Source of the DNA: an uncultured Flavobacteriaceae bacterium
GTDB taxonomy: Bacteria; Bacteroidota; Bacteroidia; Flavobacteriales; Flavobacteriaceae
Reading direction: 5' to 3'
Length of the DNA stretch: 64,000 nucleotides
Assembly (NCBI GenBank): GCA_943842245.1
Contig: CALTAJ010000001.1
Coordinates: forward strand, 558,001-622,000
In this document: positions 1 to 64,000 of the stretch, in pieces
How the letters are laid out: each line of letters starts with the position of its first letter
How positions within the stretch are numbered: position 1 is the stretch's first letter
Notes under the pieces: generated by a model
The model's database searches: none
The model's input: the letters and a program-made list of their open reading frames with translations, nothing else
What the model was told of the DNA's origin: nothing
Translations under genes and position numbers: made by a program

Positions 1-1
1 T

Positions 2-508
2 CCAGCACAATTTCACTTGGCTGTTTATGGCGATAATTATGACGTGTATCCACTTTTGGATTTTGCTAAAGTTTTGGATTGGGACATTAGTTTGGTTGGT
101 AATATCCAAAAAATGGATAAACAAAAAATAAGTGGAATTCAAAATCTGTTTCAAAAAGATTTTAAACAACGTCCTAACATTGATGAGCGTACTGCCATTG
201 TTTTAATGGCTCATGATTATAAGACTGATGTAGAAAATTTGAAAATACTTTTAGCTTCAACTTCAAGTTATATAGGTTTATTAGGTCCTAAAAAACGTTT
301 TGATAAAATAATTAATCTTTTTGAAGAAGAAGGAATTTCATTATCTGAATTTGATAAAAAGAGGATACATGCACCGGCGGGTTTAGAAATAGGGGCCAAT
401 ACTCCGGAAGAAATAGCCGCAAGCATTTGCGTAGAAATCATGAGTTCATTTTCTGATAAAGAAGGAGGGAAATTAAGAAATAAAACAGGTCCTATTCACG
501 AACGATAA
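2..508 (+). CDS. XdhC/CoxI-family molybdenum cofactor maturation protein (5'-truncated)
   Basis: This is the C-terminal part of an XdhC-type protein, which binds molybdopterin cofactor and helps insert its sulfurated form into xanthine dehydrogenase-like enzymes. The frame is open to the window edge, so the TTG at 17 is not a believable start and the N-terminal XdhC_CoxI domain lies outside. What remains is the Rossmann-like XdhC_C domain, with the conserved HDYKTDVE segment, the YIGLLGPKKR loop and the IHAPAGLEIGANTPEEIA signature. Its last 17 bases overlap the tail of the convergent cysteine desulfurase, the enzyme class known to feed sulfur to XdhC in Rhodobacter. The neighbouring molybdenum hydroxylase genes support the assignment. 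Confidence 0.85.
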   Translation, partial: PAQFHLAVYGDNYDVYPLLDFAKVLDWDISLVGNIQKMDKQKISGIQNLFQKDFKQRPNIDERTAIVLMAHDYKTDVENLKILLASTSSYIGLLGPKKRFDKIINLFEEEGISLSEFDKKRIHAPAGLEIGANTPEEIAASICVEIMSSFSDKEGGKLRNKTGPIHER

Positions 509-1682
509 TAGGGTTATTCTTTTTCCAAAGAATATTATTATTCCTAACTTTTTCGACACTTTTAACAATATGATTTACTGCTTTTTTCGTATCGTTTAAT
601 GTGTTATGCTTGCCTAAACTAATTCTCATTGAAGCAAGTGCCCTGGAACTTTCTATTCCCATAGCAGAAAGGACGTGTGAGGGATTAATAGATGCTGAAT
701 TACAGGCAGAGCCATTAGAAACAGCAATATGTTGTCCTAGAACATTTAGTAATTGTTCCCCGTCTACATGTGAAAAAGAAACGTTTAGAGTATTTGGAAG
801 GCGATCAAAACCACGAGAATTTACTTTTGCTCCTTCAATTTTAAGCAGTAATTCCTCCATATAATTCCTTAGTTTTTCAGTTTTATTAGCAAATTTTTCT
901 ATCTGGTTAAGATTTAATTCAATAGCTTTAGAAAAACCAACTATCCCGGGAATATTATAGGTTCCTCCTCTTAATTTTCTCTGTTGGCCCCCTCCTTGAA
1001 CGAAAGACTCCCAATTTATTTCATCTGTTTTTTTGATGAAAATCATTCCCATTCCTTTGGGGCCATATATTTTATGAGAAGAAAAACAAGCAAAATCAAC
1101 CAAAGAAAAAAAAGAACCTAAAGAAATTTTTCCTAATGCTTGGGTAGCATCTGAAAAAAAAAGAGATGAATGTTTTTTACAAATTTCACTAATAGATTCT
1201 ATGGGCTGAAGGACACCAGTTTCGTTATTGGCGAACATTATAGCAACCATCAGGGTGTTACTATTAATTTTTTTTTTCAATTCATCAAGTGAAATAATTC
1301 CATTTTTATCTACTTTCAAATAAGTGATTCTAGCTCCTTTTTTTTCCAAGTTTTGACAAACATCCAGAACTGCTTTGTGTTCTGTTTCAACTGTAATAAT
1401 ATGATTTTTTTTATTTAATTTATGATTAAATACTCCTTTTAAAATTGTATTTATACTTTCAGTGGCTCCTGATGTATATATAATTTGATTAGGTGAAACA
1501 TTTAGTGCATTAGCAATTACAAAAGATGATTTTTCTAATGCATCAGAAGCTAACCATCCATATGAATGACTCTGGCTTGAGGCATTTCCAAAATTATCCC
1601 TAAAATAAGGTAACATAGCATCAACTACTTCAGGATCACAGGGTGTTGTGGCATTATAATCTAAATAAATAGTATTTCTCAT
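492..1682 (-). CDS. Cysteine desulfurase (NifS/IscS family)
   Basis: PLP-dependent enzyme that moves sulfur from cysteine to a protein persulfide. The 396-residue length is normal for the family. Visible landmarks are the N-terminal YLDYNATTP, the cofactor lysine in SSHKIYGPKG (about K204), the RGGTYNIPG segment and the catalytic-cysteine loop SNGSACNSAS (about C327). No IscU, SUF or tRNA-thiolation gene lies beside it. It sits among XdhC and molybdenum hydroxylase genes, so I infer a role in sulfurating the molybdenum cofactor, as NifS4 does in Rhodobacter capsulatus; general Fe-S or tRNA sulfur supply cannot be excluded. It is divergent from the MobA-like gene and overlaps the XdhC tail by 17 bases. 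Confidence 0.88.
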   Translation of the reverse strand: MRNTIYLDYNATTPCDPEVVDAMLPYFRDNFGNASSQSHSYGWLASDALEKSSFVIANALNVSPNQIIYTSGATESINTILKGVFNHKLNKKNHIITVETEHKAVLDVCQNLEKKGARITYLKVDKNGIISLDELKKKINSNTLMVAIMFANNETGVLQPIESISEICKKHSSLFFSDATQALGKISLGSFFSLVDFACFSSHKIYGPKGMGMIFIKKTDEINWESFVQGGGQQRKLRGGTYNIPGIVGFSKAIELNLNQIEKFANKTEKLRNYMEELLLKIEGAKVNSRGFDRLPNTLNVSFSHVDGEQLLNVLGQHIAVSNGSACNSASINPSHVLSAMGIESSRALASMRISLGKHNTLNDTKKAVNHIVKSVEKVRNNNILWKKNNPIIVRE

Positions 1683-1787
1683 ATTTAGTTAAAACCTTAG
1701 TTTTGAGAACAAAATTAAATTTATTTTCTGGTATTTGATTAATATACTGCTTTTAAAAAAGATTATATTGAAAACAAATAATTAAAA

Positions 1788-2915
1788 ATGGAACACCAAA
1801 AACATACCAAATTAGTAAAATCAAATAGAGGTTTTTTTTCTAAAAATGAAATAAGCCTTTTAGGTACTAATTGTAATGAAATTAAAAAAGCTGCGAAAGG
1901 CTTGGCAGATTTTCTTAAAAACTCTTGGGATATAATTTATGTAGATGCAGATCACTTAAATTCAAATGAGAAAATAAACTCTATTTCTTCTTTTAGTGGT
2001 GTATTTACAGATAAAATTAATTTTTCTGAATTTCATTTATTTAAGTTTAATCATAAAACTTTAAAAAATTCGTTTTATGATACTGCTAGCCTCACTATAG
2101 TAAATGGGAATCACAACAAGGCTAAAAAACAAATTGTAATCATTGATTCGTCCAAAGAATCATCTTTAAAAAAAAGAAGAGAAGATTTGACAGATGTTAT
2201 TGCTTTGATTGCTGAAAATTCAAATTACCCCAAATATATTAGAGAGTGCATTCCGAATTGTGATGAGATACCATTTTTTTCTTTTAATAATTACAAGGGA
2301 CTATCATTATTAATAGATAATCTTTTAAAAAACAATATTCCACCCATTCAAGGTTTAATTTTAGCTGGCGGTTATAGTTCAAGAATGGGCAATGATAAAT
2401 TTAAATTAGTTTATCATGGAAAGCCACAACACGAACATTTATTGGAATTATTAAACCCCTTTTGTGAATATGTAACTGTTTCTTGCAGAGAAGAACAAAG
2501 TGAAAATATTCAAAACCCTATTATTGATAAGTTTATTGGCTTAGGGCCAATGGGTGGTATTTTAACTGCATTTCAAAGTAACCCAAATGTAGCCTGGTTA
2601 ACTGTAGCCTGCGACATTCCTTTACTAGATTTTAATTCTATTGAGATTTTAGTAAATAGCCGTAATCCAAATAAATTAGCAACATGTTATTACAATTCAA
2701 AAACAAACTTTCCTGAACCTTTAATTACAATATGGGAGCCAAAAGCTTATCCTATATTACTCGAGTACATGTCTCAAGGATATTCTTGTCCAAGAAAGGT
2801 TTTAATTAATAATGATATTGAGATGGTTCATTTAGAAAATGAATCTATTTTAATGAATGTGAATAAAAAAGAAGAAATGAAGTCTGCAGTTGATTATATT
2901 TCAAAAAATCAATGA
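1788..2915 (+). CDS. MobA-like molybdenum cofactor nucleotidyltransferase with extra N-terminal domain
   Basis: The C-terminal half (about residues 186-375) is a MobA-type nucleotidyltransferase: it has the nucleotide-binding signature LAGGYSSRMGNDKF (192-205), GLGPMGGIL and VACDIPLLD. MobA enzymes attach GMP to molybdopterin. The first 185 residues are extra. They contain LLGTNCNEIKKAAKGLADFL followed by IIYVDADHL, which looks like a P-loop NTPase fold without the GKT lysine-threonine, so a degenerate MobB-like domain is possible (inference). The gene is transcribed toward the cox genes with a 106-base gap, and it is the second of two nucleotidyltransferases in this island. It may serve another enzyme than the CO dehydrogenase, which uses the cytosine form of the cofactor. 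Confidence 0.75.
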   Translation: MEHQKHTKLVKSNRGFFSKNEISLLGTNCNEIKKAAKGLADFLKNSWDIIYVDADHLNSNEKINSISSFSGVFTDKINFSEFHLFKFNHKTLKNSFYDTASLTIVNGNHNKAKKQIVIIDSSKESSLKKRREDLTDVIALIAENSNYPKYIRECIPNCDEIPFFSFNNYKGLSLLIDNLLKNNIPPIQGLILAGGYSSRMGNDKFKLVYHGKPQHEHLLELLNPFCEYVTVSCREEQSENIQNPIIDKFIGLGPMGGILTAFQSNPNVAWLTVACDIPLLDFNSIEILVNSRNPNKLATCYYNSKTNFPEPLITIWEPKAYPILLEYMSQGYSCPRKVLINNDIEMVHLENESILMNVNKKEEMKSAVDYISKNQ

Positions 2916-3021
2916 TTATTTTACAATATTATTATATAGAATTATTCTAAATTGAAAAATTAATAATTTTATCCAAAAAAAAAATATACATTAGTTATTT
3001 ATATATAAATTTTGTATACGC

Positions 3022-3888
3022 ATGATACCATCTAATTTCAATTACCATAAAGCTAACACCTTGAAAGATGCTTTTGCTTTATCTTCTTCATTGGGTGAGG
3101 AAGCCAAATATATGTCAGGAGGTCATAGCCTTTTACCAATGATGAAACTTCGTTTTGCAACTCCAACTGATATAATAGACATAAGTAAAATTGAAGGTTT
3201 ATCTTACATTAGGGAAGAGGATAATCTCCTTAAGATTGGGGCATTAACAACTCAAGTTGAAATGGAAAGATCTTCTTTAATTGAAGAGAAATACCCAATA
3301 TTCAAAGATGCATCTAAACTTATTGCTGATCCTGCTGTAAGGAACTGTGGAACAATTGGGGGAAATATTGCTCATGGAGATGCTGCAAATGACCAACCTT
3401 CATTAATGATTGCTTTAAGAGCAAACTTTGTTGTTGAAGGTCCAAACGGTAAACGAAATATTTCTGTTGATGATTTTTTTCATGGATTTTATATGACTTC
3501 TCTAGATCCCTCTGAAATACTAGTTGAAATTCAAATCCCTCAATATGTTGATGGATCAGGAAGTGCCTATCACAAGGTAGAGAGGAAAGTTGGAGACTAC
3601 GCGACATCAGGTGCCGCAGTTTATTTAGAACTTGACGGTTCTGAATATTGTAAACAAATTGGCATTGGACTTACAAACGTAAGTGCAACTCCAATGCGAT
3701 TATCTCGAGCGGAGGATTTACTTAAAGGTAAAGTTATTTCTAATGAGCTAATTCAAGAAGCAGGAAAAATTGCTAGCGAAGATTGCGAACCATCTTCTGA
3801 TTTGAGAGGTTCGGAGGCTTATAAAAGATCTGTTACAAATACATTGACAAAAGATATGATAAACGCCGCCCTTGGGAGAGCTAAATAA
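3022..3888 (+). CDS. coxM: Aerobic CO dehydrogenase medium subunit (FAD-binding)
   Basis: Flavoprotein subunit that takes electrons from the 2Fe-2S subunit and passes them to the respiratory chain. The 288 residues match the usual length. The two FAD pyrophosphate-binding loops of the CoxM/CutM family are present: SGGHS at 32-36 and TIGGN at 111-115, the latter followed by the expected acidic and small residues. A C-terminal CO_deh_flav_C region follows. It is the first gene of the operon, 10 bases ahead of coxS. The order M-S-L is the order of form I CO dehydrogenases, whereas form II clusters usually run S-L-M. Confidence 0.93.
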   Translation: MIPSNFNYHKANTLKDAFALSSSLGEEAKYMSGGHSLLPMMKLRFATPTDIIDISKIEGLSYIREEDNLLKIGALTTQVEMERSSLIEEKYPIFKDASKLIADPAVRNCGTIGGNIAHGDAANDQPSLMIALRANFVVEGPNGKRNISVDDFFHGFYMTSLDPSEILVEIQIPQYVDGSGSAYHKVERKVGDYATSGAAVYLELDGSEYCKQIGIGLTNVSATPMRLSRAEDLLKGKVISNELIQEAGKIASEDCEPSSDLRGSEAYKRSVTNTLTKDMINAALGRAK

Positions 3889-3898
3889 ATAGACGAAA

Positions 3899-4378
3899 AT
3901 GAAACATGAAATTACATTAAAAATAAACGGTGAAAGTATAACTAAAGAGGTTGATTCAAGACTTTTATTAGTTCATTTTATTCGTGAAAATTTAAGTTTA
4001 ACAGGAACACACATAGGATGTGACACTTCTAATTGTGGAGCATGCACTATATTACTTGATGGAAAATCTATTAAGGCATGTACTTATCTTGCTGTTCGTG
4101 CAGATGGATCAGAAATCACAACAATAGAAGGAATAGCAGAAGACGGGACTAATCATCCTATACAAAAAGCTTTCCATGATCAGCATGCTTTGCATTGTGG
4201 TTTTTGTACTCCAGGAATTATAATGAGATCTATTGATTTTCTAGAGCACAATCCTAATCCAACAGAAGAAGAAATACGTTGGGGGATTTCTGGGAATTTA
4301 TGTCGCTGTACTGGTTATAACAATATTGTTAAAGCTATTAAACAAGCAGCGAATGAAATGAAAAATGAAACTGTCTAA
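3899..4378 (+). CDS. coxS: Aerobic CO dehydrogenase small subunit (2x 2Fe-2S)
   Basis: Iron-sulfur subunit linking the molybdenum site to FAD. The N-terminal plant-type ferredoxin domain has C41, C46, C49 and C61 ([10 protein letters not shown] and later KACTY). The C-terminal helical domain has C100-x2-C103 (HCGFC) and C135-x-C137 (LCRCTGY). All eight cluster ligands are intact and the 159-residue length is typical. It lies between coxM and coxL with gaps of 10 and 17 bases, so the three subunits are almost certainly co-transcribed. Confidence 0.94.
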
Positions 4379-4395
4379 TCTTTAAAAACTAAAAT

Positions 4396-6753
4396 ATGTT
4401 TAAATGTAAAACATCACCTGAAGTAGGTGGGATGGGCCACTCGGTCAAAAGAAAAGAGGATGCAAGGTTTTTACATGGCAAAGGTAACTATGTAGATGAT
4501 GTAAAACTTCCTGGAATGTTATCTATGGTAATGGTAAGAAGTCCTTATGCATATGCCAAAATAAAAAACATTAATAAAGAAAAAGCACTTAAGATTGATG
4601 GGGTTTTAGCAGTTATAACTGGTAATGACCTGGCCCAATATAACCTACATTGGATGCCAACCTTATTATCTGACACTCAAATGGTTTTACCAACGGACAC
4701 AGTTATGCACCAGTCACAGGAAGTTTGTGCAGTAATTGCAACAGATAGATATACTGCCGTTGATGGAGCAGAAGCTGTAGAGATTGATTATGAGCCTATG
4801 CAGGCCGTTGTTGACCCATTCAAAGCTTTAGATGAAGATGCTCCACTTTTAAGACCTGATAAAGAAGGTCAAAAGGACAATCAAATTTATCATTGGGAAC
4901 AGGGAGATCGAGACAAAACAGATCAAGTTATTTCCAATGCAGATATTGTTGTTAAAGAAAGAATTTATCTACCTAGAATTCATGTGGCGTCAATCGAAAC
5001 TTGTGGTTGTGTAGCTTCTTATGATAAAGACACTAAAAAACTAACTGTTTATTTGACCACTCAAGCACCTCATGCAATCAGAACAGTATTGGCATTAGTT
5101 GCCGGCCATGTTGGACTATCAGAGGAGAAGATTAGGGTTATTGCACCAGATATAGGAGGAGGATTTGGTGGAAAAGTTCCGGTTCATCCAAGCTATGTTG
5201 TCGCAATTGCTGCATCTTTTCTTATTGGTAAACCAGTTAAATGGATTGAAGATAGATCAGAAAATCTAGTTAATGGTTTTGCACGAGATTATCATATGGA
5301 CTGTGAGCTTGCAGCCAATAAGGATGGAAAAATTCAAGCTTTTAAAGTAAAAACATTAGCAGACCATGGATATACTGATGCATCTGCTAACCCATCAAAG
5401 TATCCAACCGGTATGTTTTCTATATGTACTGGATCTTATGATTATGAGCATGCTTTTGCTGAATTAGACGCGGTTTATACTAATAAAGTTCCTGGTGGGG
5501 TAGCATACAGGTGCTCATTTAGGGTGACTGAAGCGGCTCATGCAATTGAAAGAATGGTTGATAAACTAGCTCTTAAAATAGGTAAGGATCCTGCTCAACT
5601 TAGAATGGAAAATTTTATCAAAAAAGATCAGTTCCCATATTCCTCTCCTTTAGGTTGGAATTATGATAGCGGTGATTATCATGCAACCTTAAAGAAAGCT
5701 ATGGAAATGGTTGGATATGATGATTACAAATTAGAACAAGCAAAAAAACGTAAAGAAGGAAAATTGATGGGTATAGGAATATGTACTTTTACAGAAGTAG
5801 TAGGTGCTGGTCCATCAAAAGATTTCGATATTCTTGGTATTGCTATGTTTGATAGTGCCGATATAACAGTTCATCCTACGGGAAAGGCAATGGCTCGTTT
5901 TGGAACAAAATCTCAAGGTCAAGGTCACGAAACCACTTACGCTCAAATATTGGCTGAAGAATTAGGTATTTCGTATAATGACATTGAAATTGAAGAAGGG
6001 GATACGGATACTGCTCCATATGGACTAGGAACCTATGCAAGTAGGAGTACACCAACTGCTGGTGCAGCAGCTGCTATTGCAGCTCGTAAGCTTAGAGATA
6101 AGGGGAAGAAAATTGCAGCTCATCTACTCGAAGTAAGTGAGGAAGATATCGAATGGGAAGTTGGAAAATACTTTGTGAAAGGTGCACCTGAAAAGTCTAA
6201 AACAATTCAGGATGTTGCATTTGCCGCATACACTAATATCCCTCCTGGAATGGAACCAGGATTTGAGGCAACTCATTATTATGATCCACCTAATTTAACA
6301 TTTCCCAACGGAGCTTACATCTGTGTTGTCGAGGTAGAAGAAGCTACTGGAGCTATTGATGTAAAACGTTTTGTAGCCATTGATGATTGTGGAAATATAA
6401 TTAACCCCATGATTGTCGAGGGTCAGGTTCATGGTGGATTAACACAAGGAATTGCTCCTGCAATGTATGAGGGAATCGAATATGATGATGAAGGAAACGT
6501 TTTAAACGGGACTTTAATGGATTATTTAGTACCTACCTCAGTTGAATCACCGCATTGGGAAACTGGTCATACGATCACTCCCTCTCCTCATCACCCCCTT
6601 GGGGCAAAAGGAGTTGCGGAATCACCAACAGTAGGTGCTCCTCCAGCGATAGCAAATGCTATTATTGATGCACTCTCACCTTTAGGAATTGAGCATTTGG
6701 ATATTCCAATTACGCCTGCGAAAGTTTGGGATGCTATTCAAGCACACAAATAA
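4396..6753 (+). CDS. coxL: Aerobic CO dehydrogenase large subunit, form I type
   Basis: Molybdenum- and copper-binding catalytic subunit that oxidises CO with water. The decisive feature is the active-site loop AYRCSFR at 370-376, the signature of form I CoxL; C373 corresponds to the cysteine that binds copper in the Oligotropha enzyme. Form II and other family members carry AYRGAGR-like loops instead. Also visible are the GGGFGGK cofactor loop (254-260), QAPH (Q223) and the C-terminal GVAESPTVGAPP with the expected catalytic glutamate near E742. The 785 residues are close to the roughly 800 usual. coxS lies 17 bases upstream; a very stable hairpin follows the stop codon. Confidence 0.94.
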   Translation: MFKCKTSPEVGGMGHSVKRKEDARFLHGKGNYVDDVKLPGMLSMVMVRSPYAYAKIKNINKEKALKIDGVLAVITGNDLAQYNLHWMPTLLSDTQMVLPTDTVMHQSQEVCAVIATDRYTAVDGAEAVEIDYEPMQAVVDPFKALDEDAPLLRPDKEGQKDNQIYHWEQGDRDKTDQVISNADIVVKERIYLPRIHVASIETCGCVASYDKDTKKLTVYLTTQAPHAIRTVLALVAGHVGLSEEKIRVIAPDIGGGFGGKVPVHPSYVVAIAASFLIGKPVKWIEDRSENLVNGFARDYHMDCELAANKDGKIQAFKVKTLADHGYTDASANPSKYPTGMFSICTGSYDYEHAFAELDAVYTNKVPGGVAYRCSFRVTEAAHAIERMVDKLALKIGKDPAQLRMENFIKKDQFPYSSPLGWNYDSGDYHATLKKAMEMVGYDDYKLEQAKKRKEGKLMGIGICTFTEVVGAGPSKDFDILGIAMFDSADITVHPTGKAMARFGTKSQGQGHETTYAQILAEELGISYNDIEIEEGDTDTAPYGLGTYASRSTPTAGAAAAIAARKLRDKGKKIAAHLLEVSEEDIEWEVGKYFVKGAPEKSKTIQDVAFAAYTNIPPGMEPGFEATHYYDPPNLTFPNGAYICVVEVEEATGAIDVKRFVAIDDCGNIINPMIVEGQVHGGLTQGIAPAMYEGIEYDDEGNVLNGTLMDYLVPTSVESPHWETGHTITPSPHHPLGAKGVAESPTVGAPPAIANAIIDALSPLGIEHLDIPITPAKVWDAIQAHK

Positions 6754-6764
6754 TTATAAATTAT

Positions 6765-6821
6765 AATTATTTAATATTAAAACCTTCTCTATTTTAGAGA
6801 GGGTTTTAATATTAAATAATT
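6765..6821 (+). terminator. Long hairpin between coxL and coxG, terminator or attenuator
   Basis: The arms 6765-6790 and 6796-6821 are complementary over 26 bases, with one G-T wobble and a five-base loop. The inner part (AACCTTCTCT and AGAGAGGGTT) is the stable core and the outer part is AT. It begins 11 bases after the coxL stop. A typical Rho-independent terminator has a much shorter stem, so partial termination or protection of the coxMSL transcript 3' end is likely (inference). It would set structural subunits apart from the maturation genes downstream. Confidence 0.8.
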
Positions 6822-6858
6822 TAAGAAGAGATTTTTTTCAATGTAAAAAATAGATTAA

Positions 6859-7323
6859 ATGAAAACAAATTTAACAAAGTCATTTGAAGTTCCTCAGTCT
6901 TCAAATCTAATCTGGAATCACCTTATTGATCCCACCAAAATAATGGATTGTGTGCCAGGAGTTTCTATTGACGAAAAAGTAGGTGAAAATCATTACAAAG
7001 GGAAAGTGGGAATGAAATTTGGCCCAATGGGCGTAAAGTATGATGCAGATATTTTTTATGATAAAGTAGATACAGAGAATAAAAAAATCATTATTTCAGG
7101 TAATGGTGTTGATTCTAAAGGGAACGGAAATGCTGAAATGAAAATGAACATAATGCTTGCTGAATTGGAATCTGGAAGTGTTAGGCTAGATGCAGTAATG
7201 GATGTTACAGTTAATGGTAAAATTGCTCAATTTGGCTCTAGAGTTATTGATGCAGTATCCAATCAATTATTTAAACAGTTTGTGTCAAATTTTTCAAAAA
7301 AATTAGCTAAAGCAGCTGAGTAA
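6859..7323 (+). CDS. coxG: CoxG, SRPBCC-family CO dehydrogenase partner
   Basis: Member of the CoxG family (SRPBCC/START fold), which binds a hydrophobic ligand and links CO dehydrogenase to the membrane quinone pool. Family landmarks include FEVPQSSNLIWNHLIDP, DCVPGVS, KGKVGMKFGPMGVKY and the C-terminal helix DAVSNQLFKQFVSNFSKKL. The 154 residues end right after that helix. The C-terminal transmembrane tail present in some longer CoxG proteins, such as that of Oligotropha, is absent, so this one is probably soluble. It is the first gene after the long hairpin and 54 bases before coxD. Confidence 0.88.
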   Translation: MKTNLTKSFEVPQSSNLIWNHLIDPTKIMDCVPGVSIDEKVGENHYKGKVGMKFGPMGVKYDADIFYDKVDTENKKIIISGNGVDSKGNGNAEMKMNIMLAELESGSVRLDAVMDVTVNGKIAQFGSRVIDAVSNQLFKQFVSNFSKKLAKAAE

Positions 7324-7377
7324 AACTTAATAAAAAGCTAGCCTTTAAAATAGTATAACCTTAAATATATCGATCTA

Positions 7378-8250
7378 TTGAATAAAGATATTAATACCTT
7401 AATCAAAGATTTTTACAATAACGATTATATACTAAATGAAGAATTAGCAACTTCTGTATTCTTATTGAAAAATTTAGAAAAGCCTTTGCTTTTGGAGGGT
7501 AATCCGGGAGTTGGAAAAACTATGTTGGCTAAAACTTTAGCAAACCATTTAAAAACAAAACTTATAAGATTACAATGTTACGAAGGATTAGATGTCAGTA
7601 CATCAATCTATGAATGGAATTATCAAAAACAATTACTCCACATTAAATTATTTGAATCTGAAAAGGATAAAAAAACTTTAGAGAGTCAGATTTTTAGTAT
7701 GGATTATATTCTTCAAAGACCACTTTTACAATCAATAGGTGCAGACATACCGGTTGTATTACTAATTGATGAAATTGATCGGGCAGATGAAGAATTTGAA
7801 GCATATTTACTAGAGCTACTTTCAGATTTTCAAATCAGTATACCAGAGTTAGGAACAATAAAGGCTAAAACAAAACCGCTTGTAATTTTAACATCAAATA
7901 GAACTAGAGAACTAAGCGATGCTCTAAGAAGAAGATGCTTGTATCATTGGGTAGACTTTCCCTCTAAATCAAAAGAAATTGATATTATAGCCAAGAAACT
8001 TCCAAATATTGATGAATTACTAGCTACCCAGGTAGTAACATTTATTCATAACCTACGTAAATCTAGTTTACATAAACCTCCAGGAATTGCAGAATCCTTG
8101 GATTGGGCAAAAACATTACTATTAATGAATGTTGCTAATATAACTGACGAGATTGTTATTAATACAATTGGCAGCGTACTTAAACATAAAGATGATATAG
8201 ACTTTGTTAGAAATAAAACAGTCCAGGAATTTCTGTTTCCAATAGATTGA
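7378..8250 (+). CDS. coxD: CoxD, MoxR-type AAA+ ATPase
   Basis: AAA+ chaperone of the MoxR class; in Oligotropha CoxD is needed to assemble the Mo-S-Cu centre. Walker A is GNPGVGKT (41-48), Walker B is VVLLIDE (126-132), and sensor 1 and arginine positions follow in LVILTSNRTRELSDALRRRC. The length of 290 is typical. The start is TTG at 7378; no ATG is available before the Walker A region, so the unusual start is needed. It is four bases from coxE, the VWA protein with which MoxR ATPases normally pair. Confidence 0.92.
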   Translation: MNKDINTLIKDFYNNDYILNEELATSVFLLKNLEKPLLLEGNPGVGKTMLAKTLANHLKTKLIRLQCYEGLDVSTSIYEWNYQKQLLHIKLFESEKDKKTLESQIFSMDYILQRPLLQSIGADIPVVLLIDEIDRADEEFEAYLLELLSDFQISIPELGTIKAKTKPLVILTSNRTRELSDALRRRCLYHWVDFPSKSKEIDIIAKKLPNIDELLATQVVTFIHNLRKSSLHKPPGIAESLDWAKTLLLMNVANITDEIVINTIGSVLKHKDDIDFVRNKTVQEFLFPID

Positions 8251-8254
8251 TTTA

Positions 8255-9388
8255 ATGGTTGAAGTAAATAAAACATTTAAAGAGCGTTTAATTGATTTTA
8301 CCATGTATTGCCGAGATCGTCATTTTGTTCTGGGTCCACAAGAAACAAAAGATGCCTTCAAAATCGCAGAAAATGGATATGTACTTGACCGAAAATTATT
8401 TCATTACAGCCTTAAAGCAATCTTTTGTAAACGTAAAGAACATTTTGATCGTTTCGATGAAATGTTTGTTCGGTTCTGGAGCAGATATTATGAAGAAAAA
8501 TTAGATGAGCGAAAAAAAGAAATTAAATTAATAAAAAATGAGTCCAATTCAGCAAGTGTAATTTTTTTAGGATCCGAATTTCATGTTCCAAAAAAAGAAA
8601 AAAAAATAGAAGCAAAACAAACCAAAGGAGCAAACGAAAATATTAGGCTTAGAATGACTGATTTTTCTAAAGTGGATATTAATGATAAAAAACATCTTGA
8701 AGAATTGGCTATAGAGTTGTTCAATCAAATGAGTATGCGTTTTAAGCGAAGACTTGAAAGTTCAAATAAGGGAATCGTTAACATTCGAAGAACTATAAGA
8801 GAAAGCATAGGAAAGGGCGGATTACCCTTAGATCTTAACTTTAAAAAAAAACGTAAAGAAAAAAGAAAAGTAGTTTTTATATTAGATGTTAGCGGTTCAA
8901 TGGATACTTATAGTTATTACCTTTTACGTTATATAATGGTGCTAAAAAAGTACTTTAAAAGTTTAGAATTTTTCACATTTAGCACAATGCTAACACACAT
9001 TACACCTCTTCTAAGACAAAAAAATGATCAAGAAATCTTAAGACAAATAAGCAAAAATATAAGTTCATGGTCGAGTGGTACTAAAATTGGAGAATCCTTA
9101 TCCGAGTTTGTTTCTGTTTATGGGAATAGATATTTAAGTCAAAAGCATATTGTAGTAATTTTGAGTGATGGTCTTGAAACAGGAAGTGTAACGGTACTTA
9201 AAGAAGCAGTTGCAACAATTCGTAGAAAATGTAAAACGCTTGTGTGGTTAAATCCATTAAAAGGAATGAAAAATTACAAACCTATTCAAAAAGGAATAAT
9301 AAATGTAATGCCTCATTTAGACGCTTTTGAATCTGCACATAATTTAGATAGCCTTTTAAAGCTTGAAAAACTATTAATGAATGTTTAA
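8255..9388 (+). CDS. coxE: CoxE, VWA-domain CO dehydrogenase maturation protein
   Basis: VWA-domain protein (COG3552 CoxE type) that acts with the CoxD ATPase to build the metal centre. The MIDAS motif DVSGS is at 211-215, with the later metal residues in WSSGTKIGESL and VVILSDGLETG. The N-terminal 130 residues are charged and helical, with a lysine-rich linker near 110-125. The length of 377 is usual. The coding end overlaps the next gene by eight bases, indicating translational coupling. Confidence 0.91.
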   Translation: MVEVNKTFKERLIDFTMYCRDRHFVLGPQETKDAFKIAENGYVLDRKLFHYSLKAIFCKRKEHFDRFDEMFVRFWSRYYEEKLDERKKEIKLIKNESNSASVIFLGSEFHVPKKEKKIEAKQTKGANENIRLRMTDFSKVDINDKKHLEELAIELFNQMSMRFKRRLESSNKGIVNIRRTIRESIGKGGLPLDLNFKKKRKEKRKVVFILDVSGSMDTYSYYLLRYIMVLKKYFKSLEFFTFSTMLTHITPLLRQKNDQEILRQISKNISSWSSGTKIGESLSEFVSVYGNRYLSQKHIVVILSDGLETGSVTVLKEAVATIRRKCKTLVWLNPLKGMKNYKPIQKGIINVMPHLDAFESAHNLDSLLKLEKLLMNV

Positions 9389-10391
9389 TGAAATAAGACA
9401 TATCATGGAAGAACAATTGAGCAATGGGAAAAACTTTGCTATGGCTCAAATTATTGGCAGAATATCACCAAGTTCTTCAAAAATTGGAGATAAAGCAATT
9501 ATACTAGAATCAGGTCAATTGATTGGATGGATCGGCGGTGGTTGTGTTAGGGGTATTGTTATCAAGGAAGCATTAGATGTTATTCAAACCAAAAAATTTA
9601 TTAAAATTAGGGTTTCACCAGAAGGGGGAACAAAAGAAAAATCAAATTTCAAAGAGTATATTATGTCATGTCAAAGTAAAGGTACTGTTGAGATTATGAT
9701 AGAGTCGGTTATTGCTCAACCTGAAATCGTCATAATAGGAAAATCTAATATTGCAAGAAAACTTGCTAAAATAGCGACAGAATCAGATTTCAAAGTTTCT
9801 GTTTTAGCAAATGATATTGCACCTGAAATGTTTCCATCTGTTAATTTTATAAGTGAAAAGATAGATTTTAAGTCATTCTCAAACCTTAATAATAGCTATA
9901 TAATTGTAACGACTCAAGGGGATGATGATGAGATATCTGTTTTAAAAGCTATGCAAACGACAGCACAATTTATTGGTTTTGTATCAAGTAGAAAGAAAAC
10001 TAATGATATAAAAGATTACCTAAAAAATAATGGTGTGAATAAAAATCGTATAGCTCAGCTTCGAAGTCCAATAGGTTTGGATATTAATGCAAAACTTGCT
10101 AGTGAGGTATCTATAAGTATCTTAGCTGAGATAATACAACATTTTCGTAGTGGAAAACCAATTCAATCTGAAGATTATTCGGTTTCAAAAAAGGATTCAG
10201 AATCTAATACGATCTCTAGTACTTTTCAAGATGAGTTTTTCATTAATCCTGTATGTAATGTTCCTGTTTCTAAAACTAATCCGAAACATATAATTGAATA
10301 TGAAGGAGAAAAAGTTTTTTTCTGTTGTGATGGTTGCAAAAATACTTTTGAGAAAAATCCAACTCAATATATCTCTAATAAAAAACAATAA
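9381..10391 (+). CDS. coxF: CoxF/XdhC-family maturation protein with C-terminal YHS domain
   Basis: Three parts can be seen. Residues 1-70 are an XdhC_CoxI domain with the conserved WIGGGCVRG (C55). Residues about 112-255 are the Rossmann-like XdhC_C domain ending in SPIGLDINAKLASEVSISILAEI. Residues 286-332 are a YHS-type metal-binding domain with C292 (NPVCNVPV), C315, C316 and C319 (FFCCDGC) and the PTQY ending. XdhC proteins handle the molybdenum cofactor; YHS domains commonly bind metals such as copper. I infer the fusion may couple cofactor and copper handling for the Mo-Cu centre. Position after coxE fits coxF. Confidence 0.86.
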   Translation: MFNEIRHIMEEQLSNGKNFAMAQIIGRISPSSSKIGDKAIILESGQLIGWIGGGCVRGIVIKEALDVIQTKKFIKIRVSPEGGTKEKSNFKEYIMSCQSKGTVEIMIESVIAQPEIVIIGKSNIARKLAKIATESDFKVSVLANDIAPEMFPSVNFISEKIDFKSFSNLNNSYIIVTTQGDDDEISVLKAMQTTAQFIGFVSSRKKTNDIKDYLKNNGVNKNRIAQLRSPIGLDINAKLASEVSISILAEIIQHFRSGKPIQSEDYSVSKKDSESNTISSTFQDEFFINPVCNVPVSKTNPKHIIEYEGEKVFFCCDGCKNTFEKNPTQYISNKKQ

Positions 10392-10405
10392 GGAATATAA
10401 ATTCT

Positions 10406-11008
10406 ATGATTAATATTCCTCATTTATTATTAGCAGCTGGAACTTCTAAAAGAATGGGCGAACCTAAACAGCTTTTAAATTGGGGGAATAAAAAACTTAT
10501 TCAATTTCAAATAGAAAGAATTTTATTAACCACGGGAAAACTCTTTATTATTTTAGGTGCACATGCAGATATAATAGAACCTTACATAAAAAAATATAAT
10601 ATAGATATTATTAGATACGACCATTGGGAATATGGAATGGGTAATTCCATAGCTTACGGGGTCCAGCAAATTTTAAAATCGAAAATAAAATTAGATGGAA
10701 TTCTTATTTCCTTAATAGATCAACCTCTTATTACAAGTAGCCACTATTTAAAAATGAGATCACTTTTTCAAAAAGGGAAAGATCAAATTATTGTCTCAAA
10801 GTCCAATACTGGTTGGTGTGGAGTTCCTGTTTTATTTGATGTATTTTTTTTTGATTCATTAAAATCTCTTACTGGAGAGGAAGGAGCAAAAGAAATCTTA
10901 AAAAAAAATCAAGAAAATGCAGTTTTTATAAATGGAGGAAATATTTTGGTAGATATGGACACACCAGAGGTTTATCAAGAATTAGCCAAGAAATATTTTC
11001 AAATTTAA
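10406..11008 (+). CDS. MocA-like molybdenum cofactor cytidylyltransferase
   Basis: Nucleotidyltransferase of the MocA type, which attaches CMP to molybdopterin to make the cytosine dinucleotide form used by CO dehydrogenase and related hydroxylases. The N-terminal motif LAAGTSKRMGEPKQLL (9-24) is of the MocA kind (LAAGxSxRMG...KQLL) and unlike the LAGG...DK of MobA. Also present are LISLIDQPLI and the late GEEGAKEILKK and DMDTPEVYQEL. The length of 200 is typical. It follows coxF by 14 bases and ends the cox operon; the next gene is convergent. Confidence 0.88.
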   Translation: MINIPHLLLAAGTSKRMGEPKQLLNWGNKKLIQFQIERILLTTGKLFIILGAHADIIEPYIKKYNIDIIRYDHWEYGMGNSIAYGVQQILKSKIKLDGILISLIDQPLITSSHYLKMRSLFQKGKDQIIVSKSNTGWCGVPVLFDVFFFDSLKSLTGEEGAKEILKKNQENAVFINGGNILVDMDTPEVYQELAKKYFQI

Positions 11009-11031
11009 TCCTTATGGATAATAAAATAGGA

Positions 11032-11050
11032 ATTTACTTATAAGGTAAAT
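11032..11050. terminator. Weak hairpin between convergent operons
   Basis: ATTTAC and GTAAAT form a six-base stem in the 80-base gap between the convergent cox operon and the IorAB genes. It is AT-rich and short, so termination here is only suggested. Confidence 0.25.
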
Positions 11051-11088
11051 CACTGTTTTAAATTTAGATCAAATTAATACTTTATCCT

Positions 11089-13338
11089 TTATCCAACTAT
11101 TTGTTTGTCCGTTATAAAAGGTTGATTATAATACCTTCTACCTGAGGCACGATAAAGTGCATTGGCTAGAGCTCCTATTACTGGAGGGAAAGTTGGCTCA
11201 CCCAATCCAGTAGGTGAAATTTCATTTTTAACAAAATCTACTTGGATTTTTTTGGGGGCTTCAGAATGACGAATTAATCTGTACTTGTCAAAATTTTGTT
11301 GCTCTGGGACACCATCTTTAAAACTCATAGAACTATAAAAAGCATGACCAATCCCATCTATAAGCCCTCCTTCTGATAAATTTTTTGCTGCGTCTGGATT
11401 AATCACAATACCACAATCGACGGTACAATAAATTTTATCAATAATGGGATTTCCATTTTCAACTTTTATGTCTAAAACATTAGCTACATAGGAATTATGA
11501 CAAAAATAAGCTGATACACCTCTGTGAATTCCTTCTGACGAATTATCCCAATTAGACTTTTCTCTTACTAACTCAAGAACACCAGCATATCGAGATGCAT
11601 CATAGTCATTATCTTTGCCAACAGGGTTTTCCTTTGCTTTTTGTAATAGATCAAGTCTGAATTGAATTGGATCCTTTTCAGCGATCTCAGCCACCTCATC
11701 AAGAAAAGATTGTTCAGCTCCTGCAATAAAATTAGAACGAGGTGCTCTGAAAGCACCAACAGATATATTTGATTTTAATTCCCAAGACTCTGCCAAATAA
11801 TGATCTATTGCTCCTGCTGGAAATCTATTTGCAGCTATGGGGCTTTCGGGAATTCCTCCAGCTTTTACATGAAAAGCAATTAGATTATTGTTTTTATCTA
11901 AAGCCGCTCTGTAAGTTGCTCTGTAAGTGGGGCGATAACTCCCCTGACTCATATCATCTTCTCTTGTATAAATTAGTTTTATTGGTGACTTCATTGTTTT
12001 GGAAATAACTGCTGCCTCAGTTAAGAAGTGACCATATAATCTTCGTCCAAATCCACCACCCATTCGGGTCATTTGTATGTCAATTTTTTCTAATGGCATT
12101 CCTAGTCGGCTAGAAACACTTTTTTCCATTGCTTCTGGAGTTTGAATTGGCCCAACCAAAGTAGCTTTATCATCTGTTACATCAGCAAAAAAGTTCATAG
12201 GTTCCATAGTATTATGGGCTAAATAGGGACAGGTGTAAGTCCTTTCAACTACTTTAACTGCTTTTTTAAACATGGCTTCTGGGTTTCCATCTTGGCGAAC
12301 TACTTTAGCTTTTTTATTTTCCATTGAGGCCATCAATTTCATATGATCTGAACTACTTTCTAAACCACTAGGAATTGTGGCTTTAAATTCACCAGCCCAA
12401 CCCTGGACTTTTTCAGTTTTTTCAGGTGCTAGCTCCCATTTTACTTCAAGTTCTTTTTTAGCTTGCATTACTTGCCAGGTTGTTTCGCCAACAATTACAG
12501 CAATTTCATTAAATGAATCGGTATCACACCATTGCTTGGTATAATCTTCCAATTGTGTTTTTATCGAAAACACATCTTTTATACCAGGCATACTTTTTAT
12601 TTGACTTGTATCCATCGATTTAAATTGCATTCCGAAGGCAGGTGGATGAATAATCATCGCAATTAACATTTTATCAGCAGAGTAGTCCAATCCATAGAGA
12701 GGCTGTCCAGTAATTATTTTTGCACCATCTACATTCTTTCTAGAAGTTCCAATAATTTTAAAATCAGATATTTCTTTAAGAGATACTTCTTTAGGAACTT
12801 TCATTTCAGAGGCTAGAGATGCCATTGGTCCAAATCCTGATATATTTCCAGTAGCTTTATGAATTAACTGTCCTTTACTAGTGATGATTTCATTTTGATT
12901 AACACTCCAATTTTGAGCTGCAGCTTCAACCAACATTGCCCTAGCAGTAGCACCAGCCATTCTTAAACTGTTCCAGCCTTGACGGATGGATTGACTACCA
13001 CCAGCTATTTGTCTATTGAAAATAGAAGTGTTTAGGGGCGCTTGTTCCACGATCACATCATCCCAATTAGCGTCTAATTCTTCAGCTACAATCATTGGCA
13101 TTGATGTTTTTATATTTTGACCGATTTCAGGATTTGGAGACATTATTGTTATTAGTCCATTTTCACCGATTTTTAAAAATCCATTAATTTTAAACCATTC
13201 TTTGGGCAGTGCTTTAACTTGATTTGGTGTCATGTCACATGATGCTAACCAATTAAAACTAAGCATTATTCCACCTCCAGCTATCGTACTTCTTTTAATA
13301 AAAGATCTTCTACCGATTGATGTCTTCACTTTATTCAT
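11089..13338 (-). CDS. Exported molybdopterin hydroxylase large subunit (isoquinoline 1-oxidoreductase/aldehyde dehydrogenase type)
   Basis: Molybdenum-binding subunit of a xanthine-oxidase-family enzyme, close to IorB and periplasmic aldehyde dehydrogenases. The N-terminus has a twin-arginine signal (R10-R11 in GRRSFIK) followed by a hydrophobic stretch and WLASC, a likely lipobox at C34, so the mature protein could be a Tat-exported lipoprotein. Landmarks include MTRMGGGFGRR, GAFRAPRSN and the C-terminal GLGEPTFPP with the catalytic glutamate at about E714. There is no form I CoxL loop. The 749 residues are normal for IorB. The 2Fe-2S gene lies nine bases upstream; no cytochrome subunit is adjacent. 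The substrate is unknown. Confidence 0.88.
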   Translation of the reverse strand: MNKVKTSIGRRSFIKRSTIAGGGIMLSFNWLASCDMTPNQVKALPKEWFKINGFLKIGENGLITIMSPNPEIGQNIKTSMPMIVAEELDANWDDVIVEQAPLNTSIFNRQIAGGSQSIRQGWNSLRMAGATARAMLVEAAAQNWSVNQNEIITSKGQLIHKATGNISGFGPMASLASEMKVPKEVSLKEISDFKIIGTSRKNVDGAKIITGQPLYGLDYSADKMLIAMIIHPPAFGMQFKSMDTSQIKSMPGIKDVFSIKTQLEDYTKQWCDTDSFNEIAVIVGETTWQVMQAKKELEVKWELAPEKTEKVQGWAGEFKATIPSGLESSSDHMKLMASMENKKAKVVRQDGNPEAMFKKAVKVVERTYTCPYLAHNTMEPMNFFADVTDDKATLVGPIQTPEAMEKSVSSRLGMPLEKIDIQMTRMGGGFGRRLYGHFLTEAAVISKTMKSPIKLIYTREDDMSQGSYRPTYRATYRAALDKNNNLIAFHVKAGGIPESPIAANRFPAGAIDHYLAESWELKSNISVGAFRAPRSNFIAGAEQSFLDEVAEIAEKDPIQFRLDLLQKAKENPVGKDNDYDASRYAGVLELVREKSNWDNSSEGIHRGVSAYFCHNSYVANVLDIKVENGNPIIDKIYCTVDCGIVINPDAAKNLSEGGLIDGIGHAFYSSMSFKDGVPEQQNFDKYRLIRHSEAPKKIQVDFVKNEISPTGLGEPTFPPVIGALANALYRASGRRYYNQPFITDKQIVG

Positions 13339-13347
13339 AAATATTTT

Positions 13348-13803
13348 TTAAGATTTTGAGGCAGTTTTGATTGCTGCTTTTATTCGGGTATAGGTTCCAC
13401 ATCTGCAAATATTTCCATTCATTGCAGAATCAATTTCCTCATCAGAAGGATTTGTATTAGTTTCTAAAAGAGCGGAAGCACTCATAATTTGTCCTGATTG
13501 ACAATACCCACACTGAGGAACATCATGTTCCAACCAGGCTTTTTGGACTGGATGTTCTCCATTCTCAGACAACCCTTCTATAGTTGTCACTTTATTTTTC
13601 CCAATAGAAGATATTGGTAATTGACAAGAGCGAACTGCTGCTCCATTCAAATGAATCGTACACGCACCACATTGAGCAATACCACAGCCATACTTTGTTC
13701 CTACAAGATTTAAATGATCACGAAGCACCCATAGTATAGGTGTATTTGGATCTACATTAACCTCTAAATTTTTCCCATTAACATTTAGTAGAAATTGTTC
13801 CAT
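13348..13803 (-). CDS. 2Fe-2S subunit of IorAB-type molybdenum hydroxylase
   Basis: Small iron-sulfur subunit partnering the downstream large subunit. The first cluster has C40, C45, C48 and C60 ([15 protein letters not shown]); the second has C98 and C101 (QCGYC) and C133 and C135 (ICRCGTY). All eight ligands are present in 151 residues. It has no signal peptide, which is usual because the folded heterodimer is carried across the membrane on the large subunit's Tat signal. It is first in the two-gene operon. Confidence 0.92.
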
Positions 13804-13941
13804 TATCTAGTTACTTATTTTTGAATCAAATCTTTATTACATCTAAATATAAAAAAATCATTTTTGAAATTCTTTTAAAAATTGATTTTTTGTAATTTAA
13901 ATTGATTATAAATTAGGGATAGTTTAATCAATAATCTTAAT

Positions 13942-14501
13942 CTAATTTTTACTTATATAGTCAAAAATTCTTGATTCTAAGATGGGTAAAGTGAGGGTTC
14001 CTTTTTCGAGAATTTTTTCATGAAATTCACGGATATCGAACTTACTTCCTAATTTTTCTTCAGTTAAATTTCTTAACTCACGTATTTTTAATTCCCCAAT
14101 TTTGTAAGATAGTGCTTGACCGGGCCAGGAGATATATCGATCAATTTCGGTATTTACTTCGTGGATAGAAAGGGCAGTATTTTCTGTCATAAAATCAACT
14201 GCTTTTTGACGAGACCATCCAAACACATGTATTCCTGTATCTACTACAAGTCTACATGCACGCCACATTTCATAGGTTAATTTTCCAAAATGCTCAAAAG
14301 GAGTGGTATATATTCCCATTTCATTTGCTAAAAATTCAGTATAGAGACCCCATCCTTCTCCATATGCTGAGAGATATAGATTTTTTCTAAACTGAGGGAT
14401 GTCCTCTGACAATTCTTGATTCAGCGCACCTTGTAAATGATGTCCAGGTACTGCTTCATGGGCTGTTAAGGAGGGAATTACATATAAAGGTCTACTAGGC
14501 A
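13942..14501 (-). pseudogene. C-terminal fragment of DUF885 family (putative zinc peptidase) protein
   Basis: About 185 residues of the C-terminal part of a DUF885 protein, a large secreted zinc-peptidase-like family usually near 580 residues. The metal motif HEAVPGHHLQ and the later ISWPGQALSYKIGELKI segment are intact. The recognisable family sequence begins at MPSRPLY (near 14501). Upstream of that the frame runs into the antisense of a desaturase gene and has no family similarity, so two thirds of the gene is missing. I read it as a broken gene at a rearrangement or assembly junction. Confidence 0.8.
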
Positions 14502-14818
14502 TGATGTTTTTTCTGTTTTTTTCCAACAGTTGGTGGGAATGGTTGCTATTTCCAATCACTTTTTTAATGGCTCCAATACACGGTGCGATAATTAACTGGT
14601 TTGGTCATGTATACGGTTACGTGAATTTTAAAATGAAAAATACAAGTAAGAATCTCTTCCCTTTTGATTTTTTAATGATGGGTGAGGGCTATCACAACAA
14701 CCACCATAAAAATTTCAACAATGCCAATTTTGGTGTAAAGTGGCACGAAATAGACTTTACATTTTTAATTATGAAATTCCTGGACGCTTTAGGTTTTATT
14801 TGCTTAAATAAAAAATAA
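14501..14818 (+). pseudogene. C-terminal fragment of membrane fatty-acid (acyl-CoA) desaturase
   Basis: About 105 residues matching the end of a delta-9-type desaturase: the sequence MAPIHGAIINWFGHVYGY, the NTSKNL linker, the third histidine box GEGYHNNHHK and the tail WHEIDFTFLIMKFLDALG. The N-terminal two thirds, with the first two histidine boxes, are missing. Its 5' end meets the 5' side of the DUF885 fragment at about 14501-14510 with no spacer, so both genes lost their starts at one point. Confidence 0.8.
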
Positions 14819-14977
14819 TTTCACAGGGTTTTGATTGGCAACAGTCTCTTCTATTGAAGCAATAAATTACAGGCTAAATAAATATAGTTAAATTCTAATG
14901 CGGCTATATTTTACGCTATCACGTATCCACACTTTCCCCAAACAACACCCCCCTAAAATGTCTTTTATAGATCTTAG

Positions 14978-15067
14978 CTTAAGGCAGTGATACCAATGAA
15001 TTAGAAGGAATTTGGATTGTATCCATTGGTGTAAAAGAAAAACCCTCCGCTTGGGAAGGCTTTGATA
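14978..15067 (+). other. Possible lipocalin-like gene remnant
   Basis: A short plus-strand frame reads NELEGIWIVSIG, resembling the first strand of small lipocalin-like lipoproteins (E-G-x-W), and is bounded by stops on both sides. It sits in the decayed region after the desaturase fragment. With about 30 residues this could be chance. Confidence 0.25.
15038..15063 (-). terminator. Rho-independent terminator after the 15.1 kb lipoprotein
   Basis: AAAACCCTCC and GGGAAGGCTTT form an imperfect stem just past the minus-strand stop at 15068. It belongs to the CCCTC/GAGGG terminator type that recurs in this window. Confidence 0.55.
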
Positions 15068-15559
15068 TTATTCCACTTTAGGTTCAGGAAATTTAGAGGT
15101 ATCATAAAATCCCCATTCAAAATTTACTTTATTACCACTCATAGCAAAAGATAAGTTTACTGGAATTTTAATTTCTTCATCAGAGTTATATCCTTTAGAA
15201 GTGAACTCAATCCAAACATGTCCAAATTGATTCCCATTTTCTTGTGTAATTATTTCATATACACCATCATTAACACTCAAACTAGCAAATAGATTTTCTC
15301 TATTCCAAATATGTTGGGTTAACATTTCGTCTATACTAATTGATGCATCTTCATTATTCCACCAACCGTTATGAACAACATTTGCATCTTCAGTAAAATG
15401 AGACCTATAAGTATCCCAATCTCCTGCTGTAAATGAGGTAATTAGGTTTTTTAAAGAATTTATTTGATCTCCTTCATTAGTTACACTTGATGTGTTTATT
15501 TGGCTATTGCATGAAATAAAGAGAATCATTAAGGAAAATAGGTAAAGTATTTTTTTCAT
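15068..15559 (-). CDS. NTF2/SnoaL-like lipoprotein
   Basis: A 163-residue secreted lipoprotein with a signal peptide and lipobox (LFISC, C17). The rest resembles the NTF2/SnoaL-like fold used by ketosteroid-isomerase-related and DUF4440 proteins: LITSFTAGDWDTYRSHFTEDANVVHNG, then HVWIEFTSKG and VNFEWGFYD. No catalytic role can be assigned. The start codon is preceded directly by AAATCAATTAAA, the start-proximal motif seen at several other small secreted protein genes here. Related NTF2-like lipoproteins are encoded at 16924 and 18547. Confidence 0.75.
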   Translation of the reverse strand: MKKILYLFSLMILFISCNSQINTSSVTNEGDQINSLKNLITSFTAGDWDTYRSHFTEDANVVHNGWWNNEDASISIDEMLTQHIWNRENLFASLSVNDGVYEIITQENGNQFGHVWIEFTSKGYNSDEEIKIPVNLSFAMSGNKVNFEWGFYDTSKFPEPKVE

Positions 15560-15652
15560 TTTAATTGATTTATGATTAATAAGCTGCTAATATAAAAAAT
15601 CTACAATATCTCTACTGCGTGTTTTTCTTCCTGAACTTAATGAAGAGGATAT

Positions 15653-15680
15653 AAAAACCCTCCACTTGGGAGGGAAATTT
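15653..15680 (-). terminator. Rho-independent terminator downstream of a gene remnant
   Basis: AAAACCCTCC, loop ACTTG, GGAGGG. It lies 15 bases past the stop of the minus-strand remnant at 15694, the expected place for that gene's terminator, which suggests the remnant was once a functional gene. Confidence 0.6.
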
Positions 15681-15693
15681 GTAAGTTATTTTT

Positions 15694-15810
15694 TTATAAT
15701 GATTTTAAAACGTAAACTTTTTTGTTTGGTAAATCTTCGCCGATTGAAATAGCAAATTCAGCAAATTTAGGATCATTCATCATAGCGCCCAATTCAGGGA
15801 AGAACAATAT
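15694..15810 (-). pseudogene. C-terminal remnant of a secreted alpha/beta-barrel-like protein
   Basis: A minus-strand frame of about 38 codons reads ELGAMMNDPKFAEFAIS and ends KKVYVLKSL with a stop at 15694. It resembles in pattern the end of the intact protein at 44197-44889 (MLADPAFADFSKKV ... IIRVMDF), so I infer a truncated paralogue. No start is present and the frame runs into a plus-strand remnant. Confidence 0.5.
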
Positions 15811-15995
15811 TAGAGAATGGAACACTTATATCTACCCCCTTAAAGGGAACTTGGAAAAGAATGGGTGCAAATGTTAAGTTCTATTTTACTGATGCAATAA
15901 ATAATGGTGCAATGAATTTTGTAATGTGGGATGTTAATCTCTTGAAGAAAAAAGCTGATGTTAAATATTTTGAATTGCACGAGGCAGAAAATTAA
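15808..15995 (+). pseudogene. C-terminal remnant of a lipocalin-like protein
   Basis: A plus-strand frame of about 60 codons without a start reads LENGTLISTPLKGTWKRMG and continues NGAMNFVMWDVN to a stop at 15995. The GTWKRMG segment resembles GAWKRV in the duplicated lipoprotein at 63034. It is fused head to head with the remnant at 15694-15810, again with both 5' ends lost. The family assignment is weak. Confidence 0.4.
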
Positions 15996-16073
15996 ACTCT
16001 TGGCTTATCATCTTCATTAAGTCTGGTTCTTTCCTTGAAATTTTTTTAGTAATAACAAATAAAGTAGAGGTTT

Positions 16074-16256
16074 TTATTTTTTTTTAGGGGGTGCATTTCT
16101 GTATATAAAAACACCTAAACAAACGATTATGGGAGTAAGTACCTGTATCGTGTGTCTTGTATTAGTAAAAAGCATGTCATCAAAAATTGTAACAAACAGA
16201 AAGGATGAAAGCAAACAGAATGAACAAAGTGCTGAATATAATTGCCAAACCTTCAT
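16074..16256 (-). CDS. Small two-helix membrane protein
   Basis: Sixty residues with two hydrophobic segments (about 8-30 and 37-52) and a lysine-rich end (PPKKK), typical of a small inner-membrane protein. Its ATG lies 12 bases after the stop of an even smaller hydrophobic frame, so the two could form a mini-operon. No family was recognised. It sits in the decayed region and so could be a relic. Confidence 0.45.
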   Translation of the reverse strand: MKVWQLYSALCSFCLLSSFLFVTIFDDMLFTNTRHTIQVLTPIIVCLGVFIYRNAPPKKK

Positions 16257-16267
16257 AAATCTATTTC

Positions 16268-16342
16268 TTAAGATTTCTTCTTAAGAACCAGATAACCTCC
16301 ACCGAGACAACAAATTAATGCAATAAGTAAATCTGTATTCAT
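16268..16342 (-). CDS. Candidate 24-residue membrane microprotein
   Basis: A minus-strand ATG frame of 24 codons: a short polar start (MNTDLL), one hydrophobic stretch with ICCLGGGYLVL and a basic end KKKS. This positive-inside single-helix pattern is common in bacterial microproteins. Its stop is 11 bases ahead of the ATG of the 60-residue membrane protein, suggesting co-transcription. The evidence is only length and composition. Confidence 0.35.
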   Translation of the reverse strand: MNTDLLIALICCLGGGYLVLKKKS

Positions 16343-16564
16343 AATATGAAAATAAATAAATTATGGGATAATTATAAAAAAATCCAAACAAACTTATAGC
16401 AGAAGTAAAAAGATGCGTTTTAAATATTATAGATAAAATATCTCAAATATATTTTAGCGAAACTAGTACTTCTTGTAAGGTTAAGTAAAGGATTTAACTT
16501 CGTTTATTACTCACTAAGAAAGAATCAGTGTTAAAATATTATAGAGTTTTTTTATCTTTAAGAT

Positions 16565-16783
16565 ATGGAGTATTATAAAAAAAGAAAAAAAGAAATTGTG
16601 GAATCTATATTGTCTACAATTAGTGATATTAGAGATAATGAATATAATAAAATAGAAAATGCTTATAATGTATATGAGCAAAAAGGAGCAAAACATGTTA
16701 CTAATATTGGGCAAAATACTTTTAATGAAGTAATTATTGATGCACTTGATGAAGTTAAAAATACAATTGAAAAGAGTTTATAA
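16565..16783 (+). CDS. Small charged hypothetical protein
   Basis: Seventy-two residues, highly charged and predicted helical (EYYKKRKKEIVESILSTIS near the start, then IIDALDEVKNTIEKSL at the end), with no signal peptide, cysteine or known motif. It could be a small coiled-coil protein. The surrounding DNA is unusually AT-rich, so a chance frame remains possible. Confidence 0.4.
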   Translation: MEYYKKRKKEIVESILSTISDIRDNEYNKIENAYNVYEQKGAKHVTNIGQNTFNEVIIDALDEVKNTIEKSL

Positions 16784-16856
16784 CGGAACATAAAAACTAC
16801 ACCCCGGACATACCCTTTTAATTAAGTTCAAGAAAAATGAAAATTAAATAGTCACT

Positions 16857-16927
16857 ATATCTTCTCCGATAAGTTTTAGGACTTCTTTGTATCTTGATGA
16901 TTATTAATTATAAATCAATCAAAATGA
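16857..16927 (+). repeat. Duplicated 5' leader, copy 1
   Basis: The 70 bases ahead of the lipoprotein gene at 16924 match those ahead of the OsmC gene (17989-18055). Shared blocks in order are ATATCTTC, AGTTTTAG/AATTTTAG, GACTTCTTT, ATTATTAATT and AATCAATT next to the start codon. The copies differ by substitutions and small gaps. Confidence 0.6.
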
Positions 16928-17826
16928 AAAATATTTATATAATGAAATCACTTTTACTTATAACAACTTTATTAATTGTTAGTTGTAATAATAGTGGCGG
17001 TGTTTGGCTAGGTGAAGGGGAAAACTCTGGAAAGCCCTATACATTTGGGTCAGAGCAGGATATTATGACTTTACAGAAGCTTGCAGGTGCATATTCTGAA
17101 AAAAATGCAGATGAACTATCCAAATATTATTCCGAAGAATATATGAATGATAAGCGAAAAGAAAATTACTCTAAGTGGCTTAATTCAATGGAAAGTATAA
17201 CTATGAAACCATATAAAATTATTCCTTTACAAAATGGCGGAAACTTTAGACAAGTAATGGCTTGGTCAAAAGAAGAAAGAGTCCACAAAAATGGATCTTA
17301 TGAAAAACTTGATTTGATGGAATCTTTCGTTCTAGATAATGATGGGAAGGTGAAAAGTTTTAAACAGTGGAAAGCGATAGATTCAGTTAATTTTGGAATG
17401 TCTTATGGTGGAAAGTTTTTTGGTAATGAAAAAAATGAAAATACAGGGAAACCTTTTGTTTTTTCTAACCGAAATGAAACACAAATAATCGAAAATTTTG
17501 TTGAAAATTATAATAATATGGATACAGAAGGGATGAAAGAAGCTATGGCTGAAGAATTTACATTAAACGACTACAGAGGGCAAAAAACTAATTATAAAAA
17601 ATCCGATTTGGATGAATTCTTTAAACCTTTTAAATCTGTTAACTGGAAGCTTAATGCAATAATTCCTATTAAAATTAGAAATACTGACGCTGCAAGTGGT
17701 GTGATTGTCAGAGGAACTGAATCAAGAGTTTTTAAAAATGGGAGAAAGTGGGATAAAGAACTAATGGAAATTTTTTATTTCAATTTAGAAGGAAAAATTT
17801 CTTCTATGGAACAATTCGCAAAATAA
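16924..17826 (+). CDS. Lipoprotein with two tandem NTF2/SnoaL-like domains
   Basis: Secreted lipoprotein (signal peptide, lipobox IVSC). An internal duplication is visible. The first copy starts with NSGKPYTFGSEQDI, then AYSEKNADELSKYYSEEYM. The second starts with NTGKPFVFSNRNET, then NYNNMDTEGMKEAMAEEFT. Each copy has the helix-plus-sheet pattern of NTF2-like folds. The frame is open further upstream, but the ATG at 16924 is preferred: it gives a normal signal peptide and is preceded by AAATCAATCAAA. Function unknown; it may bind a small ligand or act with the OsmC protein downstream. A clear terminator follows. Confidence 0.75.
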   Translation: MKNIYIMKSLLLITTLLIVSCNNSGGVWLGEGENSGKPYTFGSEQDIMTLQKLAGAYSEKNADELSKYYSEEYMNDKRKENYSKWLNSMESITMKPYKIIPLQNGGNFRQVMAWSKEERVHKNGSYEKLDLMESFVLDNDGKVKSFKQWKAIDSVNFGMSYGGKFFGNEKNENTGKPFVFSNRNETQIIENFVENYNNMDTEGMKEAMAEEFTLNDYRGQKTNYKKSDLDEFFKPFKSVNWKLNAIIPIKIRNTDAASGVIVRGTESRVFKNGRKWDKELMEIFYFNLEGKISSMEQFAK

Positions 17827-17840
17827 AATTTCTACTTAAA

Positions 17841-17866
17841 AAAAACCCTCTAAATGGAGGGTTTTT
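17841..17866 (+). terminator. Rho-independent terminator
   Basis: A perfect 10-base stem, AAAAACCCTC with GAGGGTTTTT and a six-base loop, ends in a T-run 15 bases after the lipoprotein stop. It is the clearest of the CCCTC/GAGGG terminators. Confidence 0.85.
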
Positions 17867-17988
17867 GTTCAACAGAAATATATATTTTATTTAGCTCAAG
17901 GATTTCTTTATAATGATTTATTTAAATTTTAGAAAAAAAAAGAGAAAATAAAAAGACCATAGTTAAGATCTTAATTCAAATCCTCCAC

Positions 17989-18055
17989 ATATCTTCATCA
18001 ATAATTTTAGTGACTTCTTTATATTTGGGTATTATTAATTAATCAATTAGAATGA
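17989..18055 (+). repeat. Duplicated 5' leader, copy 2, with promoter-like element
   Basis: Second copy of the leader at 16857-16927. Here the block TATATTTG (near 18020) matches the Bacteroidota -7 consensus TAnnTTTG exactly, about 25 bases before the OsmC start; no good -33 TTG at normal spacing was found. Copy 1 has the weaker TATCTTGA at this position. Confidence 0.5.
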
Positions 18056-18471
18056 AAAGAAATGTAAATGCAATTTGGAATGGAGATGGTATTGATGGAA
18101 ATGGATTCTTAACAGCTCAAAGTGGAGCGTTTAATAAAATGCCTTACAGTTTTAAAACGAGGTTTGAAAATGAGAATGGTGACCTTGGAACTAATCCTGA
18201 AGAACTCATTGCCTCAGCACTAGCTGGCTGTTTTAATATGAAACTAGCTTTTGTATTAAATGAAGCTAATTTAAATCCTACTGAATTAAATACAAATGCT
18301 ACACTTACATTTATTGACGGTTCAGTGATTTCTATAGAATTAATCTTAAAAGGAAAAGTGCCAAATTTAAATGAAGAAAAATTTATTGAATTTGCAGAAG
18401 ACGCAAAAAAAAATTGCCCTATTTCTGGGGTTTTAAATTGTGAAATTATTTTAAATGCCTCATTAGTTTGA
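18052..18471 (+). CDS. OsmC-family peroxiredoxin
   Basis: OsmC-type thiol peroxidase that reduces organic hydroperoxides. Both redox cysteines are present: C60 in ALAGCFNMKLAFVL and C122 in KKNCPISGVL. The N-terminal half contains the NPEELIASALAGC signature. At 139 residues it is a normal OsmC-subfamily protein without a signal peptide, so cytoplasmic. It stands between two secreted NTF2-like lipoprotein genes and shares its leader sequence with the upstream one, hinting at common regulation. Confidence 0.88.
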   Translation: MKRNVNAIWNGDGIDGNGFLTAQSGAFNKMPYSFKTRFENENGDLGTNPEELIASALAGCFNMKLAFVLNEANLNPTELNTNATLTFIDGSVISIELILKGKVPNLNEEKFIEFAEDAKKNCPISGVLNCEIILNASLV

Positions 18472-18546
18472 TATTAAAAAAGACTATGACCATTTATTAA
18501 GTTTATTTTTTCACTTAGTATATTATTAACCATTAATCAATTAAAA

Positions 18547-19071
18547 ATGAAAAAAATATTTCTTTTAGTTCTAATAGTTGCTTCTTGCAAACAAGAACCT
18601 ATCCAAAAAATACCATCAAATGGTTTTATATCTGGTACAAATTCCAAAATAAAAATAGGATCTCAAGAAGCAGTTGAAGTATTTAAAAAGTTAGATGATG
18701 CTTGGGCACAACTTGATTATGAATTAATTAAATCATTTATTGCTGAAGAGGCATCTCTAAGTTTCCATGATGGGTATGTTGCAAAAACTCCTCAAGAATT
18801 TGTTGACAAAATTAAATTGGAAGTTGCTAGAGTTGAAGCAGAAGGAAATACCTATGATTGGACAACTAATTATGCATTTGCACTAGCAGCAACTGATGAC
18901 GGTTTAGAGGAAACTGACGTTGATACAGGAGATTGGGTTAATGCACAATTTACTTCCAAAAACACTAATCCAGAATCAGAAATTGATTCAGAAATCTTCT
19001 ACGAATATTATCATATAGTTGATAAAAAAGTGGTTTCATGGAATTCATTTAGGAAAATCATAAATAAATAA
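18547..19071 (+). CDS. NTF2/DUF4440-like lipoprotein
   Basis: A 174-residue lipoprotein (short signal peptide, lipobox VASC at C14). The mature part resembles DUF4440/SnoaL proteins: KKLDDAWAQLDYELIKSFIAEEASLSFHDG, with a later W-F core (SWNSFRKI). The start is preceded by TAATCAATTAAAA. It is the third NTF2-like lipoprotein gene within 4 kb, suggesting family expansion. Function unknown. Confidence 0.72.
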   Translation: MKKIFLLVLIVASCKQEPIQKIPSNGFISGTNSKIKIGSQEAVEVFKKLDDAWAQLDYELIKSFIAEEASLSFHDGYVAKTPQEFVDKIKLEVARVEAEGNTYDWTTNYAFALAATDDGLEETDVDTGDWVNAQFTSKNTNPESEIDSEIFYEYYHIVDKKVVSWNSFRKIINK

Positions 19072-19134
19072 TTGATACACACTTTATGAGTTGAATAATT
19101 TAATATTCTTTAATTGGACATTAGATTTTTATTA

Positions 19135-20478
19135 TCAAAAATTACGATAAGATCCAAAAAGATATTGATTAGCTTCGTCTTCTTTAAATCTTGCATTGGC
19201 TCCATCCCAATTTAATGTTTTGTTTGGAAAACGACCTGCAACAACTCCCAAAAGGATAGTTTCTGTCAATCGAGATGCATAAGAAAATGGTGCTGAAACT
19301 TTATCTTTTCCTAGGCAAGCATCTACAAATTGATGATAATGTTTGGGAGAAGCTAATCCATAATCAGTTAGCCTTTCTCCAAGATCATTTTTAGGATCAT
19401 ACTTTTTTACATCAATTTCCTTGTATTCTCCATCAACAATGTGTCTAGGACGTTCCATAAAGTGAGGAAGTAGAAGACGTCCTTTTTCTCCTATAAACAT
19501 TGCTCCTTGGAGTGGAAGTTTATCTTCATTTGGTAATTCTAAATATTTTTTATCTAAAGGAGATCCAGGTCCGTCAGACCAAATCCATTTTAGTGTATCT
19601 GCTGTATATTTTGTCCCTGGAAATGTATAAGTAACTCTATTGCTTTCAGGATAACCATAACCATTTGGTTTTCTACATTTATTTTTAATTGTTAAGGGAA
19701 CATCTAACGCCAATGCATTGTATGGGGTGTCAAAAATATGAATACCCATGTCTCCCAAAGTACCACAACCATAATCGACAAGCTTTCGCCAGATACCGGG
19801 ATGATAAAATGTTTCTTTATATGATCTTTTGGGAGATGTTCCAAGCCATAGATTCCAATCAAGTGAATCAGGAATTGGATCTTTTCCCTCTGGTACTGGA
19901 CCATCATAACCAAAGTTTCTGTCTGTCCATGCTCTAACAGTATGAACTTTACCTATTATTCCTGATTGAATCAAAACTGTAGCTAGTTTATAATCGTAAA
20001 AAGAGTGAACCTGAATTCCCATTTGAGTAACCAAATTTTTCTGCTCAGCTAACTTTTTCATCTCACGAGCTTCGGAGACAAAATGGGTAAGGGGTTTTTG
20101 ACAATAAACAGGTTTATTCATTTCCATTGCCATGATGGATGCAGGTGCATGAGTATGATCTGGAGTAGAAACAATAACTGCATCGAAATCTGAAGACATA
20201 TTCTTTAACATAACTCTATAATCCTTAAATATCTTTGCATCTGGATAGATTAGATGTGCAGCTTCCAGACTTTTACTATCAACATCACAAAGTGCAACCA
20301 CATCTACAGAATTGTGAGAAGCAATAGATTGTAAATCTTGTGCTCCCATTGCACCCACACCTATATGTGCCGTTCTTAAGCGAGTTTTTGACCCTGCAAT
20401 AGAAGCTAAAAGTGAGGAAGGCATTAAGGTAGTTGAGGCCAGTGCAGCTGATGTTTTAAGAAAGTCTCTTTTTTTCAT
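19135..20478 (-). CDS. Gfo/Idh/MocA-family oxidoreductase, exported
   Basis: NAD(P)-dependent oxidoreductase of the Gfo/Idh/MocA superfamily, which acts on sugars and their derivatives. The first 25 residues (KKRDFLKTSAALA) look like a Tat-type signal with one arginine replaced by lysine. Then come the dinucleotide-binding GVGAMGAQD, VVALCDVD, STPDHTHAP and the catalytic-lysine motif in VYCQKPLTH. The C-terminal half is the alpha/beta substrate domain. The length of 447 is normal for the secreted Bacteroidota subfamily. No sugar-locus partner is adjacent. Confidence 0.87.
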   Translation of the reverse strand: MKKRDFLKTSAALASTTLMPSSLLASIAGSKTRLRTAHIGVGAMGAQDLQSIASHNSVDVVALCDVDSKSLEAAHLIYPDAKIFKDYRVMLKNMSSDFDAVIVSTPDHTHAPASIMAMEMNKPVYCQKPLTHFVSEAREMKKLAEQKNLVTQMGIQVHSFYDYKLATVLIQSGIIGKVHTVRAWTDRNFGYDGPVPEGKDPIPDSLDWNLWLGTSPKRSYKETFYHPGIWRKLVDYGCGTLGDMGIHIFDTPYNALALDVPLTIKNKCRKPNGYGYPESNRVTYTFPGTKYTADTLKWIWSDGPGSPLDKKYLELPNEDKLPLQGAMFIGEKGRLLLPHFMERPRHIVDGEYKEIDVKKYDPKNDLGERLTDYGLASPKHYHQFVDACLGKDKVSAPFSYASRLTETILLGVVAGRFPNKTLNWDGANARFKEDEANQYLFGSYRNF

Positions 20479-20740
20479 TTATAATATTTAGATGTTAAAT
20501 ATATGGATTTCGCAGAATCTGGAAATCATATTTAAAACTATCTAACATGTCATTTAAGCTAAGTTATTTTGTAATAAAATTTCACTGTATTGAATTAGAC
20601 TGTTTTAGTGATTCTGATTCATTTTGATGATTATATTTTTCAAAAAATTAATGCTGAAATTTTATATTGTGAGGGTATATGTTTAGTAAATTCCTTGATT
20701 TACTATATTCGTAGATCATTAATAAATAATCATTTTTAAA

Positions 20741-21178
20741 TTGGAGAAGACATCAGTTGATTTTGAAAAATATCTAAATTTTCATAAAGAGTATGGAGGA
20801 ACAGGAAAGCTTTACAAGTTTAAGTTTCTTGAGTATAAAAAAGGGTTTCTAAAATTGGAGGCTGAATTTTCTGCAATGACTTTAAATCCGAATCAAAGTG
20901 TTCAAGGCGGTCAAATGAATTCCATGTTAGACGATGTAACTAGTTTACTTGTGATATATGAATCAAAAGGGGATTACTATCCTAGCTCTACAAATCTTCA
21001 CAGCATTCATCATAGACCTTTATTTGCAGGTAAGGTAATTGCTACAGCTGAAGTAATTAAAGTAGGTAAAAAAATTGCATCAATTAAAGGTGAATTATTT
21101 ACTAAAGAAGGAAAACTAGCAACTACACTCATTCATTCTGCTGTCCTAGTTAAAGCCATATCTAATTTGAAAAAATAA
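20741..21178 (+). CDS. PaaI-type hotdog-fold thioesterase
   Basis: Acyl-CoA thioesterase of the hotdog fold. The core signature is in NPNQSVQGGQMNSMLDDVTSLLV, where the GG-x-x-x-x-x-LDD stretch is the PaaI/DUF4442-like active region, followed by the usual strands (TNLHSIHHRPLFAGKVIATAEVIKVGKKIASIKG). It has 145 residues and is cytoplasmic. The start is TTG; no in-frame ATG precedes the core. It is convergent with a histidine phosphatase gene, with phased T-tracts in between. Confidence 0.75.
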   Translation: MEKTSVDFEKYLNFHKEYGGTGKLYKFKFLEYKKGFLKLEAEFSAMTLNPNQSVQGGQMNSMLDDVTSLLVIYESKGDYYPSSTNLHSIHHRPLFAGKVIATAEVIKVGKKIASIKGELFTKEGKLATTLIHSAVLVKAISNLKK

Positions 21179-21228
21179 ATTATCTTAAATAAAATTAAAA
21201 ACTAAAAAAAGTCTTTTAATAAAAACTC

Positions 21229-21325
21229 TGTTTTTGGCGTTTTTTAATCAGTTTTAACCTTTTTTTGATCAATTTTGTCGTTTTTTGATCAATTTTTGAT
21301 GTTTTTGGTCTTTTTTTAATTTTTT
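21229..21325. repeat. Helically phased T-tracts, probable curved DNA
   Basis: Ten runs of 4-7 T occupy 21231-21325, with centres near 21233, 21243, 21254, 21263, 21275, 21284, 21295, 21304, 21314 and 21323, an average spacing of 10 bases. Part of it is a 20-base tandem repeat (TTTTTTGATCAATTTT at 21261 and 21281, each holding the palindrome TTGATCAA). In-phase A/T tracts bend DNA. The segment lies between two convergent gene ends and may also serve as a terminator. Confidence 0.7.
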
Positions 21326-21339
21326 AATAATCTCGTAAA

Positions 21340-21846
21340 TTATTCAATTGAAATAAGTTGACTTGTTACATTATTATCATTAAAAACTTGAAGTATATAT
21401 AGGTTTCCATGAATACTTTCATCAATTTCAGAGTAATAATCTTTTTCTAAGATTTTGTTGGCTAAAATAGGAGTCGTATTGCTGTGCCCTACTACTAAGA
21501 TTGTCTTTTCTGTATTTCGCTTTTTAAAAGCATCATTATATAGTTGCTTAGGGTCATATTTTTCAATTGAAATCCCTCTTTCCAAAGCAATAGGTCTAGC
21601 AGTTTCAATAGTACGATGAAGATTAGTGGAATATATTTTATCGAATTGTATATTTTTAAAAATAGAGACCCAACTAATCGCTCTCTGTTTTCCTTTTTCA
21701 GTTAGATGGGGATTTTTATTTGTTAAATCTGTTATGTTTTTTTCAGCATGACGAATAAGGTAATATGTTGTTATATCTTGTCCAAAAGAAACTAACGGAG
21801 CCAACAAAATAATAATAAATAACTTTTTCATAATTTTAGTTTTCAT
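21340..21846 (-). CDS. Secreted histidine phosphatase (phosphoglycerate mutase/SixA-like)
   Basis: Histidine-phosphatase superfamily protein with the catalytic RHAEK near residue 32 and the second histidine in VVGHSNTTPILA. An N-terminal signal peptide ending near SFGQ places it outside the cytoplasm. The 168 residues fit the short SixA-like branch. The ATG at 21831 would give a more typical signal peptide (MKKLFIIILL) than the one at 21846; both are possible. Substrate unknown. Confidence 0.82.
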   Translation of the reverse strand: MKTKIMKKLFIIILLAPLVSFGQDITTYYLIRHAEKNITDLTNKNPHLTEKGKQRAISWVSIFKNIQFDKIYSTNLHRTIETARPIALERGISIEKYDPKQLYNDAFKKRNTEKTILVVGHSNTTPILANKILEKDYYSEIDESIHGNLYILQVFNDNNVTSQLISIE

Positions 21847-22027
21847 TTTATAATTATTGCCTTAAACTCTAAATTAATACAATCATAAAATAGCAAAAGG
21901 TAAACCATTGCTACAATTTCGAGATTACTTAAATTAATTTAAATATTAACAGAGGGAACTTCCAAAAAACCAGGAATCTGTTCAATTATTAAACACATTC
22001 GATAGAATCAAATGATTTAATGAAACA

Positions 22028-23059
22028 TTACTGAGCATCCGATTCAATTCTAATTAATTTTCCATTTAACTTTCCTCTAGAAAATTGATCATTTTCAATA
22101 AATAACACCTCACCGTATATACCTTTTTGAATACTTGAATCTACACCAAAAATTCTATTGTTGTATAATGGAATAATTTCATCATATGGACAATGTCCAA
22201 CAACTATGTGCTTAGAATTTAGATTTTTTAAAATTTCTGAAATATCTTTTTCGCTTAAATCATCTCCGTATTCTTTGAAATAATCTCGATACCAAACTAA
22301 ACTTTCTTCGCTATTATACAATTTATAATAATCTCTGGATTTCATTTTTTTTGGAGAAAAGTCAATATTATTTCTCATTAAATCATTTATCTCATCAAAA
22401 TCAACACCTCTGTTTTTTATAAATTTTTTTGATACTCCACCATGAGTAAAAACAGTATTGTTAATTTTAATTATAGTTGGTTTAGATCGGAGCCACCTAC
22501 CTAGAATTGTTTCTTTTCCGTATAGTTCATCATATTTTAAATCAAGTGATTTTGCTGAAAATCTATATTTTCTGTTAATGTATCTTAAATCTTTTTGAAG
22601 AACCATATATTCATGGTTACCAAGAAGAAAATGTAAACGACCCCCCATATTTTTTGCTTGAATTTCAAGCTTATATAACAGCCAAAGTATCTGGTTAACT
22701 TTTTCTCCCCTATCAAAAACATCTCCAACAATTACTAAATGACCCTTATTAAAACTCCAATCTAAATTGTTGTCAATTATTTTATTATTCTTTAGTAAAG
22801 CAACAAGTAAATCAAATTGCCCATGAATATCACTCAAAGCAGCTATTTTATTTACGTTACTAAAACTAGATTTTGCAGGATAATAAATTGTATCGTATCT
22901 ATTTATTTCTAAATCTTTTGTTATAACCTTACCGTTTATTAATGATTTTTCAACTAGCCTGTCCTTTTTAATAAAAATATACGGCCCATCTGAAAAGGTT
23001 AGATTTTGTCCAAGCAAAATATATGGAACAAGAATTAAAATAAAAAAAAGCTTTTTCAT
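22028..23059 (-). CDS. Secreted metallophosphoesterase (PPP-like)
   Basis: Calcineurin-like phosphoesterase with a signal peptide (about 1-18). The metal-site motifs are in order: SDIHGQ (76-81), GDVFDRG (112-118) and GNHE (147-150), then the later histidines in FTHGG and VVGHCPYD. GDVFDRG is characteristic of PPP-type serine/threonine or diadenosine phosphatases. The 343 residues include family-typical loops. It is likely periplasmic; the substrate cannot be read from sequence. Confidence 0.85.
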   Translation of the reverse strand: MKKLFFILILVPYILLGQNLTFSDGPYIFIKKDRLVEKSLINGKVITKDLEINRYDTIYYPAKSSFSNVNKIAALSDIHGQFDLLVALLKNNKIIDNNLDWSFNKGHLVIVGDVFDRGEKVNQILWLLYKLEIQAKNMGGRLHFLLGNHEYMVLQKDLRYINRKYRFSAKSLDLKYDELYGKETILGRWLRSKPTIIKINNTVFTHGGVSKKFIKNRGVDFDEINDLMRNNIDFSPKKMKSRDYYKLYNSEESLVWYRDYFKEYGDDLSEKDISEILKNLNSKHIVVGHCPYDEIIPLYNNRIFGVDSSIQKGIYGEVLFIENDQFSRGKLNGKLIRIESDAQ

Positions 23060-23136
23060 TATAATAGGTTAATTGTAAATATCGGGGAATAATACAAAGA
23101 AGTTCTTATTATTAATTATGTTAAAATTGAGGTGAT

Positions 23137-23343
23137 TTAAACTTTACATGTATCCGCTCCAAAAAATCGATAAATAACACACATTCCTGAAAATGCATTA
23201 AATAACAAAACTCCTCCTATGGTAGCTTGAGCAATAGCAAATGCATTATTCTGATAAATAAATGGTGCAGGTAATAAAAAGACTGAAACAATAAATCTTA
23301 CTACTCTTTCTGCAGTATTTTGATTTGTGATAAATAACTTCAT
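23137..23343 (-). CDS. DUF2892 small membrane protein
   Basis: Sixty-eight residues with the DUF2892 pattern: an N-terminal asparagine-containing start (ITNQNTAERVVRFIVS), two hydrophobic helices (about 14-30 and 36-55) and a cysteine-containing end (GMCVIYRFFGADTC). Such proteins often accompany rhodanese or sulfur-handling genes, but none is next to it. The start is preceded by AAATCAATTGAA, one of the recurring start-proximal motifs. Confidence 0.8.
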   Translation of the reverse strand: MKLFITNQNTAERVVRFIVSVFLLPAPFIYQNNAFAIAQATIGGVLLFNAFSGMCVIYRFFGADTCKV

Positions 23344-23410
23344 TTCAATTGATTTAGAATTTAAATATACAATAGTCCTAGGATTTAATTAAATTGAAAA
23401 TACTTATAGT

Positions 23411-23506
23411 TTAATATTTGTATTTAAAGATTTTTCTCCAAGTTCTCAATTCGCATTTATAGAACTTAGAAATTGTTTCCTTAAAAAAATCTGAGTAGTT
23501 TTTCAT
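23411..23506 (-). CDS. Candidate 31-residue basic peptide
   Basis: An ATG frame of 31 codons rich in lysine, arginine and aromatic residues (KNYSDFFKETISKFYKCE, then RTWRKIFKYKY). It occupies most of the gap between the DUF2892 gene and the next lipoprotein gene on the same strand. Without homologues in view this could be chance in AT-rich DNA. Confidence 0.22.
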   Translation of the reverse strand: MKNYSDFFKETISKFYKCELRTWRKIFKYKY

Positions 23507-23535
23507 TGTTAGAATTATAAATCTGTTAAAAATTC

Positions 23536-23934
23536 TTAGTTGATTATTCGGGTCATTATTATGTTTTCATCAACAGAGTCATTATCCGTTCTTATAAATG
23601 ACCCATTATTAAAATCTGATGAAAATGTAATTGAGAAGTTCTCAATACAATCATCTCCTTGACAATATTCACTTATTATAAGTTGATACTTTTGAGTTTC
23701 TAAATCAAAGTCAGATGATTTATTTGACCAGTTGCCAGTAATGACGTCATCTAAAGTAAAACTACCATCAGAGTTTATAAACCAAATTTCTGAAAAAGAA
23801 CTTCGATCTCCTTGAATAGTCCAAGCTCCAATAAATGGATCTTGTGAATTAATACTTTCCTTAGAATCAACAATTTCTTCAGCACAGGAAAACGACACAT
23901 AAAATAACATTAGAATAAGCATCATTTTTTTCAT
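23536..23934 (-). CDS. Lipocalin-like lipoprotein
   Basis: A 132-residue lipoprotein (lipobox SFSC near C17). The mature part begins FIGAWTIQGD and continues as short beta strands (SEIWFINSDGSFTLDDVITGNWSN), the pattern of lipocalin-like DUF families common in Flavobacteriia. It has a cysteine pair in YCQGDDC. Ligand and role unknown. Confidence 0.65.
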   Translation of the reverse strand: MKKMMLILMLFYVSFSCAEEIVDSKESINSQDPFIGAWTIQGDRSSFSEIWFINSDGSFTLDDVITGNWSNKSSDFDLETQKYQLIISEYCQGDDCIENFSITFSSDFNNGSFIRTDNDSVDENIIMTRIIN

Positions 23935-24005
23935 TATATCGATTTTTTGATACTGAAAGATAGTTTTTTATTTAACTCTTTATCTAAAAAGTAAACTGCT
24001 AACTC

Positions 24006-25313
24006 TTAATCGAAAAGTTTTTTGCTAATTCTCAGGCCATACCAAGCAATGTAAAAGAAACACAATAGGGGAAGTATAAATGAAAAGTTCACCTCAGAAA
24101 CACCTAAAATAAGTATGTCTGAAACACCATTACCACCAGCATCAATAATATTTCCTTGAAGTTTTGGTAATAAAGCACCTCCTACAATGGCCATAACTAA
24201 ACCGGCAGAACCTACTTTTGATTGCTCTTCTGTTAAGTTTCCAAGGGCAATACCATAAATAGTTGGAAACATTAATGACATGCAAAAAGAAACTCCTACT
24301 AAACTATAAAGTCCAGTAGTGCTATTTAAAAAAATAGTCCCTAAAACAAATACCATTGCAAATAAGGCAAAATACATTAGTAATTTTCCGGAATTCATAA
24401 ACCTTAATAAATATGTACCTATTGCGCGTCCAACAGTAAAAAGCACAAATGCTACCATTTGATAATAGCCCGCACTCACACTATCCATTCCTATACCTTC
24501 TGCATATTGATAGATATAAGTCCAACACATTATCTGAGCGCCTACATATAAAATTTGAGCCAACAAGCCTAAGACGTAATTCCTATCTTTAGCTAAAGCT
24601 GAAAATGTATTACTAATATCAGGCATCGCATTTTCATCTTTGGATTGTGGCATTTTAATAATTGCAAATAAGATAAAAACTCCAATTAGTACCAACCCTA
24701 GAATAACATAAGGATCACGAATAACTAATAAATCGGAGGTTTTGATTAAAATTTTAGAAGCTTCATCTAAAGAGCTAAAATCTGCAATATCATCTGATTT
24801 CAATTTTTTTAGAACAAATTGTTGAGCAACAAGTAAACCTAGAATAAGTCCCACAGGGTTAAAAGCTTGGGCTAAATTTAAACGTTGTGTAGCTGTTTCT
24901 TTGGGTCCTAATGCCAGAGCATAAGGATTAGCTGCTGTTTCTAAAAATGCAAGCCCAAAAGTTAGGATATATAGTCCTAGACAAAAAAACCAAAATTTTT
25001 CACTTAATGCTGCAGGATAAAACAGTAAAGCGCCTGTAGCATATAATCCTAAACCAATTAAAATACAAGTTTTATACGAATATTTTCTCATAAACATCGC
25101 AGCTGGTAATGCCATACAAAAATATCCTCCGTAAAATGCCATTTGTACCCAAGCTGCTTGAGAATTAGAAAGTTCTAATACTTTTTTAAATGCTTGTACC
25201 ATAGGGTCGGTTACTGCATTTGCAAACCCCCATAATGTGAATAATAAAGTAACTAAAATAAAGGGGATGAGAACCTTTTTAGGTACTACCTCTAGTTTTT
25301 TAAAGTTACTCAT
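24006..25313 (-). CDS. FucP-like MFS sugar:H+ symporter
   Basis: Major facilitator of the fucose/glucose-galactose symporter family with about 12 hydrophobic segments over 435 residues. The family signature FLETAANPYALALGPKETATQRLNLAQAFNPVG (in the fourth-fifth helix region) is intact. It is the last gene of the mannose-type locus: GH92 and a mannose-6-phosphate isomerase cupin lie upstream on the same strand. Mannose or a related hexose is therefore the likely substrate (inference from context); the inner-membrane family also carries fucose and glucose. Confidence 0.88.
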   Translation of the reverse strand: MSNFKKLEVVPKKVLIPFILVTLLFTLWGFANAVTDPMVQAFKKVLELSNSQAAWVQMAFYGGYFCMALPAAMFMRKYSYKTCILIGLGLYATGALLFYPAALSEKFWFFCLGLYILTFGLAFLETAANPYALALGPKETATQRLNLAQAFNPVGLILGLLVAQQFVLKKLKSDDIADFSSLDEASKILIKTSDLLVIRDPYVILGLVLIGVFILFAIIKMPQSKDENAMPDISNTFSALAKDRNYVLGLLAQILYVGAQIMCWTYIYQYAEGIGMDSVSAGYYQMVAFVLFTVGRAIGTYLLRFMNSGKLLMYFALFAMVFVLGTIFLNSTTGLYSLVGVSFCMSLMFPTIYGIALGNLTEEQSKVGSAGLVMAIVGGALLPKLQGNIIDAGGNGVSDILILGVSEVNFSFILPLLCFFYIAWYGLRISKKLFD

Positions 25314-25323
25314 ATATCGAAGT

Positions 25324-25440
25324 TTAAATTAATTGATTTTTATTACTAAAACTAGAGCTCAGTTTTATAAACTGTTTATTTTCTGACACGCATGCATTTA
25401 AAAAAATGAAAACAATCGATAACCCTGAAATCTTTCTCAT
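25324..25440 (-). CDS. Candidate 38-residue lipoprotein or truncated lipoprotein remnant
   Basis: An ATG frame whose first 17 residues form a convincing lipoprotein signal (MRKISGLSIVFIFLNAC), followed by only 21 polar residues. It fills the gap between the GH92 and symporter genes. It could be a tiny lipoprotein, but more likely it is the start of a lost larger lipoprotein gene of the sugar locus. Confidence 0.4.
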   Translation of the reverse strand: MRKISGLSIVFIFLNACVSENKQFIKLSSSFSNKNQLI

Positions 25441-25467
25441 GACTTTTTTTAAGAGTAATTAGGCTCG

Positions 25468-27798
25468 TTAATTATCCTTAGTAAAAGAAAAAGGTCTGGA
25501 TGAACTATTAATTCCAAAATCTTTATTTGGCTTACTATCCATCTCAAAATTTAAGCTACCTCCTTTTTGGATATCATTATAGTCAATCCATGTTTTATTA
25601 TAAATAGTTCCATTTAATTTCAATGATTTTATATAGTGATTGTCATACTTATTATCTTTTGCATTGATTGTGAATGTATTTCCATTTTGTAAATTCATTG
25701 TTACCTTTTCAAAGAGAGGACTTCCAAAAACATATTGTGGTACGCCTGGGGTGACCGGATAAAAGCCTAAAGCACTAAAAACATACCAAGCAGAGGTTTG
25801 ACCGTTATCTTCATCACCACAATAACCATCTGGGGTGGCAGAATACAACTTTTTCATCACGTCTCTAACTTTATTTTGGGCCTTCCATGGTTGTTTAGCA
25901 TAATTGTATAGATAAATCATATGTTGCACTGGTTGATTACCGTGTGCATAATTTCCCATATTTACAATCTGCATTTCTCTAATTTCATGAATGGTAAATC
26001 CATAATATGAGTCATCAAATTTTGGAGGCATTGTAAAAACTGTATCTAACATTTTTGTGAATTCTGAGTCTCCACCCATTAGGCCTATAAGACCTTGAAT
26101 ATCATGAAAAACCGACCAGGTATAATGTATACTATTCCCCTCTGTAAAAGCATCACCCCATTTTAATGGATTGAAAGGCGATTGGAAAGCACCATCTTCA
26201 TTTTTCCCACGCATCCATTTAGTTTCTGGGTCAAATAAGTTTTTATAATTTTTAGATTGCTTATAGAATCTTTTTGATATTTCTGGTTTATTCATCTTTT
26301 TAGCCATCTCTGCAATTGTAAAATCTGCATAAGCATACTCTAATGTGCGGGCAGCATTCTCATTGATTCCAACATCATAAGGCACATAGCCTAGTTTATT
26401 GTAATAATCAACTCCCTCTCTTCCAACAGATTGTTGTGGGCGTCCTTCGTTTATATTCGCATTTTTTAAAACAGCTTCTAACAAAACACCTTCATCCTTT
26501 TCATTCATGTTCCCTTTTAAATATGCATCTGCAATTATAGACGCAGAATTTGAACCAATCATACTTTGTCGATGCCCTGGACTTGCCCATTCTGGCAACC
26601 AGCCTGATTCTTTATAGGTGTTTGCCAAGCCCTCCATGATTTGTTTATTAAGCTCTGGATACATTAGATTGAAAAATGGAAATACTGCTCTAAACGTATC
26701 CCAAAAACCGTTATCTGTAAACATATATCCTGGTAGAACTTTTCCATTGTATGGGCTATAATGTACTATTTCTTCGTCTTTGTTAATTTCATAAAATTTT
26801 CTTGGAAACAGTAAAAGTCTATAGAGACAAGAATAAAATGTGCGAATATTGTCAACGTTATCATCTTCAACTAATAATTTTTGAAATTCATTTTCCCAAG
26901 AGGCTTTAGCTAGTGACTTAATATCTTTAAAAGCTTTTTGACCTATTTCTTGACTAAGATTTAGTTCCGCTTGCTCTAAGCTGATAAATGATGAGGCTAC
27001 TTTTACATTAACTTGTTCTCCTTGTTCAGTCATAAAACCAATTATAGCTCCTACATGATCTCCTTGACTTTCTGTGGAGTTTTCATTTAATTTCCAATTG
27101 TCAGACCAAGTATGTTTCCACTTAAAATCTTTATCAAAAACAGCAACAAAGTAATTATGGAAATTTTCTGGTACACCACCATTGTTATTTCTACAATAGC
27201 CAATAATTTTTCTTTCTTCTGGTATTATTTTTACCATACTGCCCTTCTCAAAAGCATCAAGTATAATATAAGAAGAATCGTTTTCAGGAAAAGTGAATCT
27301 AAACATGGCTGCTCTTTCTGAAGGAGTCACCTCCGCAACAATGTCATAATCTGCTAAATACGTTTTATAATAGTGTGGTTTAGATTCTTCTGCTTTGTGA
27401 GAAAACCAAGAAGCTCTTTCATCTTCATGGTATTTGAGTTCTCCTGTAACTGCCATAAGAGAAAAAGAAGCATAATCATTAATCCATGGACTTGGTTGAT
27501 GAGTTTGTTTGATTCCTCTGATTGTTTCATCATCATATTTATAAGCCCAACCATCTCCCATTTTAGCGGTTTGTGGGGTCCAGAAATTCATTCCCCATGG
27601 GGTGGCAATAGCTGGATATGTGTTCCCATTTGAAAGACTAAATTTAGAGTCTGTTCCCATTAAAGGATTAACTAAATCAACTAAACTCGAATATTGAGAA
27701 TTATTTAATAAGCTATTTTTATTATTTACTTTGTCGGAACAGGAAAGCACTGAAAATAGCACAACGGCCATTAATATTTTTTGTATAGTTTTTATCAT
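25468..27798 (-). CDS. GH92 family alpha-mannosidase, lipoprotein
   Basis: Glycoside hydrolase family 92 enzymes are calcium-dependent exo-alpha-mannosidases. The start of the catalytic region, VDLVNPLMGTDSKFSLSNGN with YPAIATPWGMNFWTPQT, is diagnostic. Later landmarks are FTDNGFWDTFRAVFP, GWLPEWASPGHR and the DEDNGQTSAWYVFSALGFYPV end. The lipobox (VLSC, C20) predicts a surface or periplasmic lipoprotein. The 776 residues are normal. It sits in an operon-like row with a mannose-6-phosphate isomerase cupin upstream and a sugar symporter downstream. Confidence 0.93.
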   Translation of the reverse strand: MIKTIQKILMAVVLFSVLSCSDKVNNKNSLLNNSQYSSLVDLVNPLMGTDSKFSLSNGNTYPAIATPWGMNFWTPQTAKMGDGWAYKYDDETIRGIKQTHQPSPWINDYASFSLMAVTGELKYHEDERASWFSHKAEESKPHYYKTYLADYDIVAEVTPSERAAMFRFTFPENDSSYIILDAFEKGSMVKIIPEERKIIGYCRNNNGGVPENFHNYFVAVFDKDFKWKHTWSDNWKLNENSTESQGDHVGAIIGFMTEQGEQVNVKVASSFISLEQAELNLSQEIGQKAFKDIKSLAKASWENEFQKLLVEDDNVDNIRTFYSCLYRLLLFPRKFYEINKDEEIVHYSPYNGKVLPGYMFTDNGFWDTFRAVFPFFNLMYPELNKQIMEGLANTYKESGWLPEWASPGHRQSMIGSNSASIIADAYLKGNMNEKDEGVLLEAVLKNANINEGRPQQSVGREGVDYYNKLGYVPYDVGINENAARTLEYAYADFTIAEMAKKMNKPEISKRFYKQSKNYKNLFDPETKWMRGKNEDGAFQSPFNPLKWGDAFTEGNSIHYTWSVFHDIQGLIGLMGGDSEFTKMLDTVFTMPPKFDDSYYGFTIHEIREMQIVNMGNYAHGNQPVQHMIYLYNYAKQPWKAQNKVRDVMKKLYSATPDGYCGDEDNGQTSAWYVFSALGFYPVTPGVPQYVFGSPLFEKVTMNLQNGNTFTINAKDNKYDNHYIKSLKLNGTIYNKTWIDYNDIQKGGSLNFEMDSKPNKDFGINSSSRPFSFTKDN

Positions 27799-27876
27799 GA
27801 TCTTAAAATTTACTTATAGAAAAAGGTGCGTCTGGTTATAAAAGAGATTAATAAATTTATAATTATTTTAATTTAA

Positions 27877-28227
27877 TTAAACTCTATTATAATCATCTTC
27901 AATTCGGACAATATCATCTTCACCAAAATAGGTGCCAGTTTGAACTTCAATAAAGACAACTTTTTCTGATTTTTTATTTTCAATACGGTGCTTAACTCCT
28001 TGGGGTATTAAAATAGTTTCGCCCGCTTTATATTCTTTAGTAACCCCATTAAGAGTTATATCCCCAACCCCATCAATTATAGTCCAAGCCTCAGATCGCT
28101 TGTAATGGTATTGATATGAGAGCCTTCCACCAGGATCAACTTCAATTCGTTTTAGTTTATATTTGGGCTGGTCGTGTATAACGAAAAATCGCCCCCAAGG
28201 GCGCTCTTCATTTTCAATTGATATCAT
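27877..28227 (-). CDS. Cupin mannose-6-phosphate isomerase (ManC C-terminal type)
   Basis: Small type II phosphomannose isomerase cupin. The family segment RPWGRFFVIHD, then GGRLSYQYHYKRSEAWTIIDGVG, GETILIPQGVKHRIEN and the end EDDIVRIEDDYNRV are clear. The start at 28227 (MISIENEERPWG) is chosen because an upstream ATG at 28260 lies inside the hairpin that terminates the preceding SusD remnant. It would convert mannose-6-phosphate to fructose-6-phosphate, matching the GH92 neighbour. The usual guanylyltransferase half of ManC is absent. Confidence 0.87.
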   Translation of the reverse strand: MISIENEERPWGRFFVIHDQPKYKLKRIEVDPGGRLSYQYHYKRSEAWTIIDGVGDITLNGVTKEYKAGETILIPQGVKHRIENKKSEKVVFIEVQTGTYFGEDDIVRIEDDYNRV

Positions 28228-28258
28228 TAGTGTTAATTTATGAATTATTAAAATAAAC

Positions 28259-28285
28259 ATTTACCCTTGTTAAGCAAGGGTAAAT
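28259..28285 (-). terminator. Perfect hairpin after the SusD remnant
   Basis: ATTTACCCTTG and CAAGGGTAAAT form an 11-base perfect stem around a five-base loop, 19 bases past the SusD remnant stop. It marks the old 3' end of the susD transcript. Confidence 0.75.
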
Positions 28286-28303
28286 GTTATTTTTTATTGA
28301 AAA

Positions 28304-28471
28304 TTAGTATCCTGGATTTTGTGTTAAATTAGGGTTAACGTCTAATTCTGCTTGTGGAATAGGAATAAAAACTTTATCAACTGTAGTTTGAACCCCAAAA
28401 GAATTCCCTGCACTATCAGTTTGACCATTTATATGTTGGGTAAGTTTTACATCATCGTTGTAGTATCGTTT
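28304..28471 (-). pseudogene. C-terminal remnant of a SusD/RagB lipoprotein
   Basis: About 55 codons of a minus-strand frame end VFIPIPQAELDVNPNLTQNPGY, the highly conserved tail of SusD/RagB outer-membrane glycan-binding proteins (IPxxExxxNPxLxQNPGY). A stop lies immediately upstream and no remainder of the roughly 500-residue gene exists nearby. SusC is also missing. The remnant is directly upstream of the mannose genes, so it records the loss of a SusCD pair from this locus. Confidence 0.8.
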
Positions 28472-28549
28472 TTACTGCAATAAGATTTTAGAATAGAATT
28501 AAGTTTAATAATTTTTTGTTTAAATACTAAATCCTTGATAGTAAAAACA

Positions 28550-28582
28550 AAAAAAGCTACAAATTTAATTTATAGCTTTTTT
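28550..28582 (-). terminator. Terminator downstream of the HxlR gene
   Basis: AAAAAAGCTA and TAGCTTTTTT form a 10-base stem with a 13-base loop. It lies 77 bases past the HxlR stop and, being flanked by A and T runs, could act in both directions. Confidence 0.6.
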
Positions 28583-28658
28583 AAAGTAATCATCTGAGAA
28601 ATGATTTATGGTTGGAATAAATATACAATATTTTTACTTGCAATAAACAATTAAATGG

Positions 28659-29108
28659 CTATTTTCCAAAATTTTTCATTCTTGATTTTTTATATTGACT
28701 TTTAAAATTTGAAATAATAATATCCTTGGGTTTCGATTTAATTAATTTTTTAAACTCTTTTGTATTACTTGATTGATTAAAGTCTACATTATCAATGGTC
28801 CAATTCTGTAATTCATAAATAATATTATACAAATCAACACCTCTATCGGTTAAATAATATTCTTTTATTTTTCGATCCAAAGGATTAACTCTGTAATTGA
28901 TTATTTCAAATTCAACAAGTTTTTTTAGTCTATCACTAAGAACATTTGATGCAATTCTTTCAGCTGATTCATTTAGAAATTGAGAGTAGGTATTTTTACC
29001 TCTGAATAAATCACGAACAATTATTAATGACCATCTGTCTCCAACAATATCCAATGACACCTTACAAGCGCAAATAGAATCTGTATTCTTGTACTTGATT
29101 TTATCCAT
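28659..29108 (-). CDS. HxlR-family transcriptional regulator
   Basis: Winged-helix regulator. The family start ICACKVSLDIVGDRWSLIIVRDL contains the conserved cysteine used as a redox or aldehyde sensor in several HxlR members. The recognition region TYSQFLNESAERIASNVLSDRLKKL and the wing RKIKEYYLTDRG follow. The 149 residues include a lysine-rich C-terminal extension of about 35 residues. It is transcribed divergently from the CAP lipoprotein gene at 29276, a possible target. Confidence 0.87.
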   Translation of the reverse strand: MDKIKYKNTDSICACKVSLDIVGDRWSLIIVRDLFRGKNTYSQFLNESAERIASNVLSDRLKKLVEFEIINYRVNPLDRKIKEYYLTDRGVDLYNIIYELQNWTIDNVDFNQSSNTKEFKKLIKSKPKDIIISNFKSQYKKSRMKNFGK

Positions 29109-29275
29109 TTATCATATTTTAATAAAAGCTTAATTTTTAATCCAAAAAAATTAAAAAATACTATATCGGTTTATGGCTAACTTATTGATAAATATAAGGT
29201 TATTTAAATTAATGTAATAAAATTCTTGATTTAAATAAATTAATTTATATTAAATTGAACTTTAGAAAAATAAAT

Positions 29276-29821
29276 ATGAAAAATTTACTTTTTATTTTAA
29301 TAATAGTTTTGTTTTCTTCTTGTTCGAAAGCACTTGATAACGTAGAAGAAAATTTAAATATTAATCTTTATGGATTAACTCAAGATGATATCGATCAAGC
29401 CTTAATAATCCATAATAATGCTCGTTCTGACGTTGATGTACCAAATCTTAAATGGTCTTCTTCTTTATCTAAAGATGCTTCTGAATGGGTCGCTATAATG
29501 GCTAATGAAGAAAGAATGTATCATTCTGAAAACGATTCTCGTCCAGACCAAGGAGAAAATTTATTTTATACAACAGCTACAGACTCTCTAACCTCAGCAA
29601 GAAAGGCTTCTCAACTCTGGTATGAAGAGATTGAGCTATATACATATTCCCCTATTTTATCGGGAGAAAATGATTTTTATGAAATAGGCCATTACACACA
29701 AATGGTTTGGAAAAATACAACTGAAGTTGGAATGGCAATGGCAGTTTCAAAAAGTGGTAAAACATATGTTGTTGCAAGATATACCCCAGGAGGCAACTAT
29801 GTTGGAGAATATCCTTACTAA
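29276..29821 (+). CDS. CAP/SCP-domain (PR-1-like) lipoprotein
   Basis: Secreted lipoprotein (lipobox FSSC near C16) with a CAP domain: IHNNARSDVDVPNLKWSSSL, MYHSEND with the conserved histidine, QGENLFY, and the signature GHYTQMVWKNTTEVGMA with the second histidine. The ATG at 29276 is preferred over an upstream TTG because it gives a normal signal peptide. CAP proteins may bind sterols or lipids or act as proteases in other organisms; no role is known here. Confidence 0.87.
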   Translation: MKNLLFILIIVLFSSCSKALDNVEENLNINLYGLTQDDIDQALIIHNNARSDVDVPNLKWSSSLSKDASEWVAIMANEERMYHSENDSRPDQGENLFYTTATDSLTSARKASQLWYEEIELYTYSPILSGENDFYEIGHYTQMVWKNTTEVGMAMAVSKSGKTYVVARYTPGGNYVGEYPY

Positions 29822-29914
29822 AGTTATTTAGTTTTAAATTTACTTAGTTGAGTTTTATAAAATTTGCAAAAGCTATTATAACTACTAACTTTATTCCGAT
29901 TTAAAAAAATTAAA

Positions 29915-30694
29915 ATGAAAAATTTATACTTTCTATTTTTGCTTTTCTTGGTGAGCAATTTAAATTCTCAAGATTTAGAATTATTCGAGAAAGATGTTTT
30001 TGTTTTTGAAAATGATACTCTCAATTATAGAATTCTAAAGCCCCTAGATTACGATTCAAGTAAAAAATATCCCCTACATTTAATTTTACATGGATCAGGT
30101 GAAAGAGGGAATGATAATGTTTCTCAACTTATACATGGAGGAAAGTTATTTTTAAAAAAAGAAAATAGAGAACAATATAAATCTTGGGTAGTATTTCCTC
30201 AATGTTCAAAAAATGACAGATGGCCAAGTATATCGAAAGATCAATGGGACAAAAATTTTGAAAATAAAACTATAAAACCTAATAAAAGTTTAGGTCTTGT
30301 TTTAAAGCTTATGGATAAATTCATAGAAAAAAAACAGGTTGATAAACAACGAATTTATGTAAGTGGACTTTCAATGGGCGGCATGGGAACTTTTGAAATG
30401 TTATATAGAAGGCCTGACATGTTTGCTGCTGCAACACCTATTTGTGGAAATGGAATTACTCAATTAGTTGAATCATATGCAACAAAAGTTCCTGTTTGGA
30501 TTTTTCATGGTTCAGATGATAAAGTAGTTAGTCCAAAACATTCTTTAAATATGGCAAAAGCAATCATAGAAGCAGGTGGAAGCCCTAAAATGACTTTATA
30601 TGAAAATGTTAGCCATGGTAGTTGGAATAATGCATTTGAAGAAAAAGATTTTTTAAAATGGATCCACTCAAAGTCCAAAAATAATAACCTATAA
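29915..30694 (+). CDS. Secreted alpha/beta hydrolase (esterase, PHB-depolymerase-like)
   Basis: Alpha/beta hydrolase with a signal peptide ending near residue 19. The oxyanion loop is LHLILHGSGERGND; the nucleophile elbow is VSGLSMGGMG (S153); the acid and histidine are probably in FHGSDDKVV and NVSHGSWNNAF. The composition matches the feruloyl-esterase/polyhydroxybutyrate-depolymerase-like group of about 260 residues frequent in polysaccharide-degrading Bacteroidota. Substrate not determined. Confidence 0.82.
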   Translation: MKNLYFLFLLFLVSNLNSQDLELFEKDVFVFENDTLNYRILKPLDYDSSKKYPLHLILHGSGERGNDNVSQLIHGGKLFLKKENREQYKSWVVFPQCSKNDRWPSISKDQWDKNFENKTIKPNKSLGLVLKLMDKFIEKKQVDKQRIYVSGLSMGGMGTFEMLYRRPDMFAAATPICGNGITQLVESYATKVPVWIFHGSDDKVVSPKHSLNMAKAIIEAGGSPKMTLYENVSHGSWNNAFEEKDFLKWIHSKSKNNNL

Positions 30695-30776
30695 TAAAAA
30701 AACTTGTGATTAATTTATTTACAAAGTTCACTATTCTGTAAATAGAATTTTTAATGTAAAGAGTAAAAGACTAACA

Positions 30777-32873
30777 TTAATTATTAATCTGATCTAATGC
30801 TTCTGAGATATTTTTTGAGGGACGAAGACAAACTTTATTTTCACATACATAAATAAGAGTTTCTTTTTTAAAAAAACGATCTTCTAACAATGGTAATTCA
30901 CTAGGTTTATCGCTGATTTGAAAAAGGACATTGGGGAGATAATTTTCCTGAATTTCTTTATTAATTTTTTTTGCTTCTGGCCCAACAATCACGACCTCTT
31001 TAAACGAATATGCAACTTTAGAAATTAATTGAGCCCATTGACTATAATTACTCCCTCTTCCCTCATTAAAATAAGAAACTATTCCACCAATCATTTTTTT
31101 AGCTTTAGTGCTATAGTCTTTATTCCCTAATAGATGACCAAGCATCCAAAAGTTTTCAGCCATAATCGAATTAGCAGAAGGAATTACATTATCATCAATT
31201 GATATAATTTCAGAGAAAAGAACTGGGTTTTCAGTATAAGTAAAAAATGGATTTTCAGTTGTTTCAAAGTTTATTATTGCATCTTGAATTAGCGTATTAG
31301 CTTGTTCTAAATAATAGGTGTTTCCTGTATTCTGATACAGGCCTAATGAAGCTTTTATTACAAAGGCATAATCTTCCAAATTTGCTTCTATTTTTGATTC
31401 ATTAGCTTGAAAAGTGTGCATCAACTTGCCTCTAGAGATGAGATTTTCTTCTAAATAAGAAAATATTTTCTTGGCCTGGTTAAGAAATTGCTCATCTCCA
31501 AAGGCCTCGAAAGAACTTAATAATCCAAGTATCATTTGCGCATTCCAAGAAGTTATAATTTTCTTGTCTATTAGAGGGAATTGCCTTTTCGCTTTTAATA
31601 CTGAAAATTTATTATCCCATACCTTTTGCTTTTTGACTAGTTGATCATTAGTGATTGAATATTTTTTCAGAAGAGTATTAAAATTATCTGCTTTTCTCAA
31701 ATGATAAAAAGAATTTTCAATTGGTTCGTCTAAATCAATTTGATAATAGTCTAAAATCAAATTTAAGTCACGACCAGCAACTTTTTTAAGTTCCTCAATA
31801 CTGAACATATAATAGCGCCCCTCTCCTTGATCATTATCAGCATCAATTGCAGAAAAATAAGCACCTTCGTTGTTTTCCATTCTGTTTTGAAGAAAAGTAA
31901 ATGTTTGATATACGGTTGATTTAAAAAGTGGGGTCTTAAATTCTTTATATGCATTTGCATAAAGAGTTAAAAGTTGAGCATTATCGTAAAGCATTTTTTC
32001 AAAATGAGGAATCTTCCATTCCGGGTCTATAGTGTATCGATAAAAACCACCTTCCAGATGATCGACTATTCCGCTATTAGCTATATTTTTTAATGTTTTT
32101 TTTAAATAAGCTTCAATTTTTTTATCCTTATTGACATTCTGATACTGTTGAATATAATTTAATTTTACGGGTGTTATGAATTTTTGATTTTGATTCTCAC
32201 CTCCATTAATTAAATCCCAATTACTTGACCAAAAAGACATTTCATTTTGAAGTATTTCGGGTTGTAATAACTTATCTTCTTTAGTGTATTCAAAACGGTT
32301 AACTTCTTGAATCCCCTTTTCTACTTTTTCAGCAAATGTTAAAAGTTGTTTTTTGTCATTTTCATAAAGACTTTGAATTTTACCTAATACCTCAAGCCAT
32401 TGATTTTTTGTGTGATAAGTGCCTCCATAAACTGGCCTTCCATCCGGTAGGCATATCACATTTAATGGCCAACCTCCACTTCCCGTCATCATTTGAGTGG
32501 CGGTCATATAGATATTATCAACTTCAGGATTTTCCTCACGGTCAACTTTAATACTTATAAATTTTTCATTCATATAAGAAGCTACATCGAAATCTTCAAA
32601 AGTTTCTTTTTCCATTACATGACACCAATGACAACTGGAGTAACCAATACTAACTAAAAGAAGCTTTTCATTCGGATTTTGATTTTTATAAACTTTTTTA
32701 TCCCATCGTTGCCAATAAATAGGATTTTTGGCATGTTGAAGAAGATATGCGCTGCTTTCAGTTTTTAAATTATTCTGGTTGATATTTTTAATATTTGAAT
32801 GATCACATGAAGTTACAAGCAACAATACTGAAAAAATAAAAATGCTTACAAAGAAGGTTTTACAATATTTCAA
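30777..32873 (-). CDS. DUF255 thioredoxin-domain protein (YyaL/SPATA20-like), lipoprotein
   Basis: A large two-part protein. The N-terminal thioredoxin-like DUF255 domain (about 35-200) has the ESSAYLLQHAKNPIYWQRW start, the CHWC motif at 81-84, KVDREENPEVD and GSGGWPLNV. The C-terminal part is an (alpha/alpha)6-barrel-like region with GGFYRYTIDPEWKIPHFEKMLYDNA. A lipobox (VTSC, C23) predicts a lipoprotein, which is less common than cytoplasmic family members. Length of 698 is normal. The biochemical role of the family is poorly known. Confidence 0.88.
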   Translation of the reverse strand: MKYCKTFFVSIFIFSVLLLVTSCDHSNIKNINQNNLKTESSAYLLQHAKNPIYWQRWDKKVYKNQNPNEKLLLVSIGYSSCHWCHVMEKETFEDFDVASYMNEKFISIKVDREENPEVDNIYMTATQMMTGSGGWPLNVICLPDGRPVYGGTYHTKNQWLEVLGKIQSLYENDKKQLLTFAEKVEKGIQEVNRFEYTKEDKLLQPEILQNEMSFWSSNWDLINGGENQNQKFITPVKLNYIQQYQNVNKDKKIEAYLKKTLKNIANSGIVDHLEGGFYRYTIDPEWKIPHFEKMLYDNAQLLTLYANAYKEFKTPLFKSTVYQTFTFLQNRMENNEGAYFSAIDADNDQGEGRYYMFSIEELKKVAGRDLNLILDYYQIDLDEPIENSFYHLRKADNFNTLLKKYSITNDQLVKKQKVWDNKFSVLKAKRQFPLIDKKIITSWNAQMILGLLSSFEAFGDEQFLNQAKKIFSYLEENLISRGKLMHTFQANESKIEANLEDYAFVIKASLGLYQNTGNTYYLEQANTLIQDAIINFETTENPFFTYTENPVLFSEIISIDDNVIPSANSIMAENFWMLGHLLGNKDYSTKAKKMIGGIVSYFNEGRGSNYSQWAQLISKVAYSFKEVVIVGPEAKKINKEIQENYLPNVLFQISDKPSELPLLEDRFFKKETLIYVCENKVCLRPSKNISEALDQINN

Positions 32874-33018
32874 AAGTTATTTTCCCTTTTTATTTTGAAC
32901 ATCAATTATTATTTAAGCGTTGGCGTTTTAAAATATTTACTCTAGAAATTTGATAAGATATATCCCGTGAATTTAGAACTTAATTTTACAATTTAAAACT
33001 TCTTACTAATTTATGTAG

Positions 33019-34056
33019 TTATTTAAAATTATACTTTTTTAAATGTTTCTTCATTAGCGGTATGAAAATAAAGGGAAAATAAGAAAGCACTAACATCATT
33101 GGATACCCAAAGGGTAAAATTGGACTGTCTTCTTTTGAATCTAAAACTTGATATGATTTTGAGCCGGAATGATGATGATCAGAATGCCTGGTTAACTCAA
33201 ATAAAAGTACTCGTCCAATTAAATGATCTGAGTTCCAGGAATGGAACGGTTTAACCCTTTCATATCTACCATTTTTAAGTGTTTTTCTTCGTAAACCATA
33301 ATGTGAAAAATAATTTTGGGCTTCCAAAACTGATATACCGTAAATAGCAGTTATAAAATAAATCAAAGTTACTTCAGCTCCGTATGTATTGAAAATTAAA
33401 TAAAATAAGATCAAGGGTAAAATAGTGTAAAGAATCATAGGATTTAAAAGAGTGTTTTTACCATTTAATTTCAACCTTTGAAACTCTAATTTCCATGCCT
33501 TAAAATAACCTCCTATCTGAGACTTTATAGCAAAAAAATAAAATATATCTCCTTCCTTTGCTGAACTTAGATCATCCGGTGTGGCAACATCTCTATGATG
33601 GCCCCCATTATGATAAGGAATAAAATGGTTTTGAACTGCGGTGAGAAGCATTATATGAGCGAAAAAAGTCTTTGTTTTATTTTTCGTCTTATGCCCTAGT
33701 TCATGGCCAATATTAATTCCATTTACCCCAAGAATTGTTCCCATCATAAAAATACTTGCGATAAGATCTGATAGCATTACTGAATCTTGAGAAACAGCTT
33801 GAAGAAAACTATAAATAATAAATAAATGAAGTGGAACAGATAAATAAAGAACTAAATCATAGAAAAAATCATTATTCGCTAGATCTTTTTCAACACTCTC
33901 AAAGTTATAAGAATTAGGAGGGAAAATATATTCTATGATTGGAACCATGACATAAAGGAAAAAAAGACCGAAATATGCTAGGATTCCCGTTGAATGAAAA
34001 GTAAATAAACCGAGCAATGGGACTATATAAGCTCCAAAATATTTAAATTTTTTCAT
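33019..34056 (-). CDS. alkB: AlkB-type alkane 1-monooxygenase
   Basis: Integral-membrane diiron hydroxylase that oxidises the terminal carbon of alkanes. All AlkB motifs are present: HELGHK (118-123), HNGGHH (149-154), the HYG motif in NYFSHYG (248-254) and the third box LTRHSDHHHSGSKSYQVL (288-305). Six hydrophobic segments fit the known topology, and 345 residues is slightly short because there is no rubredoxin fusion. No rubredoxin or reductase gene is adjacent, so electron partners must be elsewhere. The HYG and long third box separate it from ordinary desaturases. Confidence 0.9.
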   Translation of the reverse strand: MKKFKYFGAYIVPLLGLFTFHSTGILAYFGLFFLYVMVPIIEYIFPPNSYNFESVEKDLANNDFFYDLVLYLSVPLHLFIIYSFLQAVSQDSVMLSDLIASIFMMGTILGVNGINIGHELGHKTKNKTKTFFAHIMLLTAVQNHFIPYHNGGHHRDVATPDDLSSAKEGDIFYFFAIKSQIGGYFKAWKLEFQRLKLNGKNTLLNPMILYTILPLILFYLIFNTYGAEVTLIYFITAIYGISVLEAQNYFSHYGLRRKTLKNGRYERVKPFHSWNSDHLIGRVLLFELTRHSDHHHSGSKSYQVLDSKEDSPILPFGYPMMLVLSYFPFIFIPLMKKHLKKYNFK

Positions 34057-34281
34057 TTGCTAATTTATTTCTTTTAAGATAAAACTACAAAATCCTTATT
34101 TAAAAGAATCCTTTGAATTTTACTATTTAATGATATTACAACTTTTTTTACTACTTAGATTAACCTAAATTGTGTTTGTAATGTCTTTATTCATATTTAT
34201 GGTTTGTAATAAATCCTAATTAGCTTTCTACTACATTACTAAAATATAAGAGTTTAAAAAGGATTACTTTCCATTAAAAGG

Positions 34282-35754
34282 ATGTTAAAACTTAAATTTA
34301 TTCTGGCTTTATTCTTCCTTTTCTCAAATTGGAACACATTCTCACAAGAAATCACAGGGATTGTCTATTCAGAAAATAAAATTCCTCTATCTGATGTAAA
34401 TATTAAAATTAGAGGTCAATCAAAAGGGATAAAAAGTGATCAAAATGGTCAGTTTAGTCTTATCTCAAAAAAAGGCGATCTGCTTGTTTTTTCATATATC
34501 GGAATGGGAACAAAAAAAATAAGAATTAAAAATTTTAATCCCATAAAAATAATTCTTAGATCTAAAGCAAATGTCTTGAAAGAAGTAGAAATAAAAAGTA
34601 CAAATAAAAAAAATAAACCAAAAACTATAATATCAAGATTTCGAGAAATCGAAGTAGATAAAGTCGGTTATACAGCATATTCATTTAGTGGAGAAGATAT
34701 TCGAAGCTATTCCAATATTGGGATAGCCGAGGCACTAGTTGGACGAGTTCCTAACTTTCAATTAACCAGTGAAGGTGTAATCTTAAGATCGAGGGGCTTC
34801 AATAATCAACAATATGCACTTTGGGAAATTGATGGAATAGTTTTTTCAGGAATACCTCCATACATTAATCCATCAACCATTGAGAACGTATTTGTAGTTC
34901 CAAGTGCATCAGCAACAGTTGGTTATGGTAAAAGAGCAGGTGGTGGGCTTATTGTAGTAAACACTACTCGGTATAAAGCTAATTACGAGAATAAAAAACA
35001 GTTAAAACAGTTAAACTTTTTCTCAAAAGAGAGTAAAGGTAATCTTCCAAATACTGAGGAAGGTTTATATGAAATTGTCAATTCAAGTGATAATGATTTA
35101 AATAAACTAAAATTAGCAGCATATGCCTATCAAAAACAAGGTAATGCAGTCTTTGCCTTAAGACTATACAGACTTATTTTATCACTTGACCAAAGCAAAA
35201 CTAAATCATATAGAAATGTCGCAGAATCGATGAAGGAATCTGGTCAATTAATTAATGCGTGGGATTTTTATCTTAATTACTTAAACATTAAAAAAGATGA
35301 AATTGATGATATCTCATTAAAAATAATTTTCAATGACATGGAACATCTCTATCATGCTTATGAATTAAAAAACGAAATTAGAGAAAACTTTATTACATCA
35401 AAAAAACCTATTTCAGATTTTAAAAATCAAGTGAGACTAATTTTTGAATGGACAGTACCAAATGAGACCCTTAGAGTTGAGATAATTAACCCTAATGAAC
35501 AACGTATTAAGTTTCAATTAGGAAGTAGTGAACAAAAAGATCGTTTTATAGAAGAGGTTTTTATCGATGGAAATTTGTTAGGGAAGTGGAAATTAAATGC
35601 AACCATCTTGGGGGATAAGCCTTTGAAAGGAAATTTAAAAGTAACCATTTATAGAGATTGGTTGTCTACTCAAAAAATGTTGCCGCTAAAGAGATTTTTC
35701 TATTTTACAGAGGCGGATCAAGGTTCCTATAAATTATTAGATATTTTCTTTTAA
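34282..35754 (+). CDS. TonB-plug protein with carboxypeptidase-regulatory and TPR-like domains, no barrel
   Basis: The signal peptide (1-21) is followed by a CarboxypepD_reg-like domain (about 23-100, EITGIVYSENKIPLSDVNI and VFSYIGMGTKK). Next is a TonB-receptor plug-like domain (about 125-230, with GIAEALVGRVPNF, EIDGIVFSG and SATVGYGKRAGGGLIVV). Then come TPR-like helices (about 265-335) and a beta-rich C-terminus. The 22-strand receptor barrel is absent at 490 residues. The frame is intact to its stop, so this is a genuine architecture and not a truncated receptor. It is probably periplasmic or outer-membrane associated. Confidence 0.75.
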   Translation: MLKLKFILALFFLFSNWNTFSQEITGIVYSENKIPLSDVNIKIRGQSKGIKSDQNGQFSLISKKGDLLVFSYIGMGTKKIRIKNFNPIKIILRSKANVLKEVEIKSTNKKNKPKTIISRFREIEVDKVGYTAYSFSGEDIRSYSNIGIAEALVGRVPNFQLTSEGVILRSRGFNNQQYALWEIDGIVFSGIPPYINPSTIENVFVVPSASATVGYGKRAGGGLIVVNTTRYKANYENKKQLKQLNFFSKESKGNLPNTEEGLYEIVNSSDNDLNKLKLAAYAYQKQGNAVFALRLYRLILSLDQSKTKSYRNVAESMKESGQLINAWDFYLNYLNIKKDEIDDISLKIIFNDMEHLYHAYELKNEIRENFITSKKPISDFKNQVRLIFEWTVPNETLRVEIINPNEQRIKFQLGSSEQKDRFIEEVFIDGNLLGKWKLNATILGDKPLKGNLKVTIYRDWLSTQKMLPLKRFFYFTEADQGSYKLLDIFF

Positions 35755-35821
35755 TTAATATATGAAGATAGCGTTACTTATCAGATCACTTCTTAATTAT
35801 ATTATTGCCATCTATTATAAG

Positions 35822-36958
35822 CTATAAAACATAAATAACAAAAAACCCAAGATAGGTTCCTAAAGCATTACCTAAAGTTCCAACTAAAATAGCTGGTAAA
35901 ATTAATTCTTTACGCTCAAAGGTTTCCGCAAGAGCGATTGCTGAGGCTCCGCCTCCAACATTAGCTTGACTTACAATTGCAATCATTTGCCAGTCACGAT
36001 AAAGAAAACCCCCAATGATTATAATTATGACTCCATGCAAGAAAACGGCAAAACTTGTGAAAAGTAAAAGCATCAATCCAACCTCTTTAAGTTTATACAC
36101 TGCGTTAAATTCACAATAAGCACCAATTACAGCTAAAAAAAGGTAAACTAAATATAATCCTAAATTATGACTCCCTTTTAAATTAGAAATAAACTTACTT
36201 TGAGCTAATCCAATACCAATTGTTGTAAGAATTAGGATTGATGGTATTTGTGGGAAATATTCCCCCAAAATTTCAGAGACATAAAATGAAGTTAGTCCTA
36301 AAAAAGTGAGCCAGGCTAATGAAAATAAGTCCATATCCTTGTCGAAAAAATCATCTTTACTCTTTTCGGTCTTATTTTTTTCAACTCTACCTTGCCATAC
36401 ACGAGATAATAACATTGGTAAAACCAAAGTGACTAAAATCCAAAAAGCTGTTACAACATTATCAACAGCGATAGTTCCCGCATATAAAATACCTTTTTTT
36501 TGAAATCCGTATTCTAAGGCCACTGCATTAAAGTTCACACTCCCACCTGTGTATGTTCCAGTTAACATTCCAGCAATAATTTTAGCATCTTCACCAAGAA
36601 TGTTTTCAGGAGATAATATTACCCATGATAAAAGAATTCCAGCTGTGGTTGCTAGAGAACCTATTACAAAAAGACTAATCATTGGTAATCCGGCTCTTTT
36701 AATTGAGCTTAGGTTAATATTTAGCAATAGATAAAAAATAGAAATTGGAGCTACATATTTAAAAATCACATGATATAAATCAATACTGTTTGATGCGGAT
36801 GGTATAAGTTTTAAATTTGCTATTACCGCTGTAAATAGGATTACTAACAAAGCTGCTCCCAATTGTTTTCCCAATTTTGTCTTTCCAGCATAAATGGATA
36901 AAATCACCATAAAACTGAGCATTCCAAGAACGTATATTGGATTTGAAACAAATGACAT
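35822..36958 (-). CDS. DUF819 family membrane protein
   Basis: Multi-spanning membrane protein (about 11 hydrophobic segments) of the DUF819/YjcL family. Family features are GTYTGGSVNFNAVALEYG in the middle and QANVGGGASAIALAETFERKEL near the end, two inverted-repeat-like glycine-rich motifs seen in transporters. Length of 378 is normal. Four bases separate it from the aminopeptidase gene upstream, so they form an operon; a role in transporting peptides or amino acids is a guess from that link. Confidence 0.85.
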   Translation of the reverse strand: MSFVSNPIYVLGMLSFMVILSIYAGKTKLGKQLGAALLVILFTAVIANLKLIPSASNSIDLYHVIFKYVAPISIFYLLLNINLSSIKRAGLPMISLFVIGSLATTAGILLSWVILSPENILGEDAKIIAGMLTGTYTGGSVNFNAVALEYGFQKKGILYAGTIAVDNVVTAFWILVTLVLPMLLSRVWQGRVEKNKTEKSKDDFFDKDMDLFSLAWLTFLGLTSFYVSEILGEYFPQIPSILILTTIGIGLAQSKFISNLKGSHNLGLYLVYLFLAVIGAYCEFNAVYKLKEVGLMLLLFTSFAVFLHGVIIIIIGGFLYRDWQMIAIVSQANVGGGASAIALAETFERKELILPAILVGTLGNALGTYLGFFVIYVL

Positions 36959-36962
36959 ATAA

Positions 36963-38630
36963 TTATTTTATTTCAATTTTTTTGATATAATTATTCATCA
37001 AAACCAATAGATTAGGGTCTAAAGATATATTTGTGGGTTCATTTTCTAATTTAATTCTATACTTACTGGAAGCTCCAGACAATTGAATTTTTTGAATTTT
37101 TTGTTTATTTTCTTCATAATTAACACCTATTTCTATTGGCATTTCAATTAGCACTTTTCCATCTTGAACTTGTTTTAGAAATAGAACAAGTTCAGTTTCA
37201 CTTTTGTCATAATACCACTCTGCTTCTAGCTTCAAAACTCCAGGTTGATATAACCATTGATTAAAAAAAGTTGTCAAATTTATACCTGAGACCTCTTCCA
37301 TAACTTTTTTGAAATCAGCTGTAGAAGCGTTTAAATCTTTATACTTCAGATAATAATTTTTAATCCCTTTCCAGAAAATTTTAGTGCCTAAGACCCCCCT
37401 TAACATATGGAGCACCCAACTTCCTTTTTGATATGTTTGAGAAGAAGTGACATCTTTCATGTTTTTCAAATTATCATGAATAATTGTGTAGTTAGGATTT
37501 TTTTCATGGAAAGAATCCACTCGTTTCTGACTAGATTTAAGACCCTCAATGAAGGCATCTCGCCCATATTCATGTTCAATAAATAATAGTGTAAAATAGG
37601 TAGCGAATCCCTCGCTTAACCAGATATCATCCCAATCATATTCTGTCACAGAATTTCCAAACCATTGGTGAGCAATCTCATGTATAACCACATTTCTCCA
37701 TCTTTTATTTCTATCGCCTTTAACCGATTTATCACTGTAAAGAATTGCAGAAGCTGCTTCCATTCCACCACTAACACTGTTGGATTGAATATTTGCTAAT
37801 TTTTCATAAGAATATGGTCCAATATTATTAGAATAGAATTCAAGTGCCTTTTTTGTTGGTTCAGCAAAATCATAAAATCCAGCATCTCTATCTTGCTTAA
37901 ACACCCATGTTTGAATTGACTTCCCATCAAATTTATCTACATATTGAATAGCAAATTCAGCAACTCCTAAAACATATAGCCATGTTGCAATTGGTACAGA
38001 TTGTTTCCAGTGAGTTAGTTTTTTATTATCCTCGAGATGAGTTTCCTCAATTTTTAATCCATTTGAAACTACTTCGTAATGATTAGGAGCAGTGACAATA
38101 AATTCACATTTAGCTTTATCATAGGGATGATCAATTGTTGCAAGCCAATGTCTTGTTCGATTTGGCCAATTGTCACTAAAAAAGGTTCTATCACCGTACT
38201 TATTATTAGCAATTTTCAGTCCTTCAGCTGGAATCCCTTTGTATTGTATTATGATTTTTTTTCTTTCATTTTCTATAGAAACTTTATCCATATATATCCA
38301 AAGCTCATTTTCTTCATGTAAAAATTCTAAAGAATTTTCTCCTGACCTTACATTAAGAACAGTCATTCCTTTGTTTTCAGTTTTTTGAGAAGATTTTACT
38401 AGATCTAATCTGATCTTTTTAATCCCTTTTTCAAGAAATCTTAGATCTACTAATACATCGCAAACAATCTCATCTGATTTATCAGAGAGTTTAATATCGA
38501 ATATATAATTGATGACATCAATTTTAGGATTTTTAGGATATGGGTCGTCATTTGCATGCAGAACATGGCTGAAAATAAATAAAAATATAAAAGGGAGGAA
38601 AATTGAAAACTTCAGTTTGATAATTCTCAT
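36963..38630 (-). CDS. M1-family aminopeptidase
   Basis: Zinc aminopeptidase with a signal peptide (1-26). The exopeptidase motif is GGMEAAS (288-294, a GAMEN variant), and the zinc site is HEIAH (317-321) with E340 in WLSEGFATYF. The 555 residues are short for M1 and lack the long C-terminal helical domain, similar to leukotriene-A4-hydrolase-like bacterial members. It is the first gene of an operon with the DUF819 protein. Likely function is periplasmic peptide trimming. Confidence 0.9.
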   Translation of the reverse strand: MRIIKLKFSIFLPFIFLFIFSHVLHANDDPYPKNPKIDVINYIFDIKLSDKSDEIVCDVLVDLRFLEKGIKKIRLDLVKSSQKTENKGMTVLNVRSGENSLEFLHEENELWIYMDKVSIENERKKIIIQYKGIPAEGLKIANNKYGDRTFFSDNWPNRTRHWLATIDHPYDKAKCEFIVTAPNHYEVVSNGLKIEETHLEDNKKLTHWKQSVPIATWLYVLGVAEFAIQYVDKFDGKSIQTWVFKQDRDAGFYDFAEPTKKALEFYSNNIGPYSYEKLANIQSNSVSGGMEAASAILYSDKSVKGDRNKRWRNVVIHEIAHQWFGNSVTEYDWDDIWLSEGFATYFTLLFIEHEYGRDAFIEGLKSSQKRVDSFHEKNPNYTIIHDNLKNMKDVTSSQTYQKGSWVLHMLRGVLGTKIFWKGIKNYYLKYKDLNASTADFKKVMEEVSGINLTTFFNQWLYQPGVLKLEAEWYYDKSETELVLFLKQVQDGKVLIEMPIEIGVNYEENKQKIQKIQLSGASSKYRIKLENEPTNISLDPNLLVLMNNYIKKIEIK

Positions 38631-38740
38631 TGATATTTATCTTTTTTAGAGGGTTGGTTTTTATTAAAAGACTTCCTATCAAAAAAGGATTAGTTCTTTA
38701 AACCAATTCTGTTAAAAATTATTTTATTTCTATACTAGTA

Positions 38741-38974
38741 TTAGAATATATCAGGAAATTGAACCCCTAATACGTAGCCTAAGATTAAACCTAGAGCAAA
38801 CATTATAAGCCCCTTAGAGCTGAAAAACCATCCGAAATTTTCTTCCCATGAATCAGGGATAAAATTACCGTCAGCGTCCTCTGCTTTTCCAGTTCTTGTT
38901 AAATAACCCGCGTAAAAATATACACCTGAAACAAGTGCAACAATAAAAATGATAGTTATTAAAAAATTATTCAT
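38741..38974 (-). CDS. Small membrane protein with calcium-loop-like segment
   Basis: Seventy-seven residues: an N-terminal transmembrane helix (5-27), a polar loop with DADGNFIPDSWEE that resembles a thrombospondin-type-3 or EF-hand-like calcium loop, and a second helix (about 53-72, GLIMFALGLILGYVLG). Similar short proteins are familiar in Flavobacteriia but uncharacterised. It stands alone between two larger genes. Confidence 0.65.
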   Translation of the reverse strand: MNNFLITIIFIVALVSGVYFYAGYLTRTGKAEDADGNFIPDSWEENFGWFFSSKGLIMFALGLILGYVLGVQFPDIF

Positions 38975-39072
38975 GTGACTGTTTTAAAACAAGTTACAAA
39001 AAAATATTCAGTCAAATTTTGAGTTTTTAAAATCATCAACTTAATTTGAGTCTTTCTCTTAAAAATTAGCTT

Positions 39073-40644
39073 TTAATATTTTGATGTAGGGTACTTAATT
39101 TTAGTTTCTTTATTAAAAGATAGATCATCAAATAATTTATAATTCTTGCCGTTTGAGATTTTAATGTCGTATAGTTCTTGTCTATCAAATGCGGCGTGTA
39201 TTTTAAAGTTTCGTAAACTGAAATTTTCAAAATTTTCAATTTCAAGTCCATTTGTGAAAAAATCAAATAAAGGATTTTCCCACTCCAGTAAAATATCATT
39301 AAGCTCTAGGTTTTTAATTCCTTTAGCATAAAATGCAGGAATTTCATTAGCGAATAATCCTTTTTCAATAGAATATGAGGGTCTTAGATCAAAATTTCCT
39401 CCGTATTTATTTGTGAAAATACCTGAAGTCAATTTGACTCTCAAGTCATTTATTTTAACATTTTTTATAGAATTTATATTCTCACCATATATAACAACAC
39501 CACTTTCTGAGAAAGCATTAATGTTATTGAAACTAATATCACTTATAATTCCAGGGTTGCCTTTTGTTGAGGATTTAATTGCGGAAATATGAATGGGTTC
39601 ACTTTTACCCCACCAACCATCAGAGTGAAGTCTAGTTTCGATAAATATATTTGAGAAAGATATGTTCCTAATATCACTATCATCTCTTGAAAAAATACCA
39701 ATTCCTCTATTAGAATCATTGATAATTATATTGCTGAAAATAACATTTGATATGGGCTTCTCTCCATATCCTACTCTGATCCCAGAAGATTTAGACGTTA
39801 CAATACAATTATCAAATATTATATTTTTCGCCTCTTTTGAATTATTCCCAAAAGTATATTTCTCCATCCCTGATTTAAAGCCTGTTACAATCAGAGCGTC
39901 ATCTCCAGCAATAATATTGGAATTTGACACATTCACATTAGTTGATGAGGTAATATGTATTCCATCACTGTTTGGTATTAAAATATTATTATTTATTGTT
40001 ATTTGAGAAATTTTAACATTATTACTGCCTCCAATTCTTATGGTCCATTTTGGGGCATCTATAAAGCGAATGTTTTGAATTAAAATATTCTCTGAATTGC
40101 TTATTGTTAAAATATGTCCCGGCCTTTCATTAAACTTTAATGGTCCATCCTCAAGTTTTAACTCTTCACGAAATTTTTCTTTTTGACGTGTAAATTTTCT
40201 TTCATCTTTTGAAGGAGCAAAACGAGTATTTTTTTTCATAAAAGAGGTTCCTCTTCCATCTAAAACCCCCTCGCCTGTTATAGAGATATTTTCAACATCA
40301 TTTGCAAAAATAAGACCCATCAAATTTTTTCCTGAATAGTAGTAACCCTCGGGCATAATATCATAATGATTTACATCCTTGCTCCCAATAAGGTAAGAGC
40401 CAGTTTCTAAACGAAGGTTTACGTTTGACTTTAAGTGAATGGTCCCAGTTATAAATTTACCTTTTGGAATTATAACCATCCCACCACCAAGGGAACTACA
40501 TTGTTTAATTGCATTATTGATTGGCTCGGTGTTAACATAAGACTCACTTGATTTAGCTCCAAAATCTAGAATGTTAAATGTCTGAGAATATGTTCCATTT
40601 AATGCTAACAAAACAAAAATTAAAGAAAATACGATTCTATGCAT
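39073..40644 (-). CDS. GH28 family (polygalacturonase-like) secreted enzyme
   Basis: Right-handed beta-helix glycosidase of family GH28, acting on pectin-type polymers. The signal peptide (1-20) is followed by FNILDFGAK, the classic start of the fold. The catalytic carboxylates are in NSDG (225-228) and GDD (247-249). The usual catalytic histidine motif is altered: SSGIRVGYG stands where G-H-G-x-S is expected, as in some exo-acting or rhamnogalacturonan-type members. Length of 523 is normal. It precedes, on the same strand, no other pectin gene; an epimerase and a GH5-like enzyme lie 1-3.5 kb away. Confidence 0.86.
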   Translation of the reverse strand: MHRIVFSLIFVLLALNGTYSQTFNILDFGAKSSESYVNTEPINNAIKQCSSLGGGMVIIPKGKFITGTIHLKSNVNLRLETGSYLIGSKDVNHYDIMPEGYYYSGKNLMGLIFANDVENISITGEGVLDGRGTSFMKKNTRFAPSKDERKFTRQKEKFREELKLEDGPLKFNERPGHILTISNSENILIQNIRFIDAPKWTIRIGGSNNVKISQITINNNILIPNSDGIHITSSTNVNVSNSNIIAGDDALIVTGFKSGMEKYTFGNNSKEAKNIIFDNCIVTSKSSGIRVGYGEKPISNVIFSNIIINDSNRGIGIFSRDDSDIRNISFSNIFIETRLHSDGWWGKSEPIHISAIKSSTKGNPGIISDISFNNINAFSESGVVIYGENINSIKNVKINDLRVKLTSGIFTNKYGGNFDLRPSYSIEKGLFANEIPAFYAKGIKNLELNDILLEWENPLFDFFTNGLEIENFENFSLRNFKIHAAFDRQELYDIKISNGKNYKLFDDLSFNKETKIKYPTSKY

Positions 40645-40688
40645 TTACGATGCCTTAATGTGATATTTTAGACTTTGAGTCAAGTGAT

Positions 40689-40886
40689 TTATTCAAATTG
40701 GTATTTATCCCCCTTAATATCAACGTATTGTTTTAAGTCAGTATAGTATGTATTTCCACTTTTTTTATCAAATACGATATCTTTTTCTAAATATTGATAT
40801 CTATCTACTTGACTTGATATTATAATTGATATACCAATAATTAATGAGCCTATAAAAACTGTAATTAATGTAATATAATCTTTCAT
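40689..40886 (-). CDS. Small single-span membrane protein
   Basis: Sixty-five residues with one N-terminal hydrophobic helix (about 5-25) and a polar tail (KKSGNTYYTDLKQYVDIKGD). The start at 40886 is taken because it is preceded by the recurring AAATCAATTTAAA and gives a compact N-terminus; an upstream extension of ten residues is unlikely. No family recognised. Confidence 0.5.
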   Translation of the reverse strand: MKDYITLITVFIGSLIIGISIIISSQVDRYQYLEKDIVFDKKSGNTYYTDLKQYVDIKGDKYQFE

Positions 40887-41172
40887 TTTAAATTGATTTT
40901 TTGTTCTTGTTTGCAAGATATTAAAATCACTCTATAATTATCGAAAAGGTTATAAGTGTTATAGTTAGGTTTTTTTTACTAACCAACTAATTTATTCCAC
41001 AAAAGAGAGGCAAGAAGCGAATATCCCTTAAAGGAGCAACTTAATATCTGTGAAATACCTTTATATCTGTTTGTATATAGTTGCATATCTATATTAACGC
41101 GATAAAATACTTTTTATTTTATAAAACTTACTACAAAAAAGAAAAGATAAGGCAGTCAAAAGATAACTAAGT

Positions 41173-41280
41173 TTAGTAACCATCATTTGGAATCGGCTTG
41201 TATGACTCTGAATTATCATCCTTTTCACAAGATGAAATTGAAAATAAAACAAGAACTAACAGGATTAAAAATTTTTTCAT
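41173..41280 (-). CDS. Candidate 35-residue lipoprotein
   Basis: A minus-strand ATG frame whose first 18 residues are a textbook lipoprotein signal (MKKFLILLVLVLFSISSC), followed by the 17-residue tail EKDDNSESYKPIPNDGY. The mature peptide would be acidic and very short. It lies alone in a 680-base gap. It may be a true micro-lipoprotein or the leftover start of a larger one. Confidence 0.45.
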   Translation of the reverse strand: MKKFLILLVLVLFSISSCEKDDNSESYKPIPNDGY

Positions 41281-41602
41281 TTAATTTAATTTATTCTAAA
41301 ATACTAATTACATCTAAATCATTTACAAGTAATGAATTTAATATTATAAATATCTCCATACTTAAATCTTAAAATTTTAATTAATCTGTAAATGATTATA
41401 AAAATGATTTTTAATGTTTCCTGTTAAGAAGATTATTATTATTAGAGAGTCATATTCATTTTTGATAAAATAAAATCTACATGGTTATTTAACTGACACA
41501 AAATAAGCACGCAGATAACCAATAAGTCCAATATAAAATTTCTTAAAAAATAGATTTTTTAAAACAATAGTTTAAACAAATAAACCTTTTTATAAAATAA
41601 AT
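41281..41602. other. Gene-free stretch
   Basis: These 320 AT-rich bases between the micro-lipoprotein candidate and the aldose epimerase contain no frame that looks coding, no hairpin with a GC core and no repeat that I could see. Confidence 0.5.
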
Positions 41603-42766
41603 TTAGTTTGAAAATTTGAACCAGGTTTCTGAGCTAAAGTTCTTATCTGGTGATAAAAATATATTCGGAAAATTTGATTGATTGGGAGAATCAGGATAGT
41701 GTTGGGTTTCAAAACAAAAACCATTTCGTTTATTATAGGTTTTTCCTTCTTTTGATGTTAATGTCCCATCAAGAAAATTACCTGTATAAAATTGAATCCC
41801 AGGTTGATCAGAATAAACTTCTAATAAAATACCAGATAAATTACTTTTAGCTTGTGCAACTTTTCTAACTCCTTTTCCATAATCATTCAATACCCAACAG
41901 TGATCGTATCCGATTCCATAATCTAGTTGTTTATTCACTAAATTGATATCCTGTCCTATTTTTTTATTATTTCTAAAGTCAAAAGGAGTATTTATAACAT
42001 TTCTAATTTCCCCAGTAGGGATTAACCCACTATCTATCGGTAGAAAATTATCAGCATTGAGAATTACTTCGTGATCTAGAATATCACCTGAGCTTTCACC
42101 TGATAAATTAAAGTAAGAATGTTGAGTTAAATTTATAATTGTTTTAGCATCCGTATTTGCATTATATAATATTTTTAATTCATTATTATTGCCCAAAATA
42201 TACTTTACCTCTATATCTAAGTTTCCCGGGTAACCCTCCTCCATGTGTTTGGATAAATAATTTAGTTTTAATCCGATAAAATCATTCCCCTCCAGCTTGT
42301 CAACAGACCATAAAACTTTATCAAAACCCTTAATTCCTCCGTGAAGTGAATGTTCTCCATTATTAATGGCAAGAGAATATTCTTTTCCATCAATTTTAAA
42401 TTTCCCATTTCTAATTCTATTTCCATACCTGCCAATTATTGAGCCAAAATACGGGTGTTCACTTATGTAACCTTCAATGTTATTAAATCCTAAAGCAATA
42501 TCTTTTATATTTCCTTTAGAATCAGGAACTCTAATATTGGTGATAATACCACCGTAATTAATTACTTCTACTGATATTATAGAATTGGATAATTTATATT
42601 TATGTATTCTTTCTCCATTAGGTAGTTTGCCAAAATCACTTTTAGATATTGTCATTATTGGTTTATTTTCATTAAAGTTACACGAGGATATAATAATTAT
42701 AAGTAAAAACAGATAATTATTAAAAGTGGTTTTTATAATATTTTTTGTCATTGTTATTTTATTCAA
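41603..42766 (-). CDS. Aldose 1-epimerase (galactose mutarotase), lipoprotein
   Basis: GalM-type mutarotase interconverting alpha and beta anomers of hexoses. Landmarks are NYGGIITNIRVPD, IIGRYGNRI, GEHSLHGG, the catalytic histidine in LTQHSYFNLSG, and the catalytic glutamate in CFETQHYPDSPNQ. The N-terminus is a signal peptide with a lipobox (IISSC near C29), so this copy is exported, as is usual in Bacteroidota sugar loci. It is next to a GH5-like glycosidase gene on the same strand with a 44-base gap. Confidence 0.9.
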   Translation of the reverse strand: MNKITMTKNIIKTTFNNYLFLLIIIISSCNFNENKPIMTISKSDFGKLPNGERIHKYKLSNSIISVEVINYGGIITNIRVPDSKGNIKDIALGFNNIEGYISEHPYFGSIIGRYGNRIRNGKFKIDGKEYSLAINNGEHSLHGGIKGFDKVLWSVDKLEGNDFIGLKLNYLSKHMEEGYPGNLDIEVKYILGNNNELKILYNANTDAKTIINLTQHSYFNLSGESSGDILDHEVILNADNFLPIDSGLIPTGEIRNVINTPFDFRNNKKIGQDINLVNKQLDYGIGYDHCWVLNDYGKGVRKVAQAKSNLSGILLEVYSDQPGIQFYTGNFLDGTLTSKEGKTYNKRNGFCFETQHYPDSPNQSNFPNIFLSPDKNFSSETWFKFSN

Positions 42767-42810
42767 TTACTGGGAAGGAACTAATTCTTAGTCTGTTTTT
42801 CATTTTTGAT

Positions 42811-44049
42811 TTATTTATTTGCTGTTGAGGTTAATTTTTTGATTAACTCAATTTCATCATTTGAAAATGGTTCTCCATTTTGATAAAAAATATCGTGATG
42901 CCATTTCTTAGGAGGTCCAGTATATGTTGAATCCCAACTTTTCCAGGGATAAATGGTATTTGTCTTTCCAGATACAAAGCCCCAATTATATGCTCCTATT
43001 TTATTCTCACTAAAAATTGGTAAAACATCCTCAAAAGTACTCTTATGCTCACGAGCAATATACTCAGTACATAAAAGTGGTCTATTATAATTTTTAAGTT
43101 GTTTAACTTTTTCTAAAACCTCTTCTTTTGATGCATAGGAATGAAATGATATAATATCAGAACTATTAATTATGAATTGATCTAACTCAGACAGATCAGA
43201 TATAGGTGCCCAATCTATATCCCAAGCGTAAATGCCAGTTGTAATTGGTTGAGATGGATTAATTTCTCTTACCCATTTGACAGTCTTTTTTAATAAAGAA
43301 AGGGTATGCATTTGTTTTTTATCTTTAGAATCAATTTCACTTAAGTTATACGTTGAGTAATTATCATCTGTAATTTCGACTCCAATTTTTTCGTATAATT
43401 CAATTGCTCTTTCTTTAGAAATTTCATGTGAAGCTATTCCTTTTTGTCCTGGTTCATTGTATAAATCCCATGCAAGAATCCTTGAGTCTTTAGCAAATCT
43501 ACCTACAACTCCTTTCACATAAGATTCAAGTTTATTATGGCTTGAAGGATCATATAATATTTTTGCTCCAGGGGATTGCACCCATCCAGAATTATGAATA
43601 TAAGGTATTGGCTTAGGCTGTTTTCCAAGTTTAGGTACTGGATGCCATACATCGTCAAAGAAGACAATTAAAGTTTTTATTCCATATTTATCTGAAATTC
43701 CTAAAAATTTATCAATACGTTCCAAAAACCCAATTGAATCTTGCTCCCATAATAGATCATGAAGAAATACTCGATGTGTATTCATTCCTATACTTGCAGA
43801 AAGTTTTAATTCTTTTTCTATTAATTCTGGATCAAAAGTTTCTTCTTGCCAAAATTCAAGTTGATTTATAGAAGAACTAGTAATGAAATTTGTTCCAACT
43901 GGCCAAGGTTGATTATTATACCATTCCCATATTTTTTCTTCTGACCATCTATTTGATTTTTGAGTTTGGGTAGTGTTTTTATTATTAAATGAAATAAAAA
44001 GAGATATAGAAATTAGTAATAATATGATTCCATAATTATTTTTCATCAT
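42811..44049 (-). CDS. GH5-like (clan A) secreted glycoside hydrolase
   Basis: TIM-barrel glycosidase of clan GH-A. The acid/base glutamate is E199 in WDLYNEP and the nucleophile is probably E329 in LLCTEYIAR; SFHSYAS and IGAYNWGFVSGKTNT fit strands 6 and 8. The N-terminal hydrophobic segment (about 7-21) directs export. The 412 residues carry no carbohydrate-binding module. Annotators often call this group cellulase-family or 1,4-beta-xylanase; the true substrate is not evident. An aldose epimerase gene lies 44 bases downstream. Confidence 0.8.
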   Translation of the reverse strand: MMKNNYGIILLLISISLFISFNNKNTTQTQKSNRWSEEKIWEWYNNQPWPVGTNFITSSSINQLEFWQEETFDPELIEKELKLSASIGMNTHRVFLHDLLWEQDSIGFLERIDKFLGISDKYGIKTLIVFFDDVWHPVPKLGKQPKPIPYIHNSGWVQSPGAKILYDPSSHNKLESYVKGVVGRFAKDSRILAWDLYNEPGQKGIASHEISKERAIELYEKIGVEITDDNYSTYNLSEIDSKDKKQMHTLSLLKKTVKWVREINPSQPITTGIYAWDIDWAPISDLSELDQFIINSSDIISFHSYASKEEVLEKVKQLKNYNRPLLCTEYIAREHKSTFEDVLPIFSENKIGAYNWGFVSGKTNTIYPWKSWDSTYTGPPKKWHHDIFYQNGEPFSNDEIELIKKLTSTANK

Positions 44050-44151
44050 TTATATTTTTTGATTGAATATTAGTTTATTGTTTTATTTATTGATTTATGA
44101 TTAATAAGAACATAAATATATACATATTAAATTTTAATGTTTTTAAATAAA

Positions 44152-44176
44152 AAAACCCTCCACTAGGGAGGGTTTT
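44152..44176 (-). terminator. Rho-independent terminator
   Basis: AAAACCCTCC, loop ACTAG, GGAGGGTTTT: a perfect 10-base stem 20 bases after the minus-strand stop at 44197. Same CCCTCC/GGAGGG type as at 15653 and 17841. Confidence 0.85.
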
Positions 44177-44196
44177 AAACTTAGAAATAGATGTTT

Positions 44197-44889
44197 TTAA
44201 AAATCCATAACACGGATAATCATTGTAGTATTAACAACTTTTCTTACACCTGAAACTTTCTTGGAAAAATCTGCAAATGCAGGATCTGCTAACATTTTTT
44301 TAGTATTTGATAATGCGGTTTTAATATCAGGAGAACCAATCCAAACAAAATGAGTAAAATCTGCATTTTTGCCTACTATAGGAGCAGCAAGACCATAAGA
44401 ATTTTTCTCATAACCCAACTTTTTAGCTATTTTTTGAGAAAAACTTTTAAATTCCTTTAAATACAATCCAGGGTTAGAAACCTCCATTTGATACATCATA
44501 AATACATTATCTTCATTCCAGTCTTCACCATTATACCAAATTGGTGTGTTTAAAGATTGGTTGGTGATTTCAGAAAATTCTGAAAGTTTACGCTCCCAAA
44601 TTAATTGAGCATCCATTGATTGTCCATATGTCGCAAAAGCTTGCTCAAATGCCGCTTCGTCTGGAAAACAAAATTGTATCGTGTGAGTAGCCTCATTTGT
44701 CCCATTTGGGCCGTAAGCAAATAAAGACTGTGTTCCTTGAATGTTCTTCCCCCATTCAGTATTCATTACTTCTGTCAGAGCAGATACAACCATCTCAGGT
44801 TCTTCTACTTTAAGATCAAAAAATAAACAATACTGAGCGTTTAATGATATAGTGCTTAGCACTAGTATTGATAAAAATAATTTTTTCAT
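44197..44889 (-). CDS. Secreted hypothetical protein, probable two-domain alpha/beta barrel
   Basis: After a signal peptide (about 1-18, ending LNAQ), the sequence has two similar alpha/beta units: CLFFDLKVEEPEMVVSALTEV with IQFCFPDEAAFEQAF, and MMYQMEVSNPGLYLKEFKSF with FVWIGSPDIKTALSNTKKM. This suggests a dimeric alpha/beta-barrel (ferredoxin-like) fold in tandem. The start at 44889 is preceded by AAATCAATTTAAC. No enzyme motif is visible. A broken relative may lie at 15694. The gene is divergent from the TetR gene, so TetR might control it too. Confidence 0.65.
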   Translation of the reverse strand: MKKLFLSILVLSTISLNAQYCLFFDLKVEEPEMVVSALTEVMNTEWGKNIQGTQSLFAYGPNGTNEATHTIQFCFPDEAAFEQAFATYGQSMDAQLIWERKLSEFSEITNQSLNTPIWYNGEDWNEDNVFMMYQMEVSNPGLYLKEFKSFSQKIAKKLGYEKNSYGLAAPIVGKNADFTHFVWIGSPDIKTALSNTKKMLADPAFADFSKKVSGVRKVVNTTMIIRVMDF

Positions 44890-44987
44890 GTTAAATTGAT
44901 TTAAGTTATAATTAAGCGAATATATAGAGATTGATTTTAATATCAAATACGAATATCATGTTTGTTTTATTGAAATTTTAGATTACG

Positions 44988-45020
44988 TATTTGTAATATT
45001 GTTACTATATTTGTAATATT
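44988..45020 (+). promoter_or_regulatory. Direct repeats and dyad upstream of the TetR gene, candidate operator/promoter
   Basis: TATTTGTAATATT occurs twice exactly, at 44988-45000 and 45008-45020, 20 bases apart and thus on the same DNA face. Between them GTAATATTGTTAC (44993-45005) is a dyad. The second repeat overlaps TATATTTG (45006-45013), an exact TAnnTTTG -7 element 28 bases before the TetR GTG start. This is where an autoregulating TetR protein would be expected to bind (inference). Confidence 0.55.
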
Positions 45021-45040
45021 TAACTTAAAAAGTAACACTA

Positions 45041-45613
45041 GTGTCTTCCTCTTTATTTTTAAAAATATCTGAAAAATTATTCTTCAAATTTGGTTATCGG
45101 AGAGTAACAATTAAAGACATCTGTGAAGGAGCATCCTTGAGCAAAATGACTTTTTATAGGTATTTTAAAAATAAGGAGGAGGTTGCAAAAATTGTACTTA
45201 AAAATATAATAGATGAATCAAATAAAAAATTCGAATCTATTATGGAAAGCGATAATCTATTTATAAATAAAATTGAAAATCTAATTTTATTAAACGAGAG
45301 TTTAATAGATCGAATAGGTAGTGACTTTTTAAACGATATCATCTCTTTAAAAGCTAATATTTTCAAAAGTTTAATAGATAAACAATCTATTTATGAAGAG
45401 AGGAAAATCGAAGAATATTTTAAAAAAGCGCAAAAAGCAGGAGAATTAAATAAAAAAACACCAATATCTTTTTTTATTTATATGCTAAAAGATATTCAAG
45501 AAAAGTTGCAGGATGAAAAATTAAAAAGATTATATAGCAATGAAAAAGACTTGATGAAAGACTTAACTAACTATTATTTTTTTGGTATCGCACCAAAAAA
45601 TAAAGAAATGTAA
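45041..45613 (+). CDS. TetR-family transcriptional regulator
   Basis: TetR-type repressor. The N-terminal helix-turn-helix is clear: FFKFGYRRVTIKDICEGASLSKMTFYRYFKNKEEV (about 13-47). The C-terminal ligand domain is lysine-rich and has no recognisable ligand class. The start is GTG, at the beginning of the coherent domain. It is the first gene of a six-gene unit with only five bases to the outer-membrane protein gene, so it probably regulates the exporter operon including itself. Confidence 0.88.
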   Translation: MSSSLFLKISEKLFFKFGYRRVTIKDICEGASLSKMTFYRYFKNKEEVAKIVLKNIIDESNKKFESIMESDNLFINKIENLILLNESLIDRIGSDFLNDIISLKANIFKSLIDKQSIYEERKIEEYFKKAQKAGELNKKTPISFFIYMLKDIQEKLQDEKLKRLYSNEKDLMKDLTNYYFFGIAPKNKEM

Positions 45614-45618
45614 ATTTC

Positions 45619-46746
45619 ATGAATCTAAATAATTTTCTTTGTTTTTTGGTTTTATCTTTTTTATGCTTACCTGTTTGTGCCCAGTTCGAATTTGATGGTC
45701 AGCTTTTGGGTCAAACTAGTCTTGGTCTGGAAAAACAAAGTTCTAAATTTATAGGGGCTAGATATTTACCTAGTTTAAACTTTAAAAAGAAAACAGATAG
45801 TTTGTCTTCTTTTGCTATTCAGATTTCAGGAAATTTTAGTGCTACTCAATTTTTAACCTCTGAAAAAAAGAATGAATCAAGCTCAAGTATTGATCCTTAC
45901 AGAATTTGGTTAAGATATCAAGTTAAGAATTGGGAATTTAGAGCAGGTTTACAAAAAATTGATTTTGGAGTAGCTCAGTTACTTAGACCCATTCAGTGGT
46001 TTAATCAAATTGACCCAAGAGATCCACTTGGACTAACTAATGGTGTAAATGGATTATTAATTAGACATTACTTTGAAAATAATTCTAATTTATGGGTGTG
46101 GGGCCTTTATGGAAATCAAAAGCAGAGGGGGTTTGATGCATTACCGACGATAAAGGATATTCCAGAATTTGGTGGAAGATTTCAGAGTTTTATTCCAAAA
46201 GGTGAAGCTGCCATTTCATATCACTATAGACAAGCAGGAGGAGACTCAGCCTTAGAAATAAATACTTACCAAAGTCCAGAGCACAGAATTGGGTTTGATG
46301 CAAAATTAGATTTAGGCTTTGGAGTTTGGACAGAAGCGGCTTTAGTACATAAGGTTAATAATATAGGCCCACTTACAAATCAATTTCTGCTTAATCTTGG
46401 AATAGATTTTACATTTGGAATTGGAAAAGGCCTAACTATTTCTAAAGAATATCTTTTTTCCAAATATTCAGATAATCAGCTAAATGATTCTATAAGTAGA
46501 GGTATTAGCGCATTTAGTTTTAATTATCCTTTAAATTTCTTTAGCTCCCTAAGTGCTTTGATTTATCAGCAATGGAATAATAACAAACAAACATTGATGT
46601 TAAATTACCAACATCAATTCAATAACTTATCAGGATACATTATATTGTATTACAATCCTGATTCTATAGAAGGAATACAACAAAACGATATTTTCAGAAG
46701 CTTTGCAGGTCCTGGAATTCAATTATTATTAGTCTATAATCACTAA
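45619..46746 (+). CDS. Outer-membrane beta-barrel protein of an ABC export operon
   Basis: The signal peptide (1-21, ending VCAQ) is followed by alternating short strands throughout (FEFDGQLLGQTSLGL, FAIQISGNFSATQFL, IWLRYQVKNWEFRAGLQKI) and an end in LLLVYNH; this is typical of a barrel of about 350 residues. The segment RAGLQKIDFGVAQLLRP resembles DUF1302/porin-like proteins found in lipid-export loci. It is two bases ahead of the ABC ATPase gene. Its exact family is not certain. Confidence 0.7.
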   Translation: MNLNNFLCFLVLSFLCLPVCAQFEFDGQLLGQTSLGLEKQSSKFIGARYLPSLNFKKKTDSLSSFAIQISGNFSATQFLTSEKKNESSSSIDPYRIWLRYQVKNWEFRAGLQKIDFGVAQLLRPIQWFNQIDPRDPLGLTNGVNGLLIRHYFENNSNLWVWGLYGNQKQRGFDALPTIKDIPEFGGRFQSFIPKGEAAISYHYRQAGGDSALEINTYQSPEHRIGFDAKLDLGFGVWTEAALVHKVNNIGPLTNQFLLNLGIDFTFGIGKGLTISKEYLFSKYSDNQLNDSISRGISAFSFNYPLNFFSSLSALIYQQWNNNKQTLMLNYQHQFNNLSGYIILYYNPDSIEGIQQNDIFRSFAGPGIQLLLVYNH

Positions 46747-46748
46747 AG

Positions 46749-47441
46749 ATGAAAAAAGAGCCAATTATACAAGTTAAGAATGCTTCAAAAAGCTATCCAA
46801 TAGCTGGAAAAGAATTTATGGCGTTGAAGCAAATAGATTTATCATTAAATAAAGGAGAGTTTGCAGGAATTGTAGGTCCAAGTGGTTCTGGAAAAACTAC
46901 TTTACTAAATATTATAGGATCATTAGATAAGCCTACAAAGGGAGATGCTTTTGTTTTAAACAAAGACATTAAAGCCCTTAGTCACAAAGAAGCTGCATCA
47001 CTTAGGAACTATCATATTGGTTTTATATTTCAAGTCTTTAATCTGCTTCCTGTATATACCGTTTTTGAGAATGTAGAATTTGCACTTTTGTTACAAAATA
47101 ATTCAGCTAAGGAAAGAAGAGAAGCGGTCATGAGAGCATTAAAATGGGTTGGACTTTCTGATCATGCAGATAAAAGGCCTGATAAACTATCCGGAGGCGA
47201 AAGCCAAAGAGTAGCTATAGCAAGAGCGATGGTTAAAACTCCCAAAATTGTTCTTGCTGACGAACCTACTGCAAATCTAGATTCTGAAAATGCACATGAA
47301 ATACTCAAGACTATGAAAAAACTTAATCAAGAATTAGGAACCACTTTTCTTTTTTCGACTCATGATGAAAAAGTAATGGGTTATTTAGATAGGACCATTC
47401 ATCTAAGGGATGGTAAGATTGAAAAAGATGAAAAAAATTAA
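46749..47441 (+). CDS. LolD/MacB-type ABC transporter ATPase
   Basis: ABC ATPase with Walker A GPSGSGKT (43-50), the Q-loop in IFQVFNLLPVYTVFENVEF, signature LSGGESQRVAIARAM, Walker B IVLADEPTANLD and the switch histidine in FSTHD. The ENVEFALLL and GGE(S/Q)QRVAIARA features place it in the LolD/MacB/FtsE group, which drives transport within the envelope and not into the cell. Two permease genes follow at once. Confidence 0.93.
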   Translation: MKKEPIIQVKNASKSYPIAGKEFMALKQIDLSLNKGEFAGIVGPSGSGKTTLLNIIGSLDKPTKGDAFVLNKDIKALSHKEAASLRNYHIGFIFQVFNLLPVYTVFENVEFALLLQNNSAKERREAVMRALKWVGLSDHADKRPDKLSGGESQRVAIARAMVKTPKIVLADEPTANLDSENAHEILKTMKKLNQELGTTFLFSTHDEKVMGYLDRTIHLRDGKIEKDEKN

Positions 47442-47443
47442 TT

Positions 47444-48598
47444 ATGAAATTAGAATTAAACCTTGCGCTTAAAAATCTATTCGGAGCCCGACTAAGGACA
47501 CTTTTGAACGTTTTAGTTTTATCCTTCTCTTTTGTAATTATAATTTTTCTTAATTCTATAATGGATGGATGGGATCAACAAGCTCAAAAAGATAGCATAG
47601 AATGGGAGTTTGGAAATGGACATCTTATTAATGAAAAATTTGATCCTTTAGACCCTTATACCATTTTGGATGGGCATGGTAAAATTCCTGAAGAAAATGT
47701 TGGGCTAACTCCTATTCTTGAGCGTCAGGCATCCATTTATCCTCAAGGGAGAATGATTAGTATAGTTTTAAAAGGAATTAGTAGTGAGCAAGAAATTTTA
47801 AAATTACCGACCAAAATATTAAAAGAAAGTAAAGAAGAATTTCCTGTAATAATTGGTAAAAGACTTGCCGAGTCTGCTAAATTAAATAAAGGTGATCGAG
47901 TTCAAGTTAGGTGGCGTGATAGTAAAGGGACTTACGATGCTAATACACTATCAATTACTGAGGTCTTTGATTCTAATGTACCCAATATCGATAATGGAAA
48001 AATTTGGATAGATATTAATAAACTTTGGGAAATGACAAATCTAGAAAATGAAGCTTCTTATTTTATTGTTAATGAACAATTTAAAAATCCTGAATTATCT
48101 TCTTGGGATTTCAAATCACAGTTTACCTTACTAAAAAGCCTCAAAGATTTAATCAACCAAAAAAAAACAGCTCAATCTATCGTTTATGGACTTTTATTAG
48201 CAATTGCACTCTTAGCAATTTTTGATACTCAAATTTTATCAATTTTTAGAAGACAAAAGGAGATTGGAACTTATATAGCATTAGGAATGACTCGCTTACG
48301 CGTAGTACGTTTATTTACAATAGAGGGAAGTGTATACAGTATTTTAGCGCTAATCATAGGGAGTATTTATGGGATTCCTTTTTTTATTTATATGTCTGAA
48401 GCCGGTTTTCCAATACCCCCAGCAGACCAAAAAATGGGAATTGCATTAGCTGATGTAATCTACCCTGTTTACGGTGTTAAATTAGTTTTAATGACCATTT
48501 TAACAGTCATTATATCCGCTACAATTGTAAGTTATCTTCCCGCGAGAAAAATTGCAAAATTAAATCCAGTTCTCGCACTTAAAGGAAAAAAACAATGA
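47444..48598 (+). CDS. FtsX/LolCE-like ABC transporter permease 1
   Basis: Permease of the FtsX/LolC/MacB type: one N-terminal transmembrane helix (about 17-40), a large periplasmic domain and three C-terminal helices (from about 245, TAQSIVYGLLLAIALLAIFD). The FtsX core is RRQKEIGTYIALGMTRLRVVRLFTIEG. Length of 384 is usual. Its last four bases overlap the start of the second permease (ATGA), a coupling sign. Confidence 0.9.
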   Translation: MKLELNLALKNLFGARLRTLLNVLVLSFSFVIIIFLNSIMDGWDQQAQKDSIEWEFGNGHLINEKFDPLDPYTILDGHGKIPEENVGLTPILERQASIYPQGRMISIVLKGISSEQEILKLPTKILKESKEEFPVIIGKRLAESAKLNKGDRVQVRWRDSKGTYDANTLSITEVFDSNVPNIDNGKIWIDINKLWEMTNLENEASYFIVNEQFKNPELSSWDFKSQFTLLKSLKDLINQKKTAQSIVYGLLLAIALLAIFDTQILSIFRRQKEIGTYIALGMTRLRVVRLFTIEGSVYSILALIIGSIYGIPFFIYMSEAGFPIPPADQKMGIALADVIYPVYGVKLVLMTILTVIISATIVSYLPARKIAKLNPVLALKGKKQ

Positions 48599-49869
48599 TA
48601 AAATTCATAATAAAAGGGATTTTAAGAGATAAAAGTAAAAGTATAATTCCAATTGCTGTTATATCAGTTGGAGTTATGGTGACAGTCATGATGTCTGGGT
48701 TCTTGGAAGGAATTTTTTCTGATGTGATTAATCAAAATGCAAAGCTTGATACGGGACATGTTAAGATTATGACTAAACCTTATGCAGAAAACAAAGAACA
48801 GCTTCCCAACGATCTAGCACTACTTGAAATCAGTGAATTAATTGATTCTTTAAATCTTAATTATCCTGATTTAATCTGGACGCCAAGAATTAAATTTGGA
48901 GGAATAATGGATGTTCCTGATGCCTCAGGTAATACTAAATCACAGGGTCCTGGGATGGGATTAGCAATGTCTATTCAAAGTAAAGAATCTGGAGAATTAC
49001 AAAGACTTCAATTAAAAAAATCACTAAATAAAGGCAGGTTACCTGAACGCAGTGGAGAAATTATTTTAAGTGATGATTATGCAACTAAACTAAATATTTC
49101 GCCAGGAGAAAAAATTACATTTTTTGGAACTACAATGGAAGGTAGCATGGTTTTTCAAAGTTTTGAAATGACCGGTACTGTGAGGTTTGGATCACCACTA
49201 ATGGATAAAGGTACTTTTATCATTGATATTAGTGATGCTCAAAATATGCTGGATATGGAAAATGGAACTGGAGAGCTTTTAGGATATTTTAAAGACAACA
49301 GATACGATGATCAAAAAGCTTTAATTATTTCAGAAAATTTTAATACAAAATTTAATGAAAGTAAAGACGAATATGCTCCTATGATGTTAACACTAAAAGA
49401 TCAAAATGGTTTAAGAGAAAGTTTAGATATGGGAGATGCTTTTTCTGGGATTTTTATTTTCATATTTATTCTAGCAATGTCACTTGTTCTATGGAATACT
49501 GGACTAATTGGTGGTTTGAGGCGTTATAATGAATTTGGTATCCGTTTAGCACTTGGAGAATCTAAAAATAATGTGTTTAAACTGCTGTTAATTGAGGCTT
49601 CCGTTATTGGAACAATTGGCTCAATAATTGGAACAATATTGGGTGTTATTTTTTGTTATTACCTTCAAGAAGTTGGAATTGACATCTCAGAAGATACCGC
49701 CAATTCAACAATAATAATGCCCTCGGTAATGAGAGCTTACGTCACCCCTAATCTTTTCTTTATAGGTTTTATTCCTGGATTATTTTCAATGCTTTTTGGA
49801 ACTGCCTTAGCAGGAAGAGGAATTTATAAAAGAGAAACTGCTCGACTATTTAAAGAATTAGAAGTATAA
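48595..49869 (+). CDS. FtsX/LolCE-like ABC transporter permease 2
   Basis: Second permease with the same topology: N-terminal helix (about 16-38), periplasmic domain and a C-terminal FtsX domain (GLRRYNEFGIRLALGESKNNVFKLLLIEA). The two permeases are different in sequence, so the transporter is a heterodimer plus two ATPases, like LolCDE. The 424 residues are slightly longer than its partner. Nine bases separate it from the LolA-like gene. Confidence 0.9.
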   Translation: MIKFIIKGILRDKSKSIIPIAVISVGVMVTVMMSGFLEGIFSDVINQNAKLDTGHVKIMTKPYAENKEQLPNDLALLEISELIDSLNLNYPDLIWTPRIKFGGIMDVPDASGNTKSQGPGMGLAMSIQSKESGELQRLQLKKSLNKGRLPERSGEIILSDDYATKLNISPGEKITFFGTTMEGSMVFQSFEMTGTVRFGSPLMDKGTFIIDISDAQNMLDMENGTGELLGYFKDNRYDDQKALIISENFNTKFNESKDEYAPMMLTLKDQNGLRESLDMGDAFSGIFIFIFILAMSLVLWNTGLIGGLRRYNEFGIRLALGESKNNVFKLLLIEASVIGTIGSIIGTILGVIFCYYLQEVGIDISEDTANSTIIMPSVMRAYVTPNLFFIGFIPGLFSMLFGTALAGRGIYKRETARLFKELEV

Positions 49870-49878
49870 AATAAAATT

Positions 49879-50628
49879 ATGAATAAACAACTTGCCATTT
49901 TCTTATTTTCAATTCAATTACCTTTTTTACTATCATCACAACAAAGCGATCAAAAGGCTATAAACATCATTGAAAAAATAGATAAAAACATGTTCTCTAA
50001 AACTCAAATTGTCACTTCTGAAATGATCGTTTATGGAAAAAGAAAAAAAAGAGTAATTAGATCAAAAGGTTATTCGATGGGAAAGGAAAATAATTTTACT
50101 GAATATCTATCCCCTGAAAGAGAAAAAGGAACTAAAATGTTAAAGCTTGATGATCGTTTATGGATTTATTCACCCGCAACGGATCGAACTATTCAACTCT
50201 CAGGTCATCTTCTAAGACAATCTGTTATGGGTTCTGATCTATCTTATGAAGATATGATGGAAGAAAGGAAATTATCTGAAGTATATGATGCCAAAATAGT
50301 ACAAGAAGAAAATTTTAATAATTCTCCTGTTTGGATAATTGAACTTACATCTAAAGTTGAAGGATTAGCCTACTTCAAAAGAACCTTATGGATTGATAAA
50401 AATAAGTATGTACCCTTAAAAGAAAATCTATATGCCAAAAGTGGAACCTTGCTTAAAACAACCACCTTTACTGACATAAGAAAAATTGACGCTAGGTGGT
50501 ATCCTATGAAAATAAATTATAAGGATATGCTTAAAGATGGAAAAGGCACTGATTTTGTCATCCTCGATATTTCTTTTGACTCTAAAATACCTAAGGAGTA
50601 TTTTTCTAAAAATATATTAAAAAAATAA
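49879..50628 (+). CDS. LolA-like outer-membrane lipoprotein-sorting protein
   Basis: Exported protein (signal peptide about 1-21) of the COG2834 outer-membrane lipoprotein-sorting group: KGYSMGKENNFTEYLSPEREKGTKML, LDDRLWIYSPATDRTIQLSGHLLRQSVMGSDLSYEDMM and the end WYPMKINYKDM. These are LolA-fold proteins found with exporters of uncertain substrate, distinct from the housekeeping LolA. The last gene of the TetR/barrel/ABC operon; it is likely the periplasmic carrier between the ABC transporter and the barrel (inference). Confidence 0.85.
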   Translation: MNKQLAIFLFSIQLPFLLSSQQSDQKAINIIEKIDKNMFSKTQIVTSEMIVYGKRKKRVIRSKGYSMGKENNFTEYLSPEREKGTKMLKLDDRLWIYSPATDRTIQLSGHLLRQSVMGSDLSYEDMMEERKLSEVYDAKIVQEENFNNSPVWIIELTSKVEGLAYFKRTLWIDKNKYVPLKENLYAKSGTLLKTTTFTDIRKIDARWYPMKINYKDMLKDGKGTDFVILDISFDSKIPKEYFSKNILKK

Positions 50629-50782
50629 TCTTGATTGAATTTTCTGAAAAAACTATAAAGTTAATTTACTTTAAAAGTAGTTTTTCTGTTAGATTGGTGA
50701 AATGATTCAGAACTAGAGCTAAATTTACCTTTGGAAATCAATCCCTTATATCCCCTTTTGTTAGGATTAAGCATATCCTCTT

Positions 50783-53218
50783 TTACTTCTTTATTACTAC
50801 TTTTTCAACTCCGTTATCTGTCAATATTTTTAGTGTCTGCTTTAGTTTGTCTTCTTTTAGTATCTCTAATTTTTTAATAATTTCAGTTAATCTGATTTTT
50901 AAAATCTTATATACCTCAAGATATGAGTCTGCTGGTTTAAAGTCAGATATTTGAACATTACTAGCCAAATAGAATAGTTTTTCAACAATCATTTTCTCAA
51001 ATCTTACGCCATCTTGACCAGTTCCAGTAATTTTTAATTGAACTAACTGATTTTCAATTTCTAAAAAGGATGATTCTAATTTTTCAACCATTATCATTAA
51101 TTCTTTATTTTGTTTTGAGTTTTTTAGAATAGCACTAAGATCAAGCAGCTGTCTTCTTATAGTTTCAATAGAATTAATATGTTTAATAGCAAGATTCAAA
51201 TCATCATAAATTTTAGTTACTAATTCATTTTGAAGTGATATGTCTTCTAAAGTCCCTTCTGAATTTGGATCTTTTATGACTTTTAACGGCCTAGTAGTAG
51301 AACTTTTAGCTGTTTTTAAAGTTACATTATATATCCCTGGAGGTGACAATATCGAAAAATTTTCTTCCCCTTTTCTTTCTCTATTCTCATCAAGAGAAAA
51401 CCAATCTGCATAGAGAGGTTTAGTTCTAAAAATAATTTCATTTGTTTTATCAGTGGAAAAATCCCACCAAATCCTATTAATACCTTTAATCCCTTTGTCT
51501 TTAATTTTTCTAATTGTATCGTTTTCTTGGTTGGTGATAATTATTTCTATTTCATCTTCACTGTTTTTTAGCCAATAATTAATAGATGCTCCCTTAGGAG
51601 GGCTTTGACCAGTAGATGCTTCCCGTAAAACCTGTAGACTACTTGTAACATTTTGGAATCTATACGAAGGTTTAATATCAAAAAGATGAGATTCTTTTTT
51701 CTCTATATTTTCGTTTAATTGTTGTAATGGAGATAAGTCGTCTAAAATCCAAATTCCTCGTCCATATGTCCCAACTACAAGATCGTTAAAATGTTCTTGA
51801 ACATCAATCCAATACATTGGAGAAGGAGGAAGGTTTGACATTAAACTCTGCCATTTGTCACCATCATCATATGAAATATACAAAGCATTCTCTGTGCCTA
51901 GATATAGTAGTCCCTCTTTAACGGGATCTTCTTTAATATTTCTAGTATAACTTAAATTACCAGGTTTAATACCATTAGTAATTTTTTCCCAGGATTTTCC
52001 AAAATTTTCTGTCTTGTAGACATATGGTTTAAAATCTCCAATTTGATGGAATTCAATTGTTAAATAAGCTTTCCCAGGATTCCATTTAGAAGCTTCAATA
52101 TTTCTAACGACACCCATTTTTGGTAGTTTTGGGATGTTTTTTGTTACATTTTCCCAAGTCTCCCCATTATTCTGGCTAATATGAACTAAACCGTCATTAG
52201 TTCCAGCCCAAAAGACTCCTTTTTTAATTGGTGATTCATCAAATGCATAAATTACATTTGCATATTCAACTGCAATATTATCCCCTGTCAATCCACCAGA
52301 AAAACCTTGCATTTTTTTATCATTTAGGGTTAAATCCGGGCTAATTATTTCCCATGATTGCCCGTCATTTGTTGTTTTATGAACATGTTGACTAGTAACA
52401 TAGATTGTTTTATTATCATGAGGTGATATCAATAATGGGAAGGTCCATTGAAATCTGTATTTAAGTAAAGAAGCATAACTTCCAGCAGCATATTCAGGCC
52501 AAACTTCAAGCTGTCTGTATTGCTTCGTCTTTTCATTATATCTAGTTACTATGCCCCCAAGTGATCCAGATCCTGACGCACTTGACCAAACAATGTCGGG
52601 GTTTACTGGATCTGGTGTTGCAAAACCACTTTCTCCTCCTCCAATTTCTCTCCACATTCCTGATTGTATCATTCCAGAATGCCACCAATTCTCAGTTCTA
52701 GATCTGCTTGGACCCTTCATTGAAGGTCCATCTTGTCTATTGGTTAATAAATTATATGGAATATTATTATCTGTCGTTACATGATAAAGTTGAGCTATAG
52801 GTAAAAATGTTTTAAGCCATGATTTCCCTCTATTTTGAGAAATAGATATTCCTCCATCACCAGCTACTGCCATTCTATTTCCATCAAATGGGTCTATCCA
52901 CATTTCATGATGATCCCAATTTGGAGATGACAATTGAGAACCATTTTTATTATTTTCATCTTCATCGCTCTTTATTGCTTTTGTTGCTGAAATACCCCCA
53001 TCAATACTTGAGAAAAAATCACTTGTCATAAAGTATATTTCGTTAGGATTGTCTGGAGAAGCAGCTGTCCTAGTATAATAGGCTTGTCTTCCTCCAAGGT
53101 TTCTGTTTGAGTTAATTAGTTTGAATGTTTTTCCATTATCATCTGATCTCCACAATTCTCCTGATTCTGTTTCTACTCCATTTAAAGGTACCCCCGTCAC
53201 CAGTTTCAATAAGTGCAT
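50783..53218 (-). CDS. VPS10/sortilin-like BNR-repeat protein, C-terminal part after a frameshift
   Basis: The larger part (about 800 residues) of a secreted beta-propeller protein often annotated as glycosyl hydrolase or VPS10 domain protein. It contains repeated sialidase-type motifs (SDDNGKTFKLI, NRGKSWLKTF, NDGQSWEIIS, NNGETWENVT, NFGKSWEKI, DDGDKWQSLM) followed by a helical C-terminal domain with charged coiled-coil-like segments. The N-terminal 270 residues are in another frame at 53139-54023. Real sequence in this frame probably starts at GVPLNGVETESGELW; the codons before it are artefactual. Confidence 0.82.
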   Translation of the reverse strand: MHLLKLVTGVPLNGVETESGELWRSDDNGKTFKLINSNRNLGGRQAYYTRTAASPDNPNEIYFMTSDFFSSIDGGISATKAIKSDEDENNKNGSQLSSPNWDHHEMWIDPFDGNRMAVAGDGGISISQNRGKSWLKTFLPIAQLYHVTTDNNIPYNLLTNRQDGPSMKGPSRSRTENWWHSGMIQSGMWREIGGGESGFATPDPVNPDIVWSSASGSGSLGGIVTRYNEKTKQYRQLEVWPEYAAGSYASLLKYRFQWTFPLLISPHDNKTIYVTSQHVHKTTNDGQSWEIISPDLTLNDKKMQGFSGGLTGDNIAVEYANVIYAFDESPIKKGVFWAGTNDGLVHISQNNGETWENVTKNIPKLPKMGVVRNIEASKWNPGKAYLTIEFHQIGDFKPYVYKTENFGKSWEKITNGIKPGNLSYTRNIKEDPVKEGLLYLGTENALYISYDDGDKWQSLMSNLPPSPMYWIDVQEHFNDLVVGTYGRGIWILDDLSPLQQLNENIEKKESHLFDIKPSYRFQNVTSSLQVLREASTGQSPPKGASINYWLKNSEDEIEIIITNQENDTIRKIKDKGIKGINRIWWDFSTDKTNEIIFRTKPLYADWFSLDENRERKGEENFSILSPPGIYNVTLKTAKSSTTRPLKVIKDPNSEGTLEDISLQNELVTKIYDDLNLAIKHINSIETIRRQLLDLSAILKNSKQNKELMIMVEKLESSFLEIENQLVQLKITGTGQDGVRFEKMIVEKLFYLASNVQISDFKPADSYLEVYKILKIRLTEIIKKLEILKEDKLKQTLKILTDNGVEKVVIKK

Positions 53219-54023
53219 ATAATCTGTCTGGATCAGCAGGAGTCATAGCAAGGGCAATTTTACCTACATCCTTTTTAGGCAAACCATTACCTTTTAATTT
53301 CATCCAATTATTACCTCCATCTACAGATTTAAATATTCCCCCTCCTGGGCCACCACTAACTCTTCTCCAAGTTTTAAGATCTATTTGCCATGCACCAGCA
53401 AAGAGAATTCTAGAATTATCAGGATCCATAACTATGTCAGAAATACCTGTATTGTTATCTATATAAAGAACATGTTTCCAAGTCGCACCACCATTTTTAC
53501 TCATAAACACTCCTCTTTCTTTTTGGGGAGCATAAGCATGCCCAAGAGATCCAACATATATTAAATCTCGATTTTTTGGATGAATAATAATTCTACTAAT
53601 CCTCCCAGTATTTTTTAAGCCTAAATGTTTCCAAGTATCGCCACCATCTTCTGATTTATAAACCCCATTACCAATTGAAACGTTTGATCGAATTGAGCTT
53701 TCTCCTGTTCCAACGTATATAGTCATCGGATCTGATGGTGCAACAGAAATAGCGCCTATAGAATGAACTTCATGATCATCAAAAATTGGATTCCAATTTA
53801 GTCCACCATCTTTAGTTTTCCATACACCACCGGAGGCAGCCCCAGCATAGTAAGTCATTGGATCATTTGGAACTCCAGCTACTGTGGTAACTCTGTTTCC
53901 AACTGGACCAACATGCCTGTACTTCATTTCTTTAATTATTTCTTTAGTCAAGCTTTGAGAAAATAATTTATTTGAATAAAAAAAAGTGAGTGCTACAAAA
54001 AGTATTAATTGAAAGGTTTTCAT
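53139..54023 (-). CDS. VPS10/sortilin-like BNR-repeat protein, N-terminal part before a frameshift
   Basis: The first part of the same protein: a signal peptide (1-22), the family start MKYRHVGPVGNRVTTVAGVPN and propeller repeats (WKTKDGGLNWNPI, SEDGGDTWKHLG, KNGGATWKHVL, VDGGNNWMKL). It reads correctly to LYALIETGDG; after that the frame gives unrelated residues and stops. Removing one base from the C run at 53191-53195 (five G on the coding strand) joins the two parts into one protein of about 1,080 residues, the usual family length. Confidence 0.82.
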   Translation of the reverse strand: MKTFQLILFVALTFFYSNKLFSQSLTKEIIKEMKYRHVGPVGNRVTTVAGVPNDPMTYYAGAASGGVWKTKDGGLNWNPIFDDHEVHSIGAISVAPSDPMTIYVGTGESSIRSNVSIGNGVYKSEDGGDTWKHLGLKNTGRISRIIIHPKNRDLIYVGSLGHAYAPQKERGVFMSKNGGATWKHVLYIDNNTGISDIVMDPDNSRILFAGAWQIDLKTWRRVSGGPGGGIFKSVDGGNNWMKLKGNGLPKKDVGKIALAMTPADPDRLYALIETGDGGTFKWSRNRIRRIVEIR

Positions 54024-54129
54024 ATCAAGAAGTTTTTATTGAATTTTAAATATAGACTAATTAGAAAACAATTACAATCGAATGTATCTTTAGAAATTAA
54101 TATAGTATTGAGTAAATTATGCTCATTAA

Positions 54130-54163
54130 ATTAAAAACCCTCTACATTGAGTGGTTTTTAATT
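54130..54163 (-). terminator. Bidirectional terminator-like hairpin
   Basis: AAAAACCCTC and GAGTGGTTTTT pair with one bulged T around a six-base loop, downstream of the minus-strand gene that ends at 54256. A diverged member of the CCCTC/GAGGG terminator type. Confidence 0.6.
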
Positions 54164-54255
54164 AATATTTAGTTTTACATAATTTACAACAAATCTTTTC
54201 TACACTAGAACTATTTCCTATTTAATATTTTTATAGAACTATGATAAACAATAAA

Positions 54256-54657
54256 TTAGTTGTTAATTGATATTGATTTTATTTCATCTGAACCAAAAAA
54301 CATATTTCCGATAAGCGAAACTGTTTCCTTTGTAATTTCTTCTTCTGAAGTAATGTTTTTTAATTGGAATTCGGTTGAGTCCATCGAAAATAATTTGTTC
54401 TCTTTCTGATTAATGTGAATTGCGGTATAAAGGTGGTATCGTAATATTTTTTCTAGAGTTATTTTCGTTCCAGGATAATAAGTTTGAAATCCCTCTAAAC
54501 TTTTAAATGTCGTTTTTAAAACTCGATAGGGCTTTTGAAAACCTAATTCATTTTTTAAACGAAGAGCTTCGAACTGATTTATTGAATCTTGAGAATAACC
54601 TTGTAAAGACAACATTATAAAAACAAAAATTATACAAATTTTTAAATTTAGTTTCAT
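54256..54657 (-). CDS. Secreted hypothetical protein
   Basis: A 133-residue protein with a signal peptide ending near QGYSQ. The rest is charged and mixed alpha/beta (FEALRLKNELGFQKPYRVLKTTFKSLEGFQTYYPGT), without cysteines or a recognised motif. It is followed by a terminator-like hairpin and is not obviously in an operon. Confidence 0.55.
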   Translation of the reverse strand: MKLNLKICIIFVFIMLSLQGYSQDSINQFEALRLKNELGFQKPYRVLKTTFKSLEGFQTYYPGTKITLEKILRYHLYTAIHINQKENKLFSMDSTEFQLKNITSEEEITKETVSLIGNMFFGSDEIKSISINN

Positions 54658-54725
54658 GTTGTAAACATTATAATAAGGGGTTGATGTTTAAGTAAAATTT
54701 AACAACAATAGCTTCTAGTTATTTA

Positions 54726-56219
54726 TTAATTTTCAATTATATCCTGATATATTTTAATCATTTCATCTAATTTTTCAGGATTACTTTTTGCAAAATTATC
54801 TTGCTGGGAAATATCAATATTTAAATTATAAAGCTGAAAATTATCAGATCTGCCTGATTCTATATTAGTGTTAGGGTTCCTTTTAGGCCCGGGATAAGGA
54901 GGAATTAATATCCAATTTTTGCTTCTTAAAGCTGTTTTGGTTTGAGCCTCTAATATTAAATCGTTTCTTCCTTTACCTGAATTATTAAATAATACACCAT
55001 CTAATTCTTTTCCATCTCTTGAACGTGTTTTTGATCCAATTAATGATGCTATTGAATTTAAAAAATCAATTTGAGAAACTATTTCATCTGATACTTGCGG
55101 TTTGATTTTTCCTTTCCAATACGTTATAAATGGAACTCGCGTACCAGCTTCAAAAAGACTGTATTTACCACCCCTTAAATTTCCAGAAGGAGTATGATTT
55201 CCTAATTTTTCAATTGCATTATCATAATAACCATCATTAAGAACAGGTCCATTATCACTTGTTAAAATTATTATTGAATTTTTCAATAAATCGTTTTTTT
55301 CAAGATAGGAGAATAATTCCCCAATACACCAATCTGCCTCAATAATAGCATCTCCTCTAGGTCCCATTCCAGACAAACCTACGAATCTAGGATGAGGAGT
55401 TCTAGGCACATGTGGCTGTTGAAGTGTGTAAAATAAAAAAAATGGACCCTCCTTTATATTGTTTACATAGTTTTTTGCTCGTTTTAAAAATTCGTCTGCC
55501 ATATTTATGTCCTCCCATTTAGCTTTTTCTCCACCTTTCATAAATCCGATTCTTGGAATACCATTTATAATTGAGCCATTGTGACCATGTTCCCACATCA
55601 TAGATAGAAGCTCTGGGTTTTCTTTTCCTGTAGGTAATCCATCGAAGTTCTTTTTAAAACTAACTGATATGGGATCCTCAATATCTAAATTTATAACATT
55701 GCCATTTTCAATATAAACTGTCGGAACTCTATCTTGAGTATCTGGCATAATAAAGCTATAATCAAACCCAACTTCATTTGGTCCAGGGTTTATTTTTTTA
55801 TTATAATTAATTGTATCAATCCCGAGTCCCAAGTGCCATTTACCAACTATTCCTGTCTGATACCCATTCTTTTTTAACATTCTAGGCAGTGTCATCTCTG
55901 TGGTATCAATAATCAGATTAGCCCCTGTTAAAATTTTTGCTTTTTTATTTCGCCATGGATAAGTCCCTGTTAAAAGTGCATATCTACTCGGAGAACATGT
56001 AGCTGAACTAGAATAACCGCTAGTGAAACGAGTACCTTGATTTGCAATTTTATCAATATTTGGCGTGTTTAATTTTCCCATTTTATAAGAGCTCACGTCA
56101 CCATAACCTAGATCATCAGCATAAATAATAATAATATTTGGGCTTTTTAATTTGGTATCAACCTCGCAGGAATTTAAGGTTATTAATAGAATAAAATTTA
56201 AAAAAAATAAGTGTCTCAT
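54726..56219 (-). CDS. Arylsulfatase (S1 family), lipoprotein
   Basis: Type I sulfatase that removes sulfate esters from polysaccharides or other substrates. The metal aspartates are in IYADDLGYG (D35, D36), and the catalytic cysteine to be converted to formylglycine is C75 in CSPSR. Further family segments are GKWHLG, ILTSDNGP and GGKYSLFEAGTRVPF. A lipobox (LNSC, C18) predicts a lipoprotein. The length of 497 is normal. A formylglycine-generating enzyme must be encoded elsewhere. Confidence 0.92.
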   Translation of the reverse strand: MRHLFFLNFILLITLNSCEVDTKLKSPNIIIIYADDLGYGDVSSYKMGKLNTPNIDKIANQGTRFTSGYSSSATCSPSRYALLTGTYPWRNKKAKILTGANLIIDTTEMTLPRMLKKNGYQTGIVGKWHLGLGIDTINYNKKINPGPNEVGFDYSFIMPDTQDRVPTVYIENGNVINLDIEDPISVSFKKNFDGLPTGKENPELLSMMWEHGHNGSIINGIPRIGFMKGGEKAKWEDINMADEFLKRAKNYVNNIKEGPFFLFYTLQQPHVPRTPHPRFVGLSGMGPRGDAIIEADWCIGELFSYLEKNDLLKNSIIILTSDNGPVLNDGYYDNAIEKLGNHTPSGNLRGGKYSLFEAGTRVPFITYWKGKIKPQVSDEIVSQIDFLNSIASLIGSKTRSRDGKELDGVLFNNSGKGRNDLILEAQTKTALRSKNWILIPPYPGPKRNPNTNIESGRSDNFQLYNLNIDISQQDNFAKSNPEKLDEMIKIYQDIIEN

Positions 56220-56330
56220 ATTGCTAAATGTAGAATAAACTCTAATATATAGTTTTTAGCTATAAAGATATATGTAAATACAATTTTGTCTAACTACCAA
56301 TCACATAGTTTGTTTTGTAATTTTACATTG

Positions 56331-56421
56331 ATTCAATCCTTGGTGGACTGATGGGAATGGCCGTGATTAATGTCGTGTTGAAACCTTCTTTTTTAGTCCA
56401 CCCTTTTTGAAAACTACTTGA
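56331..56421. other. GC-elevated inverted-repeat segment of unknown nature
   Basis: GGTGGACT (56342-56349) and AGTCCACC (56395-56402) are perfectly complementary around a 45-base loop, followed by a short T-run. Both strands are open in one frame across it. On the minus strand that frame continues past the metalloprotease stop codon with IPISPPRIESM at its end; on the plus strand it reads IDSILGGLMGMAVI. It may be a remnant of a membrane protein gene or a structured RNA; I could not decide. Confidence 0.3.
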
Positions 56422-58038
56422 TTATTTCATATCTGTTTTAATCCAACTTAGAAACAAATTATAATTATCACTCGAATTGGTTTGTTTTTCTAAAAAAGGT
56501 GACTTCGAATTATAACCAGCCTTAAAAAAGTTAGAAAACATATATGCTGATATTTCATTAGGGTGGTCAAGTCCTCTTTTAACAGGGAATGACTTAGTAT
56601 AAAAATCAAGCTCAGAAAGTGGTCTAGATGAAATAGTATTATTAAGTTTAATTAAAGAATAATTTTCTTTATCCTTAAATATATCAAATGCTACATCCAC
56701 AAAATCTTTACCCATTTCAGGTATTTCAACATTTTTGGTGATTAATGTTCTAATCCAGTAAAACTTATCTCGAATTTCAGGATCTGGAATTAGCCATTCT
56801 GCAATTGGAGCATCTGGATTAGAAACCTGATCTTTTATAATTTCTTGTTCATCTTTAATTTGTTGATTTATAAAATTCCAATTTTCAGAATATAATTTTT
56901 TGAATTTAGATTTAAATGTTCTTTGTATAGAATGCATTTGCTCGTGAACTAATAGTCCTCCCAGTGAGGTTACTAATTTCAATTCACTTTCTTCAGTCAT
57001 ATTATCACTCCAATCAGATGAGAGTCGATCGAGATAGGCTTGGCTCAAGATAATAAAAGTGCCCCGAGTGTGAGCGAAACCTCCACATAACCAATTTTGA
57101 ATCTTAATAAATCTCCATGGTTGATTTGCCATTAAATTAATATCATTTTCTAATAACCATCTATTTGTTTTTTTTACAACAAAGGTTAAAATTTCTTTTT
57201 CTTGAGAACTAAAATCCATTACTGCAGAAGAGAATTTCATTCTTGCAAACGCTCTTGCTGAATCAATATTTTTTGGAGCCTTTTCTTGCACAAATGTTGA
57301 AATTTCTTTCCGTTGAAGCTTAGAAAAATAGGGTTCAAAAGTTTCATCTAAAATTGCAACACTAGCTTGAGACTTCCCAAGAAAACTAATTCTTGAGTGA
57401 ACAAGTGGGCTTTTATATATTTCTTTAATCTGATAACTGTTAAGGCTATTTATCGGATCGATTCTATCCTTGAATTCTCCATCACCTTGAATGTTTGGAA
57501 GTGAATCTATTATATTGTTATCATCAACGACGTGTTTAAGGCCTAAATTATGTCCTACCTCATGTGCAATTACAAAAGCCTCCATACTTTTATTGTCTTC
57601 TATTTTTGTTTTATTTTTATCTCCTAAGGCAATAAAAACAATATTCCCATTCATCATGCCTCTTCCAGTTGGTCCATAATTCCCATCAATAGCATTTACA
57701 AAAAACATATTAATTATATCGTTTTGCCCTTTTAGAATATGATCTCTTTTTGAGAGATTAACAATACTATCAAGGTTAATTTCACCATCTCTAGCTTTTG
57801 TATTATTATAATAAGTAGGTTCCAAATAATGGAAATCAATATTAGCTTTAGAATAAGCTCTATTAACTAATTGTTCTGATAATTTCATTTGAGCTGGTTC
57901 ATCACCATTATCTGACTGTATAACTATCGGATGAATTATAATGACATTTGATTTTTGATTATTTTTTTTAACTGGTGAACAACTAAAAATGATGAGTAGG
58001 ATAAAAATCAATTCTGCTAAGGATATAAGTTTTTTCAT
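56422..58038 (-). CDS. Lipoprotein with two HExxH metalloprotease-like modules
   Basis: A lipoprotein (lipobox IFSC) of about 540 residues. The first module (about 35-230) ends in HEVGHNLGLKH, a complete metzincin zinc motif HExxHxxGxxH, and includes INMFFVNAIDG and GRGMMNGNIVFIAL. The second module (about 235-545) contains another zinc-type motif, VHEQMHSIQ, preceded by GGFAHTRGTFIILSQAYLDRL. Numbered from the longer frame, the motifs are at 166-176 and 372-376. The start at 58038 is chosen for its signal peptide. Targets are unknown. Confidence 0.72.
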   Translation of the reverse strand: MKKLISLAELIFILLIIFSCSPVKKNNQKSNVIIIHPIVIQSDNGDEPAQMKLSEQLVNRAYSKANIDFHYLEPTYYNNTKARDGEINLDSIVNLSKRDHILKGQNDIINMFFVNAIDGNYGPTGRGMMNGNIVFIALGDKNKTKIEDNKSMEAFVIAHEVGHNLGLKHVVDDNNIIDSLPNIQGDGEFKDRIDPINSLNSYQIKEIYKSPLVHSRISFLGKSQASVAILDETFEPYFSKLQRKEISTFVQEKAPKNIDSARAFARMKFSSAVMDFSSQEKEILTFVVKKTNRWLLENDINLMANQPWRFIKIQNWLCGGFAHTRGTFIILSQAYLDRLSSDWSDNMTEESELKLVTSLGGLLVHEQMHSIQRTFKSKFKKLYSENWNFINQQIKDEQEIIKDQVSNPDAPIAEWLIPDPEIRDKFYWIRTLITKNVEIPEMGKDFVDVAFDIFKDKENYSLIKLNNTISSRPLSELDFYTKSFPVKRGLDHPNEISAYMFSNFFKAGYNSKSPFLEKQTNSSDNYNLFLSWIKTDMK

Positions 58039-58117
58039 AAAACTAAGTTTAAACATCAAGTTACATATTAAATTTTTTCAAGTTCCCAAAAAACTTCTAT
58101 AGATTAAAATCCTTTAT

Positions 58118-58351
58118 TTACTTTCTATTTTTTAATGATTTATGCTCTAAGACTTCAGGGACTTTTTTAGCAAAATCTGATAATTCTGGAGCATTCTTTC
58201 TGACCCAATAATATATTACACCATTTAAAAACTGCTCCTGTGATGGAGCTAAACCAAAACCAATTCTTGCCCCATTTGTCTCTCTAGACTTACTAATTAA
58301 CTCAAACATTTGTTCAGATATTTCTAGTTTGATTTCTTTATTTTTTTTCAT
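58118..58351 (-). CDS. Small hypothetical cytoplasmic protein
   Basis: Seventy-seven residues, charged, with a central conserved-looking stretch SRETNGARIGFGLAPSQEQFLNGVIYYWVRK and no signal peptide. It is 41 bases downstream of the acetyltransferase gene on the same strand. No family recognised. Confidence 0.55.
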   Translation of the reverse strand: MKKNKEIKLEISEQMFELISKSRETNGARIGFGLAPSQEQFLNGVIYYWVRKNAPELSDFAKKVPEVLEHKSLKNRK

Positions 58352-58392
58352 GTTACCCTATATGTAAAATAAGTCTGTATTCTTAAGAAGAA

Positions 58393-58854
58393 TTAATCTA
58401 TAGTATTAATTCTCATTGTTAAAGTTTCAGGAGTAAATCCTGCTTTTTCATATGCCTTTATCGCACTTATATTGGGTGAATAAACATCTAATTGAAATTC
58501 AGAATATCCTTTTTCTTTACCCCAATTTAAAAGGTAATCAATAATCATCTTATTAACTCCTTCTCCTCTTTTCTCAGGAATGACATACATAAACCCTAAA
58601 AAAACATAATACTCTGGATTTTTATAAAGTTTATTTTTATTAATCAGGGCATAGCCAGAAGCAATTACGATATTATATTGTTCGGCAACTACAACAGAAA
58701 TCTCAGGATTTTCGATATATGCCCGCAAGTCATAATAATTAAAAGAGCTTTTTTTTAGATTAGGAGTAAATTCTCTTTCATATTCAATTAACCCTTTTTC
58801 AAACTCTAATAGAAGAGGTAAATCCTGAATTGTAGCTTCTCTTAGTTTTATCAC
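58393..58854 (-). CDS. GNAT-family N-acetyltransferase
   Basis: GNAT fold acetyltransferase of 153 residues. The acetyl-CoA pyrophosphate loop is VIPEKRGEGVNKMII (R/Q-x-x-G-x-G type); the C-terminal signature is YSPNISAIKAYEKAGF followed by TLTMR. The substrate (small molecule or protein amine) cannot be predicted. Confidence 0.88.
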   Translation of the reverse strand: MIKLREATIQDLPLLLEFEKGLIEYEREFTPNLKKSSFNYYDLRAYIENPEISVVVAEQYNIVIASGYALINKNKLYKNPEYYVFLGFMYVIPEKRGEGVNKMIIDYLLNWGKEKGYSEFQLDVYSPNISAIKAYEKAGFTPETLTMRINTID

Positions 58855-59001
58855 AATTGATTGCTTTAATTCTCAAAGATAAAATTCTCAAATCATTGGT
58901 GTTTCCAAATTAGAATATTTCTCTTCGTGAGAAAAGCAATATTTTGAATTGGAGCCCCCCTATCCTTTTTGTATATTTGAAAAAAATTTAAAATCATAAT
59001 T

Positions 59002-59091
59002 ATGACTTCAGGAGGTGTTGCAGTAACAGTAGTAATTACGATGATTATTGTTTTAATTGTACTTTTTAGTGACATGATTAAAACAAAATAA
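59002..59091 (+). CDS. Candidate 29-residue single-helix membrane microprotein
   Basis: An ATG frame of 29 codons: a short start MTSGG, one long hydrophobic helix (VAVTVVITMIIVLIVLF) and a polar, basic end (SDMIKTK). It ends seven bases before the ATG of the lipoprotein at 59098, on the same strand. The start resembles the tiny accessory subunits of sodium symporters (MetS-like), but no transporter gene is adjacent. Stronger than most microprotein candidates because of the clean helix and operon spacing. Confidence 0.5.
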   Translation: MTSGGVAVTVVITMIIVLIVLFSDMIKTK

Positions 59092-59097
59092 TTTGAG

Positions 59098-59538
59098 ATG
59101 AATAAATTCATTATTTTTCTTTTTTTGATTTGTCTTTCTTGTTCAAAAGAAACCCTAAGTGACGAAAGTTTTTTAGAGAAAATTCAAAACAAAGTTTGGA
59201 CACGGGGCAGTAATTATAAAGTTTTTAAAAACAATCCTTTTCGTCTTATTCTCGTAGAAGAAGGCACTTGTTTAGAATTTGATGAAGCTCCAAAAATCGT
59301 TGAAGATAACCAGTTTGAATATACTATTCTGGAGAACCAAAATGACACTCTTCGATTAGGTTATAAAGTAAGTGGCGCAAATGTTAATCACTGTGGTACA
59401 TTTACATATTATTTAAAGTCTGACGGTAATCTTGTCCGAAGTTATGAGGAGTGTGGTGAAACTTTTTATAAAGACAGTTTTACTACAGAATTTTACAGTG
59501 CTCAAGTAACCTTAACAGAACTCTGTCCAAGTATATAA
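59098..59538 (+). CDS. Small lipoprotein of unknown function
   Basis: A 146-residue lipoprotein (signal MNKFIIFLFLICLSC). The mature part looks beta-rich and lipocalin-like (FLEKIQNKVWTRGSNYKVF, FEYTILENQNDTLRLGYKV) and carries four cysteines (GTCLEF, NHCGTF, EECGE, LCPSI) that could form two disulfides. No family recognised. Confidence 0.65.
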   Translation: MNKFIIFLFLICLSCSKETLSDESFLEKIQNKVWTRGSNYKVFKNNPFRLILVEEGTCLEFDEAPKIVEDNQFEYTILENQNDTLRLGYKVSGANVNHCGTFTYYLKSDGNLVRSYEECGETFYKDSFTTEFYSAQVTLTELCPSI

Positions 59539-59690
59539 ATTCTTTTTTTAAACTTATTGTCTGTAAATAGATTTTAATTTTTTACCTCTTTAGTTTTTAG
59601 GATTGTCGCCAATAGATAATTTTAAAATGTGATTAATTATATTATTAATATTTTTAATTTAGATTTTGTAACCATAAAGAATAATCTCTT

Positions 59691-60221
59691 ATGAGTAAGC
59701 TTAAGAACATTGATATTGAAGACTATTGGAGTATAATTAACTATAATTATGATCAAATCCAATTTGCAGAAGTAAAAGCTACCGCAGTTATATCGATATA
59801 TAGTCTAATTTTTGGATTAGGTTATACTCTAGATATTTTAGATGAAGAAAATATTTATGCGTTTTCTCCTGACTTCTCTGGTGTAGTTCATTCCGTTCTA
59901 TTAATTATCTCTTTTATTTTTATAACTGCCTCGGTTAGACGTTGCGTGATGTGTATTCTTCCAAGGTTTAATTTTTCTGTTGAAAAATCTCCACTTTTTT
60001 TTGGTGATATTTCAAAATACAAAAACTTCGATATTTTTTTTGAATCCCTAGAGGAGGTTTTAAATGATGAAGTAACATATAGAAAACACCTAACTCAATC
60101 CGTATATGCTACCGCAAATATAGCTTCGGTTAAATTTCAAAACGTTACTAAAGGGCTAAAACATTTATTGAAATCAATTTTTTTTATTATTATGTTTTTT
60201 ATAAGTCTTTATGCTTTATAA
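59691..60221 (+). CDS. Three-helix membrane protein resembling DUF5706/PycTM
   Basis: 176 residues with a cytoplasmic N-terminus, two helices (about 30-50 and 66-88), a polar middle (about 92-155) and a last helix (160-176). The segment DQIQFAEVKATAVISIYSLI just before helix 1, the P-x-F after helix 2, SPLFFGDISKY, and the later QSVYATANIASVKFQNVTKG match, in order, the pattern I associate with DUF5706, the family of Pycsar membrane effectors (PycTM). This is a pattern judgement, not a search. Its 3' end overlaps the convergent adenylyl cyclase gene by six bases. Confidence 0.6.
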   Translation: MSKLKNIDIEDYWSIINYNYDQIQFAEVKATAVISIYSLIFGLGYTLDILDEENIYAFSPDFSGVVHSVLLIISFIFITASVRRCVMCILPRFNFSVEKSPLFFGDISKYKNFDIFFESLEEVLNDEVTYRKHLTQSVYATANIASVKFQNVTKGLKHLLKSIFFIIMFFISLYAL

Positions 60222-62180
60222 GGGTGAGTGAGTAAATTTCCAATTTTTTACTGGCTTTCTTTTTCCTTTAAGGACTAAATCTTCACTCAATATAAATTTG
60301 TGTTCTTCCTTCAATTCTTTATGAATACTATCTGAAATGATTATTTCTCCTGGATTTGCAGCAGAACATAATCTAGACGCCAAATTTACCGTATCTCCTA
60401 TTACAGTGTAATTCATTTGTTGCTCTGATCCAATGTTACCGCAAATAACTTTTCCATAATTAATTCCAATTCCAATACTTAATTCTGGAAAGCCGTCAGC
60501 TACCATTTCTTTGTTAAACTTATCCAAAGTGGTAAACATTTCTTTAGCAGTATTAACTGCATTTTTAATGTCATCCTTTTTCTTTAAGGGCGCACCATAT
60601 AAAACCATTAACTCATCCCCTATGATTTTATCAAGTGTTCCATTATATTTAAATACCACATCAATCATTTTATCAAAAAATGCATTAAGTAACTTTACAA
60701 CTTTTGATGGCTCTAAAGTTTCAGACATAGCTGTGAAGCCTCTTATATCAGAAAACAGAACACAAACATCTTGCTCAACACCTCCAAGCTCAAGTGAGCT
60801 ATCATTTAAAAGTAATTCATCTACAATATTTTCAGAAACGTATTTCTTAAATGTGGATTTAACTTTGTTTATGTCTGATAAGTCCTCAAAGGAAATAACT
60901 GATCCTGAGTTTATGCCGTCTTCGAAGACAGGAGATATCGTTAAATTTATATGTGTTTCGTCACTATCAGTTCTAAGAATACTTAAATTCTCTTCATAAA
61001 GAATATGACTCCTGCTTTCAGCAAAATCAATCAATTCTACCAAGTTCAAATTATTTTCAAAAACCATTGCATAATGATTATTTAAAAGATTTTCATTTTT
61101 AAATTTAAATATATCAATAGCTGAATCGTTTATATATTCAATTTCTCCAATCAAATTAACTTTAACGATTCCAGTCGAAATTGAAGACATAATATTATCT
61201 ATTAATTTTTTAGACTTTTTTATGTTTTCTAAAAGAATAATATTATCATAAGAAAGAGAAATTTTTTTAACTATTGATTTAAAAAACCTTAAATCATATT
61301 GGTCAAAATCTATCAACCCATTTCTATTTTCTTTATCATAAAGTATAATACATCCATTCAGGTTTTTCCCACTCATAAAGGGACCTAGAACACAATTCTT
61401 TTCTGAGTAGGATAGTAAGTTTAAATCCTTATTTGGTTTTTGAATTAATGATTCTTTACTTTTTTTTAGTAGGGATAAGGCACCCTTATTCTCTCTAAAA
61501 ATCTTTTTTGAAAGATCATCATCAATTCCTAAAGATGCTTTTAAATCATATATTCCTGAGTTAGGATCTTTAGATAAAATTATACCCTTGGAAGCATTCA
61601 TTGTAAACACTAAATATTCTAGAAGATTTTGAAATAAAATTTCAGATTCAATATTATCACTAAGTAATTCTGAAATATCTAAAAACGATTCGAATTCTAA
61701 TTTTTTATTTCTTAAATCTAAAGAGCTTTTTTTTAATTTATTGCTTAATACTATTTCATTAAAACTTGATTGAATTAATTGCTTAAAGTACTCGAGTAGA
61801 TTTACAATGTCTTCTTTTTTAAATTTTGGATGTTGTAAATAAAAAGCACCTAGGTGGTCCGTCTTTAGTTTTATACCTACTAAATATCCTAATGTATCAA
61901 CTTGAGGATTTTGATTTTCTTGAAAAAGATTTGACTTAAAATGTTTTGATATTCTTGAAAAAGGTAATAACTCATTTTTTGAAAATAGTGACGAGTAATC
62001 AATATTCTCGGTTTTAAAAAGATTTATTTTTTTTGAATTTGGTAAAAAAGATTTTTCATTCAGAAAAAAAAGAACTTTGAAGTTCTCTTTTTCTAAATAA
62101 TCAATTATAAATCCAATTTTTTTCCTTGGAATCCTCTCTTTATCATATGATTTAGAGAAAGAGGAAAAATTAAATTTCAT
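60216..62180 (-). CDS. GAF-PAS class III adenylyl cyclase
   Basis: Signalling cyclase of 654 residues: an N-terminal GAF-like region (about 1-140), a GAF domain (about 165-315), a PAS domain (about 325-440) and a class III cyclase domain (about 465-640). Catalytic residues are intact: metal aspartates D478 (FSDIRGF) and D522 (IGDE), transition-state N599 and R603 (VNLASRL). The adenine-selecting pair K518 (DKIIGD) and D596 (VIGDTVN) is present, so ATP to cAMP is predicted. No transmembrane segment. It is one base downstream of the STAS gene in an operon with a serine-kinase-type ATPase. Confidence 0.9.
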   Translation of the reverse strand: MKFNFSSFSKSYDKERIPRKKIGFIIDYLEKENFKVLFFLNEKSFLPNSKKINLFKTENIDYSSLFSKNELLPFSRISKHFKSNLFQENQNPQVDTLGYLVGIKLKTDHLGAFYLQHPKFKKEDIVNLLEYFKQLIQSSFNEIVLSNKLKKSSLDLRNKKLEFESFLDISELLSDNIESEILFQNLLEYLVFTMNASKGIILSKDPNSGIYDLKASLGIDDDLSKKIFRENKGALSLLKKSKESLIQKPNKDLNLLSYSEKNCVLGPFMSGKNLNGCIILYDKENRNGLIDFDQYDLRFFKSIVKKISLSYDNIILLENIKKSKKLIDNIMSSISTGIVKVNLIGEIEYINDSAIDIFKFKNENLLNNHYAMVFENNLNLVELIDFAESRSHILYEENLSILRTDSDETHINLTISPVFEDGINSGSVISFEDLSDINKVKSTFKKYVSENIVDELLLNDSSLELGGVEQDVCVLFSDIRGFTAMSETLEPSKVVKLLNAFFDKMIDVVFKYNGTLDKIIGDELMVLYGAPLKKKDDIKNAVNTAKEMFTTLDKFNKEMVADGFPELSIGIGINYGKVICGNIGSEQQMNYTVIGDTVNLASRLCSAANPGEIIISDSIHKELKEEHKFILSEDLVLKGKRKPVKNWKFTHSPL

Positions 62181-62181
62181 T

Positions 62182-62523
62182 TTAAGCTAACTTTTGTAGA
62201 GCTGCATCTTCATCATCAAAGGTTTCACAATACTTAGTAAGGCCCATTATCTTAAATGTTTTAGCTATAATAGGAGCAAGATTACAAAAATTTAAAGATC
62301 CATCAACTGTCTGTAATTCTTCAATTATTTCTATAAGAATTGAAGCTCCGATACTATTTACAATTTTTGATTGATCAAGATTAATCAAAAAACTTTTATG
62401 TCCATCTTTTATTTCTTGATCTGTTATTTCCTTAAGTGCTTCTCCTAGATCTTTGTTGAAATATCCCTCAGTAGATACTACAACAACTCCATTTTTTATG
62501 TTTTTATCAATAATTTTACTCAT
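62182..62523 (-). CDS. STAS-domain anti-anti-sigma-like protein
   Basis: Single STAS domain of 113 residues, like SpoIIAA/RsbV. The phosphorylation region is INLDQSKIVNSIGASILIEI, with S57 at the usual serine position; the preceding aspartate of the common DSSG motif is asparagine. The start overlaps the kinase gene by eight bases, and the cyclase gene follows by one base, so the STAS protein is likely the switch between kinase and cyclase or another output. Confidence 0.87.
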   Translation of the reverse strand: MSKIIDKNIKNGVVVVSTEGYFNKDLGEALKEITDQEIKDGHKSFLINLDQSKIVNSIGASILIEIIEELQTVDGSLNFCNLAPIIAKTFKIMGLTKYCETFDDEDAALQKLA

Positions 62524-62941
62524 CTGATTCTTTATTTTTAGTCATGGTTAATGTTGTTCCAGAGTTATCTGACTCATAATCTACTTTGTCCATTAATTCT
62601 TGAATTAACATTAAACCCCATCCTCTTTTTCTTTCTTGTGTCCCAACCTTTTCTTCAATATTTGGTAATTTGATTGAAGAAGAGTCAAAACCAACTCCTT
62701 TATCAATTACTTTAATTGTTAGGTTTTCGTCACTAATAATAAAGTGAATAAAAATATCTTCTTTGGTCTCAGAGTGTTCGAAAGCATTTATACAAGCCTC
62801 AATCAAGGCCATTGAAACCTCTGCTGATTTTTCTTCAGGAAGATTCATATGCTTTGCAACAACATCAGATGTGTGAGTTGCAACTAACTCCATATCTTTA
62901 AGTATAGGGAGTTTTAACTCGACTGTTGGATTTTTTTTCAT
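62516..62941 (-). CDS. RsbW/SpoIIAB-like serine kinase (HATPase_c_2)
   Basis: GHKL-fold ATPase of 141 residues. The N-box is MALIEACINAFEHSE (E48, N52), the G1 box IDKGVGFD (D80) and the G2 box RGWGLMLIQELMDKVDYE. This is the anti-sigma serine kinase subfamily. No sigma factor gene lies nearby, which suggests a partner-switch output other than sigma sequestration, with the cyclase as the obvious candidate. Confidence 0.88.
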   Translation of the reverse strand: MKKNPTVELKLPILKDMELVATHTSDVVAKHMNLPEEKSAEVSMALIEACINAFEHSETKEDIFIHFIISDENLTIKVIDKGVGFDSSSIKLPNIEEKVGTQERKRGWGLMLIQELMDKVDYESDNSGTTLTMTKNKESDE

Positions 62942-63033
62942 TTGAAAAAATGATTTATGATTATTTGCATCTAATTTAGATAAAATTTATATTTATTGAA
63001 AATTAACCATAATCCAATTTAAAGCTTTTAAAA

Positions 63034-63972
63034 ATGAGCATATTAAAAAAATTAATTATCCTCTCCTTAATTCTGTTTGTTTCATGTGGAGAAAATTCAA
63101 AAAAAGAAGATGCTAAAAGTGAAATTCCGTTATCCGAAATGGAAGGCTTTTGGAACAGAATAGGAACTATTCAAGTTGTAAATGGTGTCCCAGTTGACAC
63201 CTTGTTGATTAAAAATTCGGAAAATACCGATTATAGACAAATTAAAGTTTATAAGGATGGTAACATGGTCTGGTTAGATAATGTAAAAAGTGAAACCCCT
63301 TGGAAAGGTGGTGGCGGTGGATATGGAAAATTTACTGTAAACTCGGAAAAATCTCTTACAGAGCACATGTCAGCTGGTACAGGCTATATGGCCGGTTGGG
63401 TTGATAATTATAAAGATTCATTAAATGTGCCAGCCATGGATGTTACACTTAGTATTGATTACAAAGATGATATATATTCTCAGATGAATGGACCAAATAG
63501 GCAATTTATGGAATACTGGGAGAGAATGCCAATTCTACCTTCAAAATCAACTAAATTTGATGGTGCATGGAAAAGAGTTTATGAAATTGCATATATAAAC
63601 GATACACCTGTGGACACTTTAGCTGTTCCTAGTGACGTTATTTTAGATGTTAAAGTTATGTCAAACGGAAGATATGCATATCAAGTAGATCAAACTGGAA
63701 ATGCTGAAGTAGACACGCCGCAATATGGTGGATTAGGAGGTTATGGTTACTATGATTATAATGAAGAAGATAATACGCTAAAAGAGTACCCTATTTTTGG
63801 ATCAGGAATGGGTACTTGGAGTAATGATGAGATGCAGAGAACAAACTTTGCAACTCACGAGATAAAATTTTACAATGATGATTTATTTATTCAGATAGAT
63901 AGAGATTATTCGGGTATGGTTTCATATGAAGGAGCTACTGGAAGAGGAGTCGTATACAGAAGGATCAAATAA
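63034..63972 (+). CDS. Lipoprotein with duplicated lipocalin-like domain
   Basis: A 312-residue lipoprotein (lipobox FVSC near C18). Two homologous halves are evident: MEGFWNRIGTIQVVNGVPVDTLLI and FDGAWKRVYEIAYINDTPVDTLAV. Each is followed by a glycine-rich GGGYGKF / GGYGYYD segment and an acidic strand set (VTLSIDYKDDIYSQM / HEIKFYNDDLFIQID). This points to tandem lipocalin-like or DUF4488-like domains. Function unknown. It is divergent from the cyclase operon. Confidence 0.72.
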   Translation: MSILKKLIILSLILFVSCGENSKKEDAKSEIPLSEMEGFWNRIGTIQVVNGVPVDTLLIKNSENTDYRQIKVYKDGNMVWLDNVKSETPWKGGGGGYGKFTVNSEKSLTEHMSAGTGYMAGWVDNYKDSLNVPAMDVTLSIDYKDDIYSQMNGPNRQFMEYWERMPILPSKSTKFDGAWKRVYEIAYINDTPVDTLAVPSDVILDVKVMSNGRYAYQVDQTGNAEVDTPQYGGLGGYGYYDYNEEDNTLKEYPIFGSGMGTWSNDEMQRTNFATHEIKFYNDDLFIQIDRDYSGMVSYEGATGRGVVYRRIK

Positions 63973-64000
63973 AATTAGAAAGTATGCTTAAAAATTATAT

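Follow-up and report, generated by a model that had tools for sequence, protein, structure and literature searches.

The CO dehydrogenase CoxMSL oxidises CO at a molybdenum–sulfur–copper site, and CoxG helps electrons from the enzyme reach quinone. Aerobic CO oxidation is described in passages of PMC6794299 and PMC13203968 as a large CO sink in both ocean and soil. The routes by which copper and sulfur reach the active site are described as unresolved in section 23 of PMC4240915. Parts of the same paper report that coxE and coxF mutants of Oligotropha (Afipia) carboxidovorans make a CO dehydrogenase containing molybdenum and sulfur without copper and that, according to its authors, CoxE and CoxF are each absent from both mutants. 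A copper motif, MxCxSxG, has been proposed for the CoxF of this organism. For Rhodobacter, maturation of xanthine dehydrogenase is portrayed in a portion of PMC4240915 as pairing XdhC with the cysteine desulfurase NifS4.

The window analysed here, a 64,000-nucleotide stretch of a contig from an uncultured Flavobacteriaceae bacterium, encodes coxM-S-L-G-D-E-F and a MocA-like gene at 3022–11008, with all eight open reading frames on the + strand and the expected Pfam domains in all eight proteins, in agreement with the full set claimed in an earlier note on this DNA. The FAD subunit CoxM (3022–3888, +; PF00941, PF03450), the iron-sulfur subunit CoxS (3899–4378, +; PF01799, PF00111) and the molybdenum–copper subunit CoxL (4396–6753, +) are followed by CoxG (6859–7323, +; PF06240), the MoxR-type AAA ATPase CoxD (7378–8250, +; PF00004, PF07728), the VWA protein CoxE (8255–9388, +; PF05762), CoxF (9381–10391, +) and the MocA-like cytidylyltransferase (10406–11008, +). 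Oligotropha plasmid pHCG3 shares the coxMSL order, a form I CoxL and coxD, coxE, coxF and coxG, but differs in its MSL-D-E-F-G order and in carrying genes that we take to be coxB, coxC and coxH. A tblastn search of 104 kb of the contig with Oligotropha CoxB, CoxC and CoxH gave no credible match (sole hit E 0.26), upholding their reported absence. As seen in an alignment of eight CoxG proteins, the 154-aa window CoxG lacks the longer C-terminal tail of its Oligotropha counterpart.

CoxL scored 1188 bits against TIGR02416, above the curated cut-off of 991, and loss of the copper cysteine is ruled out by the AYRCSFR motif read in its sequence; both the motif and the form I order of coxMSL had been noted before. 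A quick-search tree of the window CoxL with 48 form I and 7 form II rows placed it inside form I, split from form II with an SH-aLRT support of 100, which rules out a form II placement. Its best solved relatives are likewise CoxL structures (8uem, 1ffu, 1n5w). Although all functions in the cluster are read from sequence, it almost certainly encodes a form I CO dehydrogenase. That CoxMSL oxidises something other than CO could appeal to nothing past the general breadth of the enzyme family, and is rendered extremely improbable by AYRCSFR, the TIGR02416 score, the coxMSL order, the coxDEF genes and the tree position.

The suggestion that such an operon is unusual in a Flavobacteriia-like genome did not hold. 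Form I coxL genes of Bacteroidota already appear in PMC6794299, PMC13203968 and PMC13240472, CoxL relatives were found at 60 loci (43 of them titled flavobacterial, 90–94% identity), and of the 37 named flavobacterial loci that could be tested, 35 show the complete gene order; the published genes and recurring loci rule out rarity of the operon, which had thus been overstated. A true CoxL occurred in 4 of 38 examined genomes of the same genus, and one above the TIGR02416 cut-off in 3/395 genomes of the order and 8/395 of the phylum. The cox cluster in these bacteria is therefore patchy rather than rare. Operons of Maribacter, Robiginitalea, Robertkochia, Eudoraea and Pelagihabitans, as well as of MAGs, share this CoxL identity, the MSLGDEF order, a YHS-bearing CoxF and a neighbourhood of desulfurase, XdhC, MoaA and MoeA genes. 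The window departs from other Flavobacteriaceae operons in a MobA-like nucleotidyltransferase gene between the desulfurase gene and coxM (1788–2915, +; 375 aa; PF12804; 203 bits against PRK14490 MobA/MobB, cut-off 354), a feature likewise found at loci L049, L050, L064 and L090, and in a MocA-like gene of another branch.

Polysaccharide-type genes, previously reported nearby, are present in the window (GH92, 25468–27798; aldose epimerase, 41603–42766; sulfatase, 54726–56219), as judged from a scan of ten window proteins. CO as a supplemental energy source is a reasonable proposal for this heterotroph, and use of CO in this way by heterotrophs accords with passages of PMC6794299 and PMC10305171.

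Window CoxF combines XdhC_CoxI and XdhC_C domains (PF02625, PF13478) with a C-terminal YHS domain (aa 288–332; 10242–10376, +; PF04945, 45.4 bits against a gathering score of 30.3), and falls inside the CoxF clade of an XdhC tree (FastTree support 0.90). Its predicted structure (pLDDT 84.9) contains a low-confidence stretch at residues 260–278, ahead of the YHS domain. Of 134 CoxF-clade rows, 112 carried YHS, 6 carried an HMA domain instead and 16 neither; as L045 and L292 are one contig with identical CoxL, these rows represent 133 distinct loci, 111 of them with YHS. Frames below 240 aa, XdhC matches below 180 aa and L283 (which shares its record with L082) had been dropped before counting, loci without an identified CoxF frame did not enter the tail-lacking count, and Actinomycetota and archaea were each sampled by a single representative (Nonomuraea and Natronorubrum, respectively). 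Pfam found YHS in 78 and HMA in 6 of 103 CoxF rows, a set omitting 31 YHS-bearing rows from flavobacterial loci; our own YHS model scored 81 YHS domains among the same 103 rows, and Pfam confirmed all six HMA tails, that of L072 included. Among the XdhC/CoxI proteins of these loci (62 rows), none had either domain.

Cysteines 292, 315, 316 and 319 of the YHS domain were invariant or nearly so in an alignment of 35 CoxF proteins; the Deinococcus CoxF tail lacks two of the cysteines. HMA-bearing CoxF proteins belong to one Bacteroidota/Rhodothermota group, and those of L072, L284 and L288 group together in the XdhC tree, whereas the corresponding CoxL proteins do not do so in the CoxL tree. Outside this group, the CoxF of Thermomicrobium, Natronorubrum and Paraburkholderia resembles that of the window in its XdhC core and C-terminal YHS, but the cores are only 24–30% identical to the window's and the gene orders differ. 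Oligotropha CoxF, in contrast, has 280 aa without YHS or HMA, and no YHS match occurred anywhere on pHCG3. Thirteen of the 16 tailless proteins form a single Pseudomonadota group that includes Oligotropha (support 0.98); the others come from a Gemmatimonadota locus (L311), an Acidobacteriota locus (L328) and Nonomuraea (L121, a long mechanical frame).

We consider the tail probably a carrier of copper, the putative metal. That one site of CoxF can hold either of two unrelated metal-binding domains argues for a role in metal binding rather than a structural one. Counting against copper, YHS domains also bind other metals, and Oligotropha CoxF functions without any tail. The 16 tailless rows, the missing Deinococcus cysteines and the ungrouped CoxL proteins of the HMA loci weigh on the same side. 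Instead of delivering copper, the tail might bind zinc structurally, or might sense copper and so guard the active site or regulate CoxF. YHS occurs in many proteins, and the only solved relatives of the YHS part at E <0.001 were phenol hydroxylase chains (about 6e-4), which presumably bind zinc; a fold search with the whole CoxF model returned XdhC structures (2we7, 2we8, 3on5) but no informative match to the tail. Such a zinc site or sensor is nonetheless somewhat unlikely, given that the tail is confined to the copper-insertion protein and missing from the 62 paralogues, that the CoxF domain is the only YHS match in the examined genome, and that its replacement by HMA in six rows is hard to explain by a structural zinc site. 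Alternatively, the tail could be ancestral CoxF architecture that was kept by descent and is now functionless in most lineages; its clean loss in the 13-row Pseudomonadota clade would then mark it as dispensable, yet the conservation of its cysteines across distant phyla, the scarcity of further tailless rows (just three) and the HMA swap make a relic decidedly unlikely.

As for a copper-carrying tail, a potential acceptor lies in the CoxF core: MxCxSxG was found in 105/134 CoxF rows vs. 0/62 XdhC/CoxI rows. The cysteine of this motif is not exclusive to CoxF, being matched at least in the XdhC of the present locus (GCNG). Two other elements of the copper model published for CoxF, a phytase motif and RGD, were not conserved (1/134 and 7/134 CoxF rows, respectively).

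Left of coxM, the window holds the 3′ part of an XdhC/CoxI-like gene (1–508, +; open frame −595 to 508, starting 595 bases left of the window; 367 aa in full) and a gene for a NifS/IscS-type cysteine desulfurase (492–1682, −). The earlier note had mentioned neither of these, nor the MobA-like gene or the YHS domain of CoxF. The XdhC/CoxI-like product falls in the XdhC/CoxI clade and weakly matches Oligotropha CoxI (E 4e-16). The desulfurase is recognised by PF00266 and contains SSHK and GSACNS motifs, while scoring below the equivalog cut-offs for IscS (409 vs. 643 bits) and NifS (410 vs. 531 bits). Of 36 flavobacterial loci that could be tested, 35 have a relative next to coxM. None turned up in the stretches surveyed at 42 cox loci from Chloroflexota, 12 from Pseudomonadota, 7 from other Bacteroidota and 7 on plasmids, so the desulfurase is not a general cox gene and seldom accompanies cox in other phyla. 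This arrangement recalls the Rhodobacter pairing of an XdhC-family protein with a cysteine desulfurase, except that the latter serves a copper-free enzyme whereas the linkage here is to cox. On balance, the evidence leans towards the desulfurase feeding this CO dehydrogenase as a candidate sulfur donor.

Of the maturation set proposed earlier, coxG, coxD, coxE and coxF stand, but the MocA-like gene is doubtful by descent, since its nearest relative is the MocA of the ior locus. The protein is 49–61% identical to that MocA in relatives without cox, against 29% to the MocA that two relatives with cox encode between mobA and coxM. It is matched by PF12804 and scored 123.2 bits against TIGR03310, below the equivalog cut-off of 186.45, and is hence assigned at family level only. 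It may serve CO dehydrogenase all the same. The adjoining genes, which we take to be iorB (11089–13338, −) and iorA (13348–13803, −), encode a second xanthine-oxidase-family enzyme and are conserved neighbours in the genus.

A molybdenum cofactor (Moco) operon adjoins the cox cluster left of the window and, in one relative, the cox-linked Moco operon fills the site of a different Moco operon. Two genomes, G397 and G428, share 20,339 bases at 99.68% identity, while their rpoB genes are 79% identical. Combined with the G428 copy lying on a 27.8-kb contig and most genomes being MAG-like and incomplete, this could suggest that binning or assembly artefacts account for the cluster's spread in the genus. 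This is unlikely, as the window copy has a divergent sequence of its own and sits on a contig of 890 kb, the G428 junction falls within a contig that otherwise carries genes like those of the genus (one 79% identical to a window gene), and a further genome, G409, carries the cassette at the resident site. An apparent mosaic was seen within the operon, with CoxG, CoxD and CoxE nearer to G397 and CoxM, CoxS, CoxL and CoxF nearer to G408. Short repeats and a tyrosine recombinase were noticed near the G397 cluster.

From the observed genes, domains, active-site motif, phylogeny, tail–CoxF association and gene neighbourhoods, a scheme can be drawn whose every biochemical step, metal identity included, is deduced from sequence. 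CoxMSL would oxidise CO at the molybdenum–sulfur–copper site, its electrons passing to quinone with the help of CoxG; the Moco operon, MobA and MocA would supply the cytosine dinucleotide cofactor; and the desulfurase, the XdhC/CoxI protein and CoxD would provide the molybdenum sulfur. Copper would be inserted by CoxF and CoxE, held by an exchangeable Cu(I) carrier tethered at the CoxF C terminus (usually YHS, or HMA in the one Bacteroidota/Rhodothermota group) and passed via the conserved MxCxSxG site of the core to the sulfurated molybdenum site. The copper-tail scheme would apply to the window and to most of the form I systems examined outside Proteobacteria. Overall, we judge it likely that the locus is a complete form I molybdenum–copper CO dehydrogenase module with a copper tail on CoxF and linked Moco and sulfur supply. 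Evenly poised is the broader joint reading in which CoxF is a two-part copper chaperone, the Flavobacteriaceae module is an exchangeable molybdenum cassette with its own desulfurase and Moco operon, and the carrier was lost from the well-studied proteobacterial CoxF, which would explain why the copper route stayed unclear.

The enzyme itself belongs to a known type, and the metal-binding tail of CoxF may be its copper carrier. As a fused metal-binding domain, swapped in one lineage and missing from all 62 paralogues, the tail is a testable candidate copper donor, and the cox-linked cysteine desulfurase is a candidate sulfur donor in flavobacteria. Complete expression sets for heterologous CO dehydrogenase production may need both parts.

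All eight frames of the cox operon (coxMSLGDEF plus a MocA-like gene, 3022–11008) were recovered at the coordinates of the earlier note, each supported at the family level by both Pfam and NCBIfam. CoxL contains the AYRCSFR motif, clears the TIGR02416 cut-off of 991 bits with a score of 1188, and has CoxL chains as its closest solved structures. In a 56-row CoxL tree (rows being individual protein frames; quick search, SH-aLRT support only), the window protein was placed with 48 form I rows against seven form II rows at a branch support of 100, inside a fully supported Flavobacteriaceae group. Within the operon, CoxG, CoxD and CoxE (6859–9388) are 87–93% identical to their counterparts in G397 and 62–77% to those in G408 (both of the window's genus), unlike CoxM, CoxS, CoxL and CoxF, which are closer to G408; recombination inside the operon is possible. 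A Neomarinimicrobiota contig (L075, 5172) contains both a form II-type CoxL (AYRGAGR) and a form I CoxL.

The suggestion that such an operon is rare in a Flavobacteriia-like genome was not borne out. Published papers list Bacteroidota among the coxL phyla (PMC6794299), describe mixed coxL clades that include them (PMC13240472), report CO dehydrogenase in Bacteroidota MAGs (PMC10305171), and name Bacteroidota species with coxL, one in genus MS024-2A with the gene in three genomes and absent in eight (PMC13203968). Named relatives with CoxL loci include Maribacter, Robiginitalea, Robertkochia, Eudoraea and Pelagihabitans, from a search by short peptide patterns whose 60 loci are not a census. 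The window operon thus belongs to an already known kind. Within the genus, CoxL at ≥91% identity occurred in four of 38 genomes, a set that includes many incomplete ones. The rpoB gene was usable in 30 of the genus genomes; on the resulting tree, the CoxL carriers require four changes and hence do not form one clade, although missing data may inflate this count.

CoxF of the window comprises XdhC_CoxI and XdhC_C domains followed by a C-terminal YHS domain (aa 288–332), the sole YHS match in its genome (2.08 Mb, four contigs, 89.9% complete). For a survey of this tail, XdhC-family frames were gathered from 154 loci (60 named, seven plasmid records and 87 stretches surrounding CoxL matches that scored above the TIGR02416 cut-off); the form I motif was not seen by pattern in one (L271). 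With phylum taken from the named centre genome of each set, CoxL exceeded the cut-off in 42/201 Chloroflexota, 23/150 Gemmatimonadota, 13/299 Pseudomonadota, 8/395 Bacteroidota, 3/395 Flavobacteriales and 3/149 Acidobacteriota genomes. After length filters, 198 rows remained, including the window's two proteins. FastTree analysis of the XdhC part resolved two clades: CoxF, with 134 rows (YHS in 112, HMA in six, neither in 16), and XdhC/CoxI, where none of 62 rows carried either domain; two tailless Neomarinimicrobiota rows branched next to the former. Pfam, run on 103 of the 134, called 78 YHS and six HMA. Thirteen of the 16 tailless CoxF form a single Pseudomonadota clade including Oligotropha and Roseivivax, the others being L311, L328 and L121; two further Pseudomonadota proteins, from Paraburkholderia and a gammaproteobacterial MAG, possess YHS. 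The HMA-bearing CoxF (L072, L284–L288) are one clade by CoxF; by CoxL, L072, L284 and L288 do not group.

Most CoxF thus carry an added domain of a metal-binding kind. Oligotropha coxE and coxF mutants make an enzyme with molybdenum and sulfur and no copper (PMC4240915); the authors' proposed model has CoxF use MCPSHGTM as its copper motif, along with a phytase motif and an RGD contact. The motif core MxCxSxG was present in 105/134 CoxF vs. 0/62 paralogues, the phytase motif in one and RGD in seven of the 134; hence, the core copper site is general to CoxF, unlike the proposed phytase and RGD steps. From these sequences we infer that the YHS or HMA tail would serve as a copper carrier. The AlphaFold2 model, in which a low-confidence stretch (260–278) joins the XdhC part to a folded YHS part, has the layout expected of a tethered carrier. 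Against a copper carrier, YHS may bind zinc, the best-studied CoxF lineage has no tail, and that of Deinococcus CoxF is degenerate. In largely open-access literature, no paper linking YHS with CoxF, carbon monoxide dehydrogenase or XdhC was found, nor did any of the listed titles from the CoxF, XdhC, desulfurase and heavy-metal-associated literature concern a metal-binding CoxF tail; this does not establish that the tail is novel.

Of 36 flavobacterial loci with sufficient flanking sequence, 35 have a cysteine desulfurase gene beside coxM, to its left and on the opposite strand. It also occurs near cox in three other loci (L074, L077, L093) and weakly in L315, and was not found in the surveyed Chloroflexota, Pseudomonadota, other Bacteroidota and plasmid cox loci or in two Flavobacteriales stretches. 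PMC4240915 pairs XdhC with NifS4 for xanthine dehydrogenase; the desulfurase here would sulfurate the molybdenum site or the molybdenum cofactor (Moco). CoxG reportedly delivers electrons to quinone (work of Kropp et al. 2025, cited by PMC13240472). It has 154 aa in the window and 154–169 aa in most flavobacteria, and lacks the tail of Oligotropha CoxG.

Left of the window, the minus strand encodes u259 (TauE), MoeB/MoeZ, MoaC, MoaE, a 149-aa protein, MoeA and MoaA; XdhC, on the plus strand, comes next. The conserved 149-aa protein (L114 16604–17053, −) had no Pfam or NCBIfam match; relatives occur in many flavobacterial cox loci. Cox-free relatives mostly carry another Moco set (moeA, u259, moeB/Z, moaE, moaC, moaA, mocA, xdhC) beside ior, genes of a second xanthine-oxidase-family enzyme; mocA excepted, its products are 27–45% identical to the window's. 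Cox-type MoaA (68–100%) was found in six of 38 genus genomes and the other type (38–42%) in 13. In G409 (L177, G409:C62), the cox-type set is accompanied by desulfurase and MobA, with no cox after MobA, so that cox and Moco cassette can be uncoupled. The flanks of this G409 set, DUF885-iorA-iorB on the left and a common gene run on the right, are those that enclose the other set in G412. In the window's genome, the cluster is at a different place, adjoining a truncated DUF885 gene (13942–14559, −) of which the C-terminal 205 aa remain, against a length of about 570 aa in most relatives. Next to this gene, a short frame (14501–14818, +) resembles, by eye, a fatty-acid desaturase end; the pair likely marks a deletion junction.

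A 20,339-base block spanning ior, Moco and cox is 99.68% identical between G397 (C12 10479–30815, L127–L128) and G428 (C64 7435–27773, L130–L131), genomes whose rpoB genes are only 79.3% identical; this may reflect recent transfer, or else a binning error. G397 additionally contains a remnant of the other-type MoaA with a stop. A tyrosine recombinase gene (L127 7755–9113) and short repeats lie near its copy of the block.

The form I operon is confirmed, with an enzyme of an ordinary kind; what makes it a variant that deserves testing is the combination of CoxF tail, linked desulfurase and exchangeable Moco cassette.
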